Source: Lachnospiraceae bacterium
GTDB lineage: Bacteria; Bacillota; Clostridia; Lachnospirales; Lachnospiraceae
DNA length: 59,945 nt
Assembly (NCBI GenBank): GCA_017540265.1
Contig: JAFYBJ010000050.1
Span: 1 to 59,945 of the forward strand
Direction of reading: 5' to 3'
Made by a program: the position numbers and the translations under genes. Below, piece after piece: positions 1 through 59,945 of the stretch. The notes under the pieces were generated by a model. It ran no database searches and was not told where the DNA came from. It was given only the letters and a program-made list of their open reading frames with translations. Numbering within the stretch: the first letter of the stretch is position 1; every line of letters begins with the position of its first letter.

Positions 1-767
1 ATTTCCTGAGCCAGGAAATCAAGCTTCCGCCCTACCGCTTCCTTCTTATCAAGCTCTGCCTTTACAGCCCTTATATGGCTCTTTAAGCGGACCACTTCTT
101 CATCCGTGCATATCTTATCCGCATATATCCCCACTTCGGTGATAATACGTCCTTCATCGGCTAATGCACTGCTGTCCTTTAATAATTCTTCGATCTTTGC
201 CCTGAGCCTTTCCTCATATGCCTTAAGGATCTCCGGTGAACGCTTTTCTATGACTTCAACTTTTTCAAGCATGTCATCAAGCTTCGCATCCAGATCGGCT
301 TTGAGATTTGCGCCTTCCTTTTCCCTGCATTCAACAAAATTTGCCGAAGCTAAGCGCGCCGTCTCCTCAAGCATGCTCCAGAGCATGTCCTCATCTTCTT
401 CATCCTGTGAAGCAACAAGCACATCCGGGAAACGTGCCAGTGTCGATACCCTTATATCCTCCTCCAGAGAAAAATCCTTCGACATCTCCTTCATGTAGGA
501 GAGATATTTCCCTGCGAGGGCCTTGTTGTAAGTAACATTCACACCTTTTTCGGAAAGATCTTCAAAACTGACATATACATCCGTCTTTCCTCTTTCCATA
601 TATTCCTTTAAAAGGGAACGCAACTTCCCTTCAAAAGGAGCAAGCGTACGCGGCAGCCTTATGTTCAGATCGAGATATCTGTGATTTACTGCCCTTATCT
701 CTACAGAAATCCTTCTTCCGTCTTTCTCAGTCTCGGCCCTGCCGAAACCTGTCATGCTTCTCGCCAT
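1..767 (-). CDS. yicC: YicC/YloC family endoribonuclease, 3' end cut by window
   Basis: The reading frame is open from an ATG at 767 to the left edge, so the C-terminus is missing; about 255 of the usual 290 residues are present. The N-terminus reads MARSMTGFGRAE, the hallmark start of the YicC/YloC family, followed by the conserved RAVNHRYLDLNIRLP stretch. Members of this family are reported as stress-linked endoribonucleases that act on RNA; in Firmicutes the gene commonly sits upstream of DUF370/remA, gmk and rpoZ, which would lie beyond the window. A GAGG motif five bases before the ATG supports the start. The small gene ending at 791 lies 23 bases upstream and probably shares its transcript. 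Identification is firm; cellular targets are not visible here. Confidence 0.9.
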   Translation of the reverse strand, partial: MARSMTGFGRAETEKDGRRISVEIRAVNHRYLDLNIRLPRTLAPFEGKLRSLLKEYMERGKTDVYVSFEDLSEKGVNVTYNKALAGKYLSYMKEMSKDFSLEEDIRVSTLARFPDVLVASQDEEDEDMLWSMLEETARLASANFVECREKEGANLKADLDAKLDDMLEKVEVIEKRSPEILKAYEERLRAKIEELLKDSSALADEGRIITEVGIYADKICTDEEVVRLKSHIRAVKAELDKKEAVGRKLDFLAQE

Positions 768-790
768 AAAATCCTCGTTAAAAATTTATT

Positions 791-1066
791 TTAAAACAGG
801 CCGAAAAATTTCTTTTTGCTCTTTTCACATATCTGGAGGTAATCGACTATTACCGCCCTCAGATGCTCGGCCTCATAACGGTTTACGGTGCGTGTCTTTT
901 CAACCGAATTGTTTGCTTTTTTTATAAGCTTCACCGTTATATCATTTTCTTCATACACTGCCCAGATATCATAGACATCCGATACGCCTATGGTCTTTGT
1001 ATCACTGCTGTGCAGTATCGTGGAGGCTATCTCCGCTGATTTTTCTTTAATGGCAACCTCATTCAT
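791..1066 (-). CDS. hypothetical 91-residue protein
   Basis: This small acidic-to-basic soluble protein has no signal peptide and no membrane segment. I do not recognise a family. It begins MNEVAIKEKSAEIASTIL and ends with a lysine-rich tail (KSKKKFFGLF). The predicted mix of beta strands and a C-terminal helix is inference only. The start is supported by a GGGGTG element seven bases upstream of the ATG and by a promoter-like sequence at 1094-1121. It precedes yicC by 23 bases and so is likely the first gene of the yicC operon. Function unknown. Confidence 0.7.
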   Translation of the reverse strand: MNEVAIKEKSAEIASTILHSSDTKTIGVSDVYDIWAVYEENDITVKLIKKANNSVEKTRTVNRYEAEHLRAVIVDYLQICEKSKKKFFGLF

Positions 1067-1093
1067 AGCTTTTCACCCCAGCCCTTTTGTACT

Positions 1094-1121
1094 ATTATAT
1101 ATTGCTTTTGTTTTTATGCAA
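1094..1121 (-). promoter_or_regulatory. sigma-A promoter for the 91-residue gene and yicC
   Basis: On the minus strand a TTGCAT -35 box (1116-1121), a 16-base spacer and a perfect TATAAT -10 box (1094-1099) precede the gene starting at 1066. The region between it and the tRNA terminator is AT-rich and holds no gene. Confidence 0.65.
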
Positions 1122-1153
1122 TATTTTTGAACGATATTTTTTTAAAAAAACAG

Positions 1154-1184
1154 GGTGAAAAAAGAGACCCTTTCAGGTCTCTCT
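1154..1184 (-). terminator. rho-independent terminator of the tRNA-Thr/tRNA-Pro operon
   Basis: On the minus strand, just after the tRNA-Pro 3' end, the stem AGAGACC (1176-1182) pairs with GGTCTCT (1163-1169) around a six-base loop and is followed by a run of T. It closes the tRNA transcript. Confidence 0.85.
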
Positions 1185-1188
1185 TCAG

Positions 1189-1263
1189 TCGGAGTGACAA
1201 GATTCGAACTTGCGGCCTCCGCGTCCCTAACACGGCGCTCTAGCCAAACTGAGCCACACCCCG
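1189..1263 (-). tRNA. tRNA-Pro (anticodon AGG)
   Basis: A full 75-base cloverleaf can be drawn: acceptor CGGGGTG pairing with CACTCCG (one G-U), D arm GCTC/GAGC, anticodon stem CCGTG/CGCGG with loop TTAGGGA, T arm with TTCGAAT, discriminator A. The anticodon is AGG (plus-strand 1226-1228), which decodes proline CCU. The C1-G72 pair is typical of bacterial tRNA-Pro. The CCA tail is not encoded. The A at position 34 is unusual for bacterial proline tRNA. It lies 38 bases after tRNA-Thr on the same transcript. Confidence 0.93.
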
Positions 1264-1301
1264 ATATATCCTTTTTGCACGCCGCATAACGCACGTGCTA
1301 C

Positions 1302-1374
1302 AGCTGCCGAGCGGAATCGAACCGCCGACCTCCGCATTACCAATGCGACGCTCTACCGACTGAGCCACAGCAGC
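1302..1374 (-). tRNA. tRNA-Thr (anticodon GGT)
   Basis: A full 73-base cloverleaf is visible: acceptor GCTGCTG with CGGCAGC, D arm GCTC/GAGC, anticodon stem TCGCA/TGCGG with loop TTGGTAA, T loop TTCGATT, discriminator T. The anticodon GGT occupies plus-strand 1339-1341. CCA is not encoded. It is the first gene of a two-tRNA operon. Confidence 0.94.
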
Positions 1375-1402
1375 AACTGATGACTCGCGCCACCGAGTGT
1401 TT

Positions 1403-1431
1403 ATCATAGCAAAGAATAATACAGCTGTCAA
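1403..1431 (-). promoter_or_regulatory. near-consensus sigma-A promoter of the tRNA operon
   Basis: Minus-strand TTGACA (1426-1431), 17-base spacer, TATGAT (1403-1408), about 30 bases before the tRNA-Thr start. This is the strongest promoter match in the window, as expected for stable RNA genes. Confidence 0.88.
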
Positions 1432-1456
1432 GGATATTTTTTAAAAACTTCAGATA

Positions 1457-1771
1457 TCAGTTTTTCTTTAATATGCTTTTCCTTACAACACCCTTGGGAT
1501 CAGAGATAAGTATGTAAACGACCCATATCACCATGGCAAGGGCTATGACTGATATCCCGAGAAAGAGATCATTTAACATATCCGCACCCGAAGGAACAAA
1601 ATAATCCGCTCCGTCCTCCATGTATCCGAATATAGCATCACCCATCCACATAAGAGAAGCACCCCAGAACATCCAGTTTAATATGCTGATCTTTATCTCT
1701 CTTGCCTTAGGACTCATATACCATACAAGGGTACTTGCTACAGCCGCAAAAACAGTAAGTAGCAGTGTCAT
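1457..1771 (-). CDS. small membrane protein, second of a translationally coupled pair
   Basis: This 104-residue protein has three likely membrane helices: residues 1-18, about 30-49 and about 68-90. The loop between helices two and three is acidic (GYMEDGADYFVPSGADML) and the tail is basic, which suggests the C-terminus is cytoplasmic. Its start codon overlaps the stop of the upstream gene by four bases, so the two products are probably made together and may form a complex. I do not recognise a named family with certainty; pairs of this layout occur in Clostridia, to my memory. No transport or enzyme motif is visible. Confidence 0.7.
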   Translation of the reverse strand: MTLLLTVFAAVASTLVWYMSPKAREIKISILNWMFWGASLMWMGDAIFGYMEDGADYFVPSGADMLNDLFLGISVIALAMVIWVVYILISDPKGVVRKSILKKN

Positions 1772-2124
1772 GACTTTACCCCCTTTACATCTTCAACACC
1801 TTTCTTTTCAAGGGCGTTTGAAACAAGCAGCATACCGACCCATACAAGACTTATTATGACAGCCATGGTAACACCTACCGTCCCCATCTCATGAAACATC
1901 TCCGCAGCATCCTCTGCATTTTCCATTGCAGTAAGGAAGGGAGGAAAAGGAACTACCTCACCGTGCCATAAATGCTCATACGCGAGAAGAACAGATCCGC
2001 CGGCCGATAATTTTGTAAGCCATCCGAGCTTCTCTGCAAAAGAAACCTTTCCCTTGCTCTTTGCCACTTTTTTTACTGCACCGGCTACGATCGCCTCAGT
2101 TGCAGGTACAAGAAAACATGCCAT
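1768..2124 (-). CDS. small membrane protein, first of a translationally coupled pair
   Basis: A 118-residue protein starting MACFLVPATEAIVAGAV, a helix with the PATEA motif, followed by a short basic linker (KKVAKSKGKVSF), a middle segment with GGSVLLAYEHLWHGEVVPFPPFLT, and a C-terminal helix at about residues 82-103. The histidines and glutamate in the middle segment could bind a metal or cofactor, but that is inference. The start is supported by AGGAGG seven to eight bases upstream and a TATAAT box at 2161-2166. The stop overlaps the next start by four bases. Function unknown. Confidence 0.72.
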   Translation of the reverse strand: MACFLVPATEAIVAGAVKKVAKSKGKVSFAEKLGWLTKLSAGGSVLLAYEHLWHGEVVPFPPFLTAMENAEDAAEMFHEMGTVGVTMAVIISLVWVGMLLVSNALEKKGVEDVKGVKS

Positions 2125-2160
2125 CTTTATCTCCTCCTATAACTTAAAAATAACGGCAAC

Positions 2161-2166
2161 ATTATA
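2161..2166 (-). promoter_or_regulatory. probable -10 box of the membrane-protein pair
   Basis: A perfect TATAAT on the minus strand lies 36 bases before the ATG at 2124; the -35 region is weak. It falls in the short gap after the long Rel operon, so the pair may be transcribed independently. Confidence 0.45.
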
Positions 2167-2186
2167 CACCCTTACCGGCAGAATTC

Positions 2187-2516
2187 CTATTCCGCATATA
2201 CATATTTATTTTTTGATTTTCCGCCAAGGAGCTTTACATCATCTGCGGATATATCAAGACCTTCAAGCACCTTCATTGCATCTTCAAGCTGTGCGGAATT
2301 AATGCAGAAAATGAGCTTTGTACGCTCTCCTGCAAATATCCTTGCAAAAAAGCCCGGCTCCTGCCAGCGCAGGAAATAAGAGATGCGCGCGTATTGCAGT
2401 GCCGCCTCTATCTTATGGCGGACCGCTCCCACATTCCTTTTCTTGCCGCCTCTCACCTCGCAGAGATCGATCTCATTATTTACCTTTACACGCGTCATCA
2501 TATTATCTATGTTCAT
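2187..2516 (-). CDS. hypothetical 109-residue protein at the end of the Rel operon
   Basis: A soluble, basic protein with no membrane segment. It contains a basic patch near residues 20-35 (EVRGGKKRNVGAVRHKIEAAL), and its second half resembles a small alpha/beta fold with a lysine- and tyrosine-containing tail. I do not recognise a family. It starts 13 bases after the glycosyltransferase gene stop and is the last gene in the apparent ten-gene operon. Function unknown. Confidence 0.6.
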   Translation of the reverse strand: MNIDNMMTRVKVNNEIDLCEVRGGKKRNVGAVRHKIEAALQYARISYFLRWQEPGFFARIFAGERTKLIFCINSAQLEDAMKVLEGLDISADDVKLLGGKSKNKYVYAE

Positions 2517-2529
2517 AACACACCGTTCC

Positions 2530-3252
2530 TCACAGCATTTTATTTATATTATAAAAATCCTTAAGTGCCTGTAAACCTATTCCCGTAATCTTTTTGAGAT
2601 TTATGGAATTTACTCCGCCCTGACGGTTCTTAAAACTTATCGGTCTGTAAAGCACCCTGCATTTCCTTTTGTTAAAGATCACCGATATGAGCACATTCGT
2701 AAGAAAATAATCCTTCGGGATCATATCGATATATTTTTCAAGAACAGTCCTTTTCATAAGCCGGTAAGGAGTGTTTGCATCCCTTATCCATATGCCGAAG
2801 ATCACCCTTAAAACAAGCCTTAAGGTGTTTGTCACTAATACCCTGGACATGCCGTCTTCTCTTGAGCGCCTCCAGCCTATGACCATATCATATCCTTTGC
2901 GTTTTTTCCAGAAGGGTTCAAATTCAGCAGCGCTTGTCTGACCGTCTGAATCCGTCTGGAATATATAATCTGCATCATTCTCAATGGCATATCTGTAACC
3001 GTAAAGTATGGTACCTCCATGTCCGGTATTCTTTTTGGTAAGAGGGACCATGAGAGGCCTTACCGCTGCAAGCTGTTTTATCACGGCATAGGTATCATCC
3101 TTACTTCCGTCATCAATGACCACAAGCCGGCTCTTCCCTCCCCCGTCATGGGATCTTATCACTTCATACCATTCCTTAACGACACTTCTTATATTTTCCG
3201 TCTCGTTATATGCAGGTATTATAATATAGAGTACATCATTCTTTTGCATCAC
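2530..3252 (-). CDS. family 2 glycosyltransferase, dolichol-phosphate-mannose-synthase type
   Basis: A 240-residue GT-A fold enzyme that should transfer a sugar from a nucleotide donor to a lipid or glycan. The N-terminus has the GT2 signature IIIPAYNETENI, then VVIDDGSKDDT and the acidic metal/donor motif FQTDSDGQ. The HGGTILYGYRYAIE segment is typical of DPM1-like enzymes. There are no membrane helices after the catalytic domain, unlike GtrB-type enzymes. Start: the frame opens with GTG then ATG; an AAAGG element suits either (3252 or 3249). It lies 24 bases after the phosphopantetheinyl transferase. The acceptor is unknown. Confidence 0.85.
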   Translation of the reverse strand: MMQKNDVLYIIIPAYNETENIRSVVKEWYEVIRSHDGGGKSRLVVIDDGSKDDTYAVIKQLAAVRPLMVPLTKKNTGHGGTILYGYRYAIENDADYIFQTDSDGQTSAAEFEPFWKKRKGYDMVIGWRRSREDGMSRVLVTNTLRLVLRVIFGIWIRDANTPYRLMKRTVLEKYIDMIPKDYFLTNVLISVIFNKRKCRVLYRPISFKNRQGGVNSINLKKITGIGLQALKDFYNINKML

Positions 3253-3276
3253 ATATGCCTTTCATACAGTAATGAT

Positions 3277-3936
3277 TTATTTTTCGATAAGGGCTGCGGC
3301 GCTTAGATCCCTTCCCAGGTCAAAACACTTCACCGCCATATCCCCAAAGCATTCCGTATCTAAAAAGATCTTATCCTTAAATCCCTGTTTAAAGCCTTCA
3401 CCGGTATATTTTACATACGCTTCATGAAGGCACCACAATCTGAAAAACTCCCGTATACGATGTTCCCCATCATTCTGCCCGGTCAGATATTGAGCCTCTT
3501 TTTCAGGAAAAAAACGTCCGGCGATATCCGCCCTCATCTGCCTGTGCGCCTGTATATCCACACCTATCCTTTTTTCCGCCAGGCCGGCCATCACATAGCC
3601 TTCCGTATGGGAGATCGAAATATGTAGTTTACCTTCCCCCGGGATATAAGGCATCCCTTCCGCAGTTTTTTCAACAACAAAACTGCCTGCAGCATGAGCC
3701 CTTATATATGACAGAGCCGCCTCCATGGATACATGCTCATTATCATCATACGGCTCCCCGTTTTTGTATTTTTCATAGAGATACCTAAGGAGGAAACCTG
3801 CGCAGGCTTTCTGTTTACACACATAAGGATTCGATATACCCTTAAGCTCCTCCTGCCTGCATATATCAAGGTACCGGGTATGATCCACACCTGTATCCTT
3901 TATTTTTGCGATAGCAATATATGCTCTTTCCATCAC
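3277..3936 (-). CDS. 4'-phosphopantetheinyl transferase superfamily protein
   Basis: The family transfers phosphopantetheine from CoA to a serine of carrier proteins. The central part has ISISHTEGYVMAGL and then RIGVDIQ, equivalent to the G(I/V)DIE motif, followed by FRLWCLHEAYVKYTGEG, equivalent to the WxxKEAxxK motif. Two family residues are changed: the E of GVDIE is Q and the K of KEA is H; the aspartate and the later glutamate are kept. The length of about 219 residues fits the Sfp-type enzymes. The start is probably the ATG at 3933 in a TGATG overlap with the hemZ stop rather than the GTG at 3936. No carrier protein or synthase gene is nearby. Confidence 0.85.
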   Translation of the reverse strand: MMERAYIAIAKIKDTGVDHTRYLDICRQEELKGISNPYVCKQKACAGFLLRYLYEKYKNGEPYDDNEHVSMEAALSYIRAHAAGSFVVEKTAEGMPYIPGEGKLHISISHTEGYVMAGLAEKRIGVDIQAHRQMRADIAGRFFPEKEAQYLTGQNDGEHRIREFFRLWCLHEAYVKYTGEGFKQGFKDKIFLDTECFGDMAVKCFDLGRDLSAAALIEK

Positions 3937-5387
3937 TCTTCAAAGAGCAGGCGCTTTCTGTCGATCATGGCATCAATATCCCTTATATACAGATCCACAT
4001 CTTTATGCGTATCGCACCTCTCTATCCTTCCGCTGCCGTCTTTATATACTCTCTTTGATACCGTTCCGGCTCCGAGAGCAATGATACTCTGGCTCTCTTC
4101 CATCGTGAAGATATTGTAAAAGCCGTATTTACCTTCTTTCGCAAAGCCTGTATTTTCAAGCGCCCCCGCCTGTGTCTTCTGTCTGTAGATATAATAAGGC
4201 TTCATCGAAAGAAACTCTGCCGCCTCATATGCCGCCTCCATTGCTGCATACGCATCTATACCGCTTACGGCGCCATGCTCTGCCACCCATTTCTTCATCC
4301 TTGAAGCCCTCTTTATTGAAAGCGCGTGCGCAGTAAGTGAATCCGGGGCATATCGTTTCACTTCCTCAAAGCTTTTTTGGATATCGTAAACACTCTCTCC
4401 GGGAAGGCCCAGTATCATGTCCATATTTATATTATCAAAGCCTGCTTCTCTTGCTTCATAGAAGGCCCTTTCCACATCAGCCGCAGAATGCCGCCTTCCG
4501 ATAAGCTTAAGGGTTTCCTCTTTAAATGTCTGTGGATTGACCGATATCCTGCCCACCCCTGCTTCTTTAAGAACCGAAAGCTTCTTAAGATCCAGGGAAT
4601 CGGGCCTTCCTGCTTCCACAGTAAATTCCGAAAGTCCGTTTATGTCCACAGCATCCCGTATATTATCTAAAAGGATCGAAAGCCGTCCCACATCAAGCGC
4701 CGTAGGTGTTCCTCCGCCCACGTATACCGTGCAGGGCGTACTGCCGTTTAAAAATTCCGGCAGTGCCTTAAGCTCTTTGGCGAGAGCCTCCAGATACGCA
4801 TCCAGCCTGTTTTCAAAAGCCTTTACTGGATATGATGTAAAAGAACAGTAAAGACAGGTTGAAGGACAAAAGGGTATGCCTATATAAATGCTGCATACAT
4901 TCCTGTCCTTAAAAGGCATAAGTATCTCTTTTTCGGTCCGGGCTATGCTAAGGGCAAGCTCTGACTTTTCCTGAGAAACACAGTACTTTTCGTTTAAGAT
5001 CCCCGGTATCAGTTCCGGAGCAGTATCTTCATCAAGAAGCTTCGTTACAAGCTTTGCGGGTCTCACTCCCGTAAGCGCACCCCAGGGAAGCTTCTTTTTT
5101 GTATAATCCGCAAAGCATTCATATATAAAAAGCCTGCGGACAAATTTAAGTTCTTCCGCGTCTTCTTCCTCCTTTTTTTTCTCAAAGGAAGCATCGGATA
5201 AAAGCTCCTCTCCTCCGTAAAATCCAAGAAAGATCGAGGCATCATCTTCCCTGTAAACGATACTGTCATTTACAGCCGCAATATCTTCTCCTATGACCGG
5301 CTTAAGCTCTTTTTCAGGGAAGAAAGACGATGCATAGGCGTACAGATCATATTCATATATTTCTTTTTCAATGAGCAGTCTTATCAT
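3933..5387 (-). CDS. hemZ: HemZ-type radical SAM coproporphyrinogen dehydrogenase
   Basis: A 484-residue radical SAM protein. The 4Fe-4S motif is CPSTCLYC (CX3CX2C), preceded by the typical IYIGIPF and followed by SF. Downstream are YVGGGTPTAL, the SAM-binding glycine motif, and FTVEAGRPD, RISVNPQTF and DMILGLPGE, all characteristic of the HemN/HemZ family. The roughly 165-residue N-terminal extension before the cluster distinguishes HemZ from HemN and HemW. The family is annotated as oxygen-independent coproporphyrinogen III oxidation, although the true reaction of HemZ in Clostridia is uncertain. The start overlaps the stop of the upstream hydrolase by four bases (ATGA), so it is translationally coupled. 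Confidence 0.9.
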   Translation of the reverse strand: MIRLLIEKEIYEYDLYAYASSFFPEKELKPVIGEDIAAVNDSIVYREDDASIFLGFYGGEELLSDASFEKKKEEEDAEELKFVRRLFIYECFADYTKKKLPWGALTGVRPAKLVTKLLDEDTAPELIPGILNEKYCVSQEKSELALSIARTEKEILMPFKDRNVCSIYIGIPFCPSTCLYCSFTSYPVKAFENRLDAYLEALAKELKALPEFLNGSTPCTVYVGGGTPTALDVGRLSILLDNIRDAVDINGLSEFTVEAGRPDSLDLKKLSVLKEAGVGRISVNPQTFKEETLKLIGRRHSAADVERAFYEAREAGFDNINMDMILGLPGESVYDIQKSFEEVKRYAPDSLTAHALSIKRASRMKKWVAEHGAVSGIDAYAAMEAAYEAAEFLSMKPYYIYRQKTQAGALENTGFAKEGKYGFYNIFTMEESQSIIALGAGTVSKRVYKDGSGRIERCDTHKDVDLYIRDIDAMIDRKRLLFEE

Positions 5388-6031
5388 ACAAAAAAAGGAT
5401 TACCGAGCCTTTCATCACCTATAGTAGTAAATCCGCCGTGTCCCGGAAGCACTGAGGTATCATCAGGAAGCGGCGAGAGCTTCTCCCTTATACTTCTTGA
5501 AAGGGCCGCACCGCTGCCCCCCGGCAGATCCGTGCGCCCGACAGATCCTTCAAACAAAGTATCTCCCGATATAAGCAGCTTATCTTCTTTGAAATAATAA
5601 CAGACACTTCCGGGCGTATGTCCCGGTGTTGCTATCACGCTGCAGGAAAGAGAAAGACCGTTTTCGCCAAAGTTTAGCACATCGCCGTCCTTCACATAGA
5701 CATCCGGTCTTACAACCGAAGGCATACCCGTAAACATTAAGGATGCATTGGCTTCGGGAGAAGCCGCCATTTCCTTATCATCCTCAGGGCAGTATATCTT
5801 TGCTCCGGAAAGTGCCTTTAATTCATCACCTCCGGAAATATGATCAAAATGGGCATGCGTAAGGAGTATGGCGCTTATCTCAAGCCCCCTTGCCTTAACC
5901 TCTTCAAAAAGATATCTTCCGTTATCCGCGGGATCTATAAAGATGCAGTGATCCGCGCCTTCCCTGAATATATAATAGCAATTGGTGCCCACAGGCCCTG
6001 CCATGATATGTCCGACACAAAGTTTTTTCAT
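5384..6031 (-). CDS. metallo-beta-lactamase-fold hydrolase (glyoxalase II-like)
   Basis: A 215-residue single-domain MBL-fold enzyme. The metal motif is THAHFDHISG (HxHxDH), followed by TPGHTPGSVCYY, the bridging aspartate in ISGDTLFEGSVGRTDLPGG, and the final histidine in LPGHGGFT. The FEGSVGRTDLPGG segment is typical of the hydroxyacylglutathione-hydrolase-like subgroup that commonly accompanies rel and hemZ in Firmicutes. The substrate is not deducible; Clostridia usually lack glutathione, so a thioester of another thiol is possible. It overlaps rel upstream and hemZ downstream by four bases each. Confidence 0.88.
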   Translation of the reverse strand: MKKLCVGHIMAGPVGTNCYYIFREGADHCIFIDPADNGRYLFEEVKARGLEISAILLTHAHFDHISGGDELKALSGAKIYCPEDDKEMAASPEANASLMFTGMPSVVRPDVYVKDGDVLNFGENGLSLSCSVIATPGHTPGSVCYYFKEDKLLISGDTLFEGSVGRTDLPGGSGAALSRSIREKLSPLPDDTSVLPGHGGFTTIGDERLGNPFFV

Positions 6032-8355
6032 AATGCAGACTTTCCCGTGTTTCTCTTTACATCAAGAACATTATCAATGTTCTTTAATTTGCCTATCATG
6101 ATATTAGCCTCAGCTCTTCCCTTAACATCAAAATTAAGGTTCATCGTCACCGTGCCGTGACGGCTTGTCCTTGTATTAAGGCTGCGTATTTCCATTCCGG
6201 AATCCGATATGCATTTCGATATATCCGCAAGAAGTCCCGGACGTGTTGTTGCATATACCGTAACTTCCGCCGTATACGCTCTTTCGCCGGTGCTTATATC
6301 GGTATCCTGCCATGAGGCTTCCACTAACCTGTCCTTTTCATCCTCGGGTATGGTGCTTATGTTCACGCAGTCACGCCGATGTACGGTGACACCTCTTCCC
6401 CTTGTCACATAGCCGATGATATCATCACCGGGAAGCGGCGAGCAGCATTTGGGAAATCTGACGGAAACACCATCTATGCCGTTTATCGTTATCCCCCTGT
6501 CTCCGGATGCAGGGTGCTTCTTTCCGGAATGTGCACTCTTTGCCTGCTTTTCAGCCAGCTCGTTATAGATATCCTCATCGCTTATATGAAGCCTGTCATA
6601 ATCCGTCTTGTATTCTAACAGGCGGTTTACCACCTGGCCTTCTTTAAGGGCGCCGTGGCCTACTGCGGCCATCACATTGTCCCAGTCCCTGAATCTGTAT
6701 TTCTTAAGGAGCAGCTCCACGAAAGCCGGCTCCGTCAGTTCCTGCGGATTAATATTCCTTGCCTTGCAGTAAGCAGCAAACAGTTCTTTGCCATGCTCGA
6801 TATTTTCCGCCTTGTCCTCACCTTTAAAAAACTGCTGTATCTTCGACCTGGCCTGCGGACTCTTTACGATGGAAAGCCAGTCTCTTGACGGACCTCTCGA
6901 ACTCTGTGAAGTGATTATCTCAATGACATCACCGTTCTTTATGGTGTAATTTATGGTAACAAGTTTTCCGTTTACCCTTGCGCCTATCATCCTGTTGCCC
7001 ACAGCAGAATGAATGCTGTAAGCAAAATCCACGGGAGTGGAGCCTGCAGGAAGATTCTTTACATCCCCTGCCGGAGTAAAACAGTAGACGCTGTCCGAGA
7101 AGAGATCCAGATCACTCTTTAAGAGCTTCATATACTCTCTGTTATCCGGAAGCTCCTGCTGCCAGTCAAGGATCTGCTGAAGCCAGTTGAGTTTTTCTTC
7201 TTCCTCATTGCCCACTTTATGACCGTTTGAGGCTTCCTTATACTTCCAGTGCGCGGCTATACCGTATTCGGCGGTTCTGTGCATTTCAAAGGTACGGATC
7301 TGTATCTCAAAAGGGACACCGTTTGCACCCGCAAGAGTGGTATGCAGCGACTGATACATATTTGCCTTCGGCACAGCTATATAGTCCTTAAAACGCCCGG
7401 GAATAGGCTTATACATCTCATGTATCACTCCAAGGGCCGCATAGCAGTCTTTAACGCTCGCAACGATTATCCTTACGGCAAAAAGATCGTATATCTGATC
7501 CAGGGTCTTATTCTGATTCTTCATCTTTTTGTATATGCTGAAGAAATGCTTTGCCCTGCCGTCTATCTTCGCGCTTATCCCGGCCTCCTTCATATGTCTG
7601 GAGACTTCATCAACTATGGACTGGACCACCTGTTCACGCTCATATTTTCTGGAATTGATCATCTCGGAAAGATTCTTATAATCCTCCGGCTCCAGATATT
7701 TAAGGCACAGATCCTCAAGCTCCACTTTTATCTTGGATATACCGAGTCTCTGGGCTATGGGCGCGTAGATATCTAAAGTCTCTCTTGCGATCTCAATCTG
7801 CTTTTCCCTGCTGTGATATGAGAGTGTCCGCATATTATGGAGCCTGTCGGAAAGCTTTATCATTATGACACGCATATCATGAGCCATTGCAAGGAACATC
7901 TTGCGGAGATTCTCCGCCTGGAGATCCAGCTTGTCGGTAGAATATTGTATCTTGGAGAGCTTCGTGACACCGTCCACAAGGAAAGCCACCTCTCTTCCGA
8001 ATTCCACGGTAAGCTCATCTATCGTCATAACGGTATCTTCCACCACATCATGAAGAATGCCCGCAGCGATAGTCTCTTCATCCATTTCAAGATCAGCCAG
8101 TATTATAGCCACACACAAAGGATGGATCAGATAAGGCTCACCGGATTTTCTCTCCTGCCCCCTGTGAAAAGCACTGGCCGTCTTATAGGCCTTTTCTATA
8201 AGGGTGGTATCCACAGGCCTTCCGTAAGCCTCAAGGCGCTTTAACAGATCGGCATAAAGTGCCTCAGGCGCCCTGAATTCTTCTATATCCTCTATGCGGC
8301 CGTTATCTATAACAATAGTATTTTCTTTTTTCTGATCTTCTGTATCAGTGCTCAT
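6028..8355 (-). CDS. relA: bifunctional (p)ppGpp synthetase/hydrolase Rel
   Basis: This 775-residue RelA/SpoT homologue makes and degrades (p)ppGpp, the stringent-response alarmone. Domains in order: HD hydrolase with LHDVVEDT near residues 101-108; synthetase with RFKDYIAVPK and YQSLHTT near 320-345; TGS near 420-480 (VYCFTPAGDVKNLPAGSTPVDFAY); helical and zinc-finger region with CCSPLPGDDIIGYVTRGRGVTVHR; ACT at the C-terminus (TTRPGLLADISKCISD). The RxKD form in RFKDYIA, rather than ExDD, and an intact HD motif indicate a bifunctional enzyme. The start overlaps the upstream coiled-coil membrane protein by 11 bases. The upstream neighbours are unusual for rel. Confidence 0.96.
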   Translation of the reverse strand: MSTDTEDQKKENTIVIDNGRIEDIEEFRAPEALYADLLKRLEAYGRPVDTTLIEKAYKTASAFHRGQERKSGEPYLIHPLCVAIILADLEMDEETIAAGILHDVVEDTVMTIDELTVEFGREVAFLVDGVTKLSKIQYSTDKLDLQAENLRKMFLAMAHDMRVIMIKLSDRLHNMRTLSYHSREKQIEIARETLDIYAPIAQRLGISKIKVELEDLCLKYLEPEDYKNLSEMINSRKYEREQVVQSIVDEVSRHMKEAGISAKIDGRAKHFFSIYKKMKNQNKTLDQIYDLFAVRIIVASVKDCYAALGVIHEMYKPIPGRFKDYIAVPKANMYQSLHTTLAGANGVPFEIQIRTFEMHRTAEYGIAAHWKYKEASNGHKVGNEEEEKLNWLQQILDWQQELPDNREYMKLLKSDLDLFSDSVYCFTPAGDVKNLPAGSTPVDFAYSIHSAVGNRMIGARVNGKLVTINYTIKNGDVIEIITSQSSRGPSRDWLSIVKSPQARSKIQQFFKGEDKAENIEHGKELFAAYCKARNINPQELTEPAFVELLLKKYRFRDWDNVMAAVGHGALKEGQVVNRLLEYKTDYDRLHISDEDIYNELAEKQAKSAHSGKKHPASGDRGITINGIDGVSVRFPKCCSPLPGDDIIGYVTRGRGVTVHRRDCVNISTIPEDEKDRLVEASWQDTDISTGERAYTAEVTVYATTRPGLLADISKCISDSGMEIRSLNTRTSRHGTVTMNLNFDVKGRAEANIMIGKLKNIDNVLDVKRNTGKSAL

Positions 8356-9535
8356 TATGTCCTCTGTAACGTTTCACCATTTCCGCGATCTCATCGGAAT
8401 ATTCGGGGAAAGCAGCAGCCATTTCTTTTATGCGTTTTCCCTCATTCTCAGCCACTTCCTTATTGTACTCAAGCTGCTCCCTGAGCTTCTGCCTTCTGGC
8501 AATGAGGGAATGCCTTACTTCCACCATCTCCCGGGGATCCAAAAGAGCTCCGGTCTGTCTGGTCCATACATCCGTATCCCTTATTCCCGCAGCATCAAGA
8601 GTCTGCATTAAGAGCCTGTAGGCATCCGTAAGCTCGGCAGAAAGCTTTCTGTCTTTTATTCTCGCGCCTATCTCCGAATTATAGGTTTCCCAATCCTGCG
8701 CAAGTTCTTCCGAGCTTTCAACGGAATATTTCATGTACATGTACGAAAGGAGCTTTGTATTATTTACATATCGTATCTTGACCGTATTCTGCAGCACTAT
8801 AAGCCTGTTCTCCAGCTTCCTTAAGCGCTTCAAATCCCTTGCGGCATCCATATGCCTGACAAAGAGCCCGGTAAGGGTTATGGCTCCCATAGCACTTATG
8901 ATAAGGTATCCCCATCTGACATCCATCTCAAACTTAAACCTGAGCAATATCAAAATACCTATGCAGACAGACATAGCCGCAACGCAGATAAGGGCTATCC
9001 CCCTTGAATTTTCAAGTATTATCCTGTCTTCCTTTTCCCTGTAACGGGTAGCGGCTCTTTCCGAATCCAGGCGTTTTAAATCCCTTAAAACAAGCTTTCT
9101 GTAATCCTCCGCCTCACGCATACGGCTTATGCCTTCGGGGATCTTATCCCCCATACGTTCCAGCTCTTCTATACGTTCCTCTTCCATCAGGCCGGATTCG
9201 TATACCAGATCCCTTCTTGCCTTTTCAAGCCTTTCTATATCGCCCGCCAGTTCCGTTACCTTAAGCCGTTTTTCCACATCCATGGAATCGATCTCTTCCA
9301 TGTCCACCAAAAGAGATGTAACGGCATCGTATTCATCTTTATTGCGGTCGGTCCTTATGGAAGCCTCTTCCATGCGTTCAAGAGCCTCAAGGATATAGAC
9401 GCTCCTTACATCCGGATCGTCAAAGCCTTCAAGCTCCTCATATTCGGTATTTTCCCAGTCGCCGTATGTTTCCTCTTCACGGCCGGCATTTTTTATTTTT
9501 CCGAAAAGTCTTGAAAAAAATCCCATATCCGGCAA
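8345..9535 (-). CDS. coiled-coil protein with two membrane helices
   Basis: A 396-residue protein of unknown function. Residues 1-30 are basic and glycine-containing (MGFFSRLFGKIK), residues 30-170 are rich in E, R, L and K with predicted coiled coil, two membrane helices lie at about 178-196 and 206-222 with a very short loop, and residues 225-396 are again charged and helical. This hairpin topology would leave both long coiled-coil arms in the cytoplasm. No catalytic motif is recognised. It lies between the TPR-like protein and rel, and overlaps rel. It may anchor a complex made of its neighbours, by inference. Confidence 0.72.
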   Translation of the reverse strand: MPDMGFFSRLFGKIKNAGREEETYGDWENTEYEELEGFDDPDVRSVYILEALERMEEASIRTDRNKDEYDAVTSLLVDMEEIDSMDVEKRLKVTELAGDIERLEKARRDLVYESGLMEEERIEELERMGDKIPEGISRMREAEDYRKLVLRDLKRLDSERAATRYREKEDRIILENSRGIALICVAAMSVCIGILILLRFKFEMDVRWGYLIISAMGAITLTGLFVRHMDAARDLKRLRKLENRLIVLQNTVKIRYVNNTKLLSYMYMKYSVESSEELAQDWETYNSEIGARIKDRKLSAELTDAYRLLMQTLDAAGIRDTDVWTRQTGALLDPREMVEVRHSLIARRQKLREQLEYNKEVAENEGKRIKEMAAAFPEYSDEIAEMVKRYRGHNEH

Positions 9536-9541
9536 ATATCC

Positions 9542-10315
9542 TTATCCTGACATGCAGTTTCTGTATTCTTCCTTGAGATTCTGCACAAAAACCTTCATAT
9601 GCTCTTTGTCCGGAAGATCCTGTTTCTTTATATTCTTTAATGCTTCCTCCACATTTGAAGCCTCTGTATATTCCGCAGGGAGGGAAGTAATGAATTTTAT
9701 ATATTCCTCCTCGCTCATTGAAAGACGCTTTGCCGCAAGATAGGCAAAGCAGGCACCCTTATCATGCGAAAGTTCAAAAGAAGTCTTAAAGAATTCCGCC
9801 GCATCCCTGTAATAAAAAAGCCTTGCGCATATGATCCCCAGATAATAAGCATTTTCCGCAGTCTGTCCTTCGTCGCCTCGTTCAACCGCATACCGGTAAA
9901 GACTTTCATATCCGGAAAAAGCAAGGGAATATCTTTTCCCTGCAAGAAAATAATCGGCAAGCGCTTTTGTCCTTTCGGGACCGGCCACCATTCCCGAACT
10001 CCTTATAACCTTTAACGTCCTCTCAAGCTCGGCTCCTGTACAGAAATGACAGTAAGTAAGGATGGTCTCGGCAGCAAGCGCCGGCGTAACCGAGCGCCTT
10101 CCCTTCCCCTTTATCATTGCCGCCAGTTCCTTAAGTGCACATTCCTGCTCAAGCCAGTCCGCCAGCTCTTCCGTATCGTTTAAATCCCCTGTAAGCTCTG
10201 CATTGTTCACAAGATGATAGCAGAGCTCCTCCACGGAATAGATATTTACATGTGTATCCTTCATCGTATACGGCGTTCCCGCAAGTCTGCCTATACATTC
10301 AAATGCTCTTCCCAT
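9542..10315 (-). CDS. TPR-like helical protein of unknown function
   Basis: A 257-residue soluble helical protein. Residues about 135-215 carry repeated helix pairs with tetratricopeptide-like spacing (YSLAFSGYESLYRYA, AENAYYLGIICARLFYY, AAEFFKTSFELSHDKG, CFAYLAAKRL). The first half is helical and acidic with no clear domain. TPR-like folds usually bind other proteins. The gene lies nine bases after the DUF5716-like gene and six before the coiled-coil gene, so it belongs to the same module. No signal or membrane segment. Confidence 0.7.
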   Translation of the reverse strand: MGRAFECIGRLAGTPYTMKDTHVNIYSVEELCYHLVNNAELTGDLNDTEELADWLEQECALKELAAMIKGKGRRSVTPALAAETILTYCHFCTGAELERTLKVIRSSGMVAGPERTKALADYFLAGKRYSLAFSGYESLYRYAVERGDEGQTAENAYYLGIICARLFYYRDAAEFFKTSFELSHDKGACFAYLAAKRLSMSEEEYIKFITSLPAEYTEASNVEEALKNIKKQDLPDKEHMKVFVQNLKEEYRNCMSG

Positions 10316-10324
10316 AAAAGCTCC

Positions 10325-11575
10325 TTAAAGGACTGAGAATTCTGCTTCAGTCACACATCCCGAAGATCTGAAGAGCTCACCGAATCCAAGATCACTGATC
10401 CTTAGCTTCACCCGCTCTTCGGATACCATATGTATCTCCAGATGCACCCTCGATGCCCTTGCCGGCCTTAAGGGCAGGTCTTTTAGTTCTATCCTTACCG
10501 TTCTCGCGCTGTTACCGTTTATTGGTGTAACTAAAAGTTCAAGCGTACGATCCTCCGGAAGCATGATGTCGCATTCCTTTGCGCTTTCGTACCAGCTCTT
10601 TCCGGCATCAAGAAGAGCCATGTAGCTGTCGGCCCCTTCCCTTATCACATTCAGCCCTATATTCGCCCTTATCTTATCCGGTCCTAAAAATACATGTTCC
10701 CTGTCTGCTTCTCTTGCTCCTGATTTTTCCGCAGCCGCTATGCATGCGCCCTTTGAAAAAAGATTGGTTCCAAGGAAAGCCCGCCTTCCCCTGCACATTA
10801 CCTTTAAAGTTTCGGGAAACCATTCCCCGTTAAAACCTTCACCCAAAAGATATATGGCAGAGATCGCATTGTCCCCTGCGATGGCTTCAAAGATATCCTT
10901 GAAACGGCTGTCATCCTTCTTAAATGTGGAATGCATGCGTTCCTCGGAAAGAACGACTATCGGGACTGTGCGCATATTCTGTCTGAGATAGATGGTCTTT
11001 AAGCCCTTGTTCTGAAGGTCAAAAATAACCACATCCGAAAAGCGCAGAGCCTTCGGTTCCGAAAGCATATAATGATATGCGCTCTCCGCATGGCTTAAGA
11101 TAGCCACCTGTTCTCTTTTTATCCTGACAATGCCTATTGCTGCATCCAGTACCGAAACTGTCGCATTATCGGGTTCTTCCACCGTAAAAGCAACAGTGCC
11201 AACCTTTTCAAGCGGGCAGACACCGTCAAGCTTTGATAAACATTTTTTTATGAGTAAGGCCAGAAGATCCACCGGATCATATGCCATACCATCGGCTTCC
11301 ACTTCATCGCCTTTTTTTGCCTTTGACAGTATACTGTCTATTAAAACGGCATTATCGGCTTCATTAAGCGCATCCGCGCCGCAGAACCATATATCCTCTC
11401 CCAGACGCTTTGAAAGAACTGCAGGGATAAGAAGGGACTCGCCCTCGCGCAGGGTTGAGATACCGCCCTCATTATCAAAATAGCTTATCTGTACATACTC
11501 ATCCGTAAGGTCTATCCCTATGGATACCCTCTCTCCGGTAAGCCGCTGTACCTTATCTTTTAAGCCGGTCATCAT
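10325..11575 (-). CDS. DUF5716-like protein with an actin/Hsp70-type fold
   Basis: A 416-residue protein. Residues 17-30 read VSIGIDLTDEYVQIS, matching the phosphate-1 loop of actin/Hsp70-like ATPases. A degenerate phosphate-2 region follows (VVIFDLQNKGLKTIYL instead of DxGxGT), then an adenosine-type motif (AIYLLGEGFNGEWFPETL) and KGACIAAAEKSG, like the conserved final helix of Hsp70. The C-terminal 100 residues form a separate beta-rich domain. From memory this matches proteins named DUF5716 in Lachnospiraceae. ATP binding may persist but hydrolysis is doubtful given the altered phosphate-2 loop. It overlaps the upstream DUF5717-like gene by four bases. Confidence 0.75.
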   Translation of the reverse strand: MMTGLKDKVQRLTGERVSIGIDLTDEYVQISYFDNEGGISTLREGESLLIPAVLSKRLGEDIWFCGADALNEADNAVLIDSILSKAKKGDEVEADGMAYDPVDLLALLIKKCLSKLDGVCPLEKVGTVAFTVEEPDNATVSVLDAAIGIVRIKREQVAILSHAESAYHYMLSEPKALRFSDVVIFDLQNKGLKTIYLRQNMRTVPIVVLSEERMHSTFKKDDSRFKDIFEAIAGDNAISAIYLLGEGFNGEWFPETLKVMCRGRRAFLGTNLFSKGACIAAAEKSGAREADREHVFLGPDKIRANIGLNVIREGADSYMALLDAGKSWYESAKECDIMLPEDRTLELLVTPINGNSARTVRIELKDLPLRPARASRVHLEIHMVSEERVKLRISDLGFGELFRSSGCVTEAEFSVL

Positions 11576-14500
11576 ATACGTTCCCTCCCGAAAGCTTCGG
11601 GATCAAAAAGCTTTTCCGAAACCGCATCATTCTTAAGATATACCGATGCGGCGTCAAAAAAGCCCTTCTCATCAGCTTTATCAAGACAGCCCGCCATTTC
11701 ATTTATCATTCCGAAGCGGCCCTTCTCCCTGTATACCGGCATGACAGGCGCTTCAAGAACATTCGCCTTGGTAAGCTTTTCCTGTCTTCCGTTTTCCTCC
11801 GTTACATAATAGCCTGTCTTTTCGCCGTTAAAAAGAATGAACGGCCTGATATAAAGCCCGCCATAGACATGACGCATCTCTTCTTTTCTGTAATCCTCAC
11901 TGTCCTCATCACCGTTTAATGCAACATAGTGAAGTATGACGCGGCTGTTCATATCTCCCGCATAGGTTGCAAAACAGGAACCGTCATATATCTTAAGCTC
12001 CGGTTTCTCGTCCATGAAGGTCAGATAATCCGGAAGGAAAATATCCTGTTTGAGCAGACTGTCCATGAATCTGAAAGCACATTCCTTTATACGCTTATTG
12101 TCTCTGCCGTTCTGATAAAGACCGGCCGCGTATCTTATGAACGCAAGTTTCATATAAACGGTTACGGGGCCTCCCGCCTCATCGGCATAAGGTATCCTCT
12201 CAAAATAAAGAGGATCGGGGGCCGTACCTTTATGCAGCACTTCATATGATACAAAAGAAAGCAGCGCACACTCTAAAGACAGATCCGTTTCCGTCTTCGC
12301 ATATTCACCGAAAATATCGTCCCTTTCCTTAATGTTCTGCCCGGTAAAAAGCATCTGCCTTAGAATATCCTCAACAAGAGCACCGGTAGCGAGCGAAAAT
12401 GAATCAGCAGCCCTCCACAGTTCTTTTTTATCCTTTATCGAACCTTCATTGAAGCGCAGCATATATTCAAGCACTTCTTCATCATATTTTCCCCTGGCAA
12501 GTATCTCCCTGCAAAGGATATAGAGCTCCCTGTCGTAGTCTGCGCCGTCGCGTTCAAGTATCCTGTCCGCAAGACGCAGTATTATCTTTATGTCCACACC
12601 CTCCGTTCCGCAGTTCTTTAACCAGAGGAAAGCCTCATCGTACATACCTCTGGCGATCATGATCTTTAAGATCTCTTCCCTGCCCGCGAAGTTCTTTGTC
12701 TGATCAAACATAAGCAGGAGTTCGTCCAGAAGAGCGATCATGTCATTATCGAAATAGAACCCGGCAAGCTTCACCATGAGGCTTTCCGTATACTCCTCGT
12801 TTACCATGCCGTTTAATGCAAGCCAGGATACAAATCTCTCATTATCGGCATTTACGCTTATACTTCCATCGGATTCCGTGATAAAAAGGGCCGGCCCTGC
12901 CTCAGGGGTTTCGACCTTCATATATTCATTTTCATCAAAATGTCTTCCGCTTATGCGCTTCCTTAAAAGCACCTTATCCGCTTCCCTTCTGTTGCCTTCC
13001 CTGTCCTCGGTAAAGAAGCTTGCTCTGTTTCCAAAGACCGGTGCGACAGTCTTTCCGTCTATAAGCGGATAAACCTCCTCACCTTCCATGTGATCATAGA
13101 TGAGTATCAATGATACAGCCGTATCATCCAGACACTCTATCCTTTCCGTAAAGAGAAGCTGTACCCAGGCGTTTGCATACTCATCTCCCATTGAATAAGG
13201 ATCAAGCAGTCTCTCATAGAGAAGGGCAAGATTTTCATCATAATTCCTTGCTGCTAACTGCTCCTTTGCAAAATCAGTCATGAGCGCATCGTACCTTGAT
13301 ACGATATCCGAATAAGATGAATATTCATTTCTGTGCCTTAAGACATTGGCATAAAGAAAGGCCGTACGCCCGGCATCCAGGTTTGACCTGTACGCAAAAT
13401 ACATGAGTATTGCCTTTGGCAGCGTACCCGTATATTCCCTGTCAATGCTTAACATATAGTATTCATAAAGCCTTGTGAGCCTTATCTCTTTTTCAACCGC
13501 CAGGGCATACCATTTAAAATACCTTCCGTCTATGCAGTTCCCCCGCATAAGATGTGTACAGAGAGCTTCCAGCACATCGGTATCTCCCGACAGCTCCATA
13601 CATTCGGTAAGCAGCCTTTCTATATTGGGCGAATAGCTGTGTATATCAAGAGTAAGCAGTGCAAAACGCCTGCGCAGTTCCGAACCCGTTATCTTAAAAC
13701 GAAGGGCAAAACGCATTACATCAATTTCAAAGTCCAGCACATGATCCATCATCTTTGGATCATCCAAAAAGATATGGACCGCTTCAAGAAGTATAAAAGG
13801 ACTGCGGCATCCGCTGTCATAAAGCCTTCTTATCAATTCCAGCCTTGCAGCCGGATCATTTTTATATTCATCCCTCATGTAAAGGGCAAACCATGCCAGG
13901 CGCCAGTTCGTATCATCTTTTTTTAAGGCATCGTCAACTTCATCCGAAAGAGTTTCTTCGATTATCGGATCCGAAAGATATAACGACCTTAAATAAAGGC
14001 CGTAAGCCATAAGCTCCGGTGCTTCTTTCAGAGCGGGCAGGGCTGCTATGGCTTCAAGCATACGTCCCGCCTCTTCACCACGTCTTTCCAAAAGCAGTAT
14101 ATGAGCCCTGAAGAGTCTTAAATCAGCCCTTTCCGGGTCAGCAGATAAAAAAGGAGAGATAAGTAAGGCCGCATCCCTGCAGAAATCAGTTCTTGAAAGC
14201 CTTCCTATACGGAAATCGATATACATTTTTGAGACTGAAAGCATGAGCTTCTGCTCTTTAATATCAGGTTTTCCTGCAGGAAGTATGAGACTGACGGGTA
14301 TATCGAGCTTTATCCCGCCGCACATTACCTTTATCACTCCTTCATTCTTCCCGCCGTGAAGAGCATTACCTATGATGTCAAAATCGACGAAAGCCTCCCC
14401 GTCTTTAAAATCGTCTGATGTAAGCTCCGTAACAGAAAGCTCAATAAAAGGGGCATCTGTTGTAATCCCCACCTCAGTATATCCCCATCCGTCCCTTACA

Positions 14501-15138
14501 AGGGAAAAGCTGCCCCTTTCCGCATCCGGTTCAAGCTTTATCTCATCGACGGAAGCAACCATCTCCGGCTCCGTCTTTTTCCTCGCATACTGAAGGAAGC
14601 GTTCCATATTTAACGGATTTTTGTAAACTGCCCTGAAGGCCCTGGCACCGGTAAGATATACGGCATCCGGACCGTTTAAGATTTTTTTAAACGAAGGTGA
14701 GTAAAACAGCTCCAGCGCCTCATCCCAGGAGCTCATTGCAAGATTCGTGAAATGAAAAAGATTCCTTATGGGGCCCATTGAAGATACGGGGAGCTCGTCC
14801 TTCACCCTTATCTCATAGGGAAGTTCATATTCCCCCCTGTTTGAGATAATGCGTATAGTACCTTCCTTTACAGCCCCGGGCTTTAAACCTCTCGACGAAA
14901 CCGTATAGGGTATCTCACATGCCGCGCCCGAAAAACTCCCTTCATTTACGGAGAACCTCAGGTCACAGGTCTCGACGATCCCTCTTGCCCCGGCATCCCC
15001 CATTATATAAAAGGAGCCGTAGCAGACTGAATCAGCAGCAGTCTCGCAGTTTATCTTTGTACACGAAAAAGAAAGAGGCGAAACCTCCCTGCCAAAATCA
15101 TATCCTTCCGTGAGTATCTCTTCGATGCATTTATCCAT
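11572..15138 (-). CDS. DUF5717-like large helical-repeat protein
   Basis: This 1188-residue protein has no signal peptide or membrane helix. The N-terminal 300 residues look like two beta-sandwich domains. The rest is mainly helical with TPR-like or alpha-solenoid spacing (for example ADLRLFRAHILLLERRGEEAGRMLE), suggesting a scaffold. From memory, proteins annotated DUF5717 of this size sit beside DUF5716 in Lachnospiraceae. It is the first gene of the ten-gene rel operon. The ATG at 15138 has no Shine-Dalgarno sequence and lies only ten bases below a TATAAT box, so the mRNA may be nearly leaderless. No enzyme motif was found. Confidence 0.75.
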   Translation of the reverse strand: MDKCIEEILTEGYDFGREVSPLSFSCTKINCETAADSVCYGSFYIMGDAGARGIVETCDLRFSVNEGSFSGAACEIPYTVSSRGLKPGAVKEGTIRIISNRGEYELPYEIRVKDELPVSSMGPIRNLFHFTNLAMSSWDEALELFYSPSFKKILNGPDAVYLTGARAFRAVYKNPLNMERFLQYARKKTEPEMVASVDEIKLEPDAERGSFSLVRDGWGYTEVGITTDAPFIELSVTELTSDDFKDGEAFVDFDIIGNALHGGKNEGVIKVMCGGIKLDIPVSLILPAGKPDIKEQKLMLSVSKMYIDFRIGRLSRTDFCRDAALLISPFLSADPERADLRLFRAHILLLERRGEEAGRMLEAIAALPALKEAPELMAYGLYLRSLYLSDPIIEETLSDEVDDALKKDDTNWRLAWFALYMRDEYKNDPAARLELIRRLYDSGCRSPFILLEAVHIFLDDPKMMDHVLDFEIDVMRFALRFKITGSELRRRFALLTLDIHSYSPNIERLLTECMELSGDTDVLEALCTHLMRGNCIDGRYFKWYALAVEKEIRLTRLYEYYMLSIDREYTGTLPKAILMYFAYRSNLDAGRTAFLYANVLRHRNEYSSYSDIVSRYDALMTDFAKEQLAARNYDENLALLYERLLDPYSMGDEYANAWVQLLFTERIECLDDTAVSLILIYDHMEGEEVYPLIDGKTVAPVFGNRASFFTEDREGNRREADKVLLRKRISGRHFDENEYMKVETPEAGPALFITESDGSISVNADNERFVSWLALNGMVNEEYTESLMVKLAGFYFDNDMIALLDELLLMFDQTKNFAGREEILKIMIARGMYDEAFLWLKNCGTEGVDIKIILRLADRILERDGADYDRELYILCREILARGKYDEEVLEYMLRFNEGSIKDKKELWRAADSFSLATGALVEDILRQMLFTGQNIKERDDIFGEYAKTETDLSLECALLSFVSYEVLHKGTAPDPLYFERIPYADEAGGPVTVYMKLAFIRYAAGLYQNGRDNKRIKECAFRFMDSLLKQDIFLPDYLTFMDEKPELKIYDGSCFATYAGDMNSRVILHYVALNGDEDSEDYRKEEMRHVYGGLYIRPFILFNGEKTGYYVTEENGRQEKLTKANVLEAPVMPVYREKGRFGMINEMAGCLDKADEKGFFDAASVYLKNDAVSEKLFDPEAFGRERI

Positions 15139-15148
15139 ACAGAATCAC

Positions 15149-15154
15149 ATTATA
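15149..15154 (-). promoter_or_regulatory. extended -10 promoter of the DUF5717-rel operon
   Basis: The minus strand has TGG-TATAAT, an extended -10 element, with only a weak -35. The -10 ends ten bases before the ATG at 15138, which predicts a leader of about four bases. The rest of the 15139-15320 gap is shared with the divergent promoter of the 15321 gene. Confidence 0.6.
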
Positions 15155-15223
15155 CCACCTTTCAACAATATAATTAAGGCGCTTTAAGCCGGAAAATCAC
15201 AGTATTAAAATTCAAAGGCGGGC

Positions 15224-15252
15224 TTGTGGCAGGCTTTGAAAACTGTTATAAT
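15224..15252 (+). promoter_or_regulatory. sigma-A promoter for the FliD-C-like gene
   Basis: Plus-strand TTGTGG (15224-15229), 17-base spacer and TATAAT (15247-15252). The gene at 15321 has a strong AAGGAGG ribosome site at 15305-15311, nine bases before its ATG. Confidence 0.65.
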
Positions 15253-15320
15253 TAATACTGTATAAGCAGCTGCAGGGAAGCAGCATTGGCATATCATCAA
15301 AGCAAAGGAGGGATCCTAAA

Positions 15321-16043
15321 ATGGCAGGTATATCGGGAATCACAGGTATAAATACAGCCTCTGCAGGCTCATCATCTACCGTATCCACGCTTTTTTCATC
15401 ACTTAACACGTCACAGGGCAGCTCTTCAAATTCCGCTGCATCTTTAGGTTTTGACGTTAATACTTACGGTCTCTTAAAGAGCGGCGCTTATTCAAAGGTG
15501 CTTAAGAAGTATTACAGCGAAAAGAATCACACAGAATTAAGTGAGGAAGAAACCACAAAGCTTACCAAGAAGATAAAAAATACGGCTGATGCCGCAGGCG
15601 ATCTGGTGGGATCGTTCAACGATCTCAGAAATCTCACTTTTTCCGAAGAGACAAAAGAAAAAGACGCCGAAAAGATAAAGGCCTTCGTTGACGATTACAA
15701 CAAGCTCATAGAAAACGGCACGGATTCGGTTTATTCAAATGTAGCCCAGAAAACGGAATGGCTTAAGAATCTCACCGATGAAAGCGATGCCCTCTTAAAG
15801 AATGCAGGCATAAGCATTGATTCTGACGGGAAGCTTTCCTTCGACAAAGATGCTTTCATGAAGGCGGATACAGACAGTTTAAAGGATGTGTTCACGGATC
15901 CCCAGGGCTGGGCATCAAAGGCCGAATATAAGGCTGAGCAGATCTATTCCCTCGCACTTACAGGTGACAGCTCCGCAAATTCCTACACAAACGCAGCCAC
16001 CTATAATGCGGGAAACGCTTCATCCTACAATACGACCGTTTAA
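15321..16043 (+). CDS. small protein with a FliD-C-like domain
   Basis: A 240-residue protein, serine- and threonine-rich at both ends, with no classical signal peptide. Residues about 115-200 (AFVDDYNKLIENG, then a helical stretch, then NAGISIDSDGKLSFDKDAFMKA and LKDVF) resemble the C-terminal domain of the flagellar cap protein FliD, where the GI-x-D-x-DG-x-L-x-x-D pattern is conserved. It is far shorter than FliD and no flagellar gene is nearby, so it may be a stand-alone secreted or cell-surface relative. It has its own promoter, ribosome site and terminator. Function unknown. Confidence 0.75.
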   Translation: MAGISGITGINTASAGSSSTVSTLFSSLNTSQGSSSNSAASLGFDVNTYGLLKSGAYSKVLKKYYSEKNHTELSEEETTKLTKKIKNTADAAGDLVGSFNDLRNLTFSEETKEKDAEKIKAFVDDYNKLIENGTDSVYSNVAQKTEWLKNLTDESDALLKNAGISIDSDGKLSFDKDAFMKADTDSLKDVFTDPQGWASKAEYKAEQIYSLALTGDSSANSYTNAATYNAGNASSYNTTV

Positions 16044-16066
16044 AAAACTGAAAATATCATGATAAG

Positions 16067-16100
16067 CGCCCCTGCCCCGAAGGCAGGGGCGTTTATTTTA
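16067..16100 (+). terminator. rho-independent terminator of the FliD-C-like gene
   Basis: Stem CGCCCCTGCC (16067-16076) pairs perfectly with GGCAGGGGCG (16082-16091) around a five-base loop, followed by TTTATTTTA. It lies 24 bases after the stop. Confidence 0.9.
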
Positions 16101-16101
16101 T

Positions 16102-16140
16102 AAAAAAGCACAGCCGGATGGATTTCCGTGCTGTGCCTTT
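16102..16140 (-). terminator. rho-independent terminator of the BspA-like gene
   Basis: On the minus strand GCACAGC (16130-16136) pairs with GCTGTGC (16108-16114), extended by a CGGA/TCCG inner stem, then TTTTTT. It ends the convergent 5.5-kb surface-protein transcript; flanking A and T runs could make it work on both strands. Confidence 0.8.
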
Positions 16141-16180
16141 TATCTGGTCAATTAAACTTCAGTTCATTCTATGTTCAGGA

Positions 16181-19100
16181 TCACTGAACGTTGATATCAG
16201 CAGGTGTTATCTTGAAGGTTGTATTTGCCCTTCCGCCGTAGGAACCTACGCCGCGGATCACGACCTTGGCAGTTCCCTTGTTTGTATTGTTTTCACATGA
16301 TTCAACTATGTAATCTGTTCCTGCCGTAAGAACCGCACCGTTCCTTGCAGTCACTGTGAAATCCTTCGCATCGGGAACGATAGCTTCTCCCGTATAGCTG
16401 TATGTCTTATTGCACTTTGCAGACTTAAGCTGGTTCTTGCTGTCTACCACTGTGAAGCCTCCGATCACGGAACCGGTGTACATGCCCTTCATGGTAACAG
16501 TTACCTTTACTCTTGTGCCTGCCGCAAGGCCTGCAGCCTTGATAGCATCCTTGCCCTTATACTCGGTGGTTCCGACAGTATAGGTAAAGGTAGCATCGTA
16601 ATCGTTTCCTGCCGAAAGCTCCTTGCCTCTGCTGTCCTTAAGAACACCGTCGGGTATAGTCACCTTTCCGCCGCTTATAGGAGCATCGTTTATGCTTAAG
16701 CTTACGTTGTTGTTTGCATTGCTGCAGTTCCTCTTTATGACTATGAATCTGTATACGAGGCTTCCCTTGTAATTGCCCTTGCCTGTTATAGTCATGGAAG
16801 GAAGATTTGATTCCGCGGTACCTGTGTTTGTCTCAGAGGTATTGTTCTTATAATCGCCTATCTTATAATCCCTGCCCTCTACAAGGGTAACGCCGCCGAT
16901 AGTAAGCGCAACATTAGGCTTTGCACCATCCTTGTCATAAGGAGCCATGAAATATTTTCCGCTTGCATCATAAGTACCCTCATCAAGAACAGTCACCTCT
17001 GCCAGTGCTATATCCATAGCATCGATAGTGAAGTTCACTTTTGCCTTGCTGCCCTTGTAGCCGCCCAGACCCGTAAGTGTGGCAGTAGCGATTCCGGCCT
17101 TTGCGTTGTTCTTGTATGTTACGGAATAGTCTTTTCCTTCGATAAGCTCTTTTCCTCCAAGTACGAAATTGCTGCTTGCAAGAACTGCTATGCCGCCGTT
17201 ATAGGATATGCTTCCACCTTTAACCGACACACCGGTAAGTTTTCCTATCGGGTTTATCTTAAAGGCCGCCTTCTTCTGGCCGCAATAGTTGCTGTCCGCT
17301 GTAGGAAGGATGTAAACTGTTCCCTTCTTGGGATCTACGGCATTTATGAAATCAGCTCTGAGGCCTGCCGCAGTGAAACCGTTTGCCTTATTTAAGGTTG
17401 CAACAGGAGCACCGCCCTGCATTACGGTGATGCTTATGGCATCATTAAGGCTTGCATCAACTCCGGAATAGGTTATAGGTGCTGCGGTTACTTTAAGCTT
17501 CGCAATGTTGGTACCTGCAGATACGGTAACCATGCTCTTTATGTTGCCTGTAAAGTTTCCTTCTCCCTTATAGGTAACCTGGAAGGTGCCTGTGCCGGGA
17601 AGCATTACGGAAGCGCCCTTTACATCTATGGCATTACCGGAAGCATCTGTTATCTTGTAATCCTTTCCTGCCTTAAGCTTCTTACCGTTCATCATGATAA
17701 GAGGAGCATGCTTCTTTGCTCCGGAAGCATATGCCATGTCTACGGTTTCTGCATTTGAAAGATCATAACGCGCAATTGTGAAAGGAATGATCTTTGTTCC
17801 CTTATATGCGCCCTTGCCTTTTATCACGATGTGGGGTGCCTTCATAGCCTTTGCATTTGCCGCGGTCACTCCGGTTGCATCGAAAGCATTCTTATTATTC
17901 TTGTAGGAGATAGTATAGTCTTTCTTTAAGGTAAGTCTCTCTCCTCCGAAATATACGTTTACAACAGGCTTAATAGCCTTGCCTGTATAAACAATGCTGC
18001 CCTCGTTCTCGATCGTTGCCCACATACCGCTTGTTACGGCTTTGAATATACCCGTAACTGATATGGAGGAAGTATCTACGCCTGCAGGTATAACAAAGCT
18101 TACGGTATTGTCATTTCTGCTGCTGTCGTAATCAAATGTCTGTACCACACCGTTTCCGAAGTTCACCTTTATACCGGTGAAAGTATAATTATCTTTCGGA
18201 GCCGCAGTCACGGTAACGGTGTCGCCTGCATGATAGGTTCCGTCAGCGATCTTTATGCTGCCTGAAGTGCTTCCGCCTGCAGCCACAGCCACAGGAGCAG
18301 CCTCTACAAGGGCGCTTACGAATACGTCACCTTCAGGCATCCTGAAATCTGTCTTTTCATAGGCCATCTTGTTGCCTACATTTACAGGATTTCCATCATT
18401 ATCCGATACTGACCAGCCATTAAATACGAAGCCCGGAAGCAGGTTGCAGGAGATGGTAACTACGGTACCGGGTGCTGCTGCCGCCTTATCAGCGGAAATG
18501 GTCGCACCCGCAAGGGTATCATCCACTATTACATCATATTCGAATGCGGTAACTTCCAATTTGAATTTGATCTTCGGACCGTCAGCAGTCTTTACAGTGA
18601 TATCGGTGCTGTTCTTTGCAAGTGCGTTGATGGTAACTTCCCTGAAATCAGCGTCATCACCGCTGGCATTATTGTATGAGATAGTAGCCGTTGCGGTCTG
18701 CGATGAGTTCCACACTGCGATCTTTGCAAATGTAGCATTATCGGGTGTTGTTATTGCCTTGAAATCGGCAGATGTCCCGACCATCAGCTTTACGGTATCA
18801 TTATCACTTACAGTTACTTCCTTCCCTGTCCGGGGATCGGTATATACAACGGAAAGAGCATTAACGGAAACCACATTCTTGGGCTCTTCACCATCCCAGT
18901 TGTACATCCAGTATGCATTGCAGAGATAATCATTATCTCCGTTGAACTTATTGGTTCCTTCGAGAGTTTCACGCTCAAGCGGAGTACCCTGATAATACAC
19001 GAGCATAAGCTCTTCGCAGCCGCGGAACGCGCCCTTCTTTATATCCTGTACCTTACCAAGGTATACCTTGGTAAGAGCCTTACAATTCTGGAACACGCCC

Positions 19101-21700
19101 TCATCTATCATTCCGAGAGAAGCCGGGAACTGGATCTCCGTAAGAGCAGTACATCCTGAGAAGGCATTTTTTCCTACACCGTTGAACTGTTCTCCGCCGC
19201 TTGCCACATCATAAGGGAAGTTTATCTTTGTAAGCGATGTACAATCTGAAAAAGCATTCTCACCTATACCGGTGATGGTCTTGGGTATGGTTACTGCCTT
19301 GAGGGAGCTGCAGCCCTTGAAAGCATCATTCTCAATGATCTTTATATTGCTGTTATCACCGCCAAAGTCTATACTCTCCAGAGCTTTACAATCCTTGAAC
19401 GTACTCTTGTCTATCTTTGTAAGTTTCTTATTAAGCTGCACGGATTCTATCCCGGTACATCCTTCAAAAACACCAGTATCGCCATAGCCTAAAGCTTCTA
19501 TCTTTTCAGGGATAACTACTGTTCCCTTAAGCGATGTACATTTTGCAAAAGCGCCGTCTCTGATATTTGAAACATTTGTACCGGTAAAACCATTAAACTT
19601 AGTGAGTGCGCTGCAGCCGTAAAACATATTCTTAGGAATAGCACCCACATAAGTTCCGGATATGGAATAATCGGTAAGGCTGGTGCAATCCTGACAGACA
19701 GCCTCTGCCTTGAAATCAATCTGCTCCTCGCTAACGACCTTCCATTCAACGTTTCCACTGTCATCAATGTTCAGGGAAACCTTATATATCGTTACATCTT
19801 TGGCAGATTCAAACCTTGTCTTTTCAGGAAAATCAATCCTCTTTAATGAAGAGCAGCCCTTGAAGACTCCTGTCTGGATATATATATCCTGATCATTAGG
19901 AAGAGAAACCTCCGTTATGGATTTGCAGTCTGTGAAAACATTTTCTCTAAAAAGAAAGACTTTTTCAGGTATTACAACCTTTCCGTTATTTTCAGGTCCA
20001 AAAGATACAAGCTTTTCACAGCCGTTAAAAGCATAATCAGGAAGTATCGATATATCCCATCCTGCTGTATAGCTTACCCATGTCAGATTCTTACAATTCT
20101 GACACAGGGCTCCGCCTAACATTGTAATGCTGGGAGGAAAAGCTATGGTCTTTATTCCGGAAGAATCAAAGGCATTGCCTCCGATATGCTCAAGACCGGT
20201 TCCCAGATTAATGCCTTCTAATGCCTTACAATCTTTAAAAGAACTGTTACCTATATTTGATACGGTATTCGGAAGTGTAAGCTGGCTGTTTAAACTTGTA
20301 CATCCCTGGAACGCGGAATTTCCTATAGTTTGAAGATTCCCGTTTTTCGGGAATACAAAGGTCTTAAGTCCCGTGCAGTTTTCAAACGCATTATTTCCTA
20401 TAGTGACGAGGGATGTCGCATTTCCCAGATCCATATTAGCAAAACTCTTACAGCCCTTGAAGGCGCTGTTACCTATCAGTATAACTTTATCTGTTACGGG
20501 AAGTTTTCCGTTATTTCCATTTAACATTGTGCAGTTTTCAAAGCAATTTGCTCCGAAAACCTCTACTCCCGTGCAACCTTCAAGCAGGTTCAGAGCATTA
20601 CATTCCTTAAATGCCGACTTACCTATAACAGTTACTTTTGCAGGCACACTAACCTTAACAATATTGGTTTTTTCAAAAGCAGATTCACCAATGTAAGTGA
20701 TATTTTCCGGCAGTCCCTCATAAGTTCCGTTCTTATCCAACGTGAACTTGCTGCATTCTTTAAAAGTATTGTCAGAAACCGTCTTAAGTTTTGTAAGATC
20801 TTTTACATTTGCGTAAGTAAGAGAAGAGCAGCCGCTGAATGCACCCTTGTCTATACCTATTATTCCGGAATGAAACTGGATATTGTTGAGGTTTTTACAA
20901 TCCGCAAAAGCTGACTCAGCTATATATGTGATATTTCCGGGTATCTGAAGATTGGTAAAATTCTTCCCCTTAAAAACCTGTGCGCCTATGGTTTCACAAC
21001 GTGCTTCTACAGAAACATGCCTGTCCTCACCATCCCATACATCAGGAAAAGTAATGGTCGAGTTGTCATTTATGGCATTGTACCATTTTGAATTCCCGGC
21101 TTCCGTAAAGATAGTATCGGTAGCACCCTCTATTTTTTCTACAGCCGCATACTTATAATATGTCGCAGTATCACTTCCTTTTGCTTTCACAGTAGCCAGG
21201 TAAAGCTGAAATGTGATTGACTTTTTGTTGTCGCCTGATTCTATGACAACCTCTTTCTCAGCAAGATCATCTGACTTAACATATTTTCCCTGAGCATTGT
21301 CATATTTTGCCTTGTAAAGCTTTTCGATATTTATATCGTAGCCTTCCATTTGTTTATGAAGTATAGGCAGATCCGCGTCGGCATCATCTATTACCAGATC
21401 CACAAGATTCCTTGCATCCCCGTCATAGTTCGACTCTGCCACAGGCACATCCGTTTCATTTCCGGATGCATCCGTCATTTCCTCTGAAAGCAGAGCTTTT
21501 GCCGGAGCCTCTGACTCCGTCTCCTCTTCCACAGCCTCGCCTGCATCTGCTTCCGCTGCCGCAGCCGCCTCTGTCTTTGCCTTGCCATCCTCTGCCGCCT
21601 GAGCATAAAGCACCCCGGCAGGCACGACAGACTGGACATTCATGCTTATCGTCAGCAGGAATGTCAGAGCCCTGGTCAACCATGTTCTTCTCTTAACCAT
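16181..21700 (-). CDS. BspA-like leucine-rich-repeat surface protein
   Basis: A 1839-residue secreted protein. Residues 1-35 form a signal peptide (basic RR, hydrophobic core, then AQA|AE), followed by an alanine/glutamate-rich linker. Roughly residues 220-910 hold more than twenty BspA-type LRR_5 repeats of about 23 residues (pattern IGNSAFKGCKSL...LP). Then come a BIG2-like domain, an InlB/bacterial-repeat-like domain (GATISADKAAAAPGTVVTI) and several copies of a beta module with the pattern YTGKAIKP...DY.ISYKNN...I.GKGAYKG...F.I. BspA-like LRRs bind host or bacterial surface ligands. There is no LPXTG motif, S-layer-homology domain or C-terminal helix. The start has GGAGGTAG four bases upstream and a strong promoter at 21758-21786. 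Confidence 0.9.
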   Translation of the reverse strand: MVKRRTWLTRALTFLLTISMNVQSVVPAGVLYAQAAEDGKAKTEAAAAAEADAGEAVEEETESEAPAKALLSEEMTDASGNETDVPVAESNYDGDARNLVDLVIDDADADLPILHKQMEGYDINIEKLYKAKYDNAQGKYVKSDDLAEKEVVIESGDNKKSITFQLYLATVKAKGSDTATYYKYAAVEKIEGATDTIFTEAGNSKWYNAINDNSTITFPDVWDGEDRHVSVEARCETIGAQVFKGKNFTNLQIPGNITYIAESAFADCKNLNNIQFHSGIIGIDKGAFSGCSSLTYANVKDLTKLKTVSDNTFKECSKFTLDKNGTYEGLPENITYIGESAFEKTNIVKVSVPAKVTVIGKSAFKECNALNLLEGCTGVEVFGANCFENCTMLNGNNGKLPVTDKVILIGNSAFKGCKSFANMDLGNATSLVTIGNNAFENCTGLKTFVFPKNGNLQTIGNSAFQGCTSLNSQLTLPNTVSNIGNSSFKDCKALEGINLGTGLEHIGGNAFDSSGIKTIAFPPSITMLGGALCQNCKNLTWVSYTAGWDISILPDYAFNGCEKLVSFGPENNGKVVIPEKVFLFRENVFTDCKSITEVSLPNDQDIYIQTGVFKGCSSLKRIDFPEKTRFESAKDVTIYKVSLNIDDSGNVEWKVVSEEQIDFKAEAVCQDCTSLTDYSISGTYVGAIPKNMFYGCSALTKFNGFTGTNVSNIRDGAFAKCTSLKGTVVIPEKIEALGYGDTGVFEGCTGIESVQLNKKLTKIDKSTFKDCKALESIDFGGDNSNIKIIENDAFKGCSSLKAVTIPKTITGIGENAFSDCTSLTKINFPYDVASGGEQFNGVGKNAFSGCTALTEIQFPASLGMIDEGVFQNCKALTKVYLGKVQDIKKGAFRGCEELMLVYYQGTPLERETLEGTNKFNGDNDYLCNAYWMYNWDGEEPKNVVSVNALSVVYTDPRTGKEVTVSDNDTVKLMVGTSADFKAITTPDNATFAKIAVWNSSQTATATISYNNASGDDADFREVTINALAKNSTDITVKTADGPKIKFKLEVTAFEYDVIVDDTLAGATISADKAAAAPGTVVTISCNLLPGFVFNGWSVSDNDGNPVNVGNKMAYEKTDFRMPEGDVFVSALVEAAPVAVAAGGSTSGSIKIADGTYHAGDTVTVTAAPKDNYTFTGIKVNFGNGVVQTFDYDSSRNDNTVSFVIPAGVDTSSISVTGIFKAVTSGMWATIENEGSIVYTGKAIKPVVNVYFGGERLTLKKDYTISYKNNKNAFDATGVTAANAKAMKAPHIVIKGKGAYKGTKIIPFTIARYDLSNAETVDMAYASGAKKHAPLIMMNGKKLKAGKDYKITDASGNAIDVKGASVMLPGTGTFQVTYKGEGNFTGNIKSMVTVSAGTNIAKLKVTAAPITYSGVDASLNDAISITVMQGGAPVATLNKANGFTAAGLRADFINAVDPKKGTVYILPTADSNYCGQKKAAFKINPIGKLTGVSVKGGSISYNGGIAVLASSNFVLGGKELIEGKDYSVTYKNNAKAGIATATLTGLGGYKGSKAKVNFTIDAMDIALAEVTVLDEGTYDASGKYFMAPYDKDGAKPNVALTIGGVTLVEGRDYKIGDYKNNTSETNTGTAESNLPSMTITGKGNYKGSLVYRFIVIKRNCSNANNNVSLSINDAPISGGKVTIPDGVLKDSRGKELSAGNDYDATFTYTVGTTEYKGKDAIKAAGLAAGTRVKVTVTMKGMYTGSVIGGFTVVDSKNQLKSAKCNKTYSYTGEAIVPDAKDFTVTARNGAVLTAGTDYIVESCENNTNKGTAKVVIRGVGSYGGRANTTFKITPADINVQ
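18950..21010 (-). repeat. tandem leucine-rich-repeat coding array
   Basis: Within the BspA-like gene, a unit of about 69 bases encoding the LRR_5 consensus (I..SAF.GC..L..I.LP) recurs more than twenty times, with inserts of variable length. Boundaries are approximate. Such arrays can change copy number by recombination. Confidence 0.75.
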
Positions 21701-21757
21701 TTTTCTACCTCCACGTTTTTTTATTTTTGCCCTCGTTTGTTGCAGAATATCGGAACC

Positions 21758-21786
21758 ATTATATTATGATTCCCTTCGGTTTTCAA
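21758..21786 (-). promoter_or_regulatory. sigma-A promoter of the BspA-like gene
   Basis: Minus-strand TTGAAA (21781-21786), 17-base spacer, TATAAT (21758-21763), 57 bases before the ATG at 21700. Confidence 0.8.
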
Positions 21787-21840
21787 TCCACACCCGTTAC
21801 CATTCCGGGATAACCCATGTTTGCGTCCGTACTCCGCAGA

Positions 21841-21868
21841 TTGAAATAATCCCCTGTATCTGTATAAT
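21841..21868 (+). promoter_or_regulatory. sigma-A promoter of the six-helix membrane protein
   Basis: Plus-strand TTGAAA (21841-21846), 16-base spacer, TATAAT (21863-21868). The gene at 21935 has GGGAG five bases before its ATG. The promoter is divergent from that of the BspA-like gene. Confidence 0.7.
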
Positions 21869-21934
21869 GAAGCAGAGCAGTAAAATATGGCATCGAAAAC
21901 CAAAATTATATAAGCATCAATACCGGGAGAATAC

Positions 21935-22597
21935 ATGGACCCCATAAAAAACGGTGACAGAGTCGTAATAAAAAGAAATATCAGACAGGATATCAGCGAC
22001 GGGCTAAACGTTATCATCGTCTGCCTTGCCGGAGCCGGTGTATACCGCCTTCTCAAACATATGGACGACGAGAATGTTCTGGTATCATCAGGGTTTGCGA
22101 ACCTGAAGTACTATACATCAATCTCAAATATTTTATGCCTTGCCACCGCCATCCTTTTTCTCGTATTATCTGTCATCAACAAAAGATGCCCCATACTGCC
22201 GAAGCTTATATCCGTATCCGGTGTAGGGCTCACTTTCCTTGTGACCGCGGTCTTTCTGGCTCCGTCACATCCCGAATTGAATCTGTATGTCGGTGCAAAC
22301 AGATTTTTTCATCTGTGGGTTCCCATCGCCGCCATGATAGAATTTGTCATGTTTGAACAGGATAGGCGCATGCCATTCAAATATACTTTATACACGGTGA
22401 TCCCCACTCTTTTGTACGGCCTTGCATATCTTATAAACTGCCTGGTAAACGGTATAAAGACCGAAACCGGCACCAACGACTGGTACGGTTTCCTTGAATG
22501 GGGATATCCGACAGGGATCCTCATATTCGCGGTCCTTATCATCCTCAATTGGGCCATCGCCTGCCTGCTCTGGTTTATAAAATCCAAAATAAAATAA
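21935..22597 (+). CDS. six-helix membrane protein, Pr6Pr-like
   Basis: A 220-residue polytopic protein with six likely helices (about 22-38, 58-80, 90-108, 124-142, 152-172 and 190-215). Motifs such as LKYYTSISNILCL, FFHLWVPIAAMIEF and TNDWYGFLEWGYP resemble the Pr6Pr / FAR-17a-like family of bacterial integral membrane proteins, whose function is unknown. The conserved histidine in the fourth helix and the tryptophan/tyrosine motif before the last helix fit that family. It stands alone with its own promoter and ends convergent with tRNA-Leu. Confidence 0.7.
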   Translation: MDPIKNGDRVVIKRNIRQDISDGLNVIIVCLAGAGVYRLLKHMDDENVLVSSGFANLKYYTSISNILCLATAILFLVLSVINKRCPILPKLISVSGVGLTFLVTAVFLAPSHPELNLYVGANRFFHLWVPIAAMIEFVMFEQDRRMPFKYTLYTVIPTLLYGLAYLINCLVNGIKTETGTNDWYGFLEWGYPTGILIFAVLIILNWAIACLLWFIKSKIK

Positions 22598-22610
22598 AAA
22601 AAAGCAAAAA

Positions 22611-22692
22611 TACGGATGGCGGGACTTGAACCCGCACGCCTTTCAGCACAGGAACCTAAATCCTGCATGTCTGCCAATTCCATCACATCCGC
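22611..22692 (-). tRNA. tRNA-Leu (anticodon TAG)
   Basis: An 82-base class II tRNA. Acceptor GCGGATG pairs with CATCCGT (terminal G-U pair), discriminator A; anticodon stem CAGGA/TCCTG with loop TTTAGGT gives anticodon TAG (plus-strand 22656-22658), reading CUA and CUG. A short variable arm (GTGCTGAAAGGCGT) precedes the T arm GCGGG/CCCGC with loop TTCAAGT. CCA is not encoded; a T-rich stretch follows. Confidence 0.93.
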
Positions 22693-22706
22693 AAATACTG
22701 TCAAAT

Positions 22707-22712
22707 ATTATA
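22707..22712 (-). promoter_or_regulatory. probable -10 box of tRNA-Leu
   Basis: A perfect minus-strand TATAAT lies 14 bases before the tRNA start. The -35 would fall inside the 3' end of the diguanylate cyclase gene and is a weak match. Confidence 0.45.
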
Positions 22713-22720
22713 AGTTATTA

Positions 22721-24208
22721 TCAAACGTTATCCGCAAGCTTCCCCATAAGCGCCTCTGCATCACTTTCCGCCTCTGCACCGGGATCTTCATTTTCCTTTT
22801 CGGAAACAGCCGTTAAACCTCCCTCTGCTTTTTTCCCGGCATCTCCCGAAGGAGCGGTGCTCTTCTCTTCTTCATGACCTTCAAGATCTTCATAGCGCAC
22901 CATACGGTTTCTTCCATTGGTCTTTCCGAAGTAAAGCGCCTCATCCGCTTTCTTTACAATATCCTTCATATCATCCACAGTATTGCCGGAAATGATACCG
23001 AAGGTCATGGTGACTTTTATTGATCTCTCACCATATTTAATGGTCTTTGCCCTTACAGCGGCCATAAGTCCCAGCAGGGCTTCTGCCGCCTGATCTTCCG
23101 AAAGCTTGTCAAATATGAGCAGGAATTCCTCACCGCCCCAGCGTACCGCAAAGCCTTTTCCCACCATAAGCTTACGAAGCTCCAGTGACACGAAGCGAAG
23201 AACCTCATCACCCGCATCATGTCCGTATGTATCATTCACCTTCTTAAAGAAGTCTATATCACCTATGGCAACCGCAAAGGGCTGACCGGTCTTTACAGCC
23301 GCTTCACTGACATCCTTCATTCGCGCAGTACCGAAACGCCTGTTGTAAAGCTTGGTAAGAGGATCCTTCTCCACCATAACACGCAGGGTATCCCTCATCT
23401 TTACCACACCCTCGGCAGCTTCCCCTATCTCATCACGCCTCTTTGCCGCACGGTCTCCCATCTCGGCATCAAGCCTTCCTTCAGTGACAATACCGAGAAA
23501 CTTTCTTATTTCCTTTATGGAGAGTACAACCCCCCTGGTATATCTTATACTTATAAGGGATGCAAAAAGTATGGTAAGGATAGTCACAAGAACTATGGGG
23601 CTGATCTGTTTTTTAATCGCCTGCTCCACCTCACCGGTTCTTTCACCGGTGCCTATCATACCTGCAAGACTCCCATCAGAATTAACAAGCGGCACGTAAC
23701 AGACATGATAGCTTTCATTATTTATATCCGCCACATAAAACAGAGGTTCCATGCTTTTCTCCATCGCGGACATTATAGCACCGTTTACGCCGGTGGCTAC
23801 GCTTCTGGTACCGTTTTCATCCGTAATGGTGGTAAGTATCCTTGCATCCCTGTAAAAAAGCGTAACCTCCATGCCTGTATCCGCTTTTATCCTGTCTACT
23901 CCCGTAAAATCTCCGGTAAGTTCCTTTTCTCCCTTGTAAAGCGATACTGTCTTATCTCCAACCAACACATAATCACCGGGATAAAGACTGTCATAAACCG
24001 ATCTTGTGAGCTCCGCAGCAGCCTTAAGCGAACGGTTCACTTCCGTTTCCACCACGTTCCTGTAATTTCCGGACGCAACGATAGCAATGATCACGCCCAT
24101 GGCCAGCATCGGCAATACGGTAGATACCAGTATGGCCCTCTGAAGCCTTCCTATTTTGTTTTTTTTCATATCATTTCCTATATTATTTTTTTCCGTCTTA
24201 TCTTTCAT
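22721..24208 (-). CDS. membrane diguanylate cyclase (Cache-HAMP-GGDEF)
   Basis: A 495-residue sensor enzyme expected to make cyclic di-GMP. Membrane helices at about 25-46 and 203-220 flank an extracytoplasmic Cache-like domain (DTGMEVTLFYRDARILTTI and PLVNSDGSLAGMIGTGE). A HAMP linker follows, then GGDEF at about 280-440 with KDPLTKLYNRR, DIDFFKKVNDTYGHDAGD and the active-site GGEEF at 358-362. The inhibitory I-site RxxD expected at 349-352 is VGKG, so product feedback should be lost. The C-terminal 55 residues are acidic and disordered. The start overlaps the ClpX-like gene upstream by four bases, so it belongs to that operon. Confidence 0.92.
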   Translation of the reverse strand: MKDKTEKNNIGNDMKKNKIGRLQRAILVSTVLPMLAMGVIIAIVASGNYRNVVETEVNRSLKAAAELTRSVYDSLYPGDYVLVGDKTVSLYKGEKELTGDFTGVDRIKADTGMEVTLFYRDARILTTITDENGTRSVATGVNGAIMSAMEKSMEPLFYVADINNESYHVCYVPLVNSDGSLAGMIGTGERTGEVEQAIKKQISPIVLVTILTILFASLISIRYTRGVVLSIKEIRKFLGIVTEGRLDAEMGDRAAKRRDEIGEAAEGVVKMRDTLRVMVEKDPLTKLYNRRFGTARMKDVSEAAVKTGQPFAVAIGDIDFFKKVNDTYGHDAGDEVLRFVSLELRKLMVGKGFAVRWGGEEFLLIFDKLSEDQAAEALLGLMAAVRAKTIKYGERSIKVTMTFGIISGNTVDDMKDIVKKADEALYFGKTNGRNRMVRYEDLEGHEEEKSTAPSGDAGKKAEGGLTAVSEKENEDPGAEAESDAEALMGKLADNV

Positions 24209-25785
24209 AGATACTCCGGTTTTGTGAGGCCTTTTGCGGTCTCACCGCTTATCCTTACCTTTTCCGTATTCTTTCTTGAAGGAGCTTCAAATAAAGCTTC
24301 TTCAAGAATCTCATGTATGACATAATTAAGCCCTCTTGCCCCTATGTTCATATCCATCACCCTGTCAACCGCCTCATCTATGGCCTCGGATGTGAAATCA
24401 AGCTCTATGCCGTCATCTTCCTTAAATTCATTTATATAACGGGAAAGCACGCTGTCCTCAGCTTCCGTGAGAACCTTCCTTAATGCTTCCCTGTCCAGCT
24501 TCTTAAGCACGGCCACGGAGGACAGGCGGCCTGCCAGTTCTGCCTTCATTCCGTAACTCATCAAATGCTTTTCCGTGAGATCTTCTCCCCTTAGTACAAA
24601 ATCACCGGTCTTTTTTACGCTGTTTCCGAAGCCTATCCCTGTATTTTCTATATCCTTCTCAACTATGTCATCAAGCCCCTCGAAAGCGCCGGCACAGACA
24701 AAGAGGATATTTTCCGTATCCATCTGAACCGTCTCGCTGCTGCCGCTTTCCTTAACGGGGACATCCAGCACTGTTCCCTCAAACATGCCAAGAAGCTGTC
24801 CCTGCAGTTCGTCATTTATATCTCCGCCCCTTGAATACTTCTTTGAAGGGATTATCTTATCAAATTCATCACAGAATACTATCCCCCATTCAGCAAGCTC
24901 CTTATCCTTATCAGCCTTAAGATAAAGGGATGTAAGTGCCTCTTCCTTATTACGGCCTTTCCACGGAGTGGCCACTATCCCGCTGAAATCGGTTACGGAT
25001 ACGGGTACATCAACTATGTTCCTGATACGTCTTATAAGCTCTGTCTTCCCGCAGCCAGTGGGACCTATAAGCAGCACATTTGATTTTATGAGACCTGCAC
25101 CCGGATCGGACATGCGCAGATAATGATTATATACTGCTGATGCCAAAAGCTTCTTGCTTTCATCCTGACCTATTATAAAACGGTCAAGATAGGCCTTTAT
25201 CCCTGCCGGTGTGTATTTTTCAAGGAATCTTCCCGCCATTGCCTGTGTCTTTGACTTTTCGGGCTTATTGTTTTTCTTTATTTTTTTACGGATGCCGGAA
25301 TCAGCAGCTGACCTGTATTTTACACGGCATACCCGCATAAATCCCAAAAGCCTGTTCCGCTTTGCTTCATCGCTTATCTTTTCAAGCTCACAGGCAGCAA
25401 AATCAAAGCATCCGTCAATATCATTATTTGTCACCCTTCGTTCAAGCGCCGGAGTTGCCGCAAAAAACTCATCCTCGGGGAAAAGGCTGAAAGATTCCCT
25501 GATTATATTCCAGAACGGTGCCTTGTAACCCTTTTCCTTGTACGCCGCTCCCAAAAGCTTAAATACGCTTTCGGTATTACGATCTATCTCAGGACGTCTT
25601 TTTACGAGATAATAAACGATCAGTGTAAAAACCAGTGCCGTTACATTTCCATCAACGGAAGCTCCGGTTTTCTTCTGATATTCCTCTATAGCCGCCAGAA
25701 AAAGATCATATACCTCATCAGGTACCTGAATATCAAACGCCTTTTCAAATATGATCCTGTTTTTACAGTCGGATATCCGGCTCAT
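24205..25785 (-). CDS. ClpX-like AAA+ ATPase, copy 2 (IGF loop kept, no zinc finger)
   Basis: A 526-residue relative of ClpX. Residues 1-185 are a novel helical domain in place of the ClpX zinc-binding domain. The AAA+ core has Walker A GPTGCGKT (241-248), Walker B GIVFCDEFDK (301-310), and a sensor-2 GARG motif. The loop with IGFGNSVK (384-391) matches the ClpP-docking IGF loop. The pore-1 loop, GYVG in ClpX, is PWKG (274-277), keeping an aromatic but adding a lysine. This suggests a ClpP-partnering unfoldase with altered substrate grip, by inference. Its start overlaps the upstream paralogue by 23 bases. Confidence 0.85.
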   Translation of the reverse strand: MSRISDCKNRIIFEKAFDIQVPDEVYDLFLAAIEEYQKKTGASVDGNVTALVFTLIVYYLVKRRPEIDRNTESVFKLLGAAYKEKGYKAPFWNIIRESFSLFPEDEFFAATPALERRVTNNDIDGCFDFAACELEKISDEAKRNRLLGFMRVCRVKYRSAADSGIRKKIKKNNKPEKSKTQAMAGRFLEKYTPAGIKAYLDRFIIGQDESKKLLASAVYNHYLRMSDPGAGLIKSNVLLIGPTGCGKTELIRRIRNIVDVPVSVTDFSGIVATPWKGRNKEEALTSLYLKADKDKELAEWGIVFCDEFDKIIPSKKYSRGGDINDELQGQLLGMFEGTVLDVPVKESGSSETVQMDTENILFVCAGAFEGLDDIVEKDIENTGIGFGNSVKKTGDFVLRGEDLTEKHLMSYGMKAELAGRLSSVAVLKKLDREALRKVLTEAEDSVLSRYINEFKEDDGIELDFTSEAIDEAVDRVMDMNIGARGLNYVIHEILEEALFEAPSRKNTEKVRISGETAKGLTKPEYL

Positions 25786-27268
25786 CTTCCGTAAACTCCC
25801 TTATAACTTCTGAAAGAGGCTCTGAATGATCATCAAAAATATATTCCGCGGCCTTTCCCTCCGTGACGCATTCGCTGTCAATAAGGATCTTCTTTACACC
25901 CTTCATCCCGGGCGCATCATAAAGCACCGGCCGCATGAGCCTGTCAAGTATCCCGCGCAAAGCACGTGCTCCCGTATCGGATGAAAAAGCCCTCTCTGCT
26001 ATCGCATCATAGGCAGCATCCGTAAATACAAGCTCTGCGCCGCATGATCTCTCCACTTCCCTTGCATATCTCTCCGGCATACTGTCAGAGGCATCCTTAA
26101 GTATCCCTGTAAGCTCAGCCTTACCAAGCTTTTCAAGTACCGCGATGGCACTTACTCTCCCGGCAAGCTCTCTCTTCATCCCGTATTCCATGAGTACATC
26201 ATGATTAATATTTGCTCTTACAAAAGAAGCGTCCATATCCTTTTCAAGAACGCCGTTAAAACCGAAACGTCCGATATTTTTTTCTTTGGTCCTTTTATCA
26301 TTTCGAATGAATTCATCAAGCCCCTGAAAAGCGCCTGCCAGAACAAAAAGGATCCTGGAGGTATTCATCACAAGCGACTGCCCGTCTGTCTTTAATTCTA
26401 TGTCACTTCCCTCAAGCATGGTAAGAAGCTGGCTCTGCACATCATCGTGCACATTTACACCTCTCTCGGATATGGCAGGAAGCATGAGCTTGTCGAACTC
26501 ATCCATAAAAACTATGCCCCGCTCCGCCTTCCTTAAATCCTTGCCGGCAGCAAGGTAAAGATCCATGAGTATATCTTCCTTATGCCTGCCCCTGTACTGT
26601 CCTGCACCCAGATTTGATACATCGGTGCAGAGGATGGGCCATTCTGTTATTTTTGATATCCGCCGCATCATCTCTGTTTTCCCGCAGCCGGAAGGGCCTA
26701 TGAGCAGAACAACATCCGGCGCAAAATTCACATCGAGATGCCTTACCCTTTTGCCGTGGCCATATACCGCGCTTGATATTGCGATCTTTGCATCATCCTG
26801 ACCTACTATGTATTCATCCAGATACGCCTTTATTTCCGCGGGAGTGCGCCTGTCTTCGCGCTCCTCCCTAACCTCGTTCCTTAAATATCTGTTCCTTAAA
26901 TACTCTATATGGCCAAGGATCTGGCACTCTCTTTCATTTGAACTCCTGTTTAATGCAGCCTTAAGGGTATCCGACTCAAGTATGGAAAGCACACGATCTG
27001 CCCTTGCACCGAAGATACCCGTAGAATATGCAAGATCATCATCCATCTTATCCAGGATATCATTCAGGCTCCTGTCTTCCTTATCAATATCCGGGGATTC
27101 ACACACCCTGTAAAAAAGCATCTCAAGGTAGCTTATCTCATCCTCCCAGTCGGATGCATCTCCTTCGCAGGCTAAAAGAACGTGTTCTGTTATATATTCA
27201 GACACGTATGTACCGATCTTTGCGGGGTCATCCCCCCAATATCTCATTGCCTTGAAAATATTGATCAT
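25763..27268 (-). CDS. ClpX-like AAA+ ATPase, copy 1 (altered IGF and pore loops)
   Basis: A 501-residue ClpX relative without the zinc-binding domain; residues 1-140 are an unrelated acidic helical domain. The core begins at EIKAYLDEYIVGQDDAK, with Walker A GPSGCGKT (191-198), Walker B GIVFMDEFDK (251-260) and a GARAL sensor-2 motif. The pore loop is QYRG (224-227) instead of GYVG. The ClpP-docking loop reads IGRFGF (332-337), so ClpP contact is uncertain. The start ATG lies eight bases below a -10 box with no Shine-Dalgarno sequence. It heads an operon with copy 2 and the diguanylate cyclase. Confidence 0.85.
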   Translation of the reverse strand: MINIFKAMRYWGDDPAKIGTYVSEYITEHVLLACEGDASDWEDEISYLEMLFYRVCESPDIDKEDRSLNDILDKMDDDLAYSTGIFGARADRVLSILESDTLKAALNRSSNERECQILGHIEYLRNRYLRNEVREEREDRRTPAEIKAYLDEYIVGQDDAKIAISSAVYGHGKRVRHLDVNFAPDVVLLIGPSGCGKTEMMRRISKITEWPILCTDVSNLGAGQYRGRHKEDILMDLYLAAGKDLRKAERGIVFMDEFDKLMLPAISERGVNVHDDVQSQLLTMLEGSDIELKTDGQSLVMNTSRILFVLAGAFQGLDEFIRNDKRTKEKNIGRFGFNGVLEKDMDASFVRANINHDVLMEYGMKRELAGRVSAIAVLEKLGKAELTGILKDASDSMPERYAREVERSCGAELVFTDAAYDAIAERAFSSDTGARALRGILDRLMRPVLYDAPGMKGVKKILIDSECVTEGKAAEYIFDDHSEPLSEVIREFTEDEPDIRL

Positions 27269-27276
27269 ACACGGCT

Positions 27277-27305
27277 ATTTTACTCTCTTAAGGGCGGGCT
27301 TGCAA
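27277..27305 (-). promoter_or_regulatory. sigma-A promoter of the ClpX-like pair
   Basis: Minus-strand TTGCAA (27300-27305), 17-base spacer, TAAAAT (27277-27282). The -10 ends eight bases before the ATG at 27268, which predicts a leader of only one or two bases. Confidence 0.72.
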
Positions 27306-27324
27306 GAAAGTATGACCATAAAAA

Positions 27325-27360
27325 AACATAAAAAACCGGGCAGAAAAGTCCCGCCCGGTC
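27325..27360 (-). terminator. rho-independent terminator of the repeat surface protein gene
   Basis: Minus-strand stem ACCGGGC (27353-27359) pairs with GCCCGGT (27335-27341) around an 11-base loop, followed by TTTTT. It lies about ten bases after the stop at 27371. Confidence 0.85.
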
Positions 27361-27370
27361 ATTTTTCATA

Positions 27371-30300
27371 TCATCTTGCCTCTACCTTATTTGCAAGAAC
27401 TGTCACAAAGCTTCTTCCGGCGACCTCCACCTCAAGAGGTCTGTTCCTGTAACGCCATACAAAGGGCTTCGGAAACACGAGCTCCACCCTTCCGGCACCG
27501 CAAAGATCTAACAGTTTTTTGCCTATCTCCACGTGAAGCCTGCCGCGTTTTCCCGTAACCGCAACTTTTCCCACTTCCTTTCTTTTTCCTTCCGGGCTTA
27601 CGCTGCATACTCCTGCCATGGCAAAGAGATAAACAAACAGAGCCTGCAGGGCATATATAAGGCCCGCGGAAACAGCACCTATACCGCCTACAGCAGCCGC
27701 AGTCCTTACTGCCTTTCCTCCTGAAATTCCGTTTCCTCTTCCGCTGTTATCTCCTCCGTTTCTGGAATCTCCGTTATCCGGTGACGAGAGCAGCTTTATG
27801 TTATCTGTTTGTGTTTCTTCCGGATCTACGATCCGGCCTTCATCCTGCTCATCCGAAGAAACGCTCTTAGTTTTTTTGCCATTTACCGATACACTGTTTT
27901 TACTGATTGGATCATCTGTATCATCCGTGGTTTTCTTTTCTGACCCGTCTATGCCTTTCTTATTTTTATTACCTTTTACGGTTATATTTCCGGATACCGC
28001 ATCCCCCGAAGGAAAAGGCAGCATATCCGCTGAGAGAGAAGCCACAGGCACCGGTATAGGAACAGGCGCGGGAGTTATTCCAATTTCATTACCGTTCCCT
28101 GTCTTATCACCCCTGTCGTCGTCCTTATCCGAATTGCTGCTTCCACCTCCGGAAGAGCTTTTCTTCTTTTTCTTTTTATTATCTGAGGTCCCCGCATCCC
28201 CCGACTCAGATGCCGGTGTGGGAGTTGTTTTTGGAGTAACTTCCACTGAAGGCACGGGATCCTTTGGTATGTTATTTGATGAAGCACCGCTTTTTTCCCC
28301 GTCTCCTTCCGGTACAGGTGTGGAAGTCACCTGTTTCTTTTTAATGACAGGCTCCAGTACCGTTCCATCAGGGATATCCCATTTCCATGTATCACTTGCA
28401 GGCTCACCGTCCTCATCAAAGATGATCTCGCCGTCAATCTTATATCCGCCAAACTCTTCATCATCTCCGACATCAGGCACCGGCAGATGAATATCATCAT
28501 AGGGTTCGTCAAAAGTAACCGTATAACTCTCCCCGTCACATTCTATTTTATATTTTTTAGCCTCAAGCTCAGGCTCAAGCTCATAGCCGTCCGGAATATC
28601 CCATTTCCATTTACCGGAAACGGCACGGCCGTCTTCATCATATACACTATCCCCGCTTATGCTGTATCCCTTAAAAATATATCCCTTTTTTTCGTAATCC
28701 GGCTCTATATCCTGATACGGCTGATCATAAGTCACTTCCTCTTCCTTTGATCCGCATCGTATCCTGTAATCCTTAGGCTCAAAGCAGGCTATCATCTCCG
28801 CACCGTCTTCCGTATCAAACAGCCACTTTTCTATTACAGCTTTTCCGTTTCCGTCATATATCTTTTCGCCTTCAAATTCAAATCCGTCAAAAAGGTATCC
28901 CGTAAATCCCGGGGCAGGAGAAACATCCGGCAGTTTTTCGCCGAAGGTCATCACATATTCGTCATCTCCGTAATATATCCTGTATTTCTTCGGTTCAAAA
29001 ACTTCATCAAGGCTTACACTGTCTTCGGTATCCCACTTCCAAAGCTCTTCCGCAGGATTTCCCTTGGCATCAAATATAATATTCCCCGAAAGGGAATAAG
29101 CTTTAAAAATATATCCTGTCTTTTTTTCCGGTATCTTTACGGCACCGTAAGGAGAATCAAAGGTCACCTCATATTCATTCCCGGAACAGTTTATCCTGTA
29201 TTTCTTAGCCGTATACTCCGGATACAAAGTAGTCCTTTGCTTAAGATCCTTTGTCCATGTTTTGAATGCCGCTGCACCTTCACTATCAAAGATCTTCTCT
29301 TCACCCAGATAATAACCGTCAAAGAGATAGCCTGTGGGAGGCTTGTTTATCTTTACTTTTTCTTCAAAAGGTGCGTCATAGGTTACGGTGTAGATCTTTC
29401 CCGCGCAGTTAAGTTCATAGGTCTTGGGAGAATAATCTGCAGACAGTGAAAGCTTCCTTTCCTCCGTGCATGGTATATCCCAGATCCATTTTTCACTTAC
29501 GGCTTTTCCCCTTTCATCAAAAATATGGTTTTCCGAAAGCGTGTAGCCTTTAAAGATATAGCCTGTCTTTTCCATGCCGGATACATCTCCGTCATCATAG
29601 GCTGCATCATAGATCACCTCAGCCACGATATCGCCTTCTCCGTCTTCATCTTTATCGGGACCGTATGCTATCGTAAAATGCTTCGCTTCCCAGACCGCAT
29701 CAAGCCTTATCTCTGATTCTTCAGCATTCGGATCGCACCCTTCGGCAGGCTCACCCTTCTCATCAAACCACAGCTCCCCTTCATGGGCATAACCTGCGAA
29801 ATCATAGCCTGTCTTTACCGGGATATCCTGTTTTTCAGGCATTTTCCCATACTCATATTCTTTTTCGTACAGAAGCTCCCCGTCGGAGTAAAAACTCAGT
29901 TTAAGCGGCAGCGATATGTCTGTATAATAAACATGCTGTGTCGTTTGTTTATTGGTCACCCTGTCAACATAGGTGAACAGGAGATGATATTTTTTTCTTT
30001 GTGTGACCTTAAAAGACAAAGGCGCAGGCTGCGAGGTGCTCCCCTCCCATCTTAAAAAGGTATCAGTCATACAGTCATAAAGCCCCGGAGTGGCTTTCCA
30101 TGATGCACTAAGATATATACCGTCATTTTTAATGAGACGCTCAATTTTTATCGTGCCGAAATTCCTGTATCCGCAGGTGGCGACATTAGCATAAAAGGAT
30201 TGATGCTTTGGAGATGTGCTTTTGTCGATATGTCCGGGCAGATATTTTTCGCTGCCGTGAAGAGCCCCCAGAGTGGTTGTTTCCACTTTTTTATCCGAAT

Positions 30301-30592
30301 CCCAGTTGCTGCACCAGTGCACCGGATTGCCGTCTTCATCATATCCGTTATTCCATGTACCGCCGCAGCTTACTTCTCTGTAGCTGTAGCAGCACGTATC
30401 ATGATCATGCACTATTGCTGTACTTATGCTGTCCGGAGACTGGACAAGCCCTGCCGTACTGCCGGATGACACATTATCATCCGCAGAGGCTCTTACGCAA
30501 AAGGAAGATATGAGCATTATGGCGGTAACGCACGATATCAATCCTCTTGCAGCCCTCTTTATCAAAGATGGCTTTAAATAAAGTTTTTTCAT
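27371..30592 (-). CDS. repeat surface protein with C-terminal membrane helix and cytoplasmic tail
   Basis: A 1073-residue protein. The ATG at 30592 is preferred because AGGAGG lies eight bases upstream; a longer frame to 30619 has no such site. The signal peptide spans about residues 1-37 (ending ASA|DD). Seven tandem units of about 70-80 residues follow, with the pattern K.Y.I.C....Y.VTFD.PY...TGYIFKGYSLSG..IFDE.G.A...W.WD, related to InlB/Listeria-Bacteroides repeats. Next is a long threonine-, proline-, serine- and aspartate-rich region, then one membrane helix (about residues 978-1000) and a basic cytoplasmic domain of about 70 residues. There is no LPXTG motif. It sits between clpX and the ClpX-like pair. 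Confidence 0.85.
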   Translation of the reverse strand: MKKLYLKPSLIKRAARGLISCVTAIMLISSFCVRASADDNVSSGSTAGLVQSPDSISTAIVHDHDTCCYSYREVSCGGTWNNGYDEDGNPVHWCSNWDSDKKVETTTLGALHGSEKYLPGHIDKSTSPKHQSFYANVATCGYRNFGTIKIERLIKNDGIYLSASWKATPGLYDCMTDTFLRWEGSTSQPAPLSFKVTQRKKYHLLFTYVDRVTNKQTTQHVYYTDISLPLKLSFYSDGELLYEKEYEYGKMPEKQDIPVKTGYDFAGYAHEGELWFDEKGEPAEGCDPNAEESEIRLDAVWEAKHFTIAYGPDKDEDGEGDIVAEVIYDAAYDDGDVSGMEKTGYIFKGYTLSENHIFDERGKAVSEKWIWDIPCTEERKLSLSADYSPKTYELNCAGKIYTVTYDAPFEEKVKINKPPTGYLFDGYYLGEEKIFDSEGAAAFKTWTKDLKQRTTLYPEYTAKKYRINCSGNEYEVTFDSPYGAVKIPEKKTGYIFKAYSLSGNIIFDAKGNPAEELWKWDTEDSVSLDEVFEPKKYRIYYGDDEYVMTFGEKLPDVSPAPGFTGYLFDGFEFEGEKIYDGNGKAVIEKWLFDTEDGAEMIACFEPKDYRIRCGSKEEEVTYDQPYQDIEPDYEKKGYIFKGYSISGDSVYDEDGRAVSGKWKWDIPDGYELEPELEAKKYKIECDGESYTVTFDEPYDDIHLPVPDVGDDEEFGGYKIDGEIIFDEDGEPASDTWKWDIPDGTVLEPVIKKKQVTSTPVPEGDGEKSGASSNNIPKDPVPSVEVTPKTTPTPASESGDAGTSDNKKKKKKSSSGGGSSNSDKDDDRGDKTGNGNEIGITPAPVPIPVPVASLSADMLPFPSGDAVSGNITVKGNKNKKGIDGSEKKTTDDTDDPISKNSVSVNGKKTKSVSSDEQDEGRIVDPEETQTDNIKLLSSPDNGDSRNGGDNSGRGNGISGGKAVRTAAAVGGIGAVSAGLIYALQALFVYLFAMAGVCSVSPEGKRKEVGKVAVTGKRGRLHVEIGKKLLDLCGAGRVELVFPKPFVWRYRNRPLEVEVAGRSFVTVLANKVEAR
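28320..30000 (-). repeat. seven tandem units of 210-240 bases in the surface protein gene
   Basis: The repeats encode a beta-rich module recognisable by TGYIFKGY and KWKWD. They are diverged in sequence, so recent expansion by slippage is unlikely. Ends are approximate. Confidence 0.75.
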
Positions 30593-30613
30593 GGATCTTT
30601 CCTCCTTTTTCCG

Positions 30614-30653
30614 AAGCATCCCGCTTCTTAAAAAGGGAGGCTGCCGAACGGCA
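30614..30653 (-). other. two small hairpins in the surface-protein leader
   Basis: Between the promoter and the ribosome site the leader can fold TGCC-GTTC-GGCA (30642-30653) and AAGC-GGGAT-GCTT (30614-30626). I do not match them to a known riboswitch class. They may only stabilise the leader. Confidence 0.3.
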
Positions 30654-30685
30654 TCACCTGAAAAGAAAGTATGTGTGTTAGAGAT

Positions 30686-30714
30686 AAACTATCACACCAT
30701 TATGTATCTGTCAA
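30686..30714 (-). promoter_or_regulatory. sigma-A promoter of the repeat surface protein
   Basis: Minus-strand TTGACA (30709-30714), 17-base spacer, TAGTTT (30686-30691). It lies just past the clpX stop codon. Confidence 0.7.
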
Positions 30715-30721
30715 TAGGAAA

Positions 30722-32236
30722 TCATCCATTTGTACGGTTTTCGATAAGCGGACCGCCTTTTTTGTTTATATAATCCTCCGTTACCGTTACCTTTCCGATA
30801 TTATCGTCCTTTGGTATCTCATACATGATATCGAGCATATATTCGTCTATAACTGCTCTAAGCGCCCTTGCACCCGTCTCTTTCTTAAGTGCCTTTGCCG
30901 CTATAGCCTTTAAGGCACCTTCGGTAAACTCAAGTTTGACCTCATCAAGCTCAAGCAGTTTCTGGTACTGCCTTACTATCGCATTCTTAGGTTCCATTAA
31001 GACTTTTGCCAGCATTTCCTCATCAAGCCCTTCAAGAGAAACCAACATGGGCAGACGCCCCACAAATTCCGGTATCATGCCGAATTTCCTTATATCCTCT
31101 GTCTCGGCCTTCTCAAATATCTTTCTGTCCTTCTTTCCTTTTTCCCTTATCTCTCCGGTAAAGCCCATTGCCGTGTTCTTAAGGAGCCTTTCGTTTATTA
31201 TCTCTTCAAGCCCCGGAAAGGCGCCGCCGCAGATAAAGAGTATATTCCTGGTATTTATCACGGTTGTGGGGACCATTGCATTCTTCGAAGACGAACCCAC
31301 GGGAACTTCTACCTCCGCCCCTTCCAGGAGCTTTAGCATACCCTGCTGAACAGATTCACCGTTCACATCCCTTGAATGTACATCTCTCTTCCTTGCTATC
31401 TTATCTATCTCGTCAATATAGATTATGCCCTGCTCTGCCCTGTCCGCATCATTGCCTGCGGCAGTTAAAAGCTTGCTCACTACGCTTTCTATATCATCAC
31501 CTATATATCCTGCCTCGGTAAGAGATGTGGCATCGGTGATCGCAAGCGGCACATCAAGGATCTTCGCAAGAGTGCGTACCAGATATGTCTTACCTGAACC
31601 TGTAGGCCCCAGCATGAGCATGTTGGATTTTTCTATCTCTATGTCATCGCCCTTCATATTTACGGCTACACGTTTGTAGTGGTTGTACACAGCCACGCTC
31701 ATGGCCCTCTTTGCCTTTTCCTGACCGACCACATATTCATCGAGCATTGCTTTTATCTTATGAGGAGCAGGAATATCCTCAAGTGCGATAAGCGGTTTTG
31801 CCTCACCTTCCTTTGCCCTCTTTACCTTTGAACCGCCGCCAAAGGGCATACCGAAGGGAAGGTCGGCGAGATTCATGAAGCTTATGCGGGGCCCCTGTTT
31901 CTTCTTGTCATCCTTCTTTTCCTCTGCTCCATCTTCCTTCGTATCCGGCTCTGTATTTTCCGCAGGCTTTTCCTCTTCCTGCATAGCCGGAGCAACAGCC
32001 ATACCGCTCATCTGCATGAGTTTCGAAATATCAATGGCTCCGCCGGAATTATCCGTCCCGGGCATCTGGCTCATCCTCTCCTCAAGCTGGCTGCTCATCC
32101 TGTCCATACAATCCGGACATATATTCATACCTAAAGGCATCTTCATTATGCGGCCCGCCTCGCTCTCGGGCCTGCCGCAAAGTGAACAATGCTTCTCTTC
32201 CGTATTATTATCATTCATATTATTTATATTATCCAA
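30722..32236 (-). CDS. clpX: ATP-dependent protease unfoldase subunit ClpX
   Basis: ClpX unfolds tagged proteins and feeds them to ClpP. A zinc-binding domain (CSLC...CPDC) is followed by an unusually long, acidic and methionine/lysine-rich linker of about 100 residues. The AAA+ core has GPTGSGKT, pore loop GYIG, Walker B GIIYIDEIDK and the sensor-2 GARAL motif. The ClpP-docking loop is MGF rather than IGF. Start: the open frame reaches 32290, but a promoter -10 box lies at 32289-32294, so that start cannot be used. The TTG at 32236 has GGAGG seven bases upstream and is preferred; the ATG at 32242 is only one base from the same site. About 504 residues, versus roughly 420 usual. Confidence 0.93.
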   Translation of the reverse strand: MDNINNMNDNNTEEKHCSLCGRPESEAGRIMKMPLGMNICPDCMDRMSSQLEERMSQMPGTDNSGGAIDISKLMQMSGMAVAPAMQEEEKPAENTEPDTKEDGAEEKKDDKKKQGPRISFMNLADLPFGMPFGGGSKVKRAKEGEAKPLIALEDIPAPHKIKAMLDEYVVGQEKAKRAMSVAVYNHYKRVAVNMKGDDIEIEKSNMLMLGPTGSGKTYLVRTLAKILDVPLAITDATSLTEAGYIGDDIESVVSKLLTAAGNDADRAEQGIIYIDEIDKIARKRDVHSRDVNGESVQQGMLKLLEGAEVEVPVGSSSKNAMVPTTVINTRNILFICGGAFPGLEEIINERLLKNTAMGFTGEIREKGKKDRKIFEKAETEDIRKFGMIPEFVGRLPMLVSLEGLDEEMLAKVLMEPKNAIVRQYQKLLELDEVKLEFTEGALKAIAAKALKKETGARALRAVIDEYMLDIMYEIPKDDNIGKVTVTEDYINKKGGPLIENRTNG

Positions 32237-32288
32237 AACCATACCTCCGCAAAAAGAGACCCCTGATGTGATCTCACATGTCAGATTC

Positions 32289-32318
32289 ATTATAGTTTAT
32301 GAATCAACGTATTGTAAA
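32289..32318 (-). promoter_or_regulatory. sigma-A promoter of clpX
   Basis: Minus-strand TTTACA (32313-32318), 18-base spacer, TATAAT (32289-32294). It fixes transcription start near 32282 and rules out the longest clpX reading frame. No CtsR-type or CIRCE inverted repeat was noticed around it. Confidence 0.75.
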
Positions 32319-32602
32319 CAAGAAAAACCATAAAGTTGTGGTTTAATTTTTGAATCTGCCGTGATTTTTTTCAGTCATAATTCATTTTTCAGTTGTCATA
32401 ATACCCGGATCAATGCAGATCCAGGCCTCAAAATATGTTTTTTCTTCAATATTTATCTTTTTTGTCCTGTTTGACGTTTTCTTAATTTATGTTTTAACTA
32501 TTGTCTTTGTTTAATTTGAATTTGATTTATTGTGCTTTATTTGATTATGTATAAATATAATTTTGTTATGTTAAGCCTTCTTTCATTATTTCACCCTTTG
32601 TT
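32319..32602. other. AT-rich intergenic region upstream of clpX
   Basis: About 280 bases, clearly more AT-rich than the coding DNA, with many T runs on the plus strand. I see no open reading frame with a ribosome site. A short GGATC/GATCC inverted repeat occurs near 32410-32426. It may act as an upstream promoter element or hold regulator sites I cannot identify. Confidence 0.5.
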
Positions 32603-32634
32603 TTAAAAAATCCCCGGCGCCATGCACCGGGGAT
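32603..32634 (-). terminator. rho-independent terminator of the HtrA gene
   Basis: Minus-strand stem ATCCCCGG (32627-32634) pairs with CCGGGGAT (32610-32617) around a nine-base loop and runs into TTTTTT. Confidence 0.88.
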
Positions 32635-32684
32635 AGCTCATATTATCTTCATCATGCCACATGTCCGGGAAAAGAATTCTTTCT

Positions 32685-34319
32685 TTATCCTTCCGTGACA
32701 CCCTTATCTCCCAGGGTCACCTTAAAGAGTAACTCCCTGTAGCTTCCGTCATCCTGCTGCCTTTTTATCTTCAGCTGGACCGTGGTACCTGCACTGTAAT
32801 AACTTAATTCTTTTTGAAGTTCTTCCATGGAATCCACGGACTCACCCTCGATCTCGGTAATGAAATCGCCCTTTTCTATACCTGAAACATCAGCCGGTGA
32901 AGATCCGTTTACGGCTGCCACATATACGCCCTTTGGCAATCCGTAATACTGTACCTCTGCTGCAGTGACCGTTGCTCCGGATATACCAAGATATCCTCTG
33001 TCCTCTTCCGGCACTTCCTTCTTGGTCGTACGGCTCATAAGATTCTCTATGATAGGCTTTGCATATGATATGGGAATTGCATATCCCATTCCTTCAACGG
33101 TATTTCCGCCTATCTTGTTCGAGTTTATACCTATCACCTCACCGTTTATGTTAAGAAGCGCACCGCCCGAATTTCCCGGATTGATAGCTGCATCTGTCTG
33201 TATGAATTTTCCGTTTACTGCTGTTCCCGTAGCGGAATTATCCATGCTGAGTTCCCTGTCGAGGGCGCTTATAACACCTGTTGTTACGGACAGTCCGTAC
33301 CCCAGGGCATTTCCTATTGCTATAGCCGGCTCCCCTATCTTTAACTGATCGGAATCACCGATCTTTGCTATGGTTATCTCATCCAGTGTTTCTTCAGAAA
33401 GATCTGATTTCTTTACAGCTATGACAGCCAGATCCATCTCTTCATTCATGCCCTTTACAAGCGCTTCAGCCGAGCTGTCATCTATAAAGGTAACTAAAAG
33501 ATCGTCATTATTCTCTATAACATGGTAGTTAGTTACGATAACCAGCTCATTATCATTTTCACCTATTATGATGCCTGAACCGCTTGACTGCCCTTTTTCC
33601 GCAAAATAATAATAATTGACAGTCATATTATTGGTTATCTTCACCGCAGAAGGTATAACATCCGCAACCATGGCGCTCACATCGGATACCACTGTATTTG
33701 TCGTCCCCGTTATAAGTCCGTTGTTTGCCGCGCTGCCGGTAGTGGAAGACGAAGCCGTTTCTGTGCTTTCCTCCTTTTCCTTAGAAGGGTTCTTTGAAGG
33801 CTTTTCCGGCCTGTCTTCTTTGGAAGTCGCAGATGACGCGGAATAAGAAGGTTCAAACCACCCCTGTTCTATTCCGGCCTGTCTTAATCCCATAAAACCA
33901 CCTGCTGCTGCCAGGCCAAATACAAGCCCCAGCGCACATGCAGAAACTGCCTTTTTAAAGAATCCCGGGCCCTTGTTCTGCCCTGCAGCTTTCTTATCCT
34001 TTTTATTCGTCTTTGCACCTGCCGTGGCGGCAGTTTTTGCGCCCATATTTCCGGCTGTATTGGCTGAACCCGCCTGTGAACCATAGCTTCCCTGATTATA
34101 GGTATAATTCTGATGATATGTATTATAACTTGGGCCAGGCTGCCTGTAGCCTAATCCGTTTCCATATGAGCCGCTTCCTGTGCCTGCAGATGTCCCTGCC
34201 GCACCGGGTCCCGACGTATTTCCATAATAGGAGCCCGCTGCATTGCCGCTCCCATAAGTATTTAAACCTGACACTCCCTGTCCGTTTCCCGTATTTGTTC
34301 TGTTCTCTTCTTCGTACAT
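32685..34319 (-). CDS. HtrA/DegP-type trypsin-like serine protease with PDZ domain
   Basis: A 544-residue membrane-anchored protease for damaged extracytoplasmic proteins. The N-terminal 95 residues are glycine-, serine-, tyrosine- and asparagine-rich and of low complexity, followed by a lysine-rich stretch and one membrane helix (about 123-146), then a disordered linker. The trypsin-like domain has the triad H266 (TNYHVIEN), D296 (EEMDLAVI) and S384 (NPGNSGGAL). A single PDZ domain fills about 450-540. The start at 34319 is chosen because AAAGGAG lies nine bases upstream; the frame could extend to 34370 but lacks a ribosome site there. It lies beside the glycan locus but has its own terminator. 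Confidence 0.92.
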   Translation of the reverse strand: MYEEENRTNTGNGQGVSGLNTYGSGNAAGSYYGNTSGPGAAGTSAGTGSGSYGNGLGYRQPGPSYNTYHQNYTYNQGSYGSQAGSANTAGNMGAKTAATAGAKTNKKDKKAAGQNKGPGFFKKAVSACALGLVFGLAAAGGFMGLRQAGIEQGWFEPSYSASSATSKEDRPEKPSKNPSKEKEESTETASSSTTGSAANNGLITGTTNTVVSDVSAMVADVIPSAVKITNNMTVNYYYFAEKGQSSGSGIIIGENDNELVIVTNYHVIENNDDLLVTFIDDSSAEALVKGMNEEMDLAVIAVKKSDLSEETLDEITIAKIGDSDQLKIGEPAIAIGNALGYGLSVTTGVISALDRELSMDNSATGTAVNGKFIQTDAAINPGNSGGALLNINGEVIGINSNKIGGNTVEGMGYAIPISYAKPIIENLMSRTTKKEVPEEDRGYLGISGATVTAAEVQYYGLPKGVYVAAVNGSSPADVSGIEKGDFITEIEGESVDSMEELQKELSYYSAGTTVQLKIKRQQDDGSYRELLFKVTLGDKGVTEG

Positions 34320-34404
34320 ATGAACTTTCTCCTTTCCGGAAAGCCTCATACTTTCCTGTCTGCAATACATATTCTAAACACGTATTGTGACGGAATTGTG
34401 TTTT

Positions 34405-35358
34405 TCAGTTGCTTAAATTGTGAAAATATTCTCTATTTCCGCAAAGCTTAAGTACCAGCCATTCCGGCAGCTTCTCATATGATCTGCCCAGTCTGAATCC
34501 GGCATATTTGCTTAAATTGATAAAAAACATCTTCGGGATCTCATGTGCTTTTTTCTTTTTTATATAAAAGCGTATCATCCTCTTTAACAGCCTCATCCCC
34601 TCTTTTTCAGAAGAAACATCCGAAAATGTATCCTTAAACACGGCATGAGAAACGCCCTGGTCAAAGCTCCTTTTAAAATATTGCTTCACGGAGTAATCGT
34701 GTGAATGGATCACCCTTGCCGAGGGTACGTACGCTATATGACGGCCGGAATCTATGAGCTTTCTGGCATAGACCATGTCCTCATTGAAAATAACATGATC
34801 TTCAAATCCACCCAGTTCCTCGTAAACCTTCTTTAAATGCATCGCGCAGACATCCGAACAGAAGAATGCCTTTATACCCATGGTTTCTATATCCTCTGAG
34901 CCCTTTATGCAGCCTTCCCCGGGATAGTTAAAACACCTTGATGCCGCCTCATATACGGATGAAGATCTTCCGGGGAGCTGTCTGGCATAGCTGCTTTCCG
35001 CTCTCCCCTCTTCGATCGGGCGAAGCAGCTCCTCTGAAAGTCTGCTGTCGGCAGGCAGGGCATCATCCGTCATGCAGAGCACGCATTCCGCTTCAGACAG
35101 CCTTATGCCCATATCCCTTGTCGCGCCATGGTCAAACTCTTCCCTGCTTATATGTATGACATTAACGTCATCATATTTTTTTTCCGGAGTCTCCTCACCA
35201 AAAAACTCCTCATAATATTCCTTTCCGGTATTAATGAGGAGTATATGCTCCGGCAGCCTTCTCTGTCTGTGAAGCCTGTCCAGTATTTTATTTAATTTCT
35301 CATCCGGTCTGTATACCGGGATCACAACATCATATGTGAGCAGTTTTCTAATACGCAT
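34405..35358 (-). CDS. family 2 glycosyltransferase, rhamnosyltransferase-like
   Basis: A 317-residue GT2 enzyme. It begins with VVIPVYRPDEKLNKIL, then HISREEFDHGATRDMGI, a motif typical of rhamnosyltransferases, and the acidic motif MTDDALPAD. FNEDMVYARKLIDSG matches the ED catalytic-base segment. Its GATR motif and the dTDP-rhamnose genes upstream fit transfer of rhamnose, by inference. It overlaps the upstream initiating transferase by 11 bases and is the last gene of the polysaccharide locus. Confidence 0.85.
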   Translation of the reverse strand: MRIRKLLTYDVVIPVYRPDEKLNKILDRLHRQRRLPEHILLINTGKEYYEEFFGEETPEKKYDDVNVIHISREEFDHGATRDMGIRLSEAECVLCMTDDALPADSRLSEELLRPIEEGRAESSYARQLPGRSSSVYEAASRCFNYPGEGCIKGSEDIETMGIKAFFCSDVCAMHLKKVYEELGGFEDHVIFNEDMVYARKLIDSGRHIAYVPSARVIHSHDYSVKQYFKRSFDQGVSHAVFKDTFSDVSSEKEGMRLLKRMIRFYIKKKKAHEIPKMFFINLSKYAGFRLGRSYEKLPEWLVLKLCGNREYFHNLSN

Positions 35359-36760
35359 TTTTATTAATAAAACCCTTGAAAACAGTTAAAAACATTATCT
35401 TGATATCAAAACCCGGAGTCCAGTTCTCGATATAATAAATATCATGTTCAATACGTTTCCTTATGGATGTATCACCCCTGTATCCGTTTATCTGAGCCCA
35501 GCCCGTAAGTCCCGGCCTTACCTGATGCTTTATCATATAGCGGGGTATCTCTTCCCTGAATTTTTCAACAAACTGTGGTCTCTCCGGTCTGGGGCCCACA
35601 AGCGACATATCGCCTTTAAGTATATTGAAAAGCTGCGGAAGCTCGTCTAAGCTCGTATGTCTTAAGAACCTGCCTATACCTGTCACTCTGGGATCACCTT
35701 TTTTAGTCCATCCCTGTTTTTCATCCTCTTTACTCTGCTGTCTCATTGTCCTGAATTTATACATCATAAAAGGCTTATTGTGACGCCCTACCCTTTCCTG
35801 TCTGAATATAGCCGGGCCACCGTCCGAAACATGAATGGCGATGGCTGATACAAGCATCACAGGTGAAAAGATTATGATCAGGATAAGTGAGAACACAAGA
35901 TCCATGCTTCTCTTTAAGAACATATTCAGGGTATTTGTTAAAGGAACATGCCTGATATTTACAACAGTCAGACCTCCAAGATCCTCTATATAAGGATTTG
36001 AAGGGATCACGCTGTTATAATCCGGTATGAATTTTGTATGAACTCCCGACTTTTCACATGAATTCACTATCTCTTCCAGGCGCCCGTAATCCTTAAGGTC
36101 AAGTGTAACGCCTATCTCATCCAGTTTATTATCCGGAAGCACCATATCAAGATTATCAAGAGCTCCTATGACCTTGGCGCCCCTGTATGATGTCCCCACA
36201 GGTATCCTGTCATCAAGAATACCTCTCACAACATCCCCCCACTGGGGATTCTCATTTATCCTGTCTATATATTTCTCGGTTGCCCTCGAATATCCCACAA
36301 GAAGGACATATTTTGTATTATACCCGCTCTTTCTTACAGCTCTCAGCACAGCCCTTAAGGAAAGACGCCCCGCTGATTCCAAAGCAACTGATATGAAGTA
36401 GAAGTATCCCATCATGATACGTGATACATCGGATACTTTAAAAATATATATGCATGCGAATATGGCAGCCAGCCCTATGCTGTTTGCCCTGAACACATTA
36501 AATATCTCTTTTCTTATACCGGAATAACGGATCGAATTATACAGCCCTGAACTGTAATAGATTATCAGATACCCCGGGATTATATAATAGAGAAATGAAA
36601 AATAAGTCTCCTTTGAAAGAACGCCGTAGATCATTCCCGGCTCCTCCGGAGGAGTCAATACAAATTTCAGATACCAGGCTGCAACATAAGCCAAAGCTAT
36701 GAGCACCCCGTCAATCACGATATGAAGCTGATTTAATGTTCTCTGGTTATCCCTTATCAT
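35348..36760 (-). CDS. polyprenyl-phosphate glycosyl-1-phosphate transferase (WbaP/ExoY type)
   Basis: A 470-residue initiating enzyme that places the first sugar-1-phosphate on undecaprenyl phosphate. Four N-terminal membrane helices (about 10-30, 48-70, 88-106 and 112-130) lead to a CoA-binding-like Rossmann domain (YVLLVGYSRATEKYI), then a fifth helix (about 280-305) and the catalytic domain with MYKFRTMR, DPRVTGIGRFLR, DELPQLFNILKGDMSLVGPRP and RPGLTGWAQINGYRG. All these are hallmarks of the bacterial sugar transferase family. The sugar is not deducible. Confidence 0.93.
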   Translation of the reverse strand: MIRDNQRTLNQLHIVIDGVLIALAYVAAWYLKFVLTPPEEPGMIYGVLSKETYFSFLYYIIPGYLIIYYSSGLYNSIRYSGIRKEIFNVFRANSIGLAAIFACIYIFKVSDVSRIMMGYFYFISVALESAGRLSLRAVLRAVRKSGYNTKYVLLVGYSRATEKYIDRINENPQWGDVVRGILDDRIPVGTSYRGAKVIGALDNLDMVLPDNKLDEIGVTLDLKDYGRLEEIVNSCEKSGVHTKFIPDYNSVIPSNPYIEDLGGLTVVNIRHVPLTNTLNMFLKRSMDLVFSLILIIIFSPVMLVSAIAIHVSDGGPAIFRQERVGRHNKPFMMYKFRTMRQQSKEDEKQGWTKKGDPRVTGIGRFLRHTSLDELPQLFNILKGDMSLVGPRPERPQFVEKFREEIPRYMIKHQVRPGLTGWAQINGYRGDTSIRKRIEHDIYYIENWTPGFDIKIMFLTVFKGFINKNAY

Positions 36761-36775
36761 GACGCTTACGTTATT

Positions 36776-37783
36776 CTATCTTATTACAAGCGATGCGGCA
36801 AGGGACGGAAGTTTTAAGCATGATACCAGAAGTTCTCCCTCGATCTGTACTATCCTGATAAACGGAATATGTGAAAAATCAACCCTTGCAGCTTTCCCTT
36901 CTGTTCTGCAGAGCTTTATCCCTTCAAGTATTCCGTTAATATAAGTCTTTCCAAGTCCTTTTAACGTGAAAAATACTGTTTTGGCGCATATTCCCCAAAG
37001 TATGAGATTAAAGTTAAGTATTATCTGCCAGACAGGCATGTTTTTCCATATAAGATATATGCTGTTTCTTGATGAAAGACTCACCTTGAAATCATTATGC
37101 CTTGAACCTGAGCTGCCCGAGCCTGCATGAAGCACCTGCGCTCCCGGGACAAAAATATTTCTGAAACCATGAAGCCTTGCCCTGTATCCCAGATCAACAT
37201 CTTCAAGATAAGCAAAATGATTTTCATCAAAACCGCCAAGCGCCGTCAGCTCTTTTTTTCTGTATATTGCAGCTCCGGCACAGGCACTGAATACTTCTTT
37301 CTTTCTTACAAAGAATTTTGCATCCTTCTTCTTTGCCTCTGAAAAAGCAAAGCCGAAAGCAGTATATGTATCCCCGCAGTCATCACATACATGAGGGTCA
37401 TTTATATCGAGCATCTTTGCCGATGCCGAAAAAACACTTTCATCTCTTATGATCGCCTTATACAGATTTTCCACAAAATGTGTCCCGCATACGGTATCGT
37501 TGTTTAATAAGATCACATACGGAGCGCCTGCCGCCTTTATACCTTCATTTACGGATGCTGCAAACCCCTTATTTTCATGTCTTATTATAAACCTGATCGT
37601 CGGATATCCGCCTTCTTTTCTGCAGGCGTATCTTGCCCTTAAGGCTGAGCCGTCTGTCGAACCGTCATCAACAACTATTACCTCAAAATTCTTAAAACTC
37701 TGTCCTTTAAGAGAATGCAGACATTTTTTCAGAAATCTTTCCCCATTATAATTTGGGATGATAACACTGACCAAAAAACTCAT
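36776..37783 (-). CDS. family 2 glycosyltransferase
   Basis: A 335-residue enzyme with VSVIIPNYNGERFL, VVDDGSTDGSALRA, the ILLNNDT donor motif, and FDENHFAYLEDVDLGYRARL with its ED base, typical of the rhamnosyl/galactofuranosyl GT2 group. A hydrophobic stretch at about 235-265 may contact the membrane. The start at 37783 is chosen because AGAGG lies six bases upstream and it sits one base beyond the stop of the previous gene; the open frame could extend to 37825. Confidence 0.87.
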   Translation of the reverse strand: MSFLVSVIIPNYNGERFLKKCLHSLKGQSFKNFEVIVVDDGSTDGSALRARYACRKEGGYPTIRFIIRHENKGFAASVNEGIKAAGAPYVILLNNDTVCGTHFVENLYKAIIRDESVFSASAKMLDINDPHVCDDCGDTYTAFGFAFSEAKKKDAKFFVRKKEVFSACAGAAIYRKKELTALGGFDENHFAYLEDVDLGYRARLHGFRNIFVPGAQVLHAGSGSSGSRHNDFKVSLSSRNSIYLIWKNMPVWQIILNFNLILWGICAKTVFFTLKGLGKTYINGILEGIKLCRTEGKAARVDFSHIPFIRIVQIEGELLVSCLKLPSLAASLVIR

Positions 37784-37784
37784 T

Positions 37785-39098
37785 TTACGCCTCTTTTCTC
37801 TGTCCCGGATCATAAAGCAGCACATAGCCTTTATCTGTCAGTTTCCCGGACAATTCCAGACTCATTTTCATGATCTCATCTTCAGACAGATCTTTGGTTT
37901 CCGGCTTTTCCAAACCTGATGAGGGCGAAAGCAGCATATTTCTGATGTCACCTGCCTCTGTCCTTTGAAGGACAGCAGCCACATTACGCGGACCGCAATA
38001 CCCTTCCTTAAGCCCCTCATATATTATGCTTCCGTCGGCCTTCATCGCGCCGCCGCAGATCTTCCCTTTATCGAACACCGGTCCAAATACCGCACCGACA
38101 TCCGGCCGTTTTGAAAAAAAATCTTCTCCGTAATCTGCTTTATAAAATCCCAGGTGTTCCGAATGCTCAACCGGGATTTCTGTCTCCTCTTTATTTATCT
38201 TGGTAAGATAACGCTTAAGCGCCTCTGCAGCAGCAGTCTTCCCCGCCTCATATGCATAAAGCTTATTATACGGATCCTCTGATGTTGAAGAAGCATTGCT
38301 GCGCCAGTGATAGGCAACTCCGGGTGCATGCAGTATAAGCTTCTCAAGCTTCCCGTCATTCATCGCCTTTTCAAAACATCTTAGAGCCAGATCATAATCC
38401 TGTGCTCCGTCAAATTCATGCCTAAGTCCCAGCTCTTTTATGACATCCGTCCTGTATACCGCAAGATGGCAAATGTAATTGTTCGTAAAGAGCATGTCGG
38501 GGTCCGGCCCCTTTTTTATATTTGGTTCAAAATAATTAAAAGCAAACTGATCACACTTATCCTCATCAGTATAAACAAGATAAGGGAGTATATCATTATC
38601 CTCTATTGCCTTCCTCACATTATAAAGTGCATCTTTTGTAAGTATGTCATCATGATCCAGGAGGGCAGTATACATCGATGAAGAATACTTTAATGCCTCG
38701 TTTGTGTTCTCCGCGATCCCTTTATTCCCGGGCAGCTTTATATATCTGATAAAATCATATTCCTTACTGAATTCGCCTACAGTCTTTTTTACCCTGTCGC
38801 TTTCGGATGCATCGGCTATCAGAAGCTCATCGGCGCATGATGTCTGTTCCGCAACAGAAAGAATAAGATCCTGAAGAAAGAGCTCATCCGTCTCATATGC
38901 CGGTACCGCAATGCTTATCGTTATATGATCGTTGAAAACATATTCCCTCTGTTTTTTTTGCTCATCAGGAGAAGGCTCTTCATAGGCATATTTTTTACGT
39001 CTCTCGGAAAGCCTCTCGGACGCAGCAAGATAAGCAGCGTGAACGCCGTTCTTTTTTGCATATCTGATGGTTTTTTTTATGTCGTTAACAAATGCCAT
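37785..39098 (-). CDS. family 2 glycosyltransferase
   Basis: A 437-residue protein with a basic N-terminal helix, then ISIAVPAYETDELFLQDLI, LLDHDDILTKDALY (the DxDD metal motif) and DGAQDYDLALRC. The C-terminal 150 residues form a separate domain. It closely resembles in layout the first GT domain of the 655-residue enzyme at 40963, suggesting duplication. It lies after the phosphoglucomutase terminator, so it may need its own promoter or read-through. Confidence 0.85.
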   Translation of the reverse strand: MAFVNDIKKTIRYAKKNGVHAAYLAASERLSERRKKYAYEEPSPDEQKKQREYVFNDHITISIAVPAYETDELFLQDLILSVAEQTSCADELLIADASESDRVKKTVGEFSKEYDFIRYIKLPGNKGIAENTNEALKYSSSMYTALLDHDDILTKDALYNVRKAIEDNDILPYLVYTDEDKCDQFAFNYFEPNIKKGPDPDMLFTNNYICHLAVYRTDVIKELGLRHEFDGAQDYDLALRCFEKAMNDGKLEKLILHAPGVAYHWRSNASSTSEDPYNKLYAYEAGKTAAAEALKRYLTKINKEETEIPVEHSEHLGFYKADYGEDFFSKRPDVGAVFGPVFDKGKICGGAMKADGSIIYEGLKEGYCGPRNVAAVLQRTEAGDIRNMLLSPSSGLEKPETKDLSEDEIMKMSLELSGKLTDKGYVLLYDPGQRKEA

Positions 39099-39106
39099 TT
39101 TTTCTT

Positions 39107-39142
39107 AAAAAGCCGGGTCACCCTTTTAAGGCTTCCCGGCTC
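39107..39142 (-). terminator. rho-independent terminator after phosphoglucomutase
   Basis: Minus-strand stem AGCCGGG (39135-39141) pairs with CCCGGCT (39111-39117), then TTTT. The 17-base loop makes it weaker than others in the window, so some read-through into the next glycosyltransferase is plausible. Confidence 0.65.
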
Positions 39143-39160
39143 TTATTCCTTCTTTTAAGA

Positions 39161-40891
39161 TCAGATATGTGCTTTCACAGCCTCTGTGAGAGCATCAAGC
39201 TTTGCAGCCGCATCATCAAGAGACGTGCCCTTGATACCCATATAGAATTTTATCTTGGGCTCGGTTCCCGAAGGACGTGCGCAGCACCATGAATCATTCT
39301 CAAGCTCGAAGTAAAGCACATTCGAAACGGGAAGCCCTGTAGTCCCCTCTTCTCCGCTCTTTAAATCCTTTGTCTTTCCGGTCTTGTAATCATAGAACTT
39401 CTCGACCTTAAGATCTCCGAATTCCGCAGGCGGATCATTTCTGAGCTTTTCCATCATCTGCGCGATCTCTTCCAGCCCTTCCTTACCCTTCTTGGTGATG
39501 GCAAGCTGGCTTTCCTTATAATAGCCGTATTTCTCATACATGGATATCATCATATCCCAAATGGTGATGCCCTGCTTCTTGCAATATGCGGCAACCTCGG
39601 CCAACATCATCACCGCAACAACGGCATCCTTATCCCTTGCATGAGTACCGGCAAGACAGCCGTATGACTCTTCAAGACCAAACACATAATTATTGGAGCC
39701 GGTCTGCTCAAAGATCTTTATCTGCTCACCTATATATTTGAAGCCTGTGAGCACGTCTATCTCTTTTACCCCGTAAGCCTTTGTTACGGCATGGGCAAGA
39801 TTTGTGGTCACTATCGTGGTAACGAAAGCAGGATCCTTGGGCATCGTGCCGTTAGCAGTGCGTTCCCTTAAGATGTACTCACCTATGAGCATGCCTGACA
39901 TATTTCCCGTAAAGGGAATATATTCTCCGGTCTTTGAATCCTTTGCATAGATTCCGAGACGGTCTGCATCGGGATCTGTCGCCATCACGATATCAGCATC
40001 CTTTTCCTTTGCAAGCTTGAGCGCAAGCTCGAAGGCTCTTGGATCCTCGGGATTAGGATAAACGAGAGTGGTGAATTCGGGATCCGGATCCTCCTGTTCC
40101 TTAACGATATAAACATTCTTAAAGCCCAGCTCTTCAAGTATCCTTCGCACAGGAACATTTCCGGTGCCATGGAAAGGCGTATAAACTATCTTTATATCAT
40201 CCGCTACAGCCTTTATCACTTCGGGATGAATGATCTGTTTCTTTAATTCAGCCATGTAGCTGTCATCTATATCGCTTCCGATCACATTATAAAGACCGGC
40301 TTTCTTTGCCTCTTCCTTATCCATGGCCTTTACCGTGCTTAAATCCGTTATCGCGTTCACCTCGGCGATGATACCGGTATCATGAGGCGGTGTAACCTGT
40401 GCGCCATCCTCCCAGTAAACCTTATATCCATTATACTCAGGGGGATTATGCGAAGCTGTGACCATAACGCCTGCTATGCATTTAAGTGTTCTGAGTGCAT
40501 AGGAAAGCTCCGGGGTGGGACGAAGTGAATCAAACACGTATGCCTTGATGCCGTTTGCATTTAAACATAATGCAGTCTCATCAGCAAATTCCGGGCTCAT
40601 CCTTCTGTTATCATAGGAGATTGCAACGCCCTTTTTCTTACCTTCCTCACCGGCATTCTTTATTATATAATTCGCAAGACCCTGGCTGGCGCGCCTTACG
40701 GTGTAAACGTTCATTCTGTTTATTCCCGCACCTATGATACCTCTAAGACCGCCTGTACCGAATTCAAGATCCTTGTAGAATCTGTCTTCCACTTCCTTCT
40801 CATCATTCCTGATGGCAAGGAGTTCTTCCTTTGTCTTTGCGTCAAAATAGTCGTTTGAAATCCATTCTTCAAAAGTTTCACGGTAACCCAT
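39161..40891 (-). CDS. pgm: alpha-phosphoglucomutase / phosphomannomutase
   Basis: A 576-residue enzyme that interconverts hexose-1- and 6-phosphates, feeding glucose-1-phosphate to RfbA and possibly mannose-1-phosphate to ManC. The phosphoserine motif is TASHNPPEYNGYKVY, the metal loop is ATDPDADRLG, and the sugar loop GLEESYG and phosphate loop RPSGTEPKIKFY are intact. The length matches the PgcA-type group in Firmicutes. The start at 40891 is chosen for GAGGAG nine bases upstream. It has its own extended -10 promoter and terminator inside the locus. Confidence 0.93.
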   Translation of the reverse strand: MGYRETFEEWISNDYFDAKTKEELLAIRNDEKEVEDRFYKDLEFGTGGLRGIIGAGINRMNVYTVRRASQGLANYIIKNAGEEGKKKGVAISYDNRRMSPEFADETALCLNANGIKAYVFDSLRPTPELSYALRTLKCIAGVMVTASHNPPEYNGYKVYWEDGAQVTPPHDTGIIAEVNAITDLSTVKAMDKEEAKKAGLYNVIGSDIDDSYMAELKKQIIHPEVIKAVADDIKIVYTPFHGTGNVPVRRILEELGFKNVYIVKEQEDPDPEFTTLVYPNPEDPRAFELALKLAKEKDADIVMATDPDADRLGIYAKDSKTGEYIPFTGNMSGMLIGEYILRERTANGTMPKDPAFVTTIVTTNLAHAVTKAYGVKEIDVLTGFKYIGEQIKIFEQTGSNNYVFGLEESYGCLAGTHARDKDAVVAVMMLAEVAAYCKKQGITIWDMMISMYEKYGYYKESQLAITKKGKEGLEEIAQMMEKLRNDPPAEFGDLKVEKFYDYKTGKTKDLKSGEEGTTGLPVSNVLYFELENDSWCCARPSGTEPKIKFYMGIKGTSLDDAAAKLDALTEAVKAHI

Positions 40892-40941
40892 AAGCTGATA
40901 CTCCTCTCTTTTTGTATGTGTCAGAACAACACAGCACACTA

Positions 40942-40947
40942 ATTATA
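40942..40947 (-). promoter_or_regulatory. extended -10 promoter of phosphoglucomutase
   Basis: Minus-strand TGA-TATAAT, about 50 bases before the start at 40891; the -35 is poorly matched. Confidence 0.55.
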
Positions 40948-40962
40948 TCACATTTTGAACAC

Positions 40963-42930
40963 TTATACTTTCAATGCAAAGTCACTTCTGTCCAAACTGA
41001 AGTTTACGTTATAGTAAGGATCTCCGCTCTCAATGAGCTGAACATACCTTTCCCTGAAATGCGCCGCCTCCGCATCATACCTTGCCGCCTTTGCGGGGTC
41101 AGGTTTTTCCACATCCGAGCCTCTGGATGCCGATTCAAAATGATAAAGCTCCGCAAACGGCGTCCATACGTTAAGATATCCTTTTTCACGCAGTCTCAGA
41201 CAGAAGTCCACATCATTTAAAGCCACTGCAAAACTCTCGTCAAGACCGCCAAGCTCATCATATTTCTTTTTCGATACCATAAGGCAGGCACCGGTCACGG
41301 CGGAGAAATTCTGGGCGTACATGAGTCTCCCCATATATCCGAAATTTGTATCCGCGCATCGGTAATGAACATGTCCCGCCGTCCTGTGAGCGCCAAGCCC
41401 TATCACAACGCCCGCATGCTGTATGGTCCTGTCTGCGTAGTAGAGTTTTGCACCCACCGCACCGACATCGGGCCTCACGGCATACATAAGCAGTTCTTCC
41501 AGCCAGTCCGGTGTTATCACTTCCATATCGTTGTTTAAAAGAAGTATGTACTCACCTTCTGCAAAGGAAACACCGAAATTGCATATTCCAGAAAAATTAA
41601 AATCACCTTCGTATGTGACCACCCGTATATTATCATTTTCCTTTGTGAGCAGGTCATAGTATTCCCTGATATCCTCTCCCGTTGAATTATTCTCAACTAT
41701 GACAAGCTCATAATTCTCATAGGTGCTCTTCTGTTTTATGGAATCTATGAGACGTTTAAGATCATCTTTATGATCCTTATTCGGTATTATTATCGATACC
41801 TTCGGGTCGTTGCATATCTCATAACGGATACGGAAAATAGTTTCAAAAGCTTTTGTACTGGATATTGAAAAATTCTTATAACCCAGGCTCTTTAAGTGTT
41901 CGGCAACTGCCCCCTTCGCGGCATCTATCGCGTAGGATTTTGCGCTTATATCCGCAGCCACCGATGCCTTATGGCTCCTCCAGTAATAAAGTATCTTCGG
42001 CACATGCACCACATGCTCTGCCTTCGCAGTAAGCCTGAGTATCATGTCGTGATCCTGACTTCCGTCAAACTGTGTCCTGAACAGCTCTGTTCCCTCAAGC
42101 AGTGTTCTTTTAAAAACACTGAAGTGACAGATATAATTATTTGCCCTCAGGTTATCGGGCGCAAAATCCGGTTTGAAATGCAGTGTGATCATATGATCTA
42201 TCGACTTGTTTCCCTTAAAGGTGGTCTCGTCGCAATAGATATAATCCGCATCTTCTTCGCATATGGCTTTCATATACTCAAACAATGCCGAAGGATGCAG
42301 CACGTCATCATGATCAAAAAGCGCTATATATTCTCCCGTGGCCATTTTCAGGCATTCATTTGTATTGCCTGATATACCCTCGTTTTTTTCGAGTTTTTTA
42401 TATACTATCCTCTTATCCTTTGAGGCATAGTCAAGGCAGCTCTTTCCCACCTCCGCATGTTCCGGATCCGACCCGTCTGCCAGGCACAGCTCCCAGTTTC
42501 CGTAAGTCTGGGAGGTAACGCTCTCTATCATCTCTTTAAGAAATCTGCCGGGAGTATTGTACAGCGGTACAAGTATGGAAAATTTAATATTCTTCGGGAA
42601 AACATAAGATTGTTCATAGTTCCGTCTTTCCTTATCCGGAAAGCTTCTTGTTCCGTGCTTTAGTCTTGCTTTTTTTTCAATGCTCTTATTTGAGAGTTTG
42701 GATGCTATTCCCTTTATGGAGCCATAGCGTCCCACGCGTCCTAAAAGCTGCTTTGTATGATGATAAACTTCCCTTAAGGGCTTTGCCGCCTTAAAGGCCC
42801 TGCTTCCCTTTATATGTGCAATACGCGCCGAAAGCTCCGCACTTTCATTCTTTGTTTTTTCAATGCGTTCGTTTAATCTTTCAGCTTTCTCTCGTTCTTT
42901 TTTATAGGCTTCCCTGTAATCCTGCTCCAT
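40963..42930 (-). CDS. tandem two-domain family 2 glycosyltransferase
   Basis: A 655-residue enzyme. Residues 1-45 form a coiled coil rich in K, E and R. GT2 domain 1 (about 110-350) has FSILVPLYNTPGRFL, ALFDHDDVLHPSAL and DGSQDHDMILRL. GT2 domain 2 (about 375-620) has VSIIIPNKDHKDDL, LLNNDMEVI, an FSAVTGACLMV segment and DESFAVALNDVDFCLRL. Two active sites suggest addition of two linkages, possibly a repeating disaccharide, by inference. No membrane helix is seen; the coiled coil may dock it to partner enzymes. Confidence 0.9.
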   Translation of the reverse strand: MEQDYREAYKKEREKAERLNERIEKTKNESAELSARIAHIKGSRAFKAAKPLREVYHHTKQLLGRVGRYGSIKGIASKLSNKSIEKKARLKHGTRSFPDKERRNYEQSYVFPKNIKFSILVPLYNTPGRFLKEMIESVTSQTYGNWELCLADGSDPEHAEVGKSCLDYASKDKRIVYKKLEKNEGISGNTNECLKMATGEYIALFDHDDVLHPSALFEYMKAICEEDADYIYCDETTFKGNKSIDHMITLHFKPDFAPDNLRANNYICHFSVFKRTLLEGTELFRTQFDGSQDHDMILRLTAKAEHVVHVPKILYYWRSHKASVAADISAKSYAIDAAKGAVAEHLKSLGYKNFSISSTKAFETIFRIRYEICNDPKVSIIIPNKDHKDDLKRLIDSIKQKSTYENYELVIVENNSTGEDIREYYDLLTKENDNIRVVTYEGDFNFSGICNFGVSFAEGEYILLLNNDMEVITPDWLEELLMYAVRPDVGAVGAKLYYADRTIQHAGVVIGLGAHRTAGHVHYRCADTNFGYMGRLMYAQNFSAVTGACLMVSKKKYDELGGLDESFAVALNDVDFCLRLREKGYLNVWTPFAELYHFESASRGSDVEKPDPAKAARYDAEAAHFRERYVQLIESGDPYYNVNFSLDRSDFALKV

Positions 42931-42949
42931 CTGCTTTAATATCTTCCTT

Positions 42950-45211
42950 TCAGACTGTCACTTCACCCACAGCCTTCGCACTGTATACCATACTGCCGTC
43001 CCTGCACATAAGTCCTATGCTGTAATGTCCCGGTAAAAGATCAGCCTTCCTTATCCTGCAGACAAAGCCCGCAAGCGCAACATTACACTCATTTTCCATG
43101 ACCAGTTCCACATCATAACGATATACATCAAACACCGAAAAATATCTTACCCCGCCTTTGTCATCCGTAAGACTTATAAGTCTCTCACTTTCCGTAAATA
43201 CACTGTTGTCCCTTCCTTTTACGAAAGACCAGCCTTCTATCTTTATCGTATCTTCCCTTGCATCCCTGCGTTTTAACTGAAGCCCTGCTCTTTCAAGCGT
43301 TACACAAAGAAGACTTTCATCCGTCTGTCCTTTAAAAGCTTCTCTTTCTTCGGAAAATGCCCGGGGATCATAAGCAGGAAAGACCACATCAGGTTTATAC
43401 TCCGGTGAATCCTGGCTTATATGAATGTTCAGCGCAGGATCGTTTCCGTCGGCAAAAAAAGGATGTTTTTTATAAAGCTTATCCTGTTCCTCTATAAGGT
43501 GCAGCGAATATTCCCCGTCATTCTCCTTTTTCCCCCGGCTTATCGATTCCTTATGAATAAGCACGGCATCGTTCCTTATCACATTGTGAAGGCCTTTTTC
43601 AAAAAGCGAAAAGCAAAGCGCCACATCGTTATATTCCACGGGAAGTTCCTCATCAAATCCTCCCACGGCATAAAAATCTCTTTTCTTTACCATAAGACAG
43701 GCGCCGGTCACTGCAGACATTTCCATGGGAATAGCGCCCGCGCCATAGTAATATATCCTGTCATCAGGGAAGTTTATCAGTTTATGTGAAGGTCCAACCT
43801 TCAGATTGCTTATGCCGGCATGCTGAAAACGAAATTCACCGGGGTATCTGAGTGATGCGCCCACAGCACCTGTTCCATCAGTCATTGCCTGTCCGGCCAT
43901 CACGTCCAGCCAGCTTCCGTCTATGCATTCCATATCATCATTTAAGAAAAGCAGCAGCTCCCCGCCGGATGAAGCAGCACCCCTGTTACACATCGCGGAA
44001 AAATTAAACGCCTCTTTTTTATACAGATAATCCATGCGTTTTTTATGCTTCTCCGAATAAGATGCAAGAAGGCTTTCAGCCTTTGCCTTGTTTTCCGGAT
44101 TGCTGCCGTTATCGACAATGATAAACTCAACATTCCCGTATCCGTTATCTTCAAAAAAAGATCCAAGCAGTTTAGAAAGAAGTTCCGGATTGTCTTTTGA
44201 CGGAATGATCACAGAGATGAGAGGTTTTGGTGAAAGGATAGGATACACCGTAAATATCCTGTCATCCAGCCCTCTTCTTATCTGCATTTTAAGCCCTGTG
44301 GAAGCTTCATAAAATGCAGACTTTATACGTGCAAAGCGTTCCTCATAGCCCCAAAAGCCGGTTCTTTCAGCATAGTCTGCAGATACGGTGGTCTCAAGTT
44401 TTGAAGAAAAAGTTGCCTTCTTTCCTTTCCTGTGACAGAGAACAGCATCTTCATGCACTGCAGAAGTATAAAGAGAAGCAGCCAGTATGATGAGATATAC
44501 CGTCTCCCTGCCGTCATCGCCATAGGAGCCTTTATCAAATCCTTTATCCCTGAGCCACGAAAATGCTTCGTTACAGTTTTCTTTTTTTATTGCAAAAAGA
44601 CTTCCGGGAATAAACGCCCCCTGCAGTGAAAAAACAGACCACTCCGGTTTAAACCAGGGATTTATCCTCTTTCCGTCCTCATCTGTTTCATCCTCATCGC
44701 AAAACCATATTCCTTTATCATTCTTTGATAAAAAGAAATCATTTATATATTCCTTAGCATCCGGGTCGAGTGAATCCCTATCCTCTGCGGCGATCACATC
44801 TTTACCTGCATTTTCCCCGGAAAGGAAGAGATCTGCAAGTTCCCTGTAACTTAAAAAAACATGGTCCGTATCTTTTTGTGAGCTCTTTTGACGTCCTTTC
44901 TCATTCTGCTTTATCATTGCAAGATACGGATCAGACTGTTGTCCAAGTTCCTTAACATAGCCGTAAGGAAGCTCTTTTACAGGCTTTCCGGTTTTTCTTT
45001 CATTGGCACTTCCGTTTCCTCTAAGCTTTTTATAAAGCTTATACGGTGCACTTGTCGTGATACGTCCAAGCTTTGCAAGGAGCTCATCTCTCTCCTGCTC
45101 TGCATCGAGAAGCGCCCCCGTAAGGTTCATGTTTTTTATTCTTTCTTTTTCGTAAGCAGCCTTGAAAAAACTTTCATAGCTGTCCTGAACGGAAGCAGTT
45201 GTATCATTCAT
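42950..45211 (-). CDS. large family 2 glycosyltransferase with accessory domains
   Basis: A 753-residue protein. An N-terminal coiled coil (about 10-45) is followed by a degenerate GT-like domain (to about 320) that keeps FFLSKNDKGIWFCDEDE but lacks clear donor motifs. A complete GT2 domain (about 330-600) has ISVIIPSKDNPELL, LFLNDDMECI, SAVTGACLMV and DEELPVEYNDVALCFSL. A beta-rich C-terminal domain follows that may bind glycan. It overlaps the upstream methyltransferase-kinase by four bases. The layout suggests an ancestral two-GT enzyme with one inactive half. Confidence 0.87.
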   Translation of the reverse strand: MNDTTASVQDSYESFFKAAYEKERIKNMNLTGALLDAEQERDELLAKLGRITTSAPYKLYKKLRGNGSANERKTGKPVKELPYGYVKELGQQSDPYLAMIKQNEKGRQKSSQKDTDHVFLSYRELADLFLSGENAGKDVIAAEDRDSLDPDAKEYINDFFLSKNDKGIWFCDEDETDEDGKRINPWFKPEWSVFSLQGAFIPGSLFAIKKENCNEAFSWLRDKGFDKGSYGDDGRETVYLIILAASLYTSAVHEDAVLCHRKGKKATFSSKLETTVSADYAERTGFWGYEERFARIKSAFYEASTGLKMQIRRGLDDRIFTVYPILSPKPLISVIIPSKDNPELLSKLLGSFFEDNGYGNVEFIIVDNGSNPENKAKAESLLASYSEKHKKRMDYLYKKEAFNFSAMCNRGAASSGGELLLFLNDDMECIDGSWLDVMAGQAMTDGTGAVGASLRYPGEFRFQHAGISNLKVGPSHKLINFPDDRIYYYGAGAIPMEMSAVTGACLMVKKRDFYAVGGFDEELPVEYNDVALCFSLFEKGLHNVIRNDAVLIHKESISRGKKENDGEYSLHLIEEQDKLYKKHPFFADGNDPALNIHISQDSPEYKPDVVFPAYDPRAFSEEREAFKGQTDESLLCVTLERAGLQLKRRDAREDTIKIEGWSFVKGRDNSVFTESERLISLTDDKGGVRYFSVFDVYRYDVELVMENECNVALAGFVCRIRKADLLPGHYSIGLMCRDGSMVYSAKAVGEVTV

Positions 45212-47262
45212 CTTCCGAATATACCTCTCTTTACCGGTCTGCAGAGACTTTCTATCATCTTTTTGTTTACTGCTGTTCTTTCAAAACAGATCACAAAATG
45301 CGAGTGACCTTCCGTATTAAAAGTGATATTTGGATCCTCATTATCAAAAAGGAATGTATCACCGTTTACCCCTGCTGCATTTGAGCTTTTACCGTACTTT
45401 GCCGCAAGCTTAAGGCTGTCCTCTGTTTTCTTATCATCCATGCAAAGGCAGGTCAGACGAAGTATGCAGGGTTCCATTCCGGGATCAAAACGGAAACTCT
45501 TTACAGAGGCATCAAAATCTGTCTCAATGCGAATGGTATCTCCGTCACTTTCCGCTTTCAGAAAATATGAATCACTTTCCGAAAAACCATTCCCTCTGTC
45601 TTCGTATATCTGTATCCTTCCCTTATCTGCAGTTTCACTTACCAAAACATCGTCAAACAGGATTTTTTTTCTTCCCAGACGCTCACATATTTCCTCAAAG
45701 GAGAGCCTGCCTCCCGTCACTTCCTTCTGAAATATCATTTCATCTGCAGCAGCCGATGCCCTTGCCCTGGAAGCTATATTAAGTTCCCTGCATGCATCTG
45801 AAATAAACCCCGAACGCAGTGCCCTGTCTTCTTCTTCATAACAGTAAAGAGCCCTTAAGAAAAGATCGGCTCCCGCAGGCTTTTTCTCAAATATCCATTC
45901 ATGATCCGTAAGTATCCATTCATCTCCGGACACAAAAATATTTGAAAATGCCGGATCCCTGTCACATATCTCCTCTGCTTTGAAGGCTTTTTCAAACCGT
46001 GATGCAGCTTCCTTAAGAAGACCTGTAAAGCCATGGGCATCGCCCTCTTTTATCTTTTCATCAAGCATCTCTTCAAGCGTTTTTTCTTCAAGGAACGGGA
46101 AGCTTACCGCCGCTCTCTTCCCCCCTGCATCTTTTCCTTCAAGCAGTTTAAATTCCGGAGATACAGCAGCCTTTAATCTATCCTGAAGCAATAGCATTTT
46201 TTCAACATGCTCATCAGCCTTTTTTGAAAGCGAGCGTTTTATCACAGAAAGTACGCCGCCTGTTTTTACTATCTCTGTTGCTATGGTATATTTATTTATC
46301 CTGTCATTTGAATAACGCACATAGACAGTTTTATCAGGAAGCTTAACGTCTCCTGCAAGAACAATAAACGAATTTGCAAATAAATCATAAAGCCCGTCTT
46401 TTGAAAGGGCATACGATGCAGCCGCTTCATTAAAAATAAGCGCCCTGTTCCTGTCGGGATTTGCAGCCGCTTCCCTGATCTCTCCGGCCTTGGGCATTCT
46501 CTCATCGGAAAAGATCATCTTCGGAAATTTATAATCGGGATAAGGATAATAAAAAGACCTGTTTAAAAAACCGGCAGAAGCAAATAATCCGTCAAGCACC
46601 GGCTTTGAAAAAGTCTTCGCAGGTCCTTTCCTGTCATAACCTTCTATTCCCTGAAAGAATAAAGCCGAATGATCCTCTGCTGCCCCCGCAAAATATTTAA
46701 GACCCAGCCGGTTTTCTATCGCGCAGACGATGAAGCCGTCCTTCTTTAAATGGTTTTTAAGTATCTTTAAGAAATTGACATATGGATCCTCACCGCTTAT
46801 ATACAGCTCTCCGTATTCAAGAACACCTATAAGAAAGATGCAGTCATAATCCGTATCGAGATCTTTTTCCACATCCTCAAAATTCCCGAGCCTGATCTCT
46901 ATGTTATCCAGATCCCTGTGACGGTAGGCATTTATAAGGCTTCTCTTTTCCGAAAGCTCTACACAGGTAAGGCTTCCTGCCTTTGCCGCAATGGCGCCTG
47001 TCACAGCCCCACAGCCGCTCCCCACTTCAAGTATCTTCGCGCCTTCTTTGATATCTGTCCATTCGACGACATTTTCACGTAAAGGCGAAAGATGGTAAAG
47101 AAACTCGAAGCTCATATCTTTATATACAGCGTCTAAATTATCTCCCGGCTCAGATTCTTTTACAGCCTCAAGAAGCCTGTCCTCGGAAGGTCCGTCGCAA
47201 TACAGATCCCGTCCCTTATAATGATCATATGATATTTTTACTTTTCCTATAGTCTTATCCAT
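45208..47262 (-). CDS. methyltransferase fused to a kinase-like domain (WbdD-like)
   Basis: A 684-residue protein. Residues 50-215 form a class I SAM methyltransferase with LEVGSGCG (78-85) and an acidic VELSE strand end. Residues about 290-460 look like a degenerate protein/aminoglycoside-kinase fold, with a catalytic-loop-like DxxxxN (D436 to N441) and a metal-type aspartate at D453 (ILTDHEW). The C-terminal 130 residues are beta-rich. In E. coli O8/O9a, WbdD has this methyltransferase-kinase order and caps polymannose to stop growth before Wzt recognises it. Here the gene lies directly upstream of GT genes and directly after the Wzt-like gene. Kinase assignment is inference. Confidence 0.75.
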   Translation of the reverse strand: MDKTIGKVKISYDHYKGRDLYCDGPSEDRLLEAVKESEPGDNLDAVYKDMSFEFLYHLSPLRENVVEWTDIKEGAKILEVGSGCGAVTGAIAAKAGSLTCVELSEKRSLINAYRHRDLDNIEIRLGNFEDVEKDLDTDYDCIFLIGVLEYGELYISGEDPYVNFLKILKNHLKKDGFIVCAIENRLGLKYFAGAAEDHSALFFQGIEGYDRKGPAKTFSKPVLDGLFASAGFLNRSFYYPYPDYKFPKMIFSDERMPKAGEIREAAANPDRNRALIFNEAAASYALSKDGLYDLFANSFIVLAGDVKLPDKTVYVRYSNDRINKYTIATEIVKTGGVLSVIKRSLSKKADEHVEKMLLLQDRLKAAVSPEFKLLEGKDAGGKRAAVSFPFLEEKTLEEMLDEKIKEGDAHGFTGLLKEAASRFEKAFKAEEICDRDPAFSNIFVSGDEWILTDHEWIFEKKPAGADLFLRALYCYEEEDRALRSGFISDACRELNIASRARASAAADEMIFQKEVTGGRLSFEEICERLGRKKILFDDVLVSETADKGRIQIYEDRGNGFSESDSYFLKAESDGDTIRIETDFDASVKSFRFDPGMEPCILRLTCLCMDDKKTEDSLKLAAKYGKSSNAAGVNGDTFLFDNEDPNITFNTEGHSHFVICFERTAVNKKMIESLCRPVKRGIFGR

Positions 47263-48501
47263 TCAGATCTTCTCAACCTTTATCTCGGATTCCGGATCAA
47301 AATATCCCACCGTATCCTTATCGGATACCACATTTAAAGAAACGGCATCATAGAGCCTGTGATATACCGTAAAATCTTCACCCTCAAAACCTGTAAGTCC
47401 GAAGCTTAAAAGATACTCACCACCCTGAAGGCTCATGCGCTGTTTAAAACTGATAACATAGGCATCACCTGCATGTGCCTTGTCCAAAAAAGCTTTTTCG
47501 TACATGGTATTGGTGCCGGTGATCTCCACGCCCTTCGCATTCTTTACGGAAAACGCAAAGACCGGTGCGGGACAATCCTCCTTAAACCTCACCTTCATGA
47601 ATACCGCATATGTACTTCCTTTTATCAGCACATTTGTCCTTGTGCCCTTTTCATCCTCGGTCCATACTTCTTCGATTCTCGCCTTTCCGGAACCATACTC
47701 TAAAAGTCCCTCTTCGACGGCTCCGGCGGTCTGTCCCTCATCAGCTTTCTTTTCATCTCCGTACTGCCCCACAAGTATCTGCTTGTAGGCATCTATCATT
47801 TCCTTCGCGGATCCCTCTGCTCTCTTTACTCCCTTATCAAGAAGTATCACCCTGTCACAGTATCTGCTTATGCTGGACATATCGTGGGACACAAAGAGTA
47901 TTGTCTTTCCCTGTTCCTTGAATTCTTCAAATTTTCTGAAACACTTTGCCTGGAAGAACACATCTCCGACAGAAAGAGCTTCATCCACTATAAGGATCTC
48001 CGGCTCTATATTTATCGAAAGGGCAAATGCGAGACGCACAAACATTCCGGAAGAATATGTTTTTACGGGCTGGTGCACGTATTCACCTATATCAGCAAAT
48101 TCAAGTATCGAATCCAGTTTTTTATCTATCTCATCCCTGGTAAAGCCCATCATCATACCGTTCAGATAGATATTCTCTATTCCGTCATATTCGGGATTGA
48201 AACCTGCGCCCAGCTCAAGCAATGCCGATACCCTGCCGTTTACCTCTATATTTCCCTTTGTAGGCGTGAGCACTCCGGTGATCATCTTGAGCATGGTGGA
48301 TTTACCTGAACCGTTTGTTCCGATGATACCGACACATTCTCCCTTTGATACAGTAAAAGAAACGTCATCGACTGCATTATGAGGAGTGAAGCGTTTGCCT
48401 CCGGGAAGCAGGGCATCAAGAAGGATATCCTTTCTTCTCCTGTAGAGCCTGTAGGTCTTGCTTACATTTTCTATTTTTATTATCGCTTCCTTTGTTCCCA
48501 T
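47263..48501 (-). CDS. ABC transporter ATPase for polysaccharide export (Wzt/TagH type)
   Basis: A 412-residue ATPase. Walker A GTNGSGKST is near residues 61-69, the signature motif is YSSGMFVRLAFAL, and Walker B is EILIVDEALSVGD. Residues about 260-412 form a beta-sandwich domain like the C-terminal glycan-binding domain of Wzt, which recognises the capped end of the polymer. TagH-type transporters for teichoic acid lack this exact domain, so the Wzt type is favoured. It sits one base from the permease gene and directly before the methyltransferase-kinase. Confidence 0.92.
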   Translation of the reverse strand: MGTKEAIIKIENVSKTYRLYRRRKDILLDALLPGGKRFTPHNAVDDVSFTVSKGECVGIIGTNGSGKSTMLKMITGVLTPTKGNIEVNGRVSALLELGAGFNPEYDGIENIYLNGMMMGFTRDEIDKKLDSILEFADIGEYVHQPVKTYSSGMFVRLAFALSINIEPEILIVDEALSVGDVFFQAKCFRKFEEFKEQGKTILFVSHDMSSISRYCDRVILLDKGVKRAEGSAKEMIDAYKQILVGQYGDEKKADEGQTAGAVEEGLLEYGSGKARIEEVWTEDEKGTRTNVLIKGSTYAVFMKVRFKEDCPAPVFAFSVKNAKGVEITGTNTMYEKAFLDKAHAGDAYVISFKQRMSLQGGEYLLSFGLTGFEGEDFTVYHRLYDAVSLNVVSDKDTVGYFDPESEIKVEKI

Positions 48502-48502
48502 A

Positions 48503-49288
48503 TCACATCACATCCGCAAAGCGGGGCTTAAGCCTTCCGAAAACAAAACGTCCCGCAATATAAAGCAATATCGTAAAACACCAGAAATAAAGCGTACCTT
48601 TTACATCCTCATAAAAGACCGTGCTTCCTGAAACAGACTCTCTGAATCCCTTTACAATGTAATACAGAGGATTGCATTTTAATATAAAAGAAAGAATTCC
48701 TTTATCCCCCAGAATATTTATATTCCAGAGAATGGGAGTAGCCCACATACCAAGCTGCAAAAGCACATTTATTATCTGCGAAAGATCCCTGAAAAAAACA
48801 GTTATGGCACTGCACAGATAAGCAAATCCGAGAGAGAGCATAAACGTGCAGAAGCTGTAATAAAACAGCTGAAGTATAAAAATCCCCGGAAAGATCCCGT
48901 AAAGAACCGAAACAACAAGCATCAGGATGATGAAGAAAATATGCGTAAAACAGGCTGCCAGGCATTTTACAAGCGGCAGCATCTCTATCCTGAAAACCAC
49001 CTGTTTTACAAGAAACGTATACTCTGTAAGCGCCACAGCCCCCTGTGTCATGCATTCACTGAAAAAGAACCAGGGCACCAGACCGCTCGTAAGATAAAGC
49101 ACATAGGGAAGATCAATGCCTTTTGAAACAAGCTGGGCCTTCTGTCCGAAAAATCTTTCGAAAACAAACCAATACATAAAAACAGTTACGACCGGTCCCA
49201 CCAGAGCCCATATGAGTCCCAGATAGGAACCGGCGTAACGTTTCTTAAGATCATTTACAGCCAGCTTGAATACAAGATCCCTGTTCAT
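48503..49288 (-). CDS. ABC transporter permease for polysaccharide export (Wzm/TagG type)
   Basis: A 261-residue protein with six membrane helices, of the ABC-2 export family. The N-terminal amphipathic segment (DLVFKLAVNDLKKRYAGSYLGLIWALVGP) and the RDLSQIINVLLQLGMWATPILW segment are typical of Wzm/TagG. Together with the adjacent ATPase it should flip undecaprenol-linked glycan across the membrane. It overlaps rfbC by four bases. Confidence 0.93.
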   Translation of the reverse strand: MNRDLVFKLAVNDLKKRYAGSYLGLIWALVGPVVTVFMYWFVFERFFGQKAQLVSKGIDLPYVLYLTSGLVPWFFFSECMTQGAVALTEYTFLVKQVVFRIEMLPLVKCLAACFTHIFFIILMLVVSVLYGIFPGIFILQLFYYSFCTFMLSLGFAYLCSAITVFFRDLSQIINVLLQLGMWATPILWNINILGDKGILSFILKCNPLYYIVKGFRESVSGSTVFYEDVKGTLYFWCFTILLYIAGRFVFGRLKPRFADVM

Positions 49289-49854
49289 GCCTTAGTCTTT
49301 TTCCCTTCGGTATACTCTTTAAAAGAGCCCCATTTGGTATCCTTATCTGAGAGGTTGAGCTTCATGCCTTCCTCAACAGGCCAGTCTATGCCTATGTCAG
49401 GATCATCCCAGGCAAGGCCGCCCTCATCATCGGGATGATAGAAATCCGTGCACTTATAACAAAACTGTGCATGCTCCGAAAGCACCAAAAAACCATGGGC
49501 AAAATTCTTCGGTATAAAGAACTGTTTTTTATTTTCGGCGGAAAGCTTTACTCCAAACCATTTTCCATAGGTTTCCGAGCCTTCCCTTAAATCCACTGCC
49601 ACATCAAATACTTCCCCTTCTATCACCCGCACCAGCTTGTCCTGGGGAAATTCTTTCTGAAAATGCAGGCCCCTTAAAACGCCATAGGAAGAGGCAGACT
49701 GATTATCCTGTACAAATACATGATCGATACCCGCTTCTTTAAAATCATTGTGATTATAGGTTTCCATGAAATATCCTCTGCTGTCACCATGTACCGCAGG
49801 AGTTATCACTTTAAGCCCCTCTATCTCACAGGTTTCGACACTTATCTGTCCCAT
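49285..49854 (-). CDS. rfbC: dTDP-4-dehydrorhamnose 3,5-epimerase
   Basis: A 189-residue RmlC enzyme, third step in dTDP-L-rhamnose synthesis. Motifs include GDSRGYFMETYN, QDNQSASSYGVLRGLHFQ with the catalytic histidine, and FFIPKNFAHGFLVLSEHAQFCYKCTDFY. Length is normal for the family. AAGGAGG about ten bases upstream supports the start. It lies 15 bases after a GH25 gene that separates it from rfbA. Confidence 0.95.
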   Translation of the reverse strand: MGQISVETCEIEGLKVITPAVHGDSRGYFMETYNHNDFKEAGIDHVFVQDNQSASSYGVLRGLHFQKEFPQDKLVRVIEGEVFDVAVDLREGSETYGKWFGVKLSAENKKQFFIPKNFAHGFLVLSEHAQFCYKCTDFYHPDDEGGLAWDDPDIGIDWPVEEGMKLNLSDKDTKWGSFKEYTEGKKTKA

Positions 49855-49869
49855 AATAATAAATCCTCC

Positions 49870-51108
49870 TTAGTCGTTATTCCATATCATATCCAGATCG
49901 ACTCTGGTTCCGATGCCGTTTATAGTTCCTTTTGAAGTATATTGCCAGAGCCCGAAATCTCCGGTATAAAGCGGCGTCTTCCTGTATTCGGCAAGCCATC
50001 TTGTCACATTATCAAACTCATCGTCAATTAGTTTCTTATCAAACCATGAACGGCTGGCATATATTCCCGGAGCATATCCTGCACTCCTCACCGTTTCACA
50101 GAACGCCTTACATACTGCAGTCCTTGTTTCTTTATCCAGAGCATCCGCCCTTCCCCCTGAGCCTTCAGTATCTATGAATACCGGAAGATCAAGCTTCATC
50201 CCGTCAAGCAGACTTACTGTCATGGAAGCTTCTTCCACGGCCTCCACCTCGGTGATCGCCTGTGTGAAGAAATAAACCCCCGTCTGTATGCCGGCAGCCC
50301 TGGCGCCGTCTATATTCTTTTTAAAATACGGATCCTCTACAAGTGATCCCGATGAAGATCCCCTGTAGCCGCAGCGTATTATGGCAAATTCAACACCGTC
50401 TGCTGCCGCAGCTTCCCAGTCTATATCCTTCTGCCATTTTGAGACGTCTATTCCGAAAGCAGCATCCGTGCCTTCCCATTTACCCGTCACTTCCGTCTCA
50501 TCCGTATCCTCATTTGCTTCGTTTAAAGCGGTATCATCAGCCAGAGGATCGATCTCATCTTCTGATTTTATATAAAGCGATATATCATCGATAACTTTAT
50601 ATTGCAGCTCCGCCCTTACGCTTACCCTTAACGGATCTGCGGGAACCACATATCCCGGCACAGATTTCAGATCGATAAGATATTCACCTTCCGAAAGATC
50701 CGGGATATATATGATGCCATCCTGATCCAGATCTTTATATTCTCCAAGACCCTCGATCTCCGCAAAATAAGGATAACCGGCAGCCGGCCTTCCGTTTTCA
50801 TCAAGTATCGAAAGTCTTATATCCTTTACGATGCTGCTTCCCTGAAGGTAAAGCCTGGGAAGAGTCTCTGTGTTTCGTTCCTTTGCAGCGGCAGGTTCCG
50901 GATCAAAAAAATCCTCATCCTTAAGGAAATCCTTAAGCGCGTCTCCCGATACCGTGATCGCAGGCGCCGCTGCCACACTGTCACCATAAACCTTCTCTGT
51001 CTCTTTTTCAGGCACCAGACTCCCGTTTATATACAGGACAATAAGCAGTACTACGGTAACTGCCGTAAATGCCAAAGCTCCGGCGAGGAACTTTACCTTA
51101 GAGTCCAT
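49870..51108 (-). CDS. membrane-anchored GH25 muramidase-like protein
   Basis: A 412-residue protein with one N-terminal membrane helix (7-27) and no cleavage site, so the rest is outside the cell. A Cna-B-like beta domain (about 95-195, with [13 protein letters not shown]) precedes the GH25 domain (about 215-410). GH25 features are [32 protein letters not shown] and the active-site FIDTEG. GH25 enzymes cut the MurNAc-GlcNAc bond of peptidoglycan. It overlaps rfbA by 11 bases. An architectural sibling lies at 53084. Confidence 0.9.
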
Positions 51109-51967
51109 CCGCTACCTCGGTAAGATATTTTCCGTAAGCAGTCTTCATTAACGGTGCAGCAAGCTTTAAGAGCTGGTCCCTGTCTATGAAACCTCTCCTG
51201 TAAGCTATCTCTTCTATGCAGGAGATATAAAGCCCCTGCCTTTTCTGAAACGCTGCCACAAAATCCGCCGCATCAAGAAGCGCATCATGGTTACCGGTAT
51301 CAAGCCATGCAAAGCCACGCCCCAGCTTTTCAACATGCAGCTTACCCGCCTTAAGATATTCGTTGTTTACGCTTGTTATCTCGATCTCGCCTCTGGCTGA
51401 AGGCTTAACATTTTTTGCAATTTCCACAACATTATTGTCATAGAAATAAAGTCCCGGAACCGCATAGTTGCTCTTCGGGTTTTCAGGCTTTTCTTCTATG
51501 GAGACAGCCATTCCCTCATCGTCAAATTCAACCACGCCATATTCTCTGGGATCTCGCACATAATATCCGAATATGGTTCCGCCTTCTTCTCTTGCGGCAA
51601 CCGATTTAAGGACCTTTGAAAAACTCTGTCCGTAAAAGATATTATCACCTAAAATAAGCGCCACCCTGTCATTTCCGATAAAATCCGCGCCTATGATAAA
51701 AGCATCCGCAAGCCCTCTGGGCTCCTCCTGGACAGCATACTCAAAATGCATTCCAAGCTGTGTTCCATCGGATAAGAGCTCCTTAAAAACCGGAAGATCC
51801 CTGGGTGTCGATATGATAAGCACATCCCTTATGCCCGAGAGCATAAGTATCGACAACGGATAATATATCATCGGTTTGTCATATACGGGCATTATCTGCT
51901 TTGATACTGCCTTTGTAAGCGGATAAAGCCTGGTCCCGGACCCGCCTGCAAGAATTATCCCCTTCAT
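51098..51967 (-). CDS. rfbA: glucose-1-phosphate thymidylyltransferase
   Basis: A 289-residue RmlA, first step of dTDP-rhamnose synthesis. The nucleotide motif is [11 protein letters not shown], followed by [20 protein letters not shown], and the metal/substrate motif [10 protein letters not shown]. The C-terminal part is normal. It overlaps rfbB by four bases and the GH25 gene by 11 bases. Confidence 0.96.
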
Positions 51968-53070
51968 GCTTTTTCCTTCTTTCCGTACATATTCTCGTAA
52001 TACTTCATATAATCTCCGTTTACAACATTGGACATCCAGTCCTCATGTTCAAAATACCATTTGATCGTGAGCTTTATTCCTTCTTCAAAACGTGTCTCCG
52101 GCTCCCAGCCTATCTCCTTTTTTATCTTATCCGGAGCTATGGCATAGCGCCTGTCATGTCCCTTTCTGTCTTCAACATAAGTTATAAGTCCCTCATTGAT
52201 ATGCGCCTTTCTCTCATCACCATCCGGAAGCATCTCATTTAAGGTATTAAGTATTATCTTTATTATCTCGATATTCTGCTTTTCATTGTGACCGCCCACA
52301 TTATAAGTTTCAAAAAGCTTTCCCTTTTCCTGAACCATATCTATGGCTTTGGCATGATCTTCAACGTAGAGCCAGTCCCTGACATTTTTTCCGTCTCCGT
52401 ACACGGGAAGCTTCTTACCATGAAGCGCATTGTTGATGATAAGAGGGATAAGCTTTTCCGGGAACTGATAAGGTCCGTAGTTGTTTGAGCAGTTAGTGAT
52501 GTTCGCAGGAAAATGATACGTATCCATATAAGCCTTCACAAGCATGTCCGACCCTGCTTTGCTTGCAGAATAAGGAGAATGGGGGCTGTAAGGTGTGGTC
52601 TCATAAAAATATCCCTCTCCTTCGGGAAGTGAACCATACACTTCATCCGTGGAAACATGGAGAAACTTTTTGTCAGGCTTATAGTTTCCAAGCGGATCGG
52701 GACCTTCAGGCAGTTCCCATGCAGCCTTTGCGCAGGAAAGCATCACTCCGGTACCGTATACGTTGGTCTTTATAAAAGCTTCGGGATCCTTTATGCTCCT
52801 GTCAACGTGGCTTTCCGCCGCAAAATGTACCACCCTGTCTATATCATATTCTTCAAAAATCTTTGAAACAGCCTCTTTGTCCGTGATATCAGCTTTCACG
52901 AATATATAGTTATCATTACCTTCAAGATCCTTAAGATTTTCCGGATTACCTGCATAAGTAAGAACATCCAGGTTTATTATACGGATATCATCCCCGTATT
53001 TCCTGAACATGTAATGAATATAATTCGAGCCTATGAAACCGGCCCCTCCCGTAACAAGATAAGTTCTCAT
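51964..53070 (-). CDS. rfbB: dTDP-glucose 4,6-dehydratase
   Basis: A 368-residue RmlB of the extended SDR family. The NAD motif is [16 protein letters not shown], with [27 protein letters not shown] and the catalytic YSASKAG. The tail [18 protein letters not shown] is typical. AAGGAGG seven or eight bases upstream supports the start. rfbD, needed to finish dTDP-rhamnose, is not in the window. Confidence 0.96.
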
Positions 53071-53083
53071 AAATGCCTCCTTT

Positions 53084-55849
53084 TTAATATCCCATATATG
53101 ACATATTCATATCTACATTGCCCTTTATACCCGCAACACTGCCTTTTGCCGTATACTGCCACATATCGTAATGTCCCGAAAATGTAGGCTTTGATGCATA
53201 CTGTGCCAGCCAGATACGGTACCCTGACAGCGATGAGAAATTCAGATCATCATTATACCATGCTTTCGATGCATATATACCGGGTGTATAGCCGCCGCTT
53301 TTTATGGTTTCGCAGAATGCCCGGCATACAGCCGTTCTCTCAGCCGCGGATATTTTATCCGCCCTGCCGTTTCCGCTTGAAGTGCGCTCGGTATCTATGA
53401 ACACGGGATAACCTATGCCCGTGCCTTTTATAAGTGAAAGCGTCATGGATGCTTCCTCCACGGCCTCCACTTCGTTTACGGCCTGTGTAAAGAAATATAC
53501 CCCGACCTTTATCCCCGCAGCCCTTGCGCCGGCCACATTTGATTTAAACATGGGATCCGTTACCAGGACACCGGAAGCCGAACCCCTGTAGCCGCAGCGA
53601 ATAATACAGAAATTAACTCCCGCATTCTTTACTGCGTTCCAGTCTATGGTACCATTCCATTTGGATACGTCTATTCCCATGATACCGTTCTTATCGGCAG
53701 ATAAGATACCGTCAGAAGTAAACTTGTAAGTGACGCCTTTAATAACCTGCTCTCCCGTCACCTTCTTGCCGTTTTTATCAAAGTAATAGACATTGCCGTC
53801 TATGGTCTGCCAGCCGGTGTAATCATAGTCTGCTTCATTCTTTATGTAAAACTTATTCTCCCTGTAATAATCGGCATATACAGCCTTCCTGTATTCCCCG
53901 TCATCTTTAACATATACCTGATTGCCGTTTTTGTCTTTAAGAAGGGTCTTTTCATCTTCCCTTGGATCATTGTCATTTGATTTCGGAGTAGGAGTGGGAT
54001 CTTCATCATCTCCGTCCTCAGGTTTGGGAGTAGGCGTAGGATCCCCGTTTTCATCGTCCTCGCTGCTGTCATCACCCCTTATGCCGTCAGCGCTCTCCTC
54101 TGTAGGAGTAGGTGTGGGGGTGGGCTTGGAATCCGACTTTGGTGTGGGCGTAGGTGTGGGCGTAGGCGTAAGCTTTGGTGTGGGTGTAGGCGTGAGTGAA
54201 GGTGAATCCGAAGGTGACGGCGTGGGTGTTGCTGAGGGTTCCGCTGTTTTCTCCGTAGGAACAGGCGTCGTATCCCCGTCATCCGTATCATCATCTGTCC
54301 TGATCCCCGTACCGTCTTCTGTCGTCTGTCCCGAAACCGTTTCCGGCTCTCTCATTACCCTGCCTGAAGCAAGCTTTACGGTATCAACATGCACAGTATC
54401 AGCCTTTGCGGATGATGGATCGGGTATATCCCCTTCCTCTATCTGCGTATATTCCTCACTGCCGGCCTTTAAGGTCCTGGTTGACTCAACCCATTCAACC
54501 GTATCCTTTACCGTAGGAGCCTCAACTTCTATCTGTGCCTGATTGTTTCCTGTATCTTCGGCCGCTACATTTACTTCCTTCTCTGTCTTTATCTCCTGAA
54601 CGACATCGACCTGTTTATATACGATCTTATCTTTTACCTTTACCTTTTCTTCGACAGCGGTAAATTCCACGCCTTCTGTTTCTCCGACGCTTACCTTGTA
54701 TTCGCCGCTCTCAAGTCCTGTCTTATATATTATGCCGTCCCTGTCATCATCGGTGTAGTTGTAGATTTTCCCTTTGCTGTCCGTAAGCTCTACGGAAAAA
54801 TCATATCCTCCGGCCAGCTTGTCCGTTGCATCATTAATAAATTTAATCTTTACATCCTTTTCAACAGAGGTACAGGTAACATGCACCTGAACCTTTTTAT
54901 TTGCTTCCTCCAGAGCCTTCGCCTCTTCTTCGGCAATACGCGCCGCCTCTTCTTCGGCAGCTATCTTTGCCGCAAGCCTTGAATCAGCCATTGCGATCAG
55001 ACCTTCTTTGCCTGCCACACCGGCATTTTCAAGTCTGGCGCCTGCCGCGGAAAGATCCGGCTTTATAAGCCCCGGATTTCTCGTGCCAAGATATATACCA
55101 AGACCTGCAAGAAGCGCGACAACAATAGCAGCCGCAGCTATTATCATCATCTTTTTATTGTTTTCAGCCTTTGTATTCTTTTCAGCCTTTGTATTCTTTT
55201 CGGTTTTTGTTTCCTTTGCTGCCTTAGATAACTCTTTTTTTGAGTTCTTCTTTCCGGCTTTTTGGGATTTCTTTGCTTCCTTTTTTTCTTTTACGGGAGG
55301 AATATCCTTAAGCTCATCCGGAAGGCTTATGGTGGAAGTCATATCATCAAGGGCAGTAAGCTCGTCTTCTGACAGTTCTTCCTCCTCTTCCCCGGAAAGA
55401 TCTTCTTCCTCTTCATCCGAAAAGTCTTCTTCCTCTTCAGGCAGATCCTCCGTTTCTTCCGTTATCATCTCATCATCTTCTGAAGCTTCCTCATCTTCAC
55501 TAAACTCATCCTCTTCGGAAAAGTCTTCTTCAGAAAAATCCTCTTCATCATCCTCTTCCGGAAAATCTTCTTCCGGGACACCTTCTTCATCATTTTCTTC
55601 CGGAAATTCTTCTTCGCCTTCTTCTGTATCAGCATCATCTTCAAATGACACTTCCGGAATGTATTCGTCATCATCCCCGGATATCGCTTCCTCTATCTTT
55701 CCGGACAGCGGCAGAGTCTTTGTCAGATCCTCCAGATTGGTAAGCATATCATCAAGAAGCGCGGTATCCGCCGATACCTCGCCCTTAAAAACATCTTTAT
55801 CTGCATATTCCTCATCATCGAGGTTTATAAAATCAATATCCTTTTTCAC
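53084..55849 (-). CDS. large membrane-anchored GH25 protein with acidic cytoplasmic domain
   Basis: A 921-residue protein with a GTG start. Residues 55-165 are almost entirely E, D, S and F/P, 186-233 are lysine-rich, and one membrane helix lies at 234-254; with no signal cleavage the N-terminus is cytoplasmic. Outside are an alanine/glutamate coiled coil, a Cna-B-like domain (DDDRDGIIYKTGL), a threonine-proline stalk, a cell-wall-binding repeat (GWQTIDGNVYYFDKNGKKVTG) and a GH25 domain (about 720-921, GIDVSKWNGTIDW, FIDTER). The muramidase may open peptidoglycan for the glycan machinery, by inference. It shares architecture with the protein at 49870. Confidence 0.9.
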   Translation of the reverse strand: MKKDIDFINLDDEEYADKDVFKGEVSADTALLDDMLTNLEDLTKTLPLSGKIEEAISGDDDEYIPEVSFEDDADTEEGEEEFPEENDEEGVPEEDFPEEDDEEDFSEEDFSEEDEFSEDEEASEDDEMITEETEDLPEEEEDFSDEEEEDLSGEEEEELSEDELTALDDMTSTISLPDELKDIPPVKEKKEAKKSQKAGKKNSKKELSKAAKETKTEKNTKAEKNTKAENNKKMMIIAAAAIVVALLAGLGIYLGTRNPGLIKPDLSAAGARLENAGVAGKEGLIAMADSRLAAKIAAEEEAARIAEEEAKALEEANKKVQVHVTCTSVEKDVKIKFINDATDKLAGGYDFSVELTDSKGKIYNYTDDDRDGIIYKTGLESGEYKVSVGETEGVEFTAVEEKVKVKDKIVYKQVDVVQEIKTEKEVNVAAEDTGNNQAQIEVEAPTVKDTVEWVESTRTLKAGSEEYTQIEEGDIPDPSSAKADTVHVDTVKLASGRVMREPETVSGQTTEDGTGIRTDDDTDDGDTTPVPTEKTAEPSATPTPSPSDSPSLTPTPTPKLTPTPTPTPTPKSDSKPTPTPTPTEESADGIRGDDSSEDDENGDPTPTPKPEDGDDEDPTPTPKSNDNDPREDEKTLLKDKNGNQVYVKDDGEYRKAVYADYYRENKFYIKNEADYDYTGWQTIDGNVYYFDKNGKKVTGEQVIKGVTYKFTSDGILSADKNGIMGIDVSKWNGTIDWNAVKNAGVNFCIIRCGYRGSASGVLVTDPMFKSNVAGARAAGIKVGVYFFTQAVNEVEAVEEASMTLSLIKGTGIGYPVFIDTERTSSGNGRADKISAAERTAVCRAFCETIKSGGYTPGIYASKAWYNDDLNFSSLSGYRIWLAQYASKPTFSGHYDMWQYTAKGSVAGIKGNVDMNMSYMGY
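53960..54270 (-). repeat. threonine-proline codon repeat (cell-wall-spanning stalk)
   Basis: Plus-strand sequence repeats short units of the GTAGGCGTGGGT type, encoding TPTPTP runs in the GH25 protein. Such repeats are prone to length change. Confidence 0.75.
55355..55642 (-). repeat. low-complexity acidic codon repeat
   Basis: The DNA encodes an E/D/S/F-rich cytoplasmic segment with repeats of the EEDFSEED type in the large GH25 protein. It is strongly biased to GAA, GAT and TCC-type codons. Confidence 0.75.
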
Positions 55850-55895
55850 GGTCCTACCAACTTATGTAAACTATTTCTTAAACACATCACTTTAC

Positions 55896-55901
55896 ATTAT
55901 A
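55896..55901 (-). promoter_or_regulatory. extended -10 promoter of the GH25-rfb operon
   Basis: Minus-strand TGT-TATAAT lies 46 bases before the GTG start at 55849. It would drive the GH25, rfbBA and export genes separately from the upstream GDP-mannose genes. Confidence 0.6.
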
Positions 55902-55930
55902 ACACAAGCGCCGTGTTTTCTGCCATCCCT

Positions 55931-57742
55931 CTAACGTTCCCCAAATGCATATATGGCATACCTGTCTGTTTCTCCCGCTTTTATAAAGCCCGCATCGGAA
56001 CCTCCGCCTCTCGCAAGCCTTCCTTTTGGAAGTACTACATAACTTACTCCGTATATCCGGCAGGGAAGTGCCAGCTCGGTAAAATTAACCCTTTCCTCAT
56101 TCATAAGTTCCCTGAAGGTGTTGCCCCTTTCCCTGTCGCTGTCTCCGTAAGGAAGGATAAAATACGGATCATTCATCCTCACATACGGCAGCAGCTCATC
56201 CGTAAACGCGACCCTGAGCTCACCCTCTCCTTCTTTTTCCCTGATAAATAAAGTACTGTTTTTAGCCTCCTTCTCCGAAGGTTTGATCTCAAAGCCGCCG
56301 TATACAATACTTCCACAGAGAAACAGGGCTGAGGCTGTCATTATCAGCCCGTTGAGCCGGTGTTCCGATACCAGACCGGTTGCCGCGTAAGAAAGCCCCG
56401 TACTTATCGGAAGCATGCACCACATGTTATTATAGGCATCCTCTCCTCCAAGCCTTAAGATCAGCCTGTATACACCCGGGAAGAAAAGAAAAAGGACCAC
56501 CGCTATACTCCCTCCCACTAACAGCCTTTTTATATGATCGGGAGACGCACTGTAATGAATAAATATAAGAGCAGCAAAAAACACGACCATCATGGCTCCG
56601 CTTCCGGAATATTTTGAAAAGGCCGTAAATACGTTACCGGCTTTCAGATATCCGCCATTCTCAGACATGGCATAGAGCATTGCAAGGCCTGACGGCAGCA
56701 CTGAAAAAGCTCCTCCGAATATCAGAAGCGGTTTCTTTACGCATACAGCAGCTGCAGATATCATTATCATCGTATAAAACAGGGTTTCGGCTGCGGAAAT
56801 TATACCTCCGCACAGAGCGGTAAGATTGATTAAAAATATCAGTGCAAATAAACCGTTTACCCTTACCCGTGCCTCATAATCCTCTCCGCCCTCCCTTTTT
56901 GCAGCTTCCTCATGCGCTATAAGTATCATGACAAAAAGAAGTGCCGGTATCACTATTCCCTCGGAGAGAGCCTCCCTGCTCCAGGATGTTCTCATCATAT
57001 GATATTCCCTTGTATGTTCCGAATATCCCCCAAAAAGGTTTATAAGCGAAAAGATCAGCATGAACAGCCAGAGGTTGTTTTTATCTTTAAACAGAAGCTT
57101 TCCGGTCTCAAAGCATATCAGATACATTACCGTCATAAAAAGAGGCGTGAGAACCTGATACAGCAGTTCTTCCATAGGCAGGCCGGTAAGTCTCAAAAAA
57201 ACAGCGATCAGGATATGATACAGATCGGGCAGTGAGGATACAGCCGTGTAATTTCCCGTGAAAAGATCACGTTTGTAGATCCCGTATATAGCCACAGTAA
57301 ACGCAGAGGATATATCTTCTGCATCATCGCGCCCCACCGATCTGAAGATTATTGCCGCATACATCTGCAGTGCGAACATCACAAAAAACATAAGTGCAAA
57401 TATATAGCCGGACATATTATCTTTTTTAAAAGCAGGTATGGAAAGAAATCCTTTAAATCCGTCTGTACCGATACGGAACATAAAGCACAAAGCCCCTATG
57501 ATCGAAAGAACAGACATAACGACAAAGAAGACACAGGCGATATAATCTGCATCTTTTTTCATTAGCATGCATGGGATCGAGCATATCTCAAAAACCGAAA
57601 ACAAAGTAAAAAATCCGCACAGGAATATACCTGCCGCGGATCTTTCTCCTTTATTTATGATAAGCGAAAGAAGCATTCCCGAAAAAAACGGGAACAATAC
57701 GAATATAAGTATGATCATGATGCCACTCTGAATCCCCGGCAT
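55931..57742 (-). CDS. polytopic membrane protein of the glycan locus (possibly DUF6077-like)
   Basis: A 603-residue protein with about thirteen predicted membrane helices up to residue 490 and a soluble C-terminal domain. The loop after the fourth helix (FRSVGRDDAEDISSAFTVAIYG) has an acidic pair like the catalytic loop of GT-C glycosyltransferases, which use lipid-linked sugars. From memory, similar proteins in Lachnospiraceae glycan loci are annotated DUF6077. The GT-C idea is inference. It lies three bases after manC. Confidence 0.7.
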   Translation of the reverse strand: MPGIQSGIMIILIFVLFPFFSGMLLSLIINKGERSAAGIFLCGFFTLFSVFEICSIPCMLMKKDADYIACVFFVVMSVLSIIGALCFMFRIGTDGFKGFLSIPAFKKDNMSGYIFALMFFVMFALQMYAAIIFRSVGRDDAEDISSAFTVAIYGIYKRDLFTGNYTAVSSLPDLYHILIAVFLRLTGLPMEELLYQVLTPLFMTVMYLICFETGKLLFKDKNNLWLFMLIFSLINLFGGYSEHTREYHMMRTSWSREALSEGIVIPALLFVMILIAHEEAAKREGGEDYEARVRVNGLFALIFLINLTALCGGIISAAETLFYTMIMISAAAVCVKKPLLIFGGAFSVLPSGLAMLYAMSENGGYLKAGNVFTAFSKYSGSGAMMVVFFAALIFIHYSASPDHIKRLLVGGSIAVVLFLFFPGVYRLILRLGGEDAYNNMWCMLPISTGLSYAATGLVSEHRLNGLIMTASALFLCGSIVYGGFEIKPSEKEAKNSTLFIREKEGEGELRVAFTDELLPYVRMNDPYFILPYGDSDRERGNTFRELMNEERVNFTELALPCRIYGVSYVVLPKGRLARGGGSDAGFIKAGETDRYAIYAFGER

Positions 57743-57745
57743 CGT

Positions 57746-58816
57746 TTACAGATATCCCTCTCTTCCCTTGGCCTTAAGCGCCGCTAAGAGCTTCTTAATA
57801 TCCCCCGTCTTTTCTTTTGAACAGATAAGCGTTGCATCCTCTGTATCGACCACAACAACATCCTCAAGTCCGACAACAGCTATCAGCTTCTTATCAGCCC
57901 TTATTATGGAAGAGCTCACTCCGGAAAGCTCTGCATTCCCCTGCACGATATTTCCGTCTGCATCAGGCTTATTCAGTCTCTCAAGCGCAAGCCAGCTTCC
58001 CACATCATCCCAGCCGAAATCTCCGGGAAGAACAAATATCTTCTTTTCCTTTTCCATAACTCCGTTATCAACGGAAACACTCTCCATCTTTTCAAATTCC
58101 TGTAAGAGAATATTTTCGTAATCCGGAGTTCCTATGGCACTTTCAATCTTTTCAAGCCCTGAATATACCGAAGGAACCGCCTTCTCCATTGCAGAAAGGA
58201 TAGCGGATACTTTCCATATGAACTGTCCGGAATTCCAGAGATAACCGCCTTCTTCAAGATATTTTTTTGCGGTCTCAAGATCGGGTTTTTCAACAAAACG
58301 CTCCACCTTAAATGCGTCCGCGCATTTTTCCCCGACATCTGCACGTATGTAGCCGTATCCGGTTTCCGGGAAAGACGGCGTGATACCCATTGTAACAAGG
58401 CCCTCCGAAATCTCTGCGGTTTCCATTGCCGCACTGAGGCACTTTATATACTCCTCGGGTTTCCCTATCTGATGATCACTGGGCAGCACGAGCATCATGG
58501 CATCTTTGTAAGCCTTTCTCATGTGCACTGCTCCGAGGCCAATTCCCGGGGCCGTATTTCTGGCCACAGGTTCGCATATTATATTCTCTTTTTTTATTCC
58601 GGGAAGCTGTTCTTCCACAAGAGATCTGTAAGACTCATTTGTGGAAATAAAAATATCTTCCATGGCGACTAACGGAAGTATCCTCTCTACCGTATGCGCT
58701 ATCATGCTGATACCGTCACCCGTAAGGCTTAAAAACTGCTTGGGATGAGCGCTCCTGCTTCCGGGCCAGAAACGTTCGCCCTTTCCTCCCGCAAGAATAA
58801 GTGCCGCTGTTTTCAT
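57746..58816 (-). CDS. manC: mannose-1-phosphate guanylyltransferase
   Basis: A 356-residue enzyme that makes GDP-mannose. The nucleotide motif is LAGGKGERFWPGSRSAHPKQF, with VLPSDHQIG and VERFVEKPD and GDFGWDDVGSW, all typical of ManC. It lacks the C-terminal isomerase domain of the bifunctional enzymes, as expected from its length. It overlaps the glycosyltransferase upstream by four bases. GDP-mannose would feed GMD and a mannosyltransferase. Confidence 0.93.
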   Translation of the reverse strand: MKTAALILAGGKGERFWPGSRSAHPKQFLSLTGDGISMIAHTVERILPLVAMEDIFISTNESYRSLVEEQLPGIKKENIICEPVARNTAPGIGLGAVHMRKAYKDAMMLVLPSDHQIGKPEEYIKCLSAAMETAEISEGLVTMGITPSFPETGYGYIRADVGEKCADAFKVERFVEKPDLETAKKYLEEGGYLWNSGQFIWKVSAILSAMEKAVPSVYSGLEKIESAIGTPDYENILLQEFEKMESVSVDNGVMEKEKKIFVLPGDFGWDDVGSWLALERLNKPDADGNIVQGNAELSGVSSSIIRADKKLIAVVGLEDVVVVDTEDATLICSKEKTGDIKKLLAALKAKGREGYL

Positions 58817-59577
58817 GCTTTCTTAAGCGCCTCCTTTTTTTCTTCAAGCTTAGCCGTGCTCCATCTCACAACACGCATACCTTTGCCGTTATTTACACAG
58901 CATTTTCTCAGGTTAATGAGCTGTTCGATAAACTGAAGGCTTACTTTAAGCGATATCTTAGACTCTCCCGACTCTCTGTCATGGAAAGTATACGGAGTCT
59001 CAAGCACATTCTTCACCTTGCACTGCGCAAGGACTTCAACCATGATCTTCCAGCCAATGGGATTCAACTGTGCCTCCTCAAGAAGCTCACGTCTTACCAT
59101 AAACAGGCCACTGGTGGGATCCGATATCTTTCTGAGACAGGGAAGTATTATCTTCGCCATATATCTTGCAGATCCGGAAATGATCTTCCTGATAAGATCA
59201 AGGCCTCCGTCAGAGCCTCCCGGGATCAGACGGCTGGGTATCGCCATATCGGCATGAGCGAGCATTGCTGCATACATGTCAAGAAGCACTTCGGGCGGAT
59301 GCTGGAGATCCGCATCCATGCATGCCACAAAATCCCCCTTCGCAAGAGAAAAGCCCTTAACCACCGCCGTGGCAAGTCCCTTTTCGTTTTCCCTGTGAAA
59401 AAGCCTCACATGTGTATTTTCCTTTGCCGCCTCTTCTATTACCTGAGGAGTATCATCATTCGAATCATCAACAAATATCACCTCATAAGGTATCCCCTTT
59501 AACGTATCATCTATGCGCGAAAGCAGGGGGGCAATATTTCCTTTTTCGTTAAATGTAGGTACGACTATGGATATCAT
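58813..59577 (-). CDS. family 2 glycosyltransferase, polyprenyl-phosphate mannose synthase type
   Basis: A 254-residue enzyme with ISIVVPTFNEKGNI, VIFVDDSNDDT and the metal motif CMDADLQHPPEVL, matching DPM1-like polyprenyl-monophosphomannose synthases. GLATAVVKGF and SDPTSGLFMVRREL are also typical. There is no membrane domain. Being next to manC and GMD it may make undecaprenyl-phosphate-mannose for the adjacent polytopic protein, by inference. Confidence 0.9.
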   Translation of the reverse strand: MISIVVPTFNEKGNIAPLLSRIDDTLKGIPYEVIFVDDSNDDTPQVIEEAAKENTHVRLFHRENEKGLATAVVKGFSLAKGDFVACMDADLQHPPEVLLDMYAAMLAHADMAIPSRLIPGGSDGGLDLIRKIISGSARYMAKIILPCLRKISDPTSGLFMVRRELLEEAQLNPIGWKIMVEVLAQCKVKNVLETPYTFHDRESGESKISLKVSLQFIEQLINLRKCCVNNGKGMRVVRWSTAKLEEKKEALKKA

Positions 59578-59590
59578 TTCGGGCTCCTTT

Positions 59591-59945
59591 TTATTTAAGA
59601 CTTAATTCCTGCTTTACAAGTGCAAGATCGGTATCTATCATGCGTTCAACCATCTTGTCAAAATCGATCTCCCTCTCCCATCCAAGCTTTTCCTTAGCCT
59701 TAGCCGGATTACCGATGAGAAGCTCAACCTCGGCCGGGCGGAAGAAATCAGGATTAACTCTTACAATAACCTTGCCTGTAGCGGTATCGGTTCCTATCTC
59801 ATCCACACCCTCGCCTGAAAATTCCACATTGATACCGGCCTTTGCAAAAGCTATCTTCGCAAAATCACGGACTGTGCGTGTTTCTCCGGTAGCAACCACA
59901 TAATCATCCGGCTCGTCCTGCTGGAGCATGAGCCAAATGGCTTTA
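59591..59945 (-). CDS. gmd: GDP-mannose 4,6-dehydratase, 5' end cut by window
   Basis: The frame is open from the right edge, so only the last 118 or so of about 350 residues are present. YVVATGETRTVRDF, VRVNPDFFRPAEVELLIGNPAKAKEKLGW and the final helix match the C-terminus of GMD. The enzyme makes GDP-4-keto-6-deoxymannose, a precursor of GDP-fucose, GDP-rhamnose or related sugars. It lies 13 bases before the glycosyltransferase. Confidence 0.92.
   Translation of the reverse strand, partial: KAIWLMLQQDEPDDYVVATGETRTVRDFAKIAFAKAGINVEFSGEGVDEIGTDTATGKVIVRVNPDFFRPAEVELLIGNPAKAKEKLGWEREIDFDKMVERMIDTDLALVKQELSLK

Follow-up and report, generated by a model that had tools for sequence, protein, structure and literature searches.

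A tandem pair of diverged ClpX-type AAA+ proteins with replaced N-terminal parts and basic pore loops in one group of Lachnospiraceae

Two neighbouring genes on a 59,945-nucleotide stretch of Lachnospiraceae DNA (hereafter the window) encode AAA+ proteins of ClpX type, X1 and X2, which were found only together across the genomes of their genus, and in which the GYVG pore loop of ClpX has given way to aromatic-plus-basic sequences. We put at about 0.5 the probability that they constitute a ClpX-derived unfoldase pair dedicated to a pathway of this one Lachnospiraceae group, which would act as a mixed ring, use the housekeeping ClpP and be linked to c-di-GMP. The mixed ring, the use of ClpP, the c-di-GMP link and the nature of the substrate are all inferred from sequence and gene order.

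X2 (positions 25763-27268, minus strand, 501 aa) lies upstream of X1 (24205-25785, minus strand, 526 aa) and overlaps it by 23 bp; X2 carries QYRG at pore loop 1 and FGF at the ClpP site, and X1 has PWKG and IGF at the same places. The start of X1 is uncertain, because its orthologs start about 12 residues further on. The initial annotation had described two adjacent, overlapping genes at 24205-27268, and both ORFs were located there on the minus strand, but its count of two ClpX-like genes was incomplete, as a third one (X3, 30722-32290, minus strand) had been missed. Downstream, X1 overlaps by 4 bp a minus-strand gene (22721-24208) assigned by Pfam to an sCache-GGDEF diguanylate cyclase with an intact GGEEF motif. 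Between X3 and X2 lies a gene for a repeat protein of 1082 aa (27371-30619, minus strand), which, judged by eye, carries a signal sequence as well as a transmembrane helix. A hairpin followed by a T run, resembling an intrinsic terminator by consensus match only, separates the repeat-protein gene from X2 (27334-27360, minus strand), and two weak sigma-70-like promoter candidates, each with 9/12 consensus matches, are found at the start of X2 (27264-27305, minus strand). In the region scanned, one such hairpin was observed against 0.5 expected in shuffles, and five sigma-70-like sites against 1.2 expected, both strands considered. The hairpin would fit a separate X2-X1-cyclase transcript.

Among known families, ClpX is the closest to both proteins by sequence. 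The Pfam domains AAA_2 and ClpB_D2-small scored over their cut-offs in X1 and X2, and the best NCBIfam model for each was ClpX PRK05342, matched over the core only, with 278.7 bits for X1 and 238.1 bits for X2, both below the equivalog cut-off of 359 bits. HslU, a related AAA+ unfoldase, was the next family (120.3 and 130.1 bits, respectively), and a search of the PDB with the X2 profile ranked ClpX chains (best 3.7e-65) ahead of HslU (best 1.3e-41); no HslV-type gene was detected among the window proteins scanned. Ortholog rows were collected for 29 X1, 30 X2 and 17 X3 proteins, a set that leaves out the pairs of G255, G264, G274, G276 and G281 and the split X1 of G256. Walker A, with small variations, reads G[PL][TS]G[SC]GK[TS] in all 59 X1 and X2 rows, and a Walker B ending in DE[FV]DK, the arginine finger GR and the sensor-2 GAR are each present in 59/59, in agreement with the earlier description of ClpX-type cores with intact Walker A, Walker B and sensor-2 motifs. 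X1 and X2 share with ClpX the large and small AAA+ domains, these ATPase motifs and a hydrophobic-G-F site, and differ from it in lacking the zinc motif and the RKH loop, in carrying PWKG and QYRG for GYVG, in a changed pore-2 and in their scores below the NCBIfam cut-off.

In a 73-row tree of the cores, X1 and X2 form one clade (SH-aLRT 100), within which X2 groups with its second-locus copies (97) and the primary X1 proteins group together (94), with the second-locus X1 copies beside X1 in an unsettled placement. A 39-row tree recovered X1 (97) and X2 (99) as separate groups, and in it the branch separating all ClpX from the pair had a support of 43; both trees come from quick reconstructions and contain long branches. 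Constraining the pair to group with X3 (ClpX2) or with canonical ClpX gave AU p values of 0.33 and 0.23, so that derivation from either is neither supported nor rejected. As to a sister relation with ClpX, profile scores make ClpX the closest family, but the tree leaves the placement undecided. By similarity, descent of the pair from within ClpX is likely, its position among the ClpX groups not being fixed by the tree.

Pore loop 1 of X1 reads [PQ]W[KR]G in all 29 rows (PWKG in 23, PWRG in 4 and QWKG in 2), and that of X2 reads Q[YF]RG in 28/30 (QYRG in 15 and QFRG in 13), the two remaining rows being divergent second copies with neither QYRG/QFRG nor GYVG. GYVG is absent from pore loop 1 in every X1 and X2 row. 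The position of its Tyr stays aromatic, save in one second-locus X2, and that of its Val is occupied by Lys or Arg, save in both second-locus X2 copies. The replacement of GYVG by PWKG and QYRG, with an added positive charge, had been proposed from the window alone, and the basic loops proved to be conserved across orthologs. The initial annotation further suggested specialised, possibly acidic substrates, which we regard as conjectural. A pore loop with an aromatic residue and Arg is also found in katanin-type AAA+ proteins, which act on acidic tails; we take this as an analogy only. The RKH loop was not found in any X1 or X2 row, and X3 has SKNAM at its place. A published structure of ClpXP has the substrate contacted by pore loop 1, through Tyr153 and Val154, and by the RKH loops, and RKH is described there as unique to ClpX-family enzymes (PMC7112951). 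The loss of both GYVG and RKH means that X1 and X2 have kept the ClpX substrate path only in part. Comparison of four close ortholog pairs for each protein gave dN/dS values of 0.042-0.071 for X1 and 0.036-0.056 for X2 (0.06 for X3, from one pair); such low values (0.036-0.071 overall), together with the conserved pore loops, indicate that the features of the pair are not due to chance.

At the site of the ClpP-docking IGF loop, a hydrophobic-G-F is present in 26/29 X1 rows, and [IMF]GF in 29/30 X2 rows, where the exception is IGY. The initial annotation had read a perfect IGF in one protein and IGRFGF in the other; the IGF of X1 stands, and the IGRFGF of X2 turns out to place F-G-F at the IGF site. 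Its proposal of a single ClpP-competent subunit is unsupported, and we reject it, since both proteins retain the hydrophobic-G-F in nearly all rows. The X1 exceptions are QGF and GSF, both in second-locus copies, and DSF in the primary X1 of L154, from which it follows that the use of ClpP may not be universal. The window's genome (73% complete) has its housekeeping clpX on contig C53 beside clpP, downstream of an ORF taken as tig, and this clpP is its sole ClpP-family match; the pair thus appears there without a ClpP of its own. A ClpP-family match was present in 35/35 genomes of the genus, and exactly one in nine pair-bearing genomes. The single match in these nine genomes and the loss of the loop in 3/29 X1 rows would suit a ClpP-independent remodelling ATPase, acting for example on membrane or signalling complexes, but we consider this somewhat unlikely, as retention of a hydrophobic-G-F in 55/59 rows has no easy explanation unless the proteins dock on ClpP or a partner like it.

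The pairing itself is strongly supported. A search with X1 of 35 genomes of the genus, many of them incomplete and with presence read by hand, placed X1 and X2 together in 31, and no genome had one alone. The two genes are adjacent at 33/33 loci, including two divergent second loci, one each in G257 and G261, which carry a second X1/X2 pair; in G256, X1 is split in two frames. The pair is absent from four genomes (G251, G252, G253 and G277, with completeness of 99, 77, 67 and 94%, respectively), and the genus can thus do without it. That X1 and X2 form a functional unit is well supported by their co-occurrence, their adjacency, their single clade and the purifying selection on both.

Adjacency alone cannot separate a mixed ring from two rings, and the N-terminal parts of the proteins (about residues 1-190 in X1 and 1-140 in X2) bear on this point. 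The zinc domain was said to have been replaced in both by different domains, which may be helical, and indeed no C4 zinc motif occurs in the first 200 residues of any row (0/29 X1, 0/30 X2). Neither part has a convincing Pfam or PHROG family, and for the window proteins nothing confined to them was found in Pfam at E 0.01. Comparison of the two parts by hhalign revealed no significant similarity (P 0.18 and 0.07), and homology between them is unsupported. If X1 and X2 were two separate homohexamers with different clients, both of them needed, such dissimilar N-terminal parts, and the full set of ATPase motifs with an N-terminal part of its own in each protein, would be in keeping with that; this arrangement is nevertheless unlikely, given that 0/35 genomes have one protein alone and that the divergent second copies are paired too.

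Several weak resemblances of the N-terminal parts were followed. The X1 N-domain profile matched at E 0.01 in 10 of 397 Lachnospiraceae genomes, two of these matches being X1 itself and the other eight being to coupling proteins of PF02534, always within the same stretch (best per-genome E 1e-5); about four chance matches are expected over 397 genomes at this threshold, and the eight coupling proteins are mutually homologous and hence not independent. By hhalign, the X1 N-domain aligned with these eight proteins with a probability of 62% over 64 residues (P about 1e-4), and with 37 coupling proteins (38 collected loci minus one without a usable ORF) with a probability of 55% over 36 residues (P about 1e-4). 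The matched stretch is, presumably, the all-alpha domain of type IV coupling proteins; the alignment is short and weak, and we keep the resemblance as a lead only and do not accept the identity. The X2 N-domain gave no coupling-protein match by hhalign. DUF4240 (best E 0.002, in 4/8 X1 N-domains), Ribosomal_S7e (best E 0.0066, in 5/8 X2 N-domains) and topoisomerase III (0.012, in a PDB profile search) were set aside as noise.

X3, with a C4 zinc finger and a GYIG pore loop, scores 535.6 bits against ClpX PRK05342, above the 359 cut-off, and its C4 motif is present in 16/17 rows, the remaining one (L145) being cut N-terminally by the fetched stretch. Among non-genus Lachnospiraceae loci scoring best against X2, a selected sample, 26 of 28 resemble X3 more than they do the housekeeping clpX, and at least two ClpX-like matches occur in 234/250 Lachnospiraceae genomes among the matches listed (a hand count, with types unsorted). 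Judged by these matches, the X3 type is frequent in Lachnospiraceae. X3 shares the neighbourhood of the pair in many of the loci read, as would suit X1 and X2 being regulatory subunits that mix with X3 or with the housekeeping ClpX and retune them. We hold this to be improbable, since X3 lies more than 10 kb away from the pair in several genomes and X3-type ClpX is present in Lachnospiraceae genomes without X1 and X2.

Beyond the genus, genome samples of the family, order and class, which overlap and contain few genus members, were searched. A search of 250 Lachnospiraceae genomes with X2 matched 248 and, among the matches listed, full-length X2 was present only in the window's genome and in G004, the others covering the core only, as for an ordinary ClpX. 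Strong matches to the N-domain profiles were likewise restricted to these two genomes, among 397 Lachnospiraceae genomes (X1 and X2), 392 genomes of the order (X1) and 391 of the class (X2). In a collection of 84,980 species, 260 relatives of X2 were detected; six of the best 80 of these cover nearly the whole protein, with 54-57% identity, all in Lachnospiraceae MAGs. No full-length ortholog of X1 or X2 was found outside Lachnospiraceae in the wider samples searched. That X1 and X2 belong to mobile or defence cargo is very improbable, for although one divergent second pair (L138) adjoins a tyrosine-integrase gene and the best PADLOC match, to DolB, spans an incomplete AAA segment (residues 139-261 of X2, 3.9e-13; X1, 2.7e-8), a recurrent gene order is common to the primary loci, no viral relative of the X1 N-domain was found, the matches listed for X2 among phage and plasmid records stay below 80% coverage and at no more than 39% identity, and neither protein gave a specific phage, plasmid, viral or defence match.

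The cyclase gene is directly downstream of X1 in all 26 primary loci examined, that is, in the window and in 25/25 other fetched genomes, a count that leaves out G255, G264, G274, G276 and G281; at the two second-locus pairs no cyclase follows X1 directly. The cyclase ORFs of 43 loci amount to 39 distinct ones, some of them cut by the locus end or taken from one genome; GGEEF is intact in all 39, and RxxD was not found at the I-site position in any of them. Co-encoding with an sCache diguanylate cyclase makes a membrane or c-di-GMP link likely. The repeat protein was also considered as an obligatory surface partner. Its C-terminal tail, aligned over 11 loci, is basic (pI 10.3) and conserved, and a profile of the tail gave one match each in 26/31 pair-bearing genomes and one in 1/4 pair-lacking genomes (G251). 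In 25 of the 26 the match shares a contig with the pair, and in G270 it lies elsewhere. No tail match was obtained in the pair-bearing G256, G257, G269, G272 and G275, and an obligatory partnership was rejected; the repeat protein is a frequent companion only.

In the ClpX-derived unfoldase pair that we favour, X1 and X2 would be two diverged subunits, probably of one mixed ring. A client would be captured not by way of a zinc domain and an RKH loop, as in ClpX, but through their own N-terminal domains, then threaded by pore loops that join an aromatic to a basic residue (Trp-Lys/Arg in X1 and Tyr/Phe-Arg in X2) and passed to the housekeeping ClpP through the retained hydrophobic-Gly-Phe loops, and the machine may act on, or be controlled by, a membrane/c-di-GMP pathway of the co-encoded sCache diguanylate cyclase. 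The full version of this proposal, an obligate two-subunit ClpX-type heteromer that has its own recognition domains and aromatic-plus-basic loops, feeds the housekeeping ClpP and is coupled to a membrane c-di-GMP sensor, is tentative.

In the portions covered of the literature on ClpX copies, heteromers, pore loops and Lachnospiraceae, no description was found of a tandem ClpX-like pair with two replaced N-domains. Myxococcus xanthus ClpX3 is reported to be an extra ClpX copy that is devoid of both the RKH motif and the N-terminal domain and has a role of its own (PMC11423568); it is an isolated single gene in which the N-domain is absent, whereas X1 and X2 are a tandem pair in which the N-domains are replaced. 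An input of c-di-GMP into ClpX proteolysis is described for Caulobacter, where ClpXP works with the c-di-GMP-binding adaptor PopA (PMC8973945). That system combines a canonical ClpX with separate adaptors, and X1 and X2 are connected to a cyclase by gene linkage alone. The heterohexamers of Pex1/Pex6 and of the proteasomal ATPases offer a precedent for AAA+ rings made from different gene products, but they are eukaryotic and lie outside ClpX, and the pairing of X1 and X2 is known from genomes alone.

Work on ClpX has treated it as a homohexamer. The X1/X2 pair, if a true heteromer, would show a protein-threading motor divided into specialised subunits, and it would provide a natural replacement against which the roles of GYVG and RKH could be tested. 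If the proposal is true, an anaerobic gut lineage would gain a dedicated proteolytic or remodelling branch beside a c-di-GMP enzyme.

The third ClpX-like gene of the window, X3 (30722-32290), encodes a ClpX2, a type distinct from the housekeeping clpX, with a zinc finger, the pore loop GYIG and SKNAM replacing the ClpX loop RKH. Genes of the X3 type made up 26 of the 28 best-scoring family loci outside the genus, a sample selected as the best scorers against X2, and no description of the function of this ClpX2 was found in the literature searched. An HtrA-type trypsin/PDZ protease (32685-34370) adjoins X3, and in the other family genomes an HtrA gene was detected at no more than 1.5 kb from the X3-type locus in 8 of 26 cases.

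An acidic repeat protein is encoded at 27371-30619; inspection by eye showed a transmembrane helix, and the protein carries a basic tail, approximately 80 residues long, that is conserved. This tail produced a single match per genome in 27 of the 35 genus genomes, mostly close to X2 or X3. The window also encodes a RelA/SpoT homolog (6028-8355), a DUF5716 protein (10325-11575), a protein of 1839 aa containing an InlB-type repeat in addition to BspA-type leucine-rich repeats (16181-21700), and a long glycan cluster (34405-53070) including glycosyltransferases, Wzt-type ABC export and dTDP-sugar genes.

In the draft genome G256, X1 is split over two frames (locus L156, 8105-9663), reflecting either a frameshift or an assembly error. 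Second, divergent X2-X1 pairs were present in two genus genomes. One of them (locus L137, 740-6087) is followed by a 757 aa ORF for which a Pfam search returned no match; this ORF is in the same frame as X1 and separated from it by a single stop codon. The other (locus L138, 6103-10477) is immediately adjoined by a tyrosine-integrase gene, and therefore the X1/X2 pair may at times be mobile.
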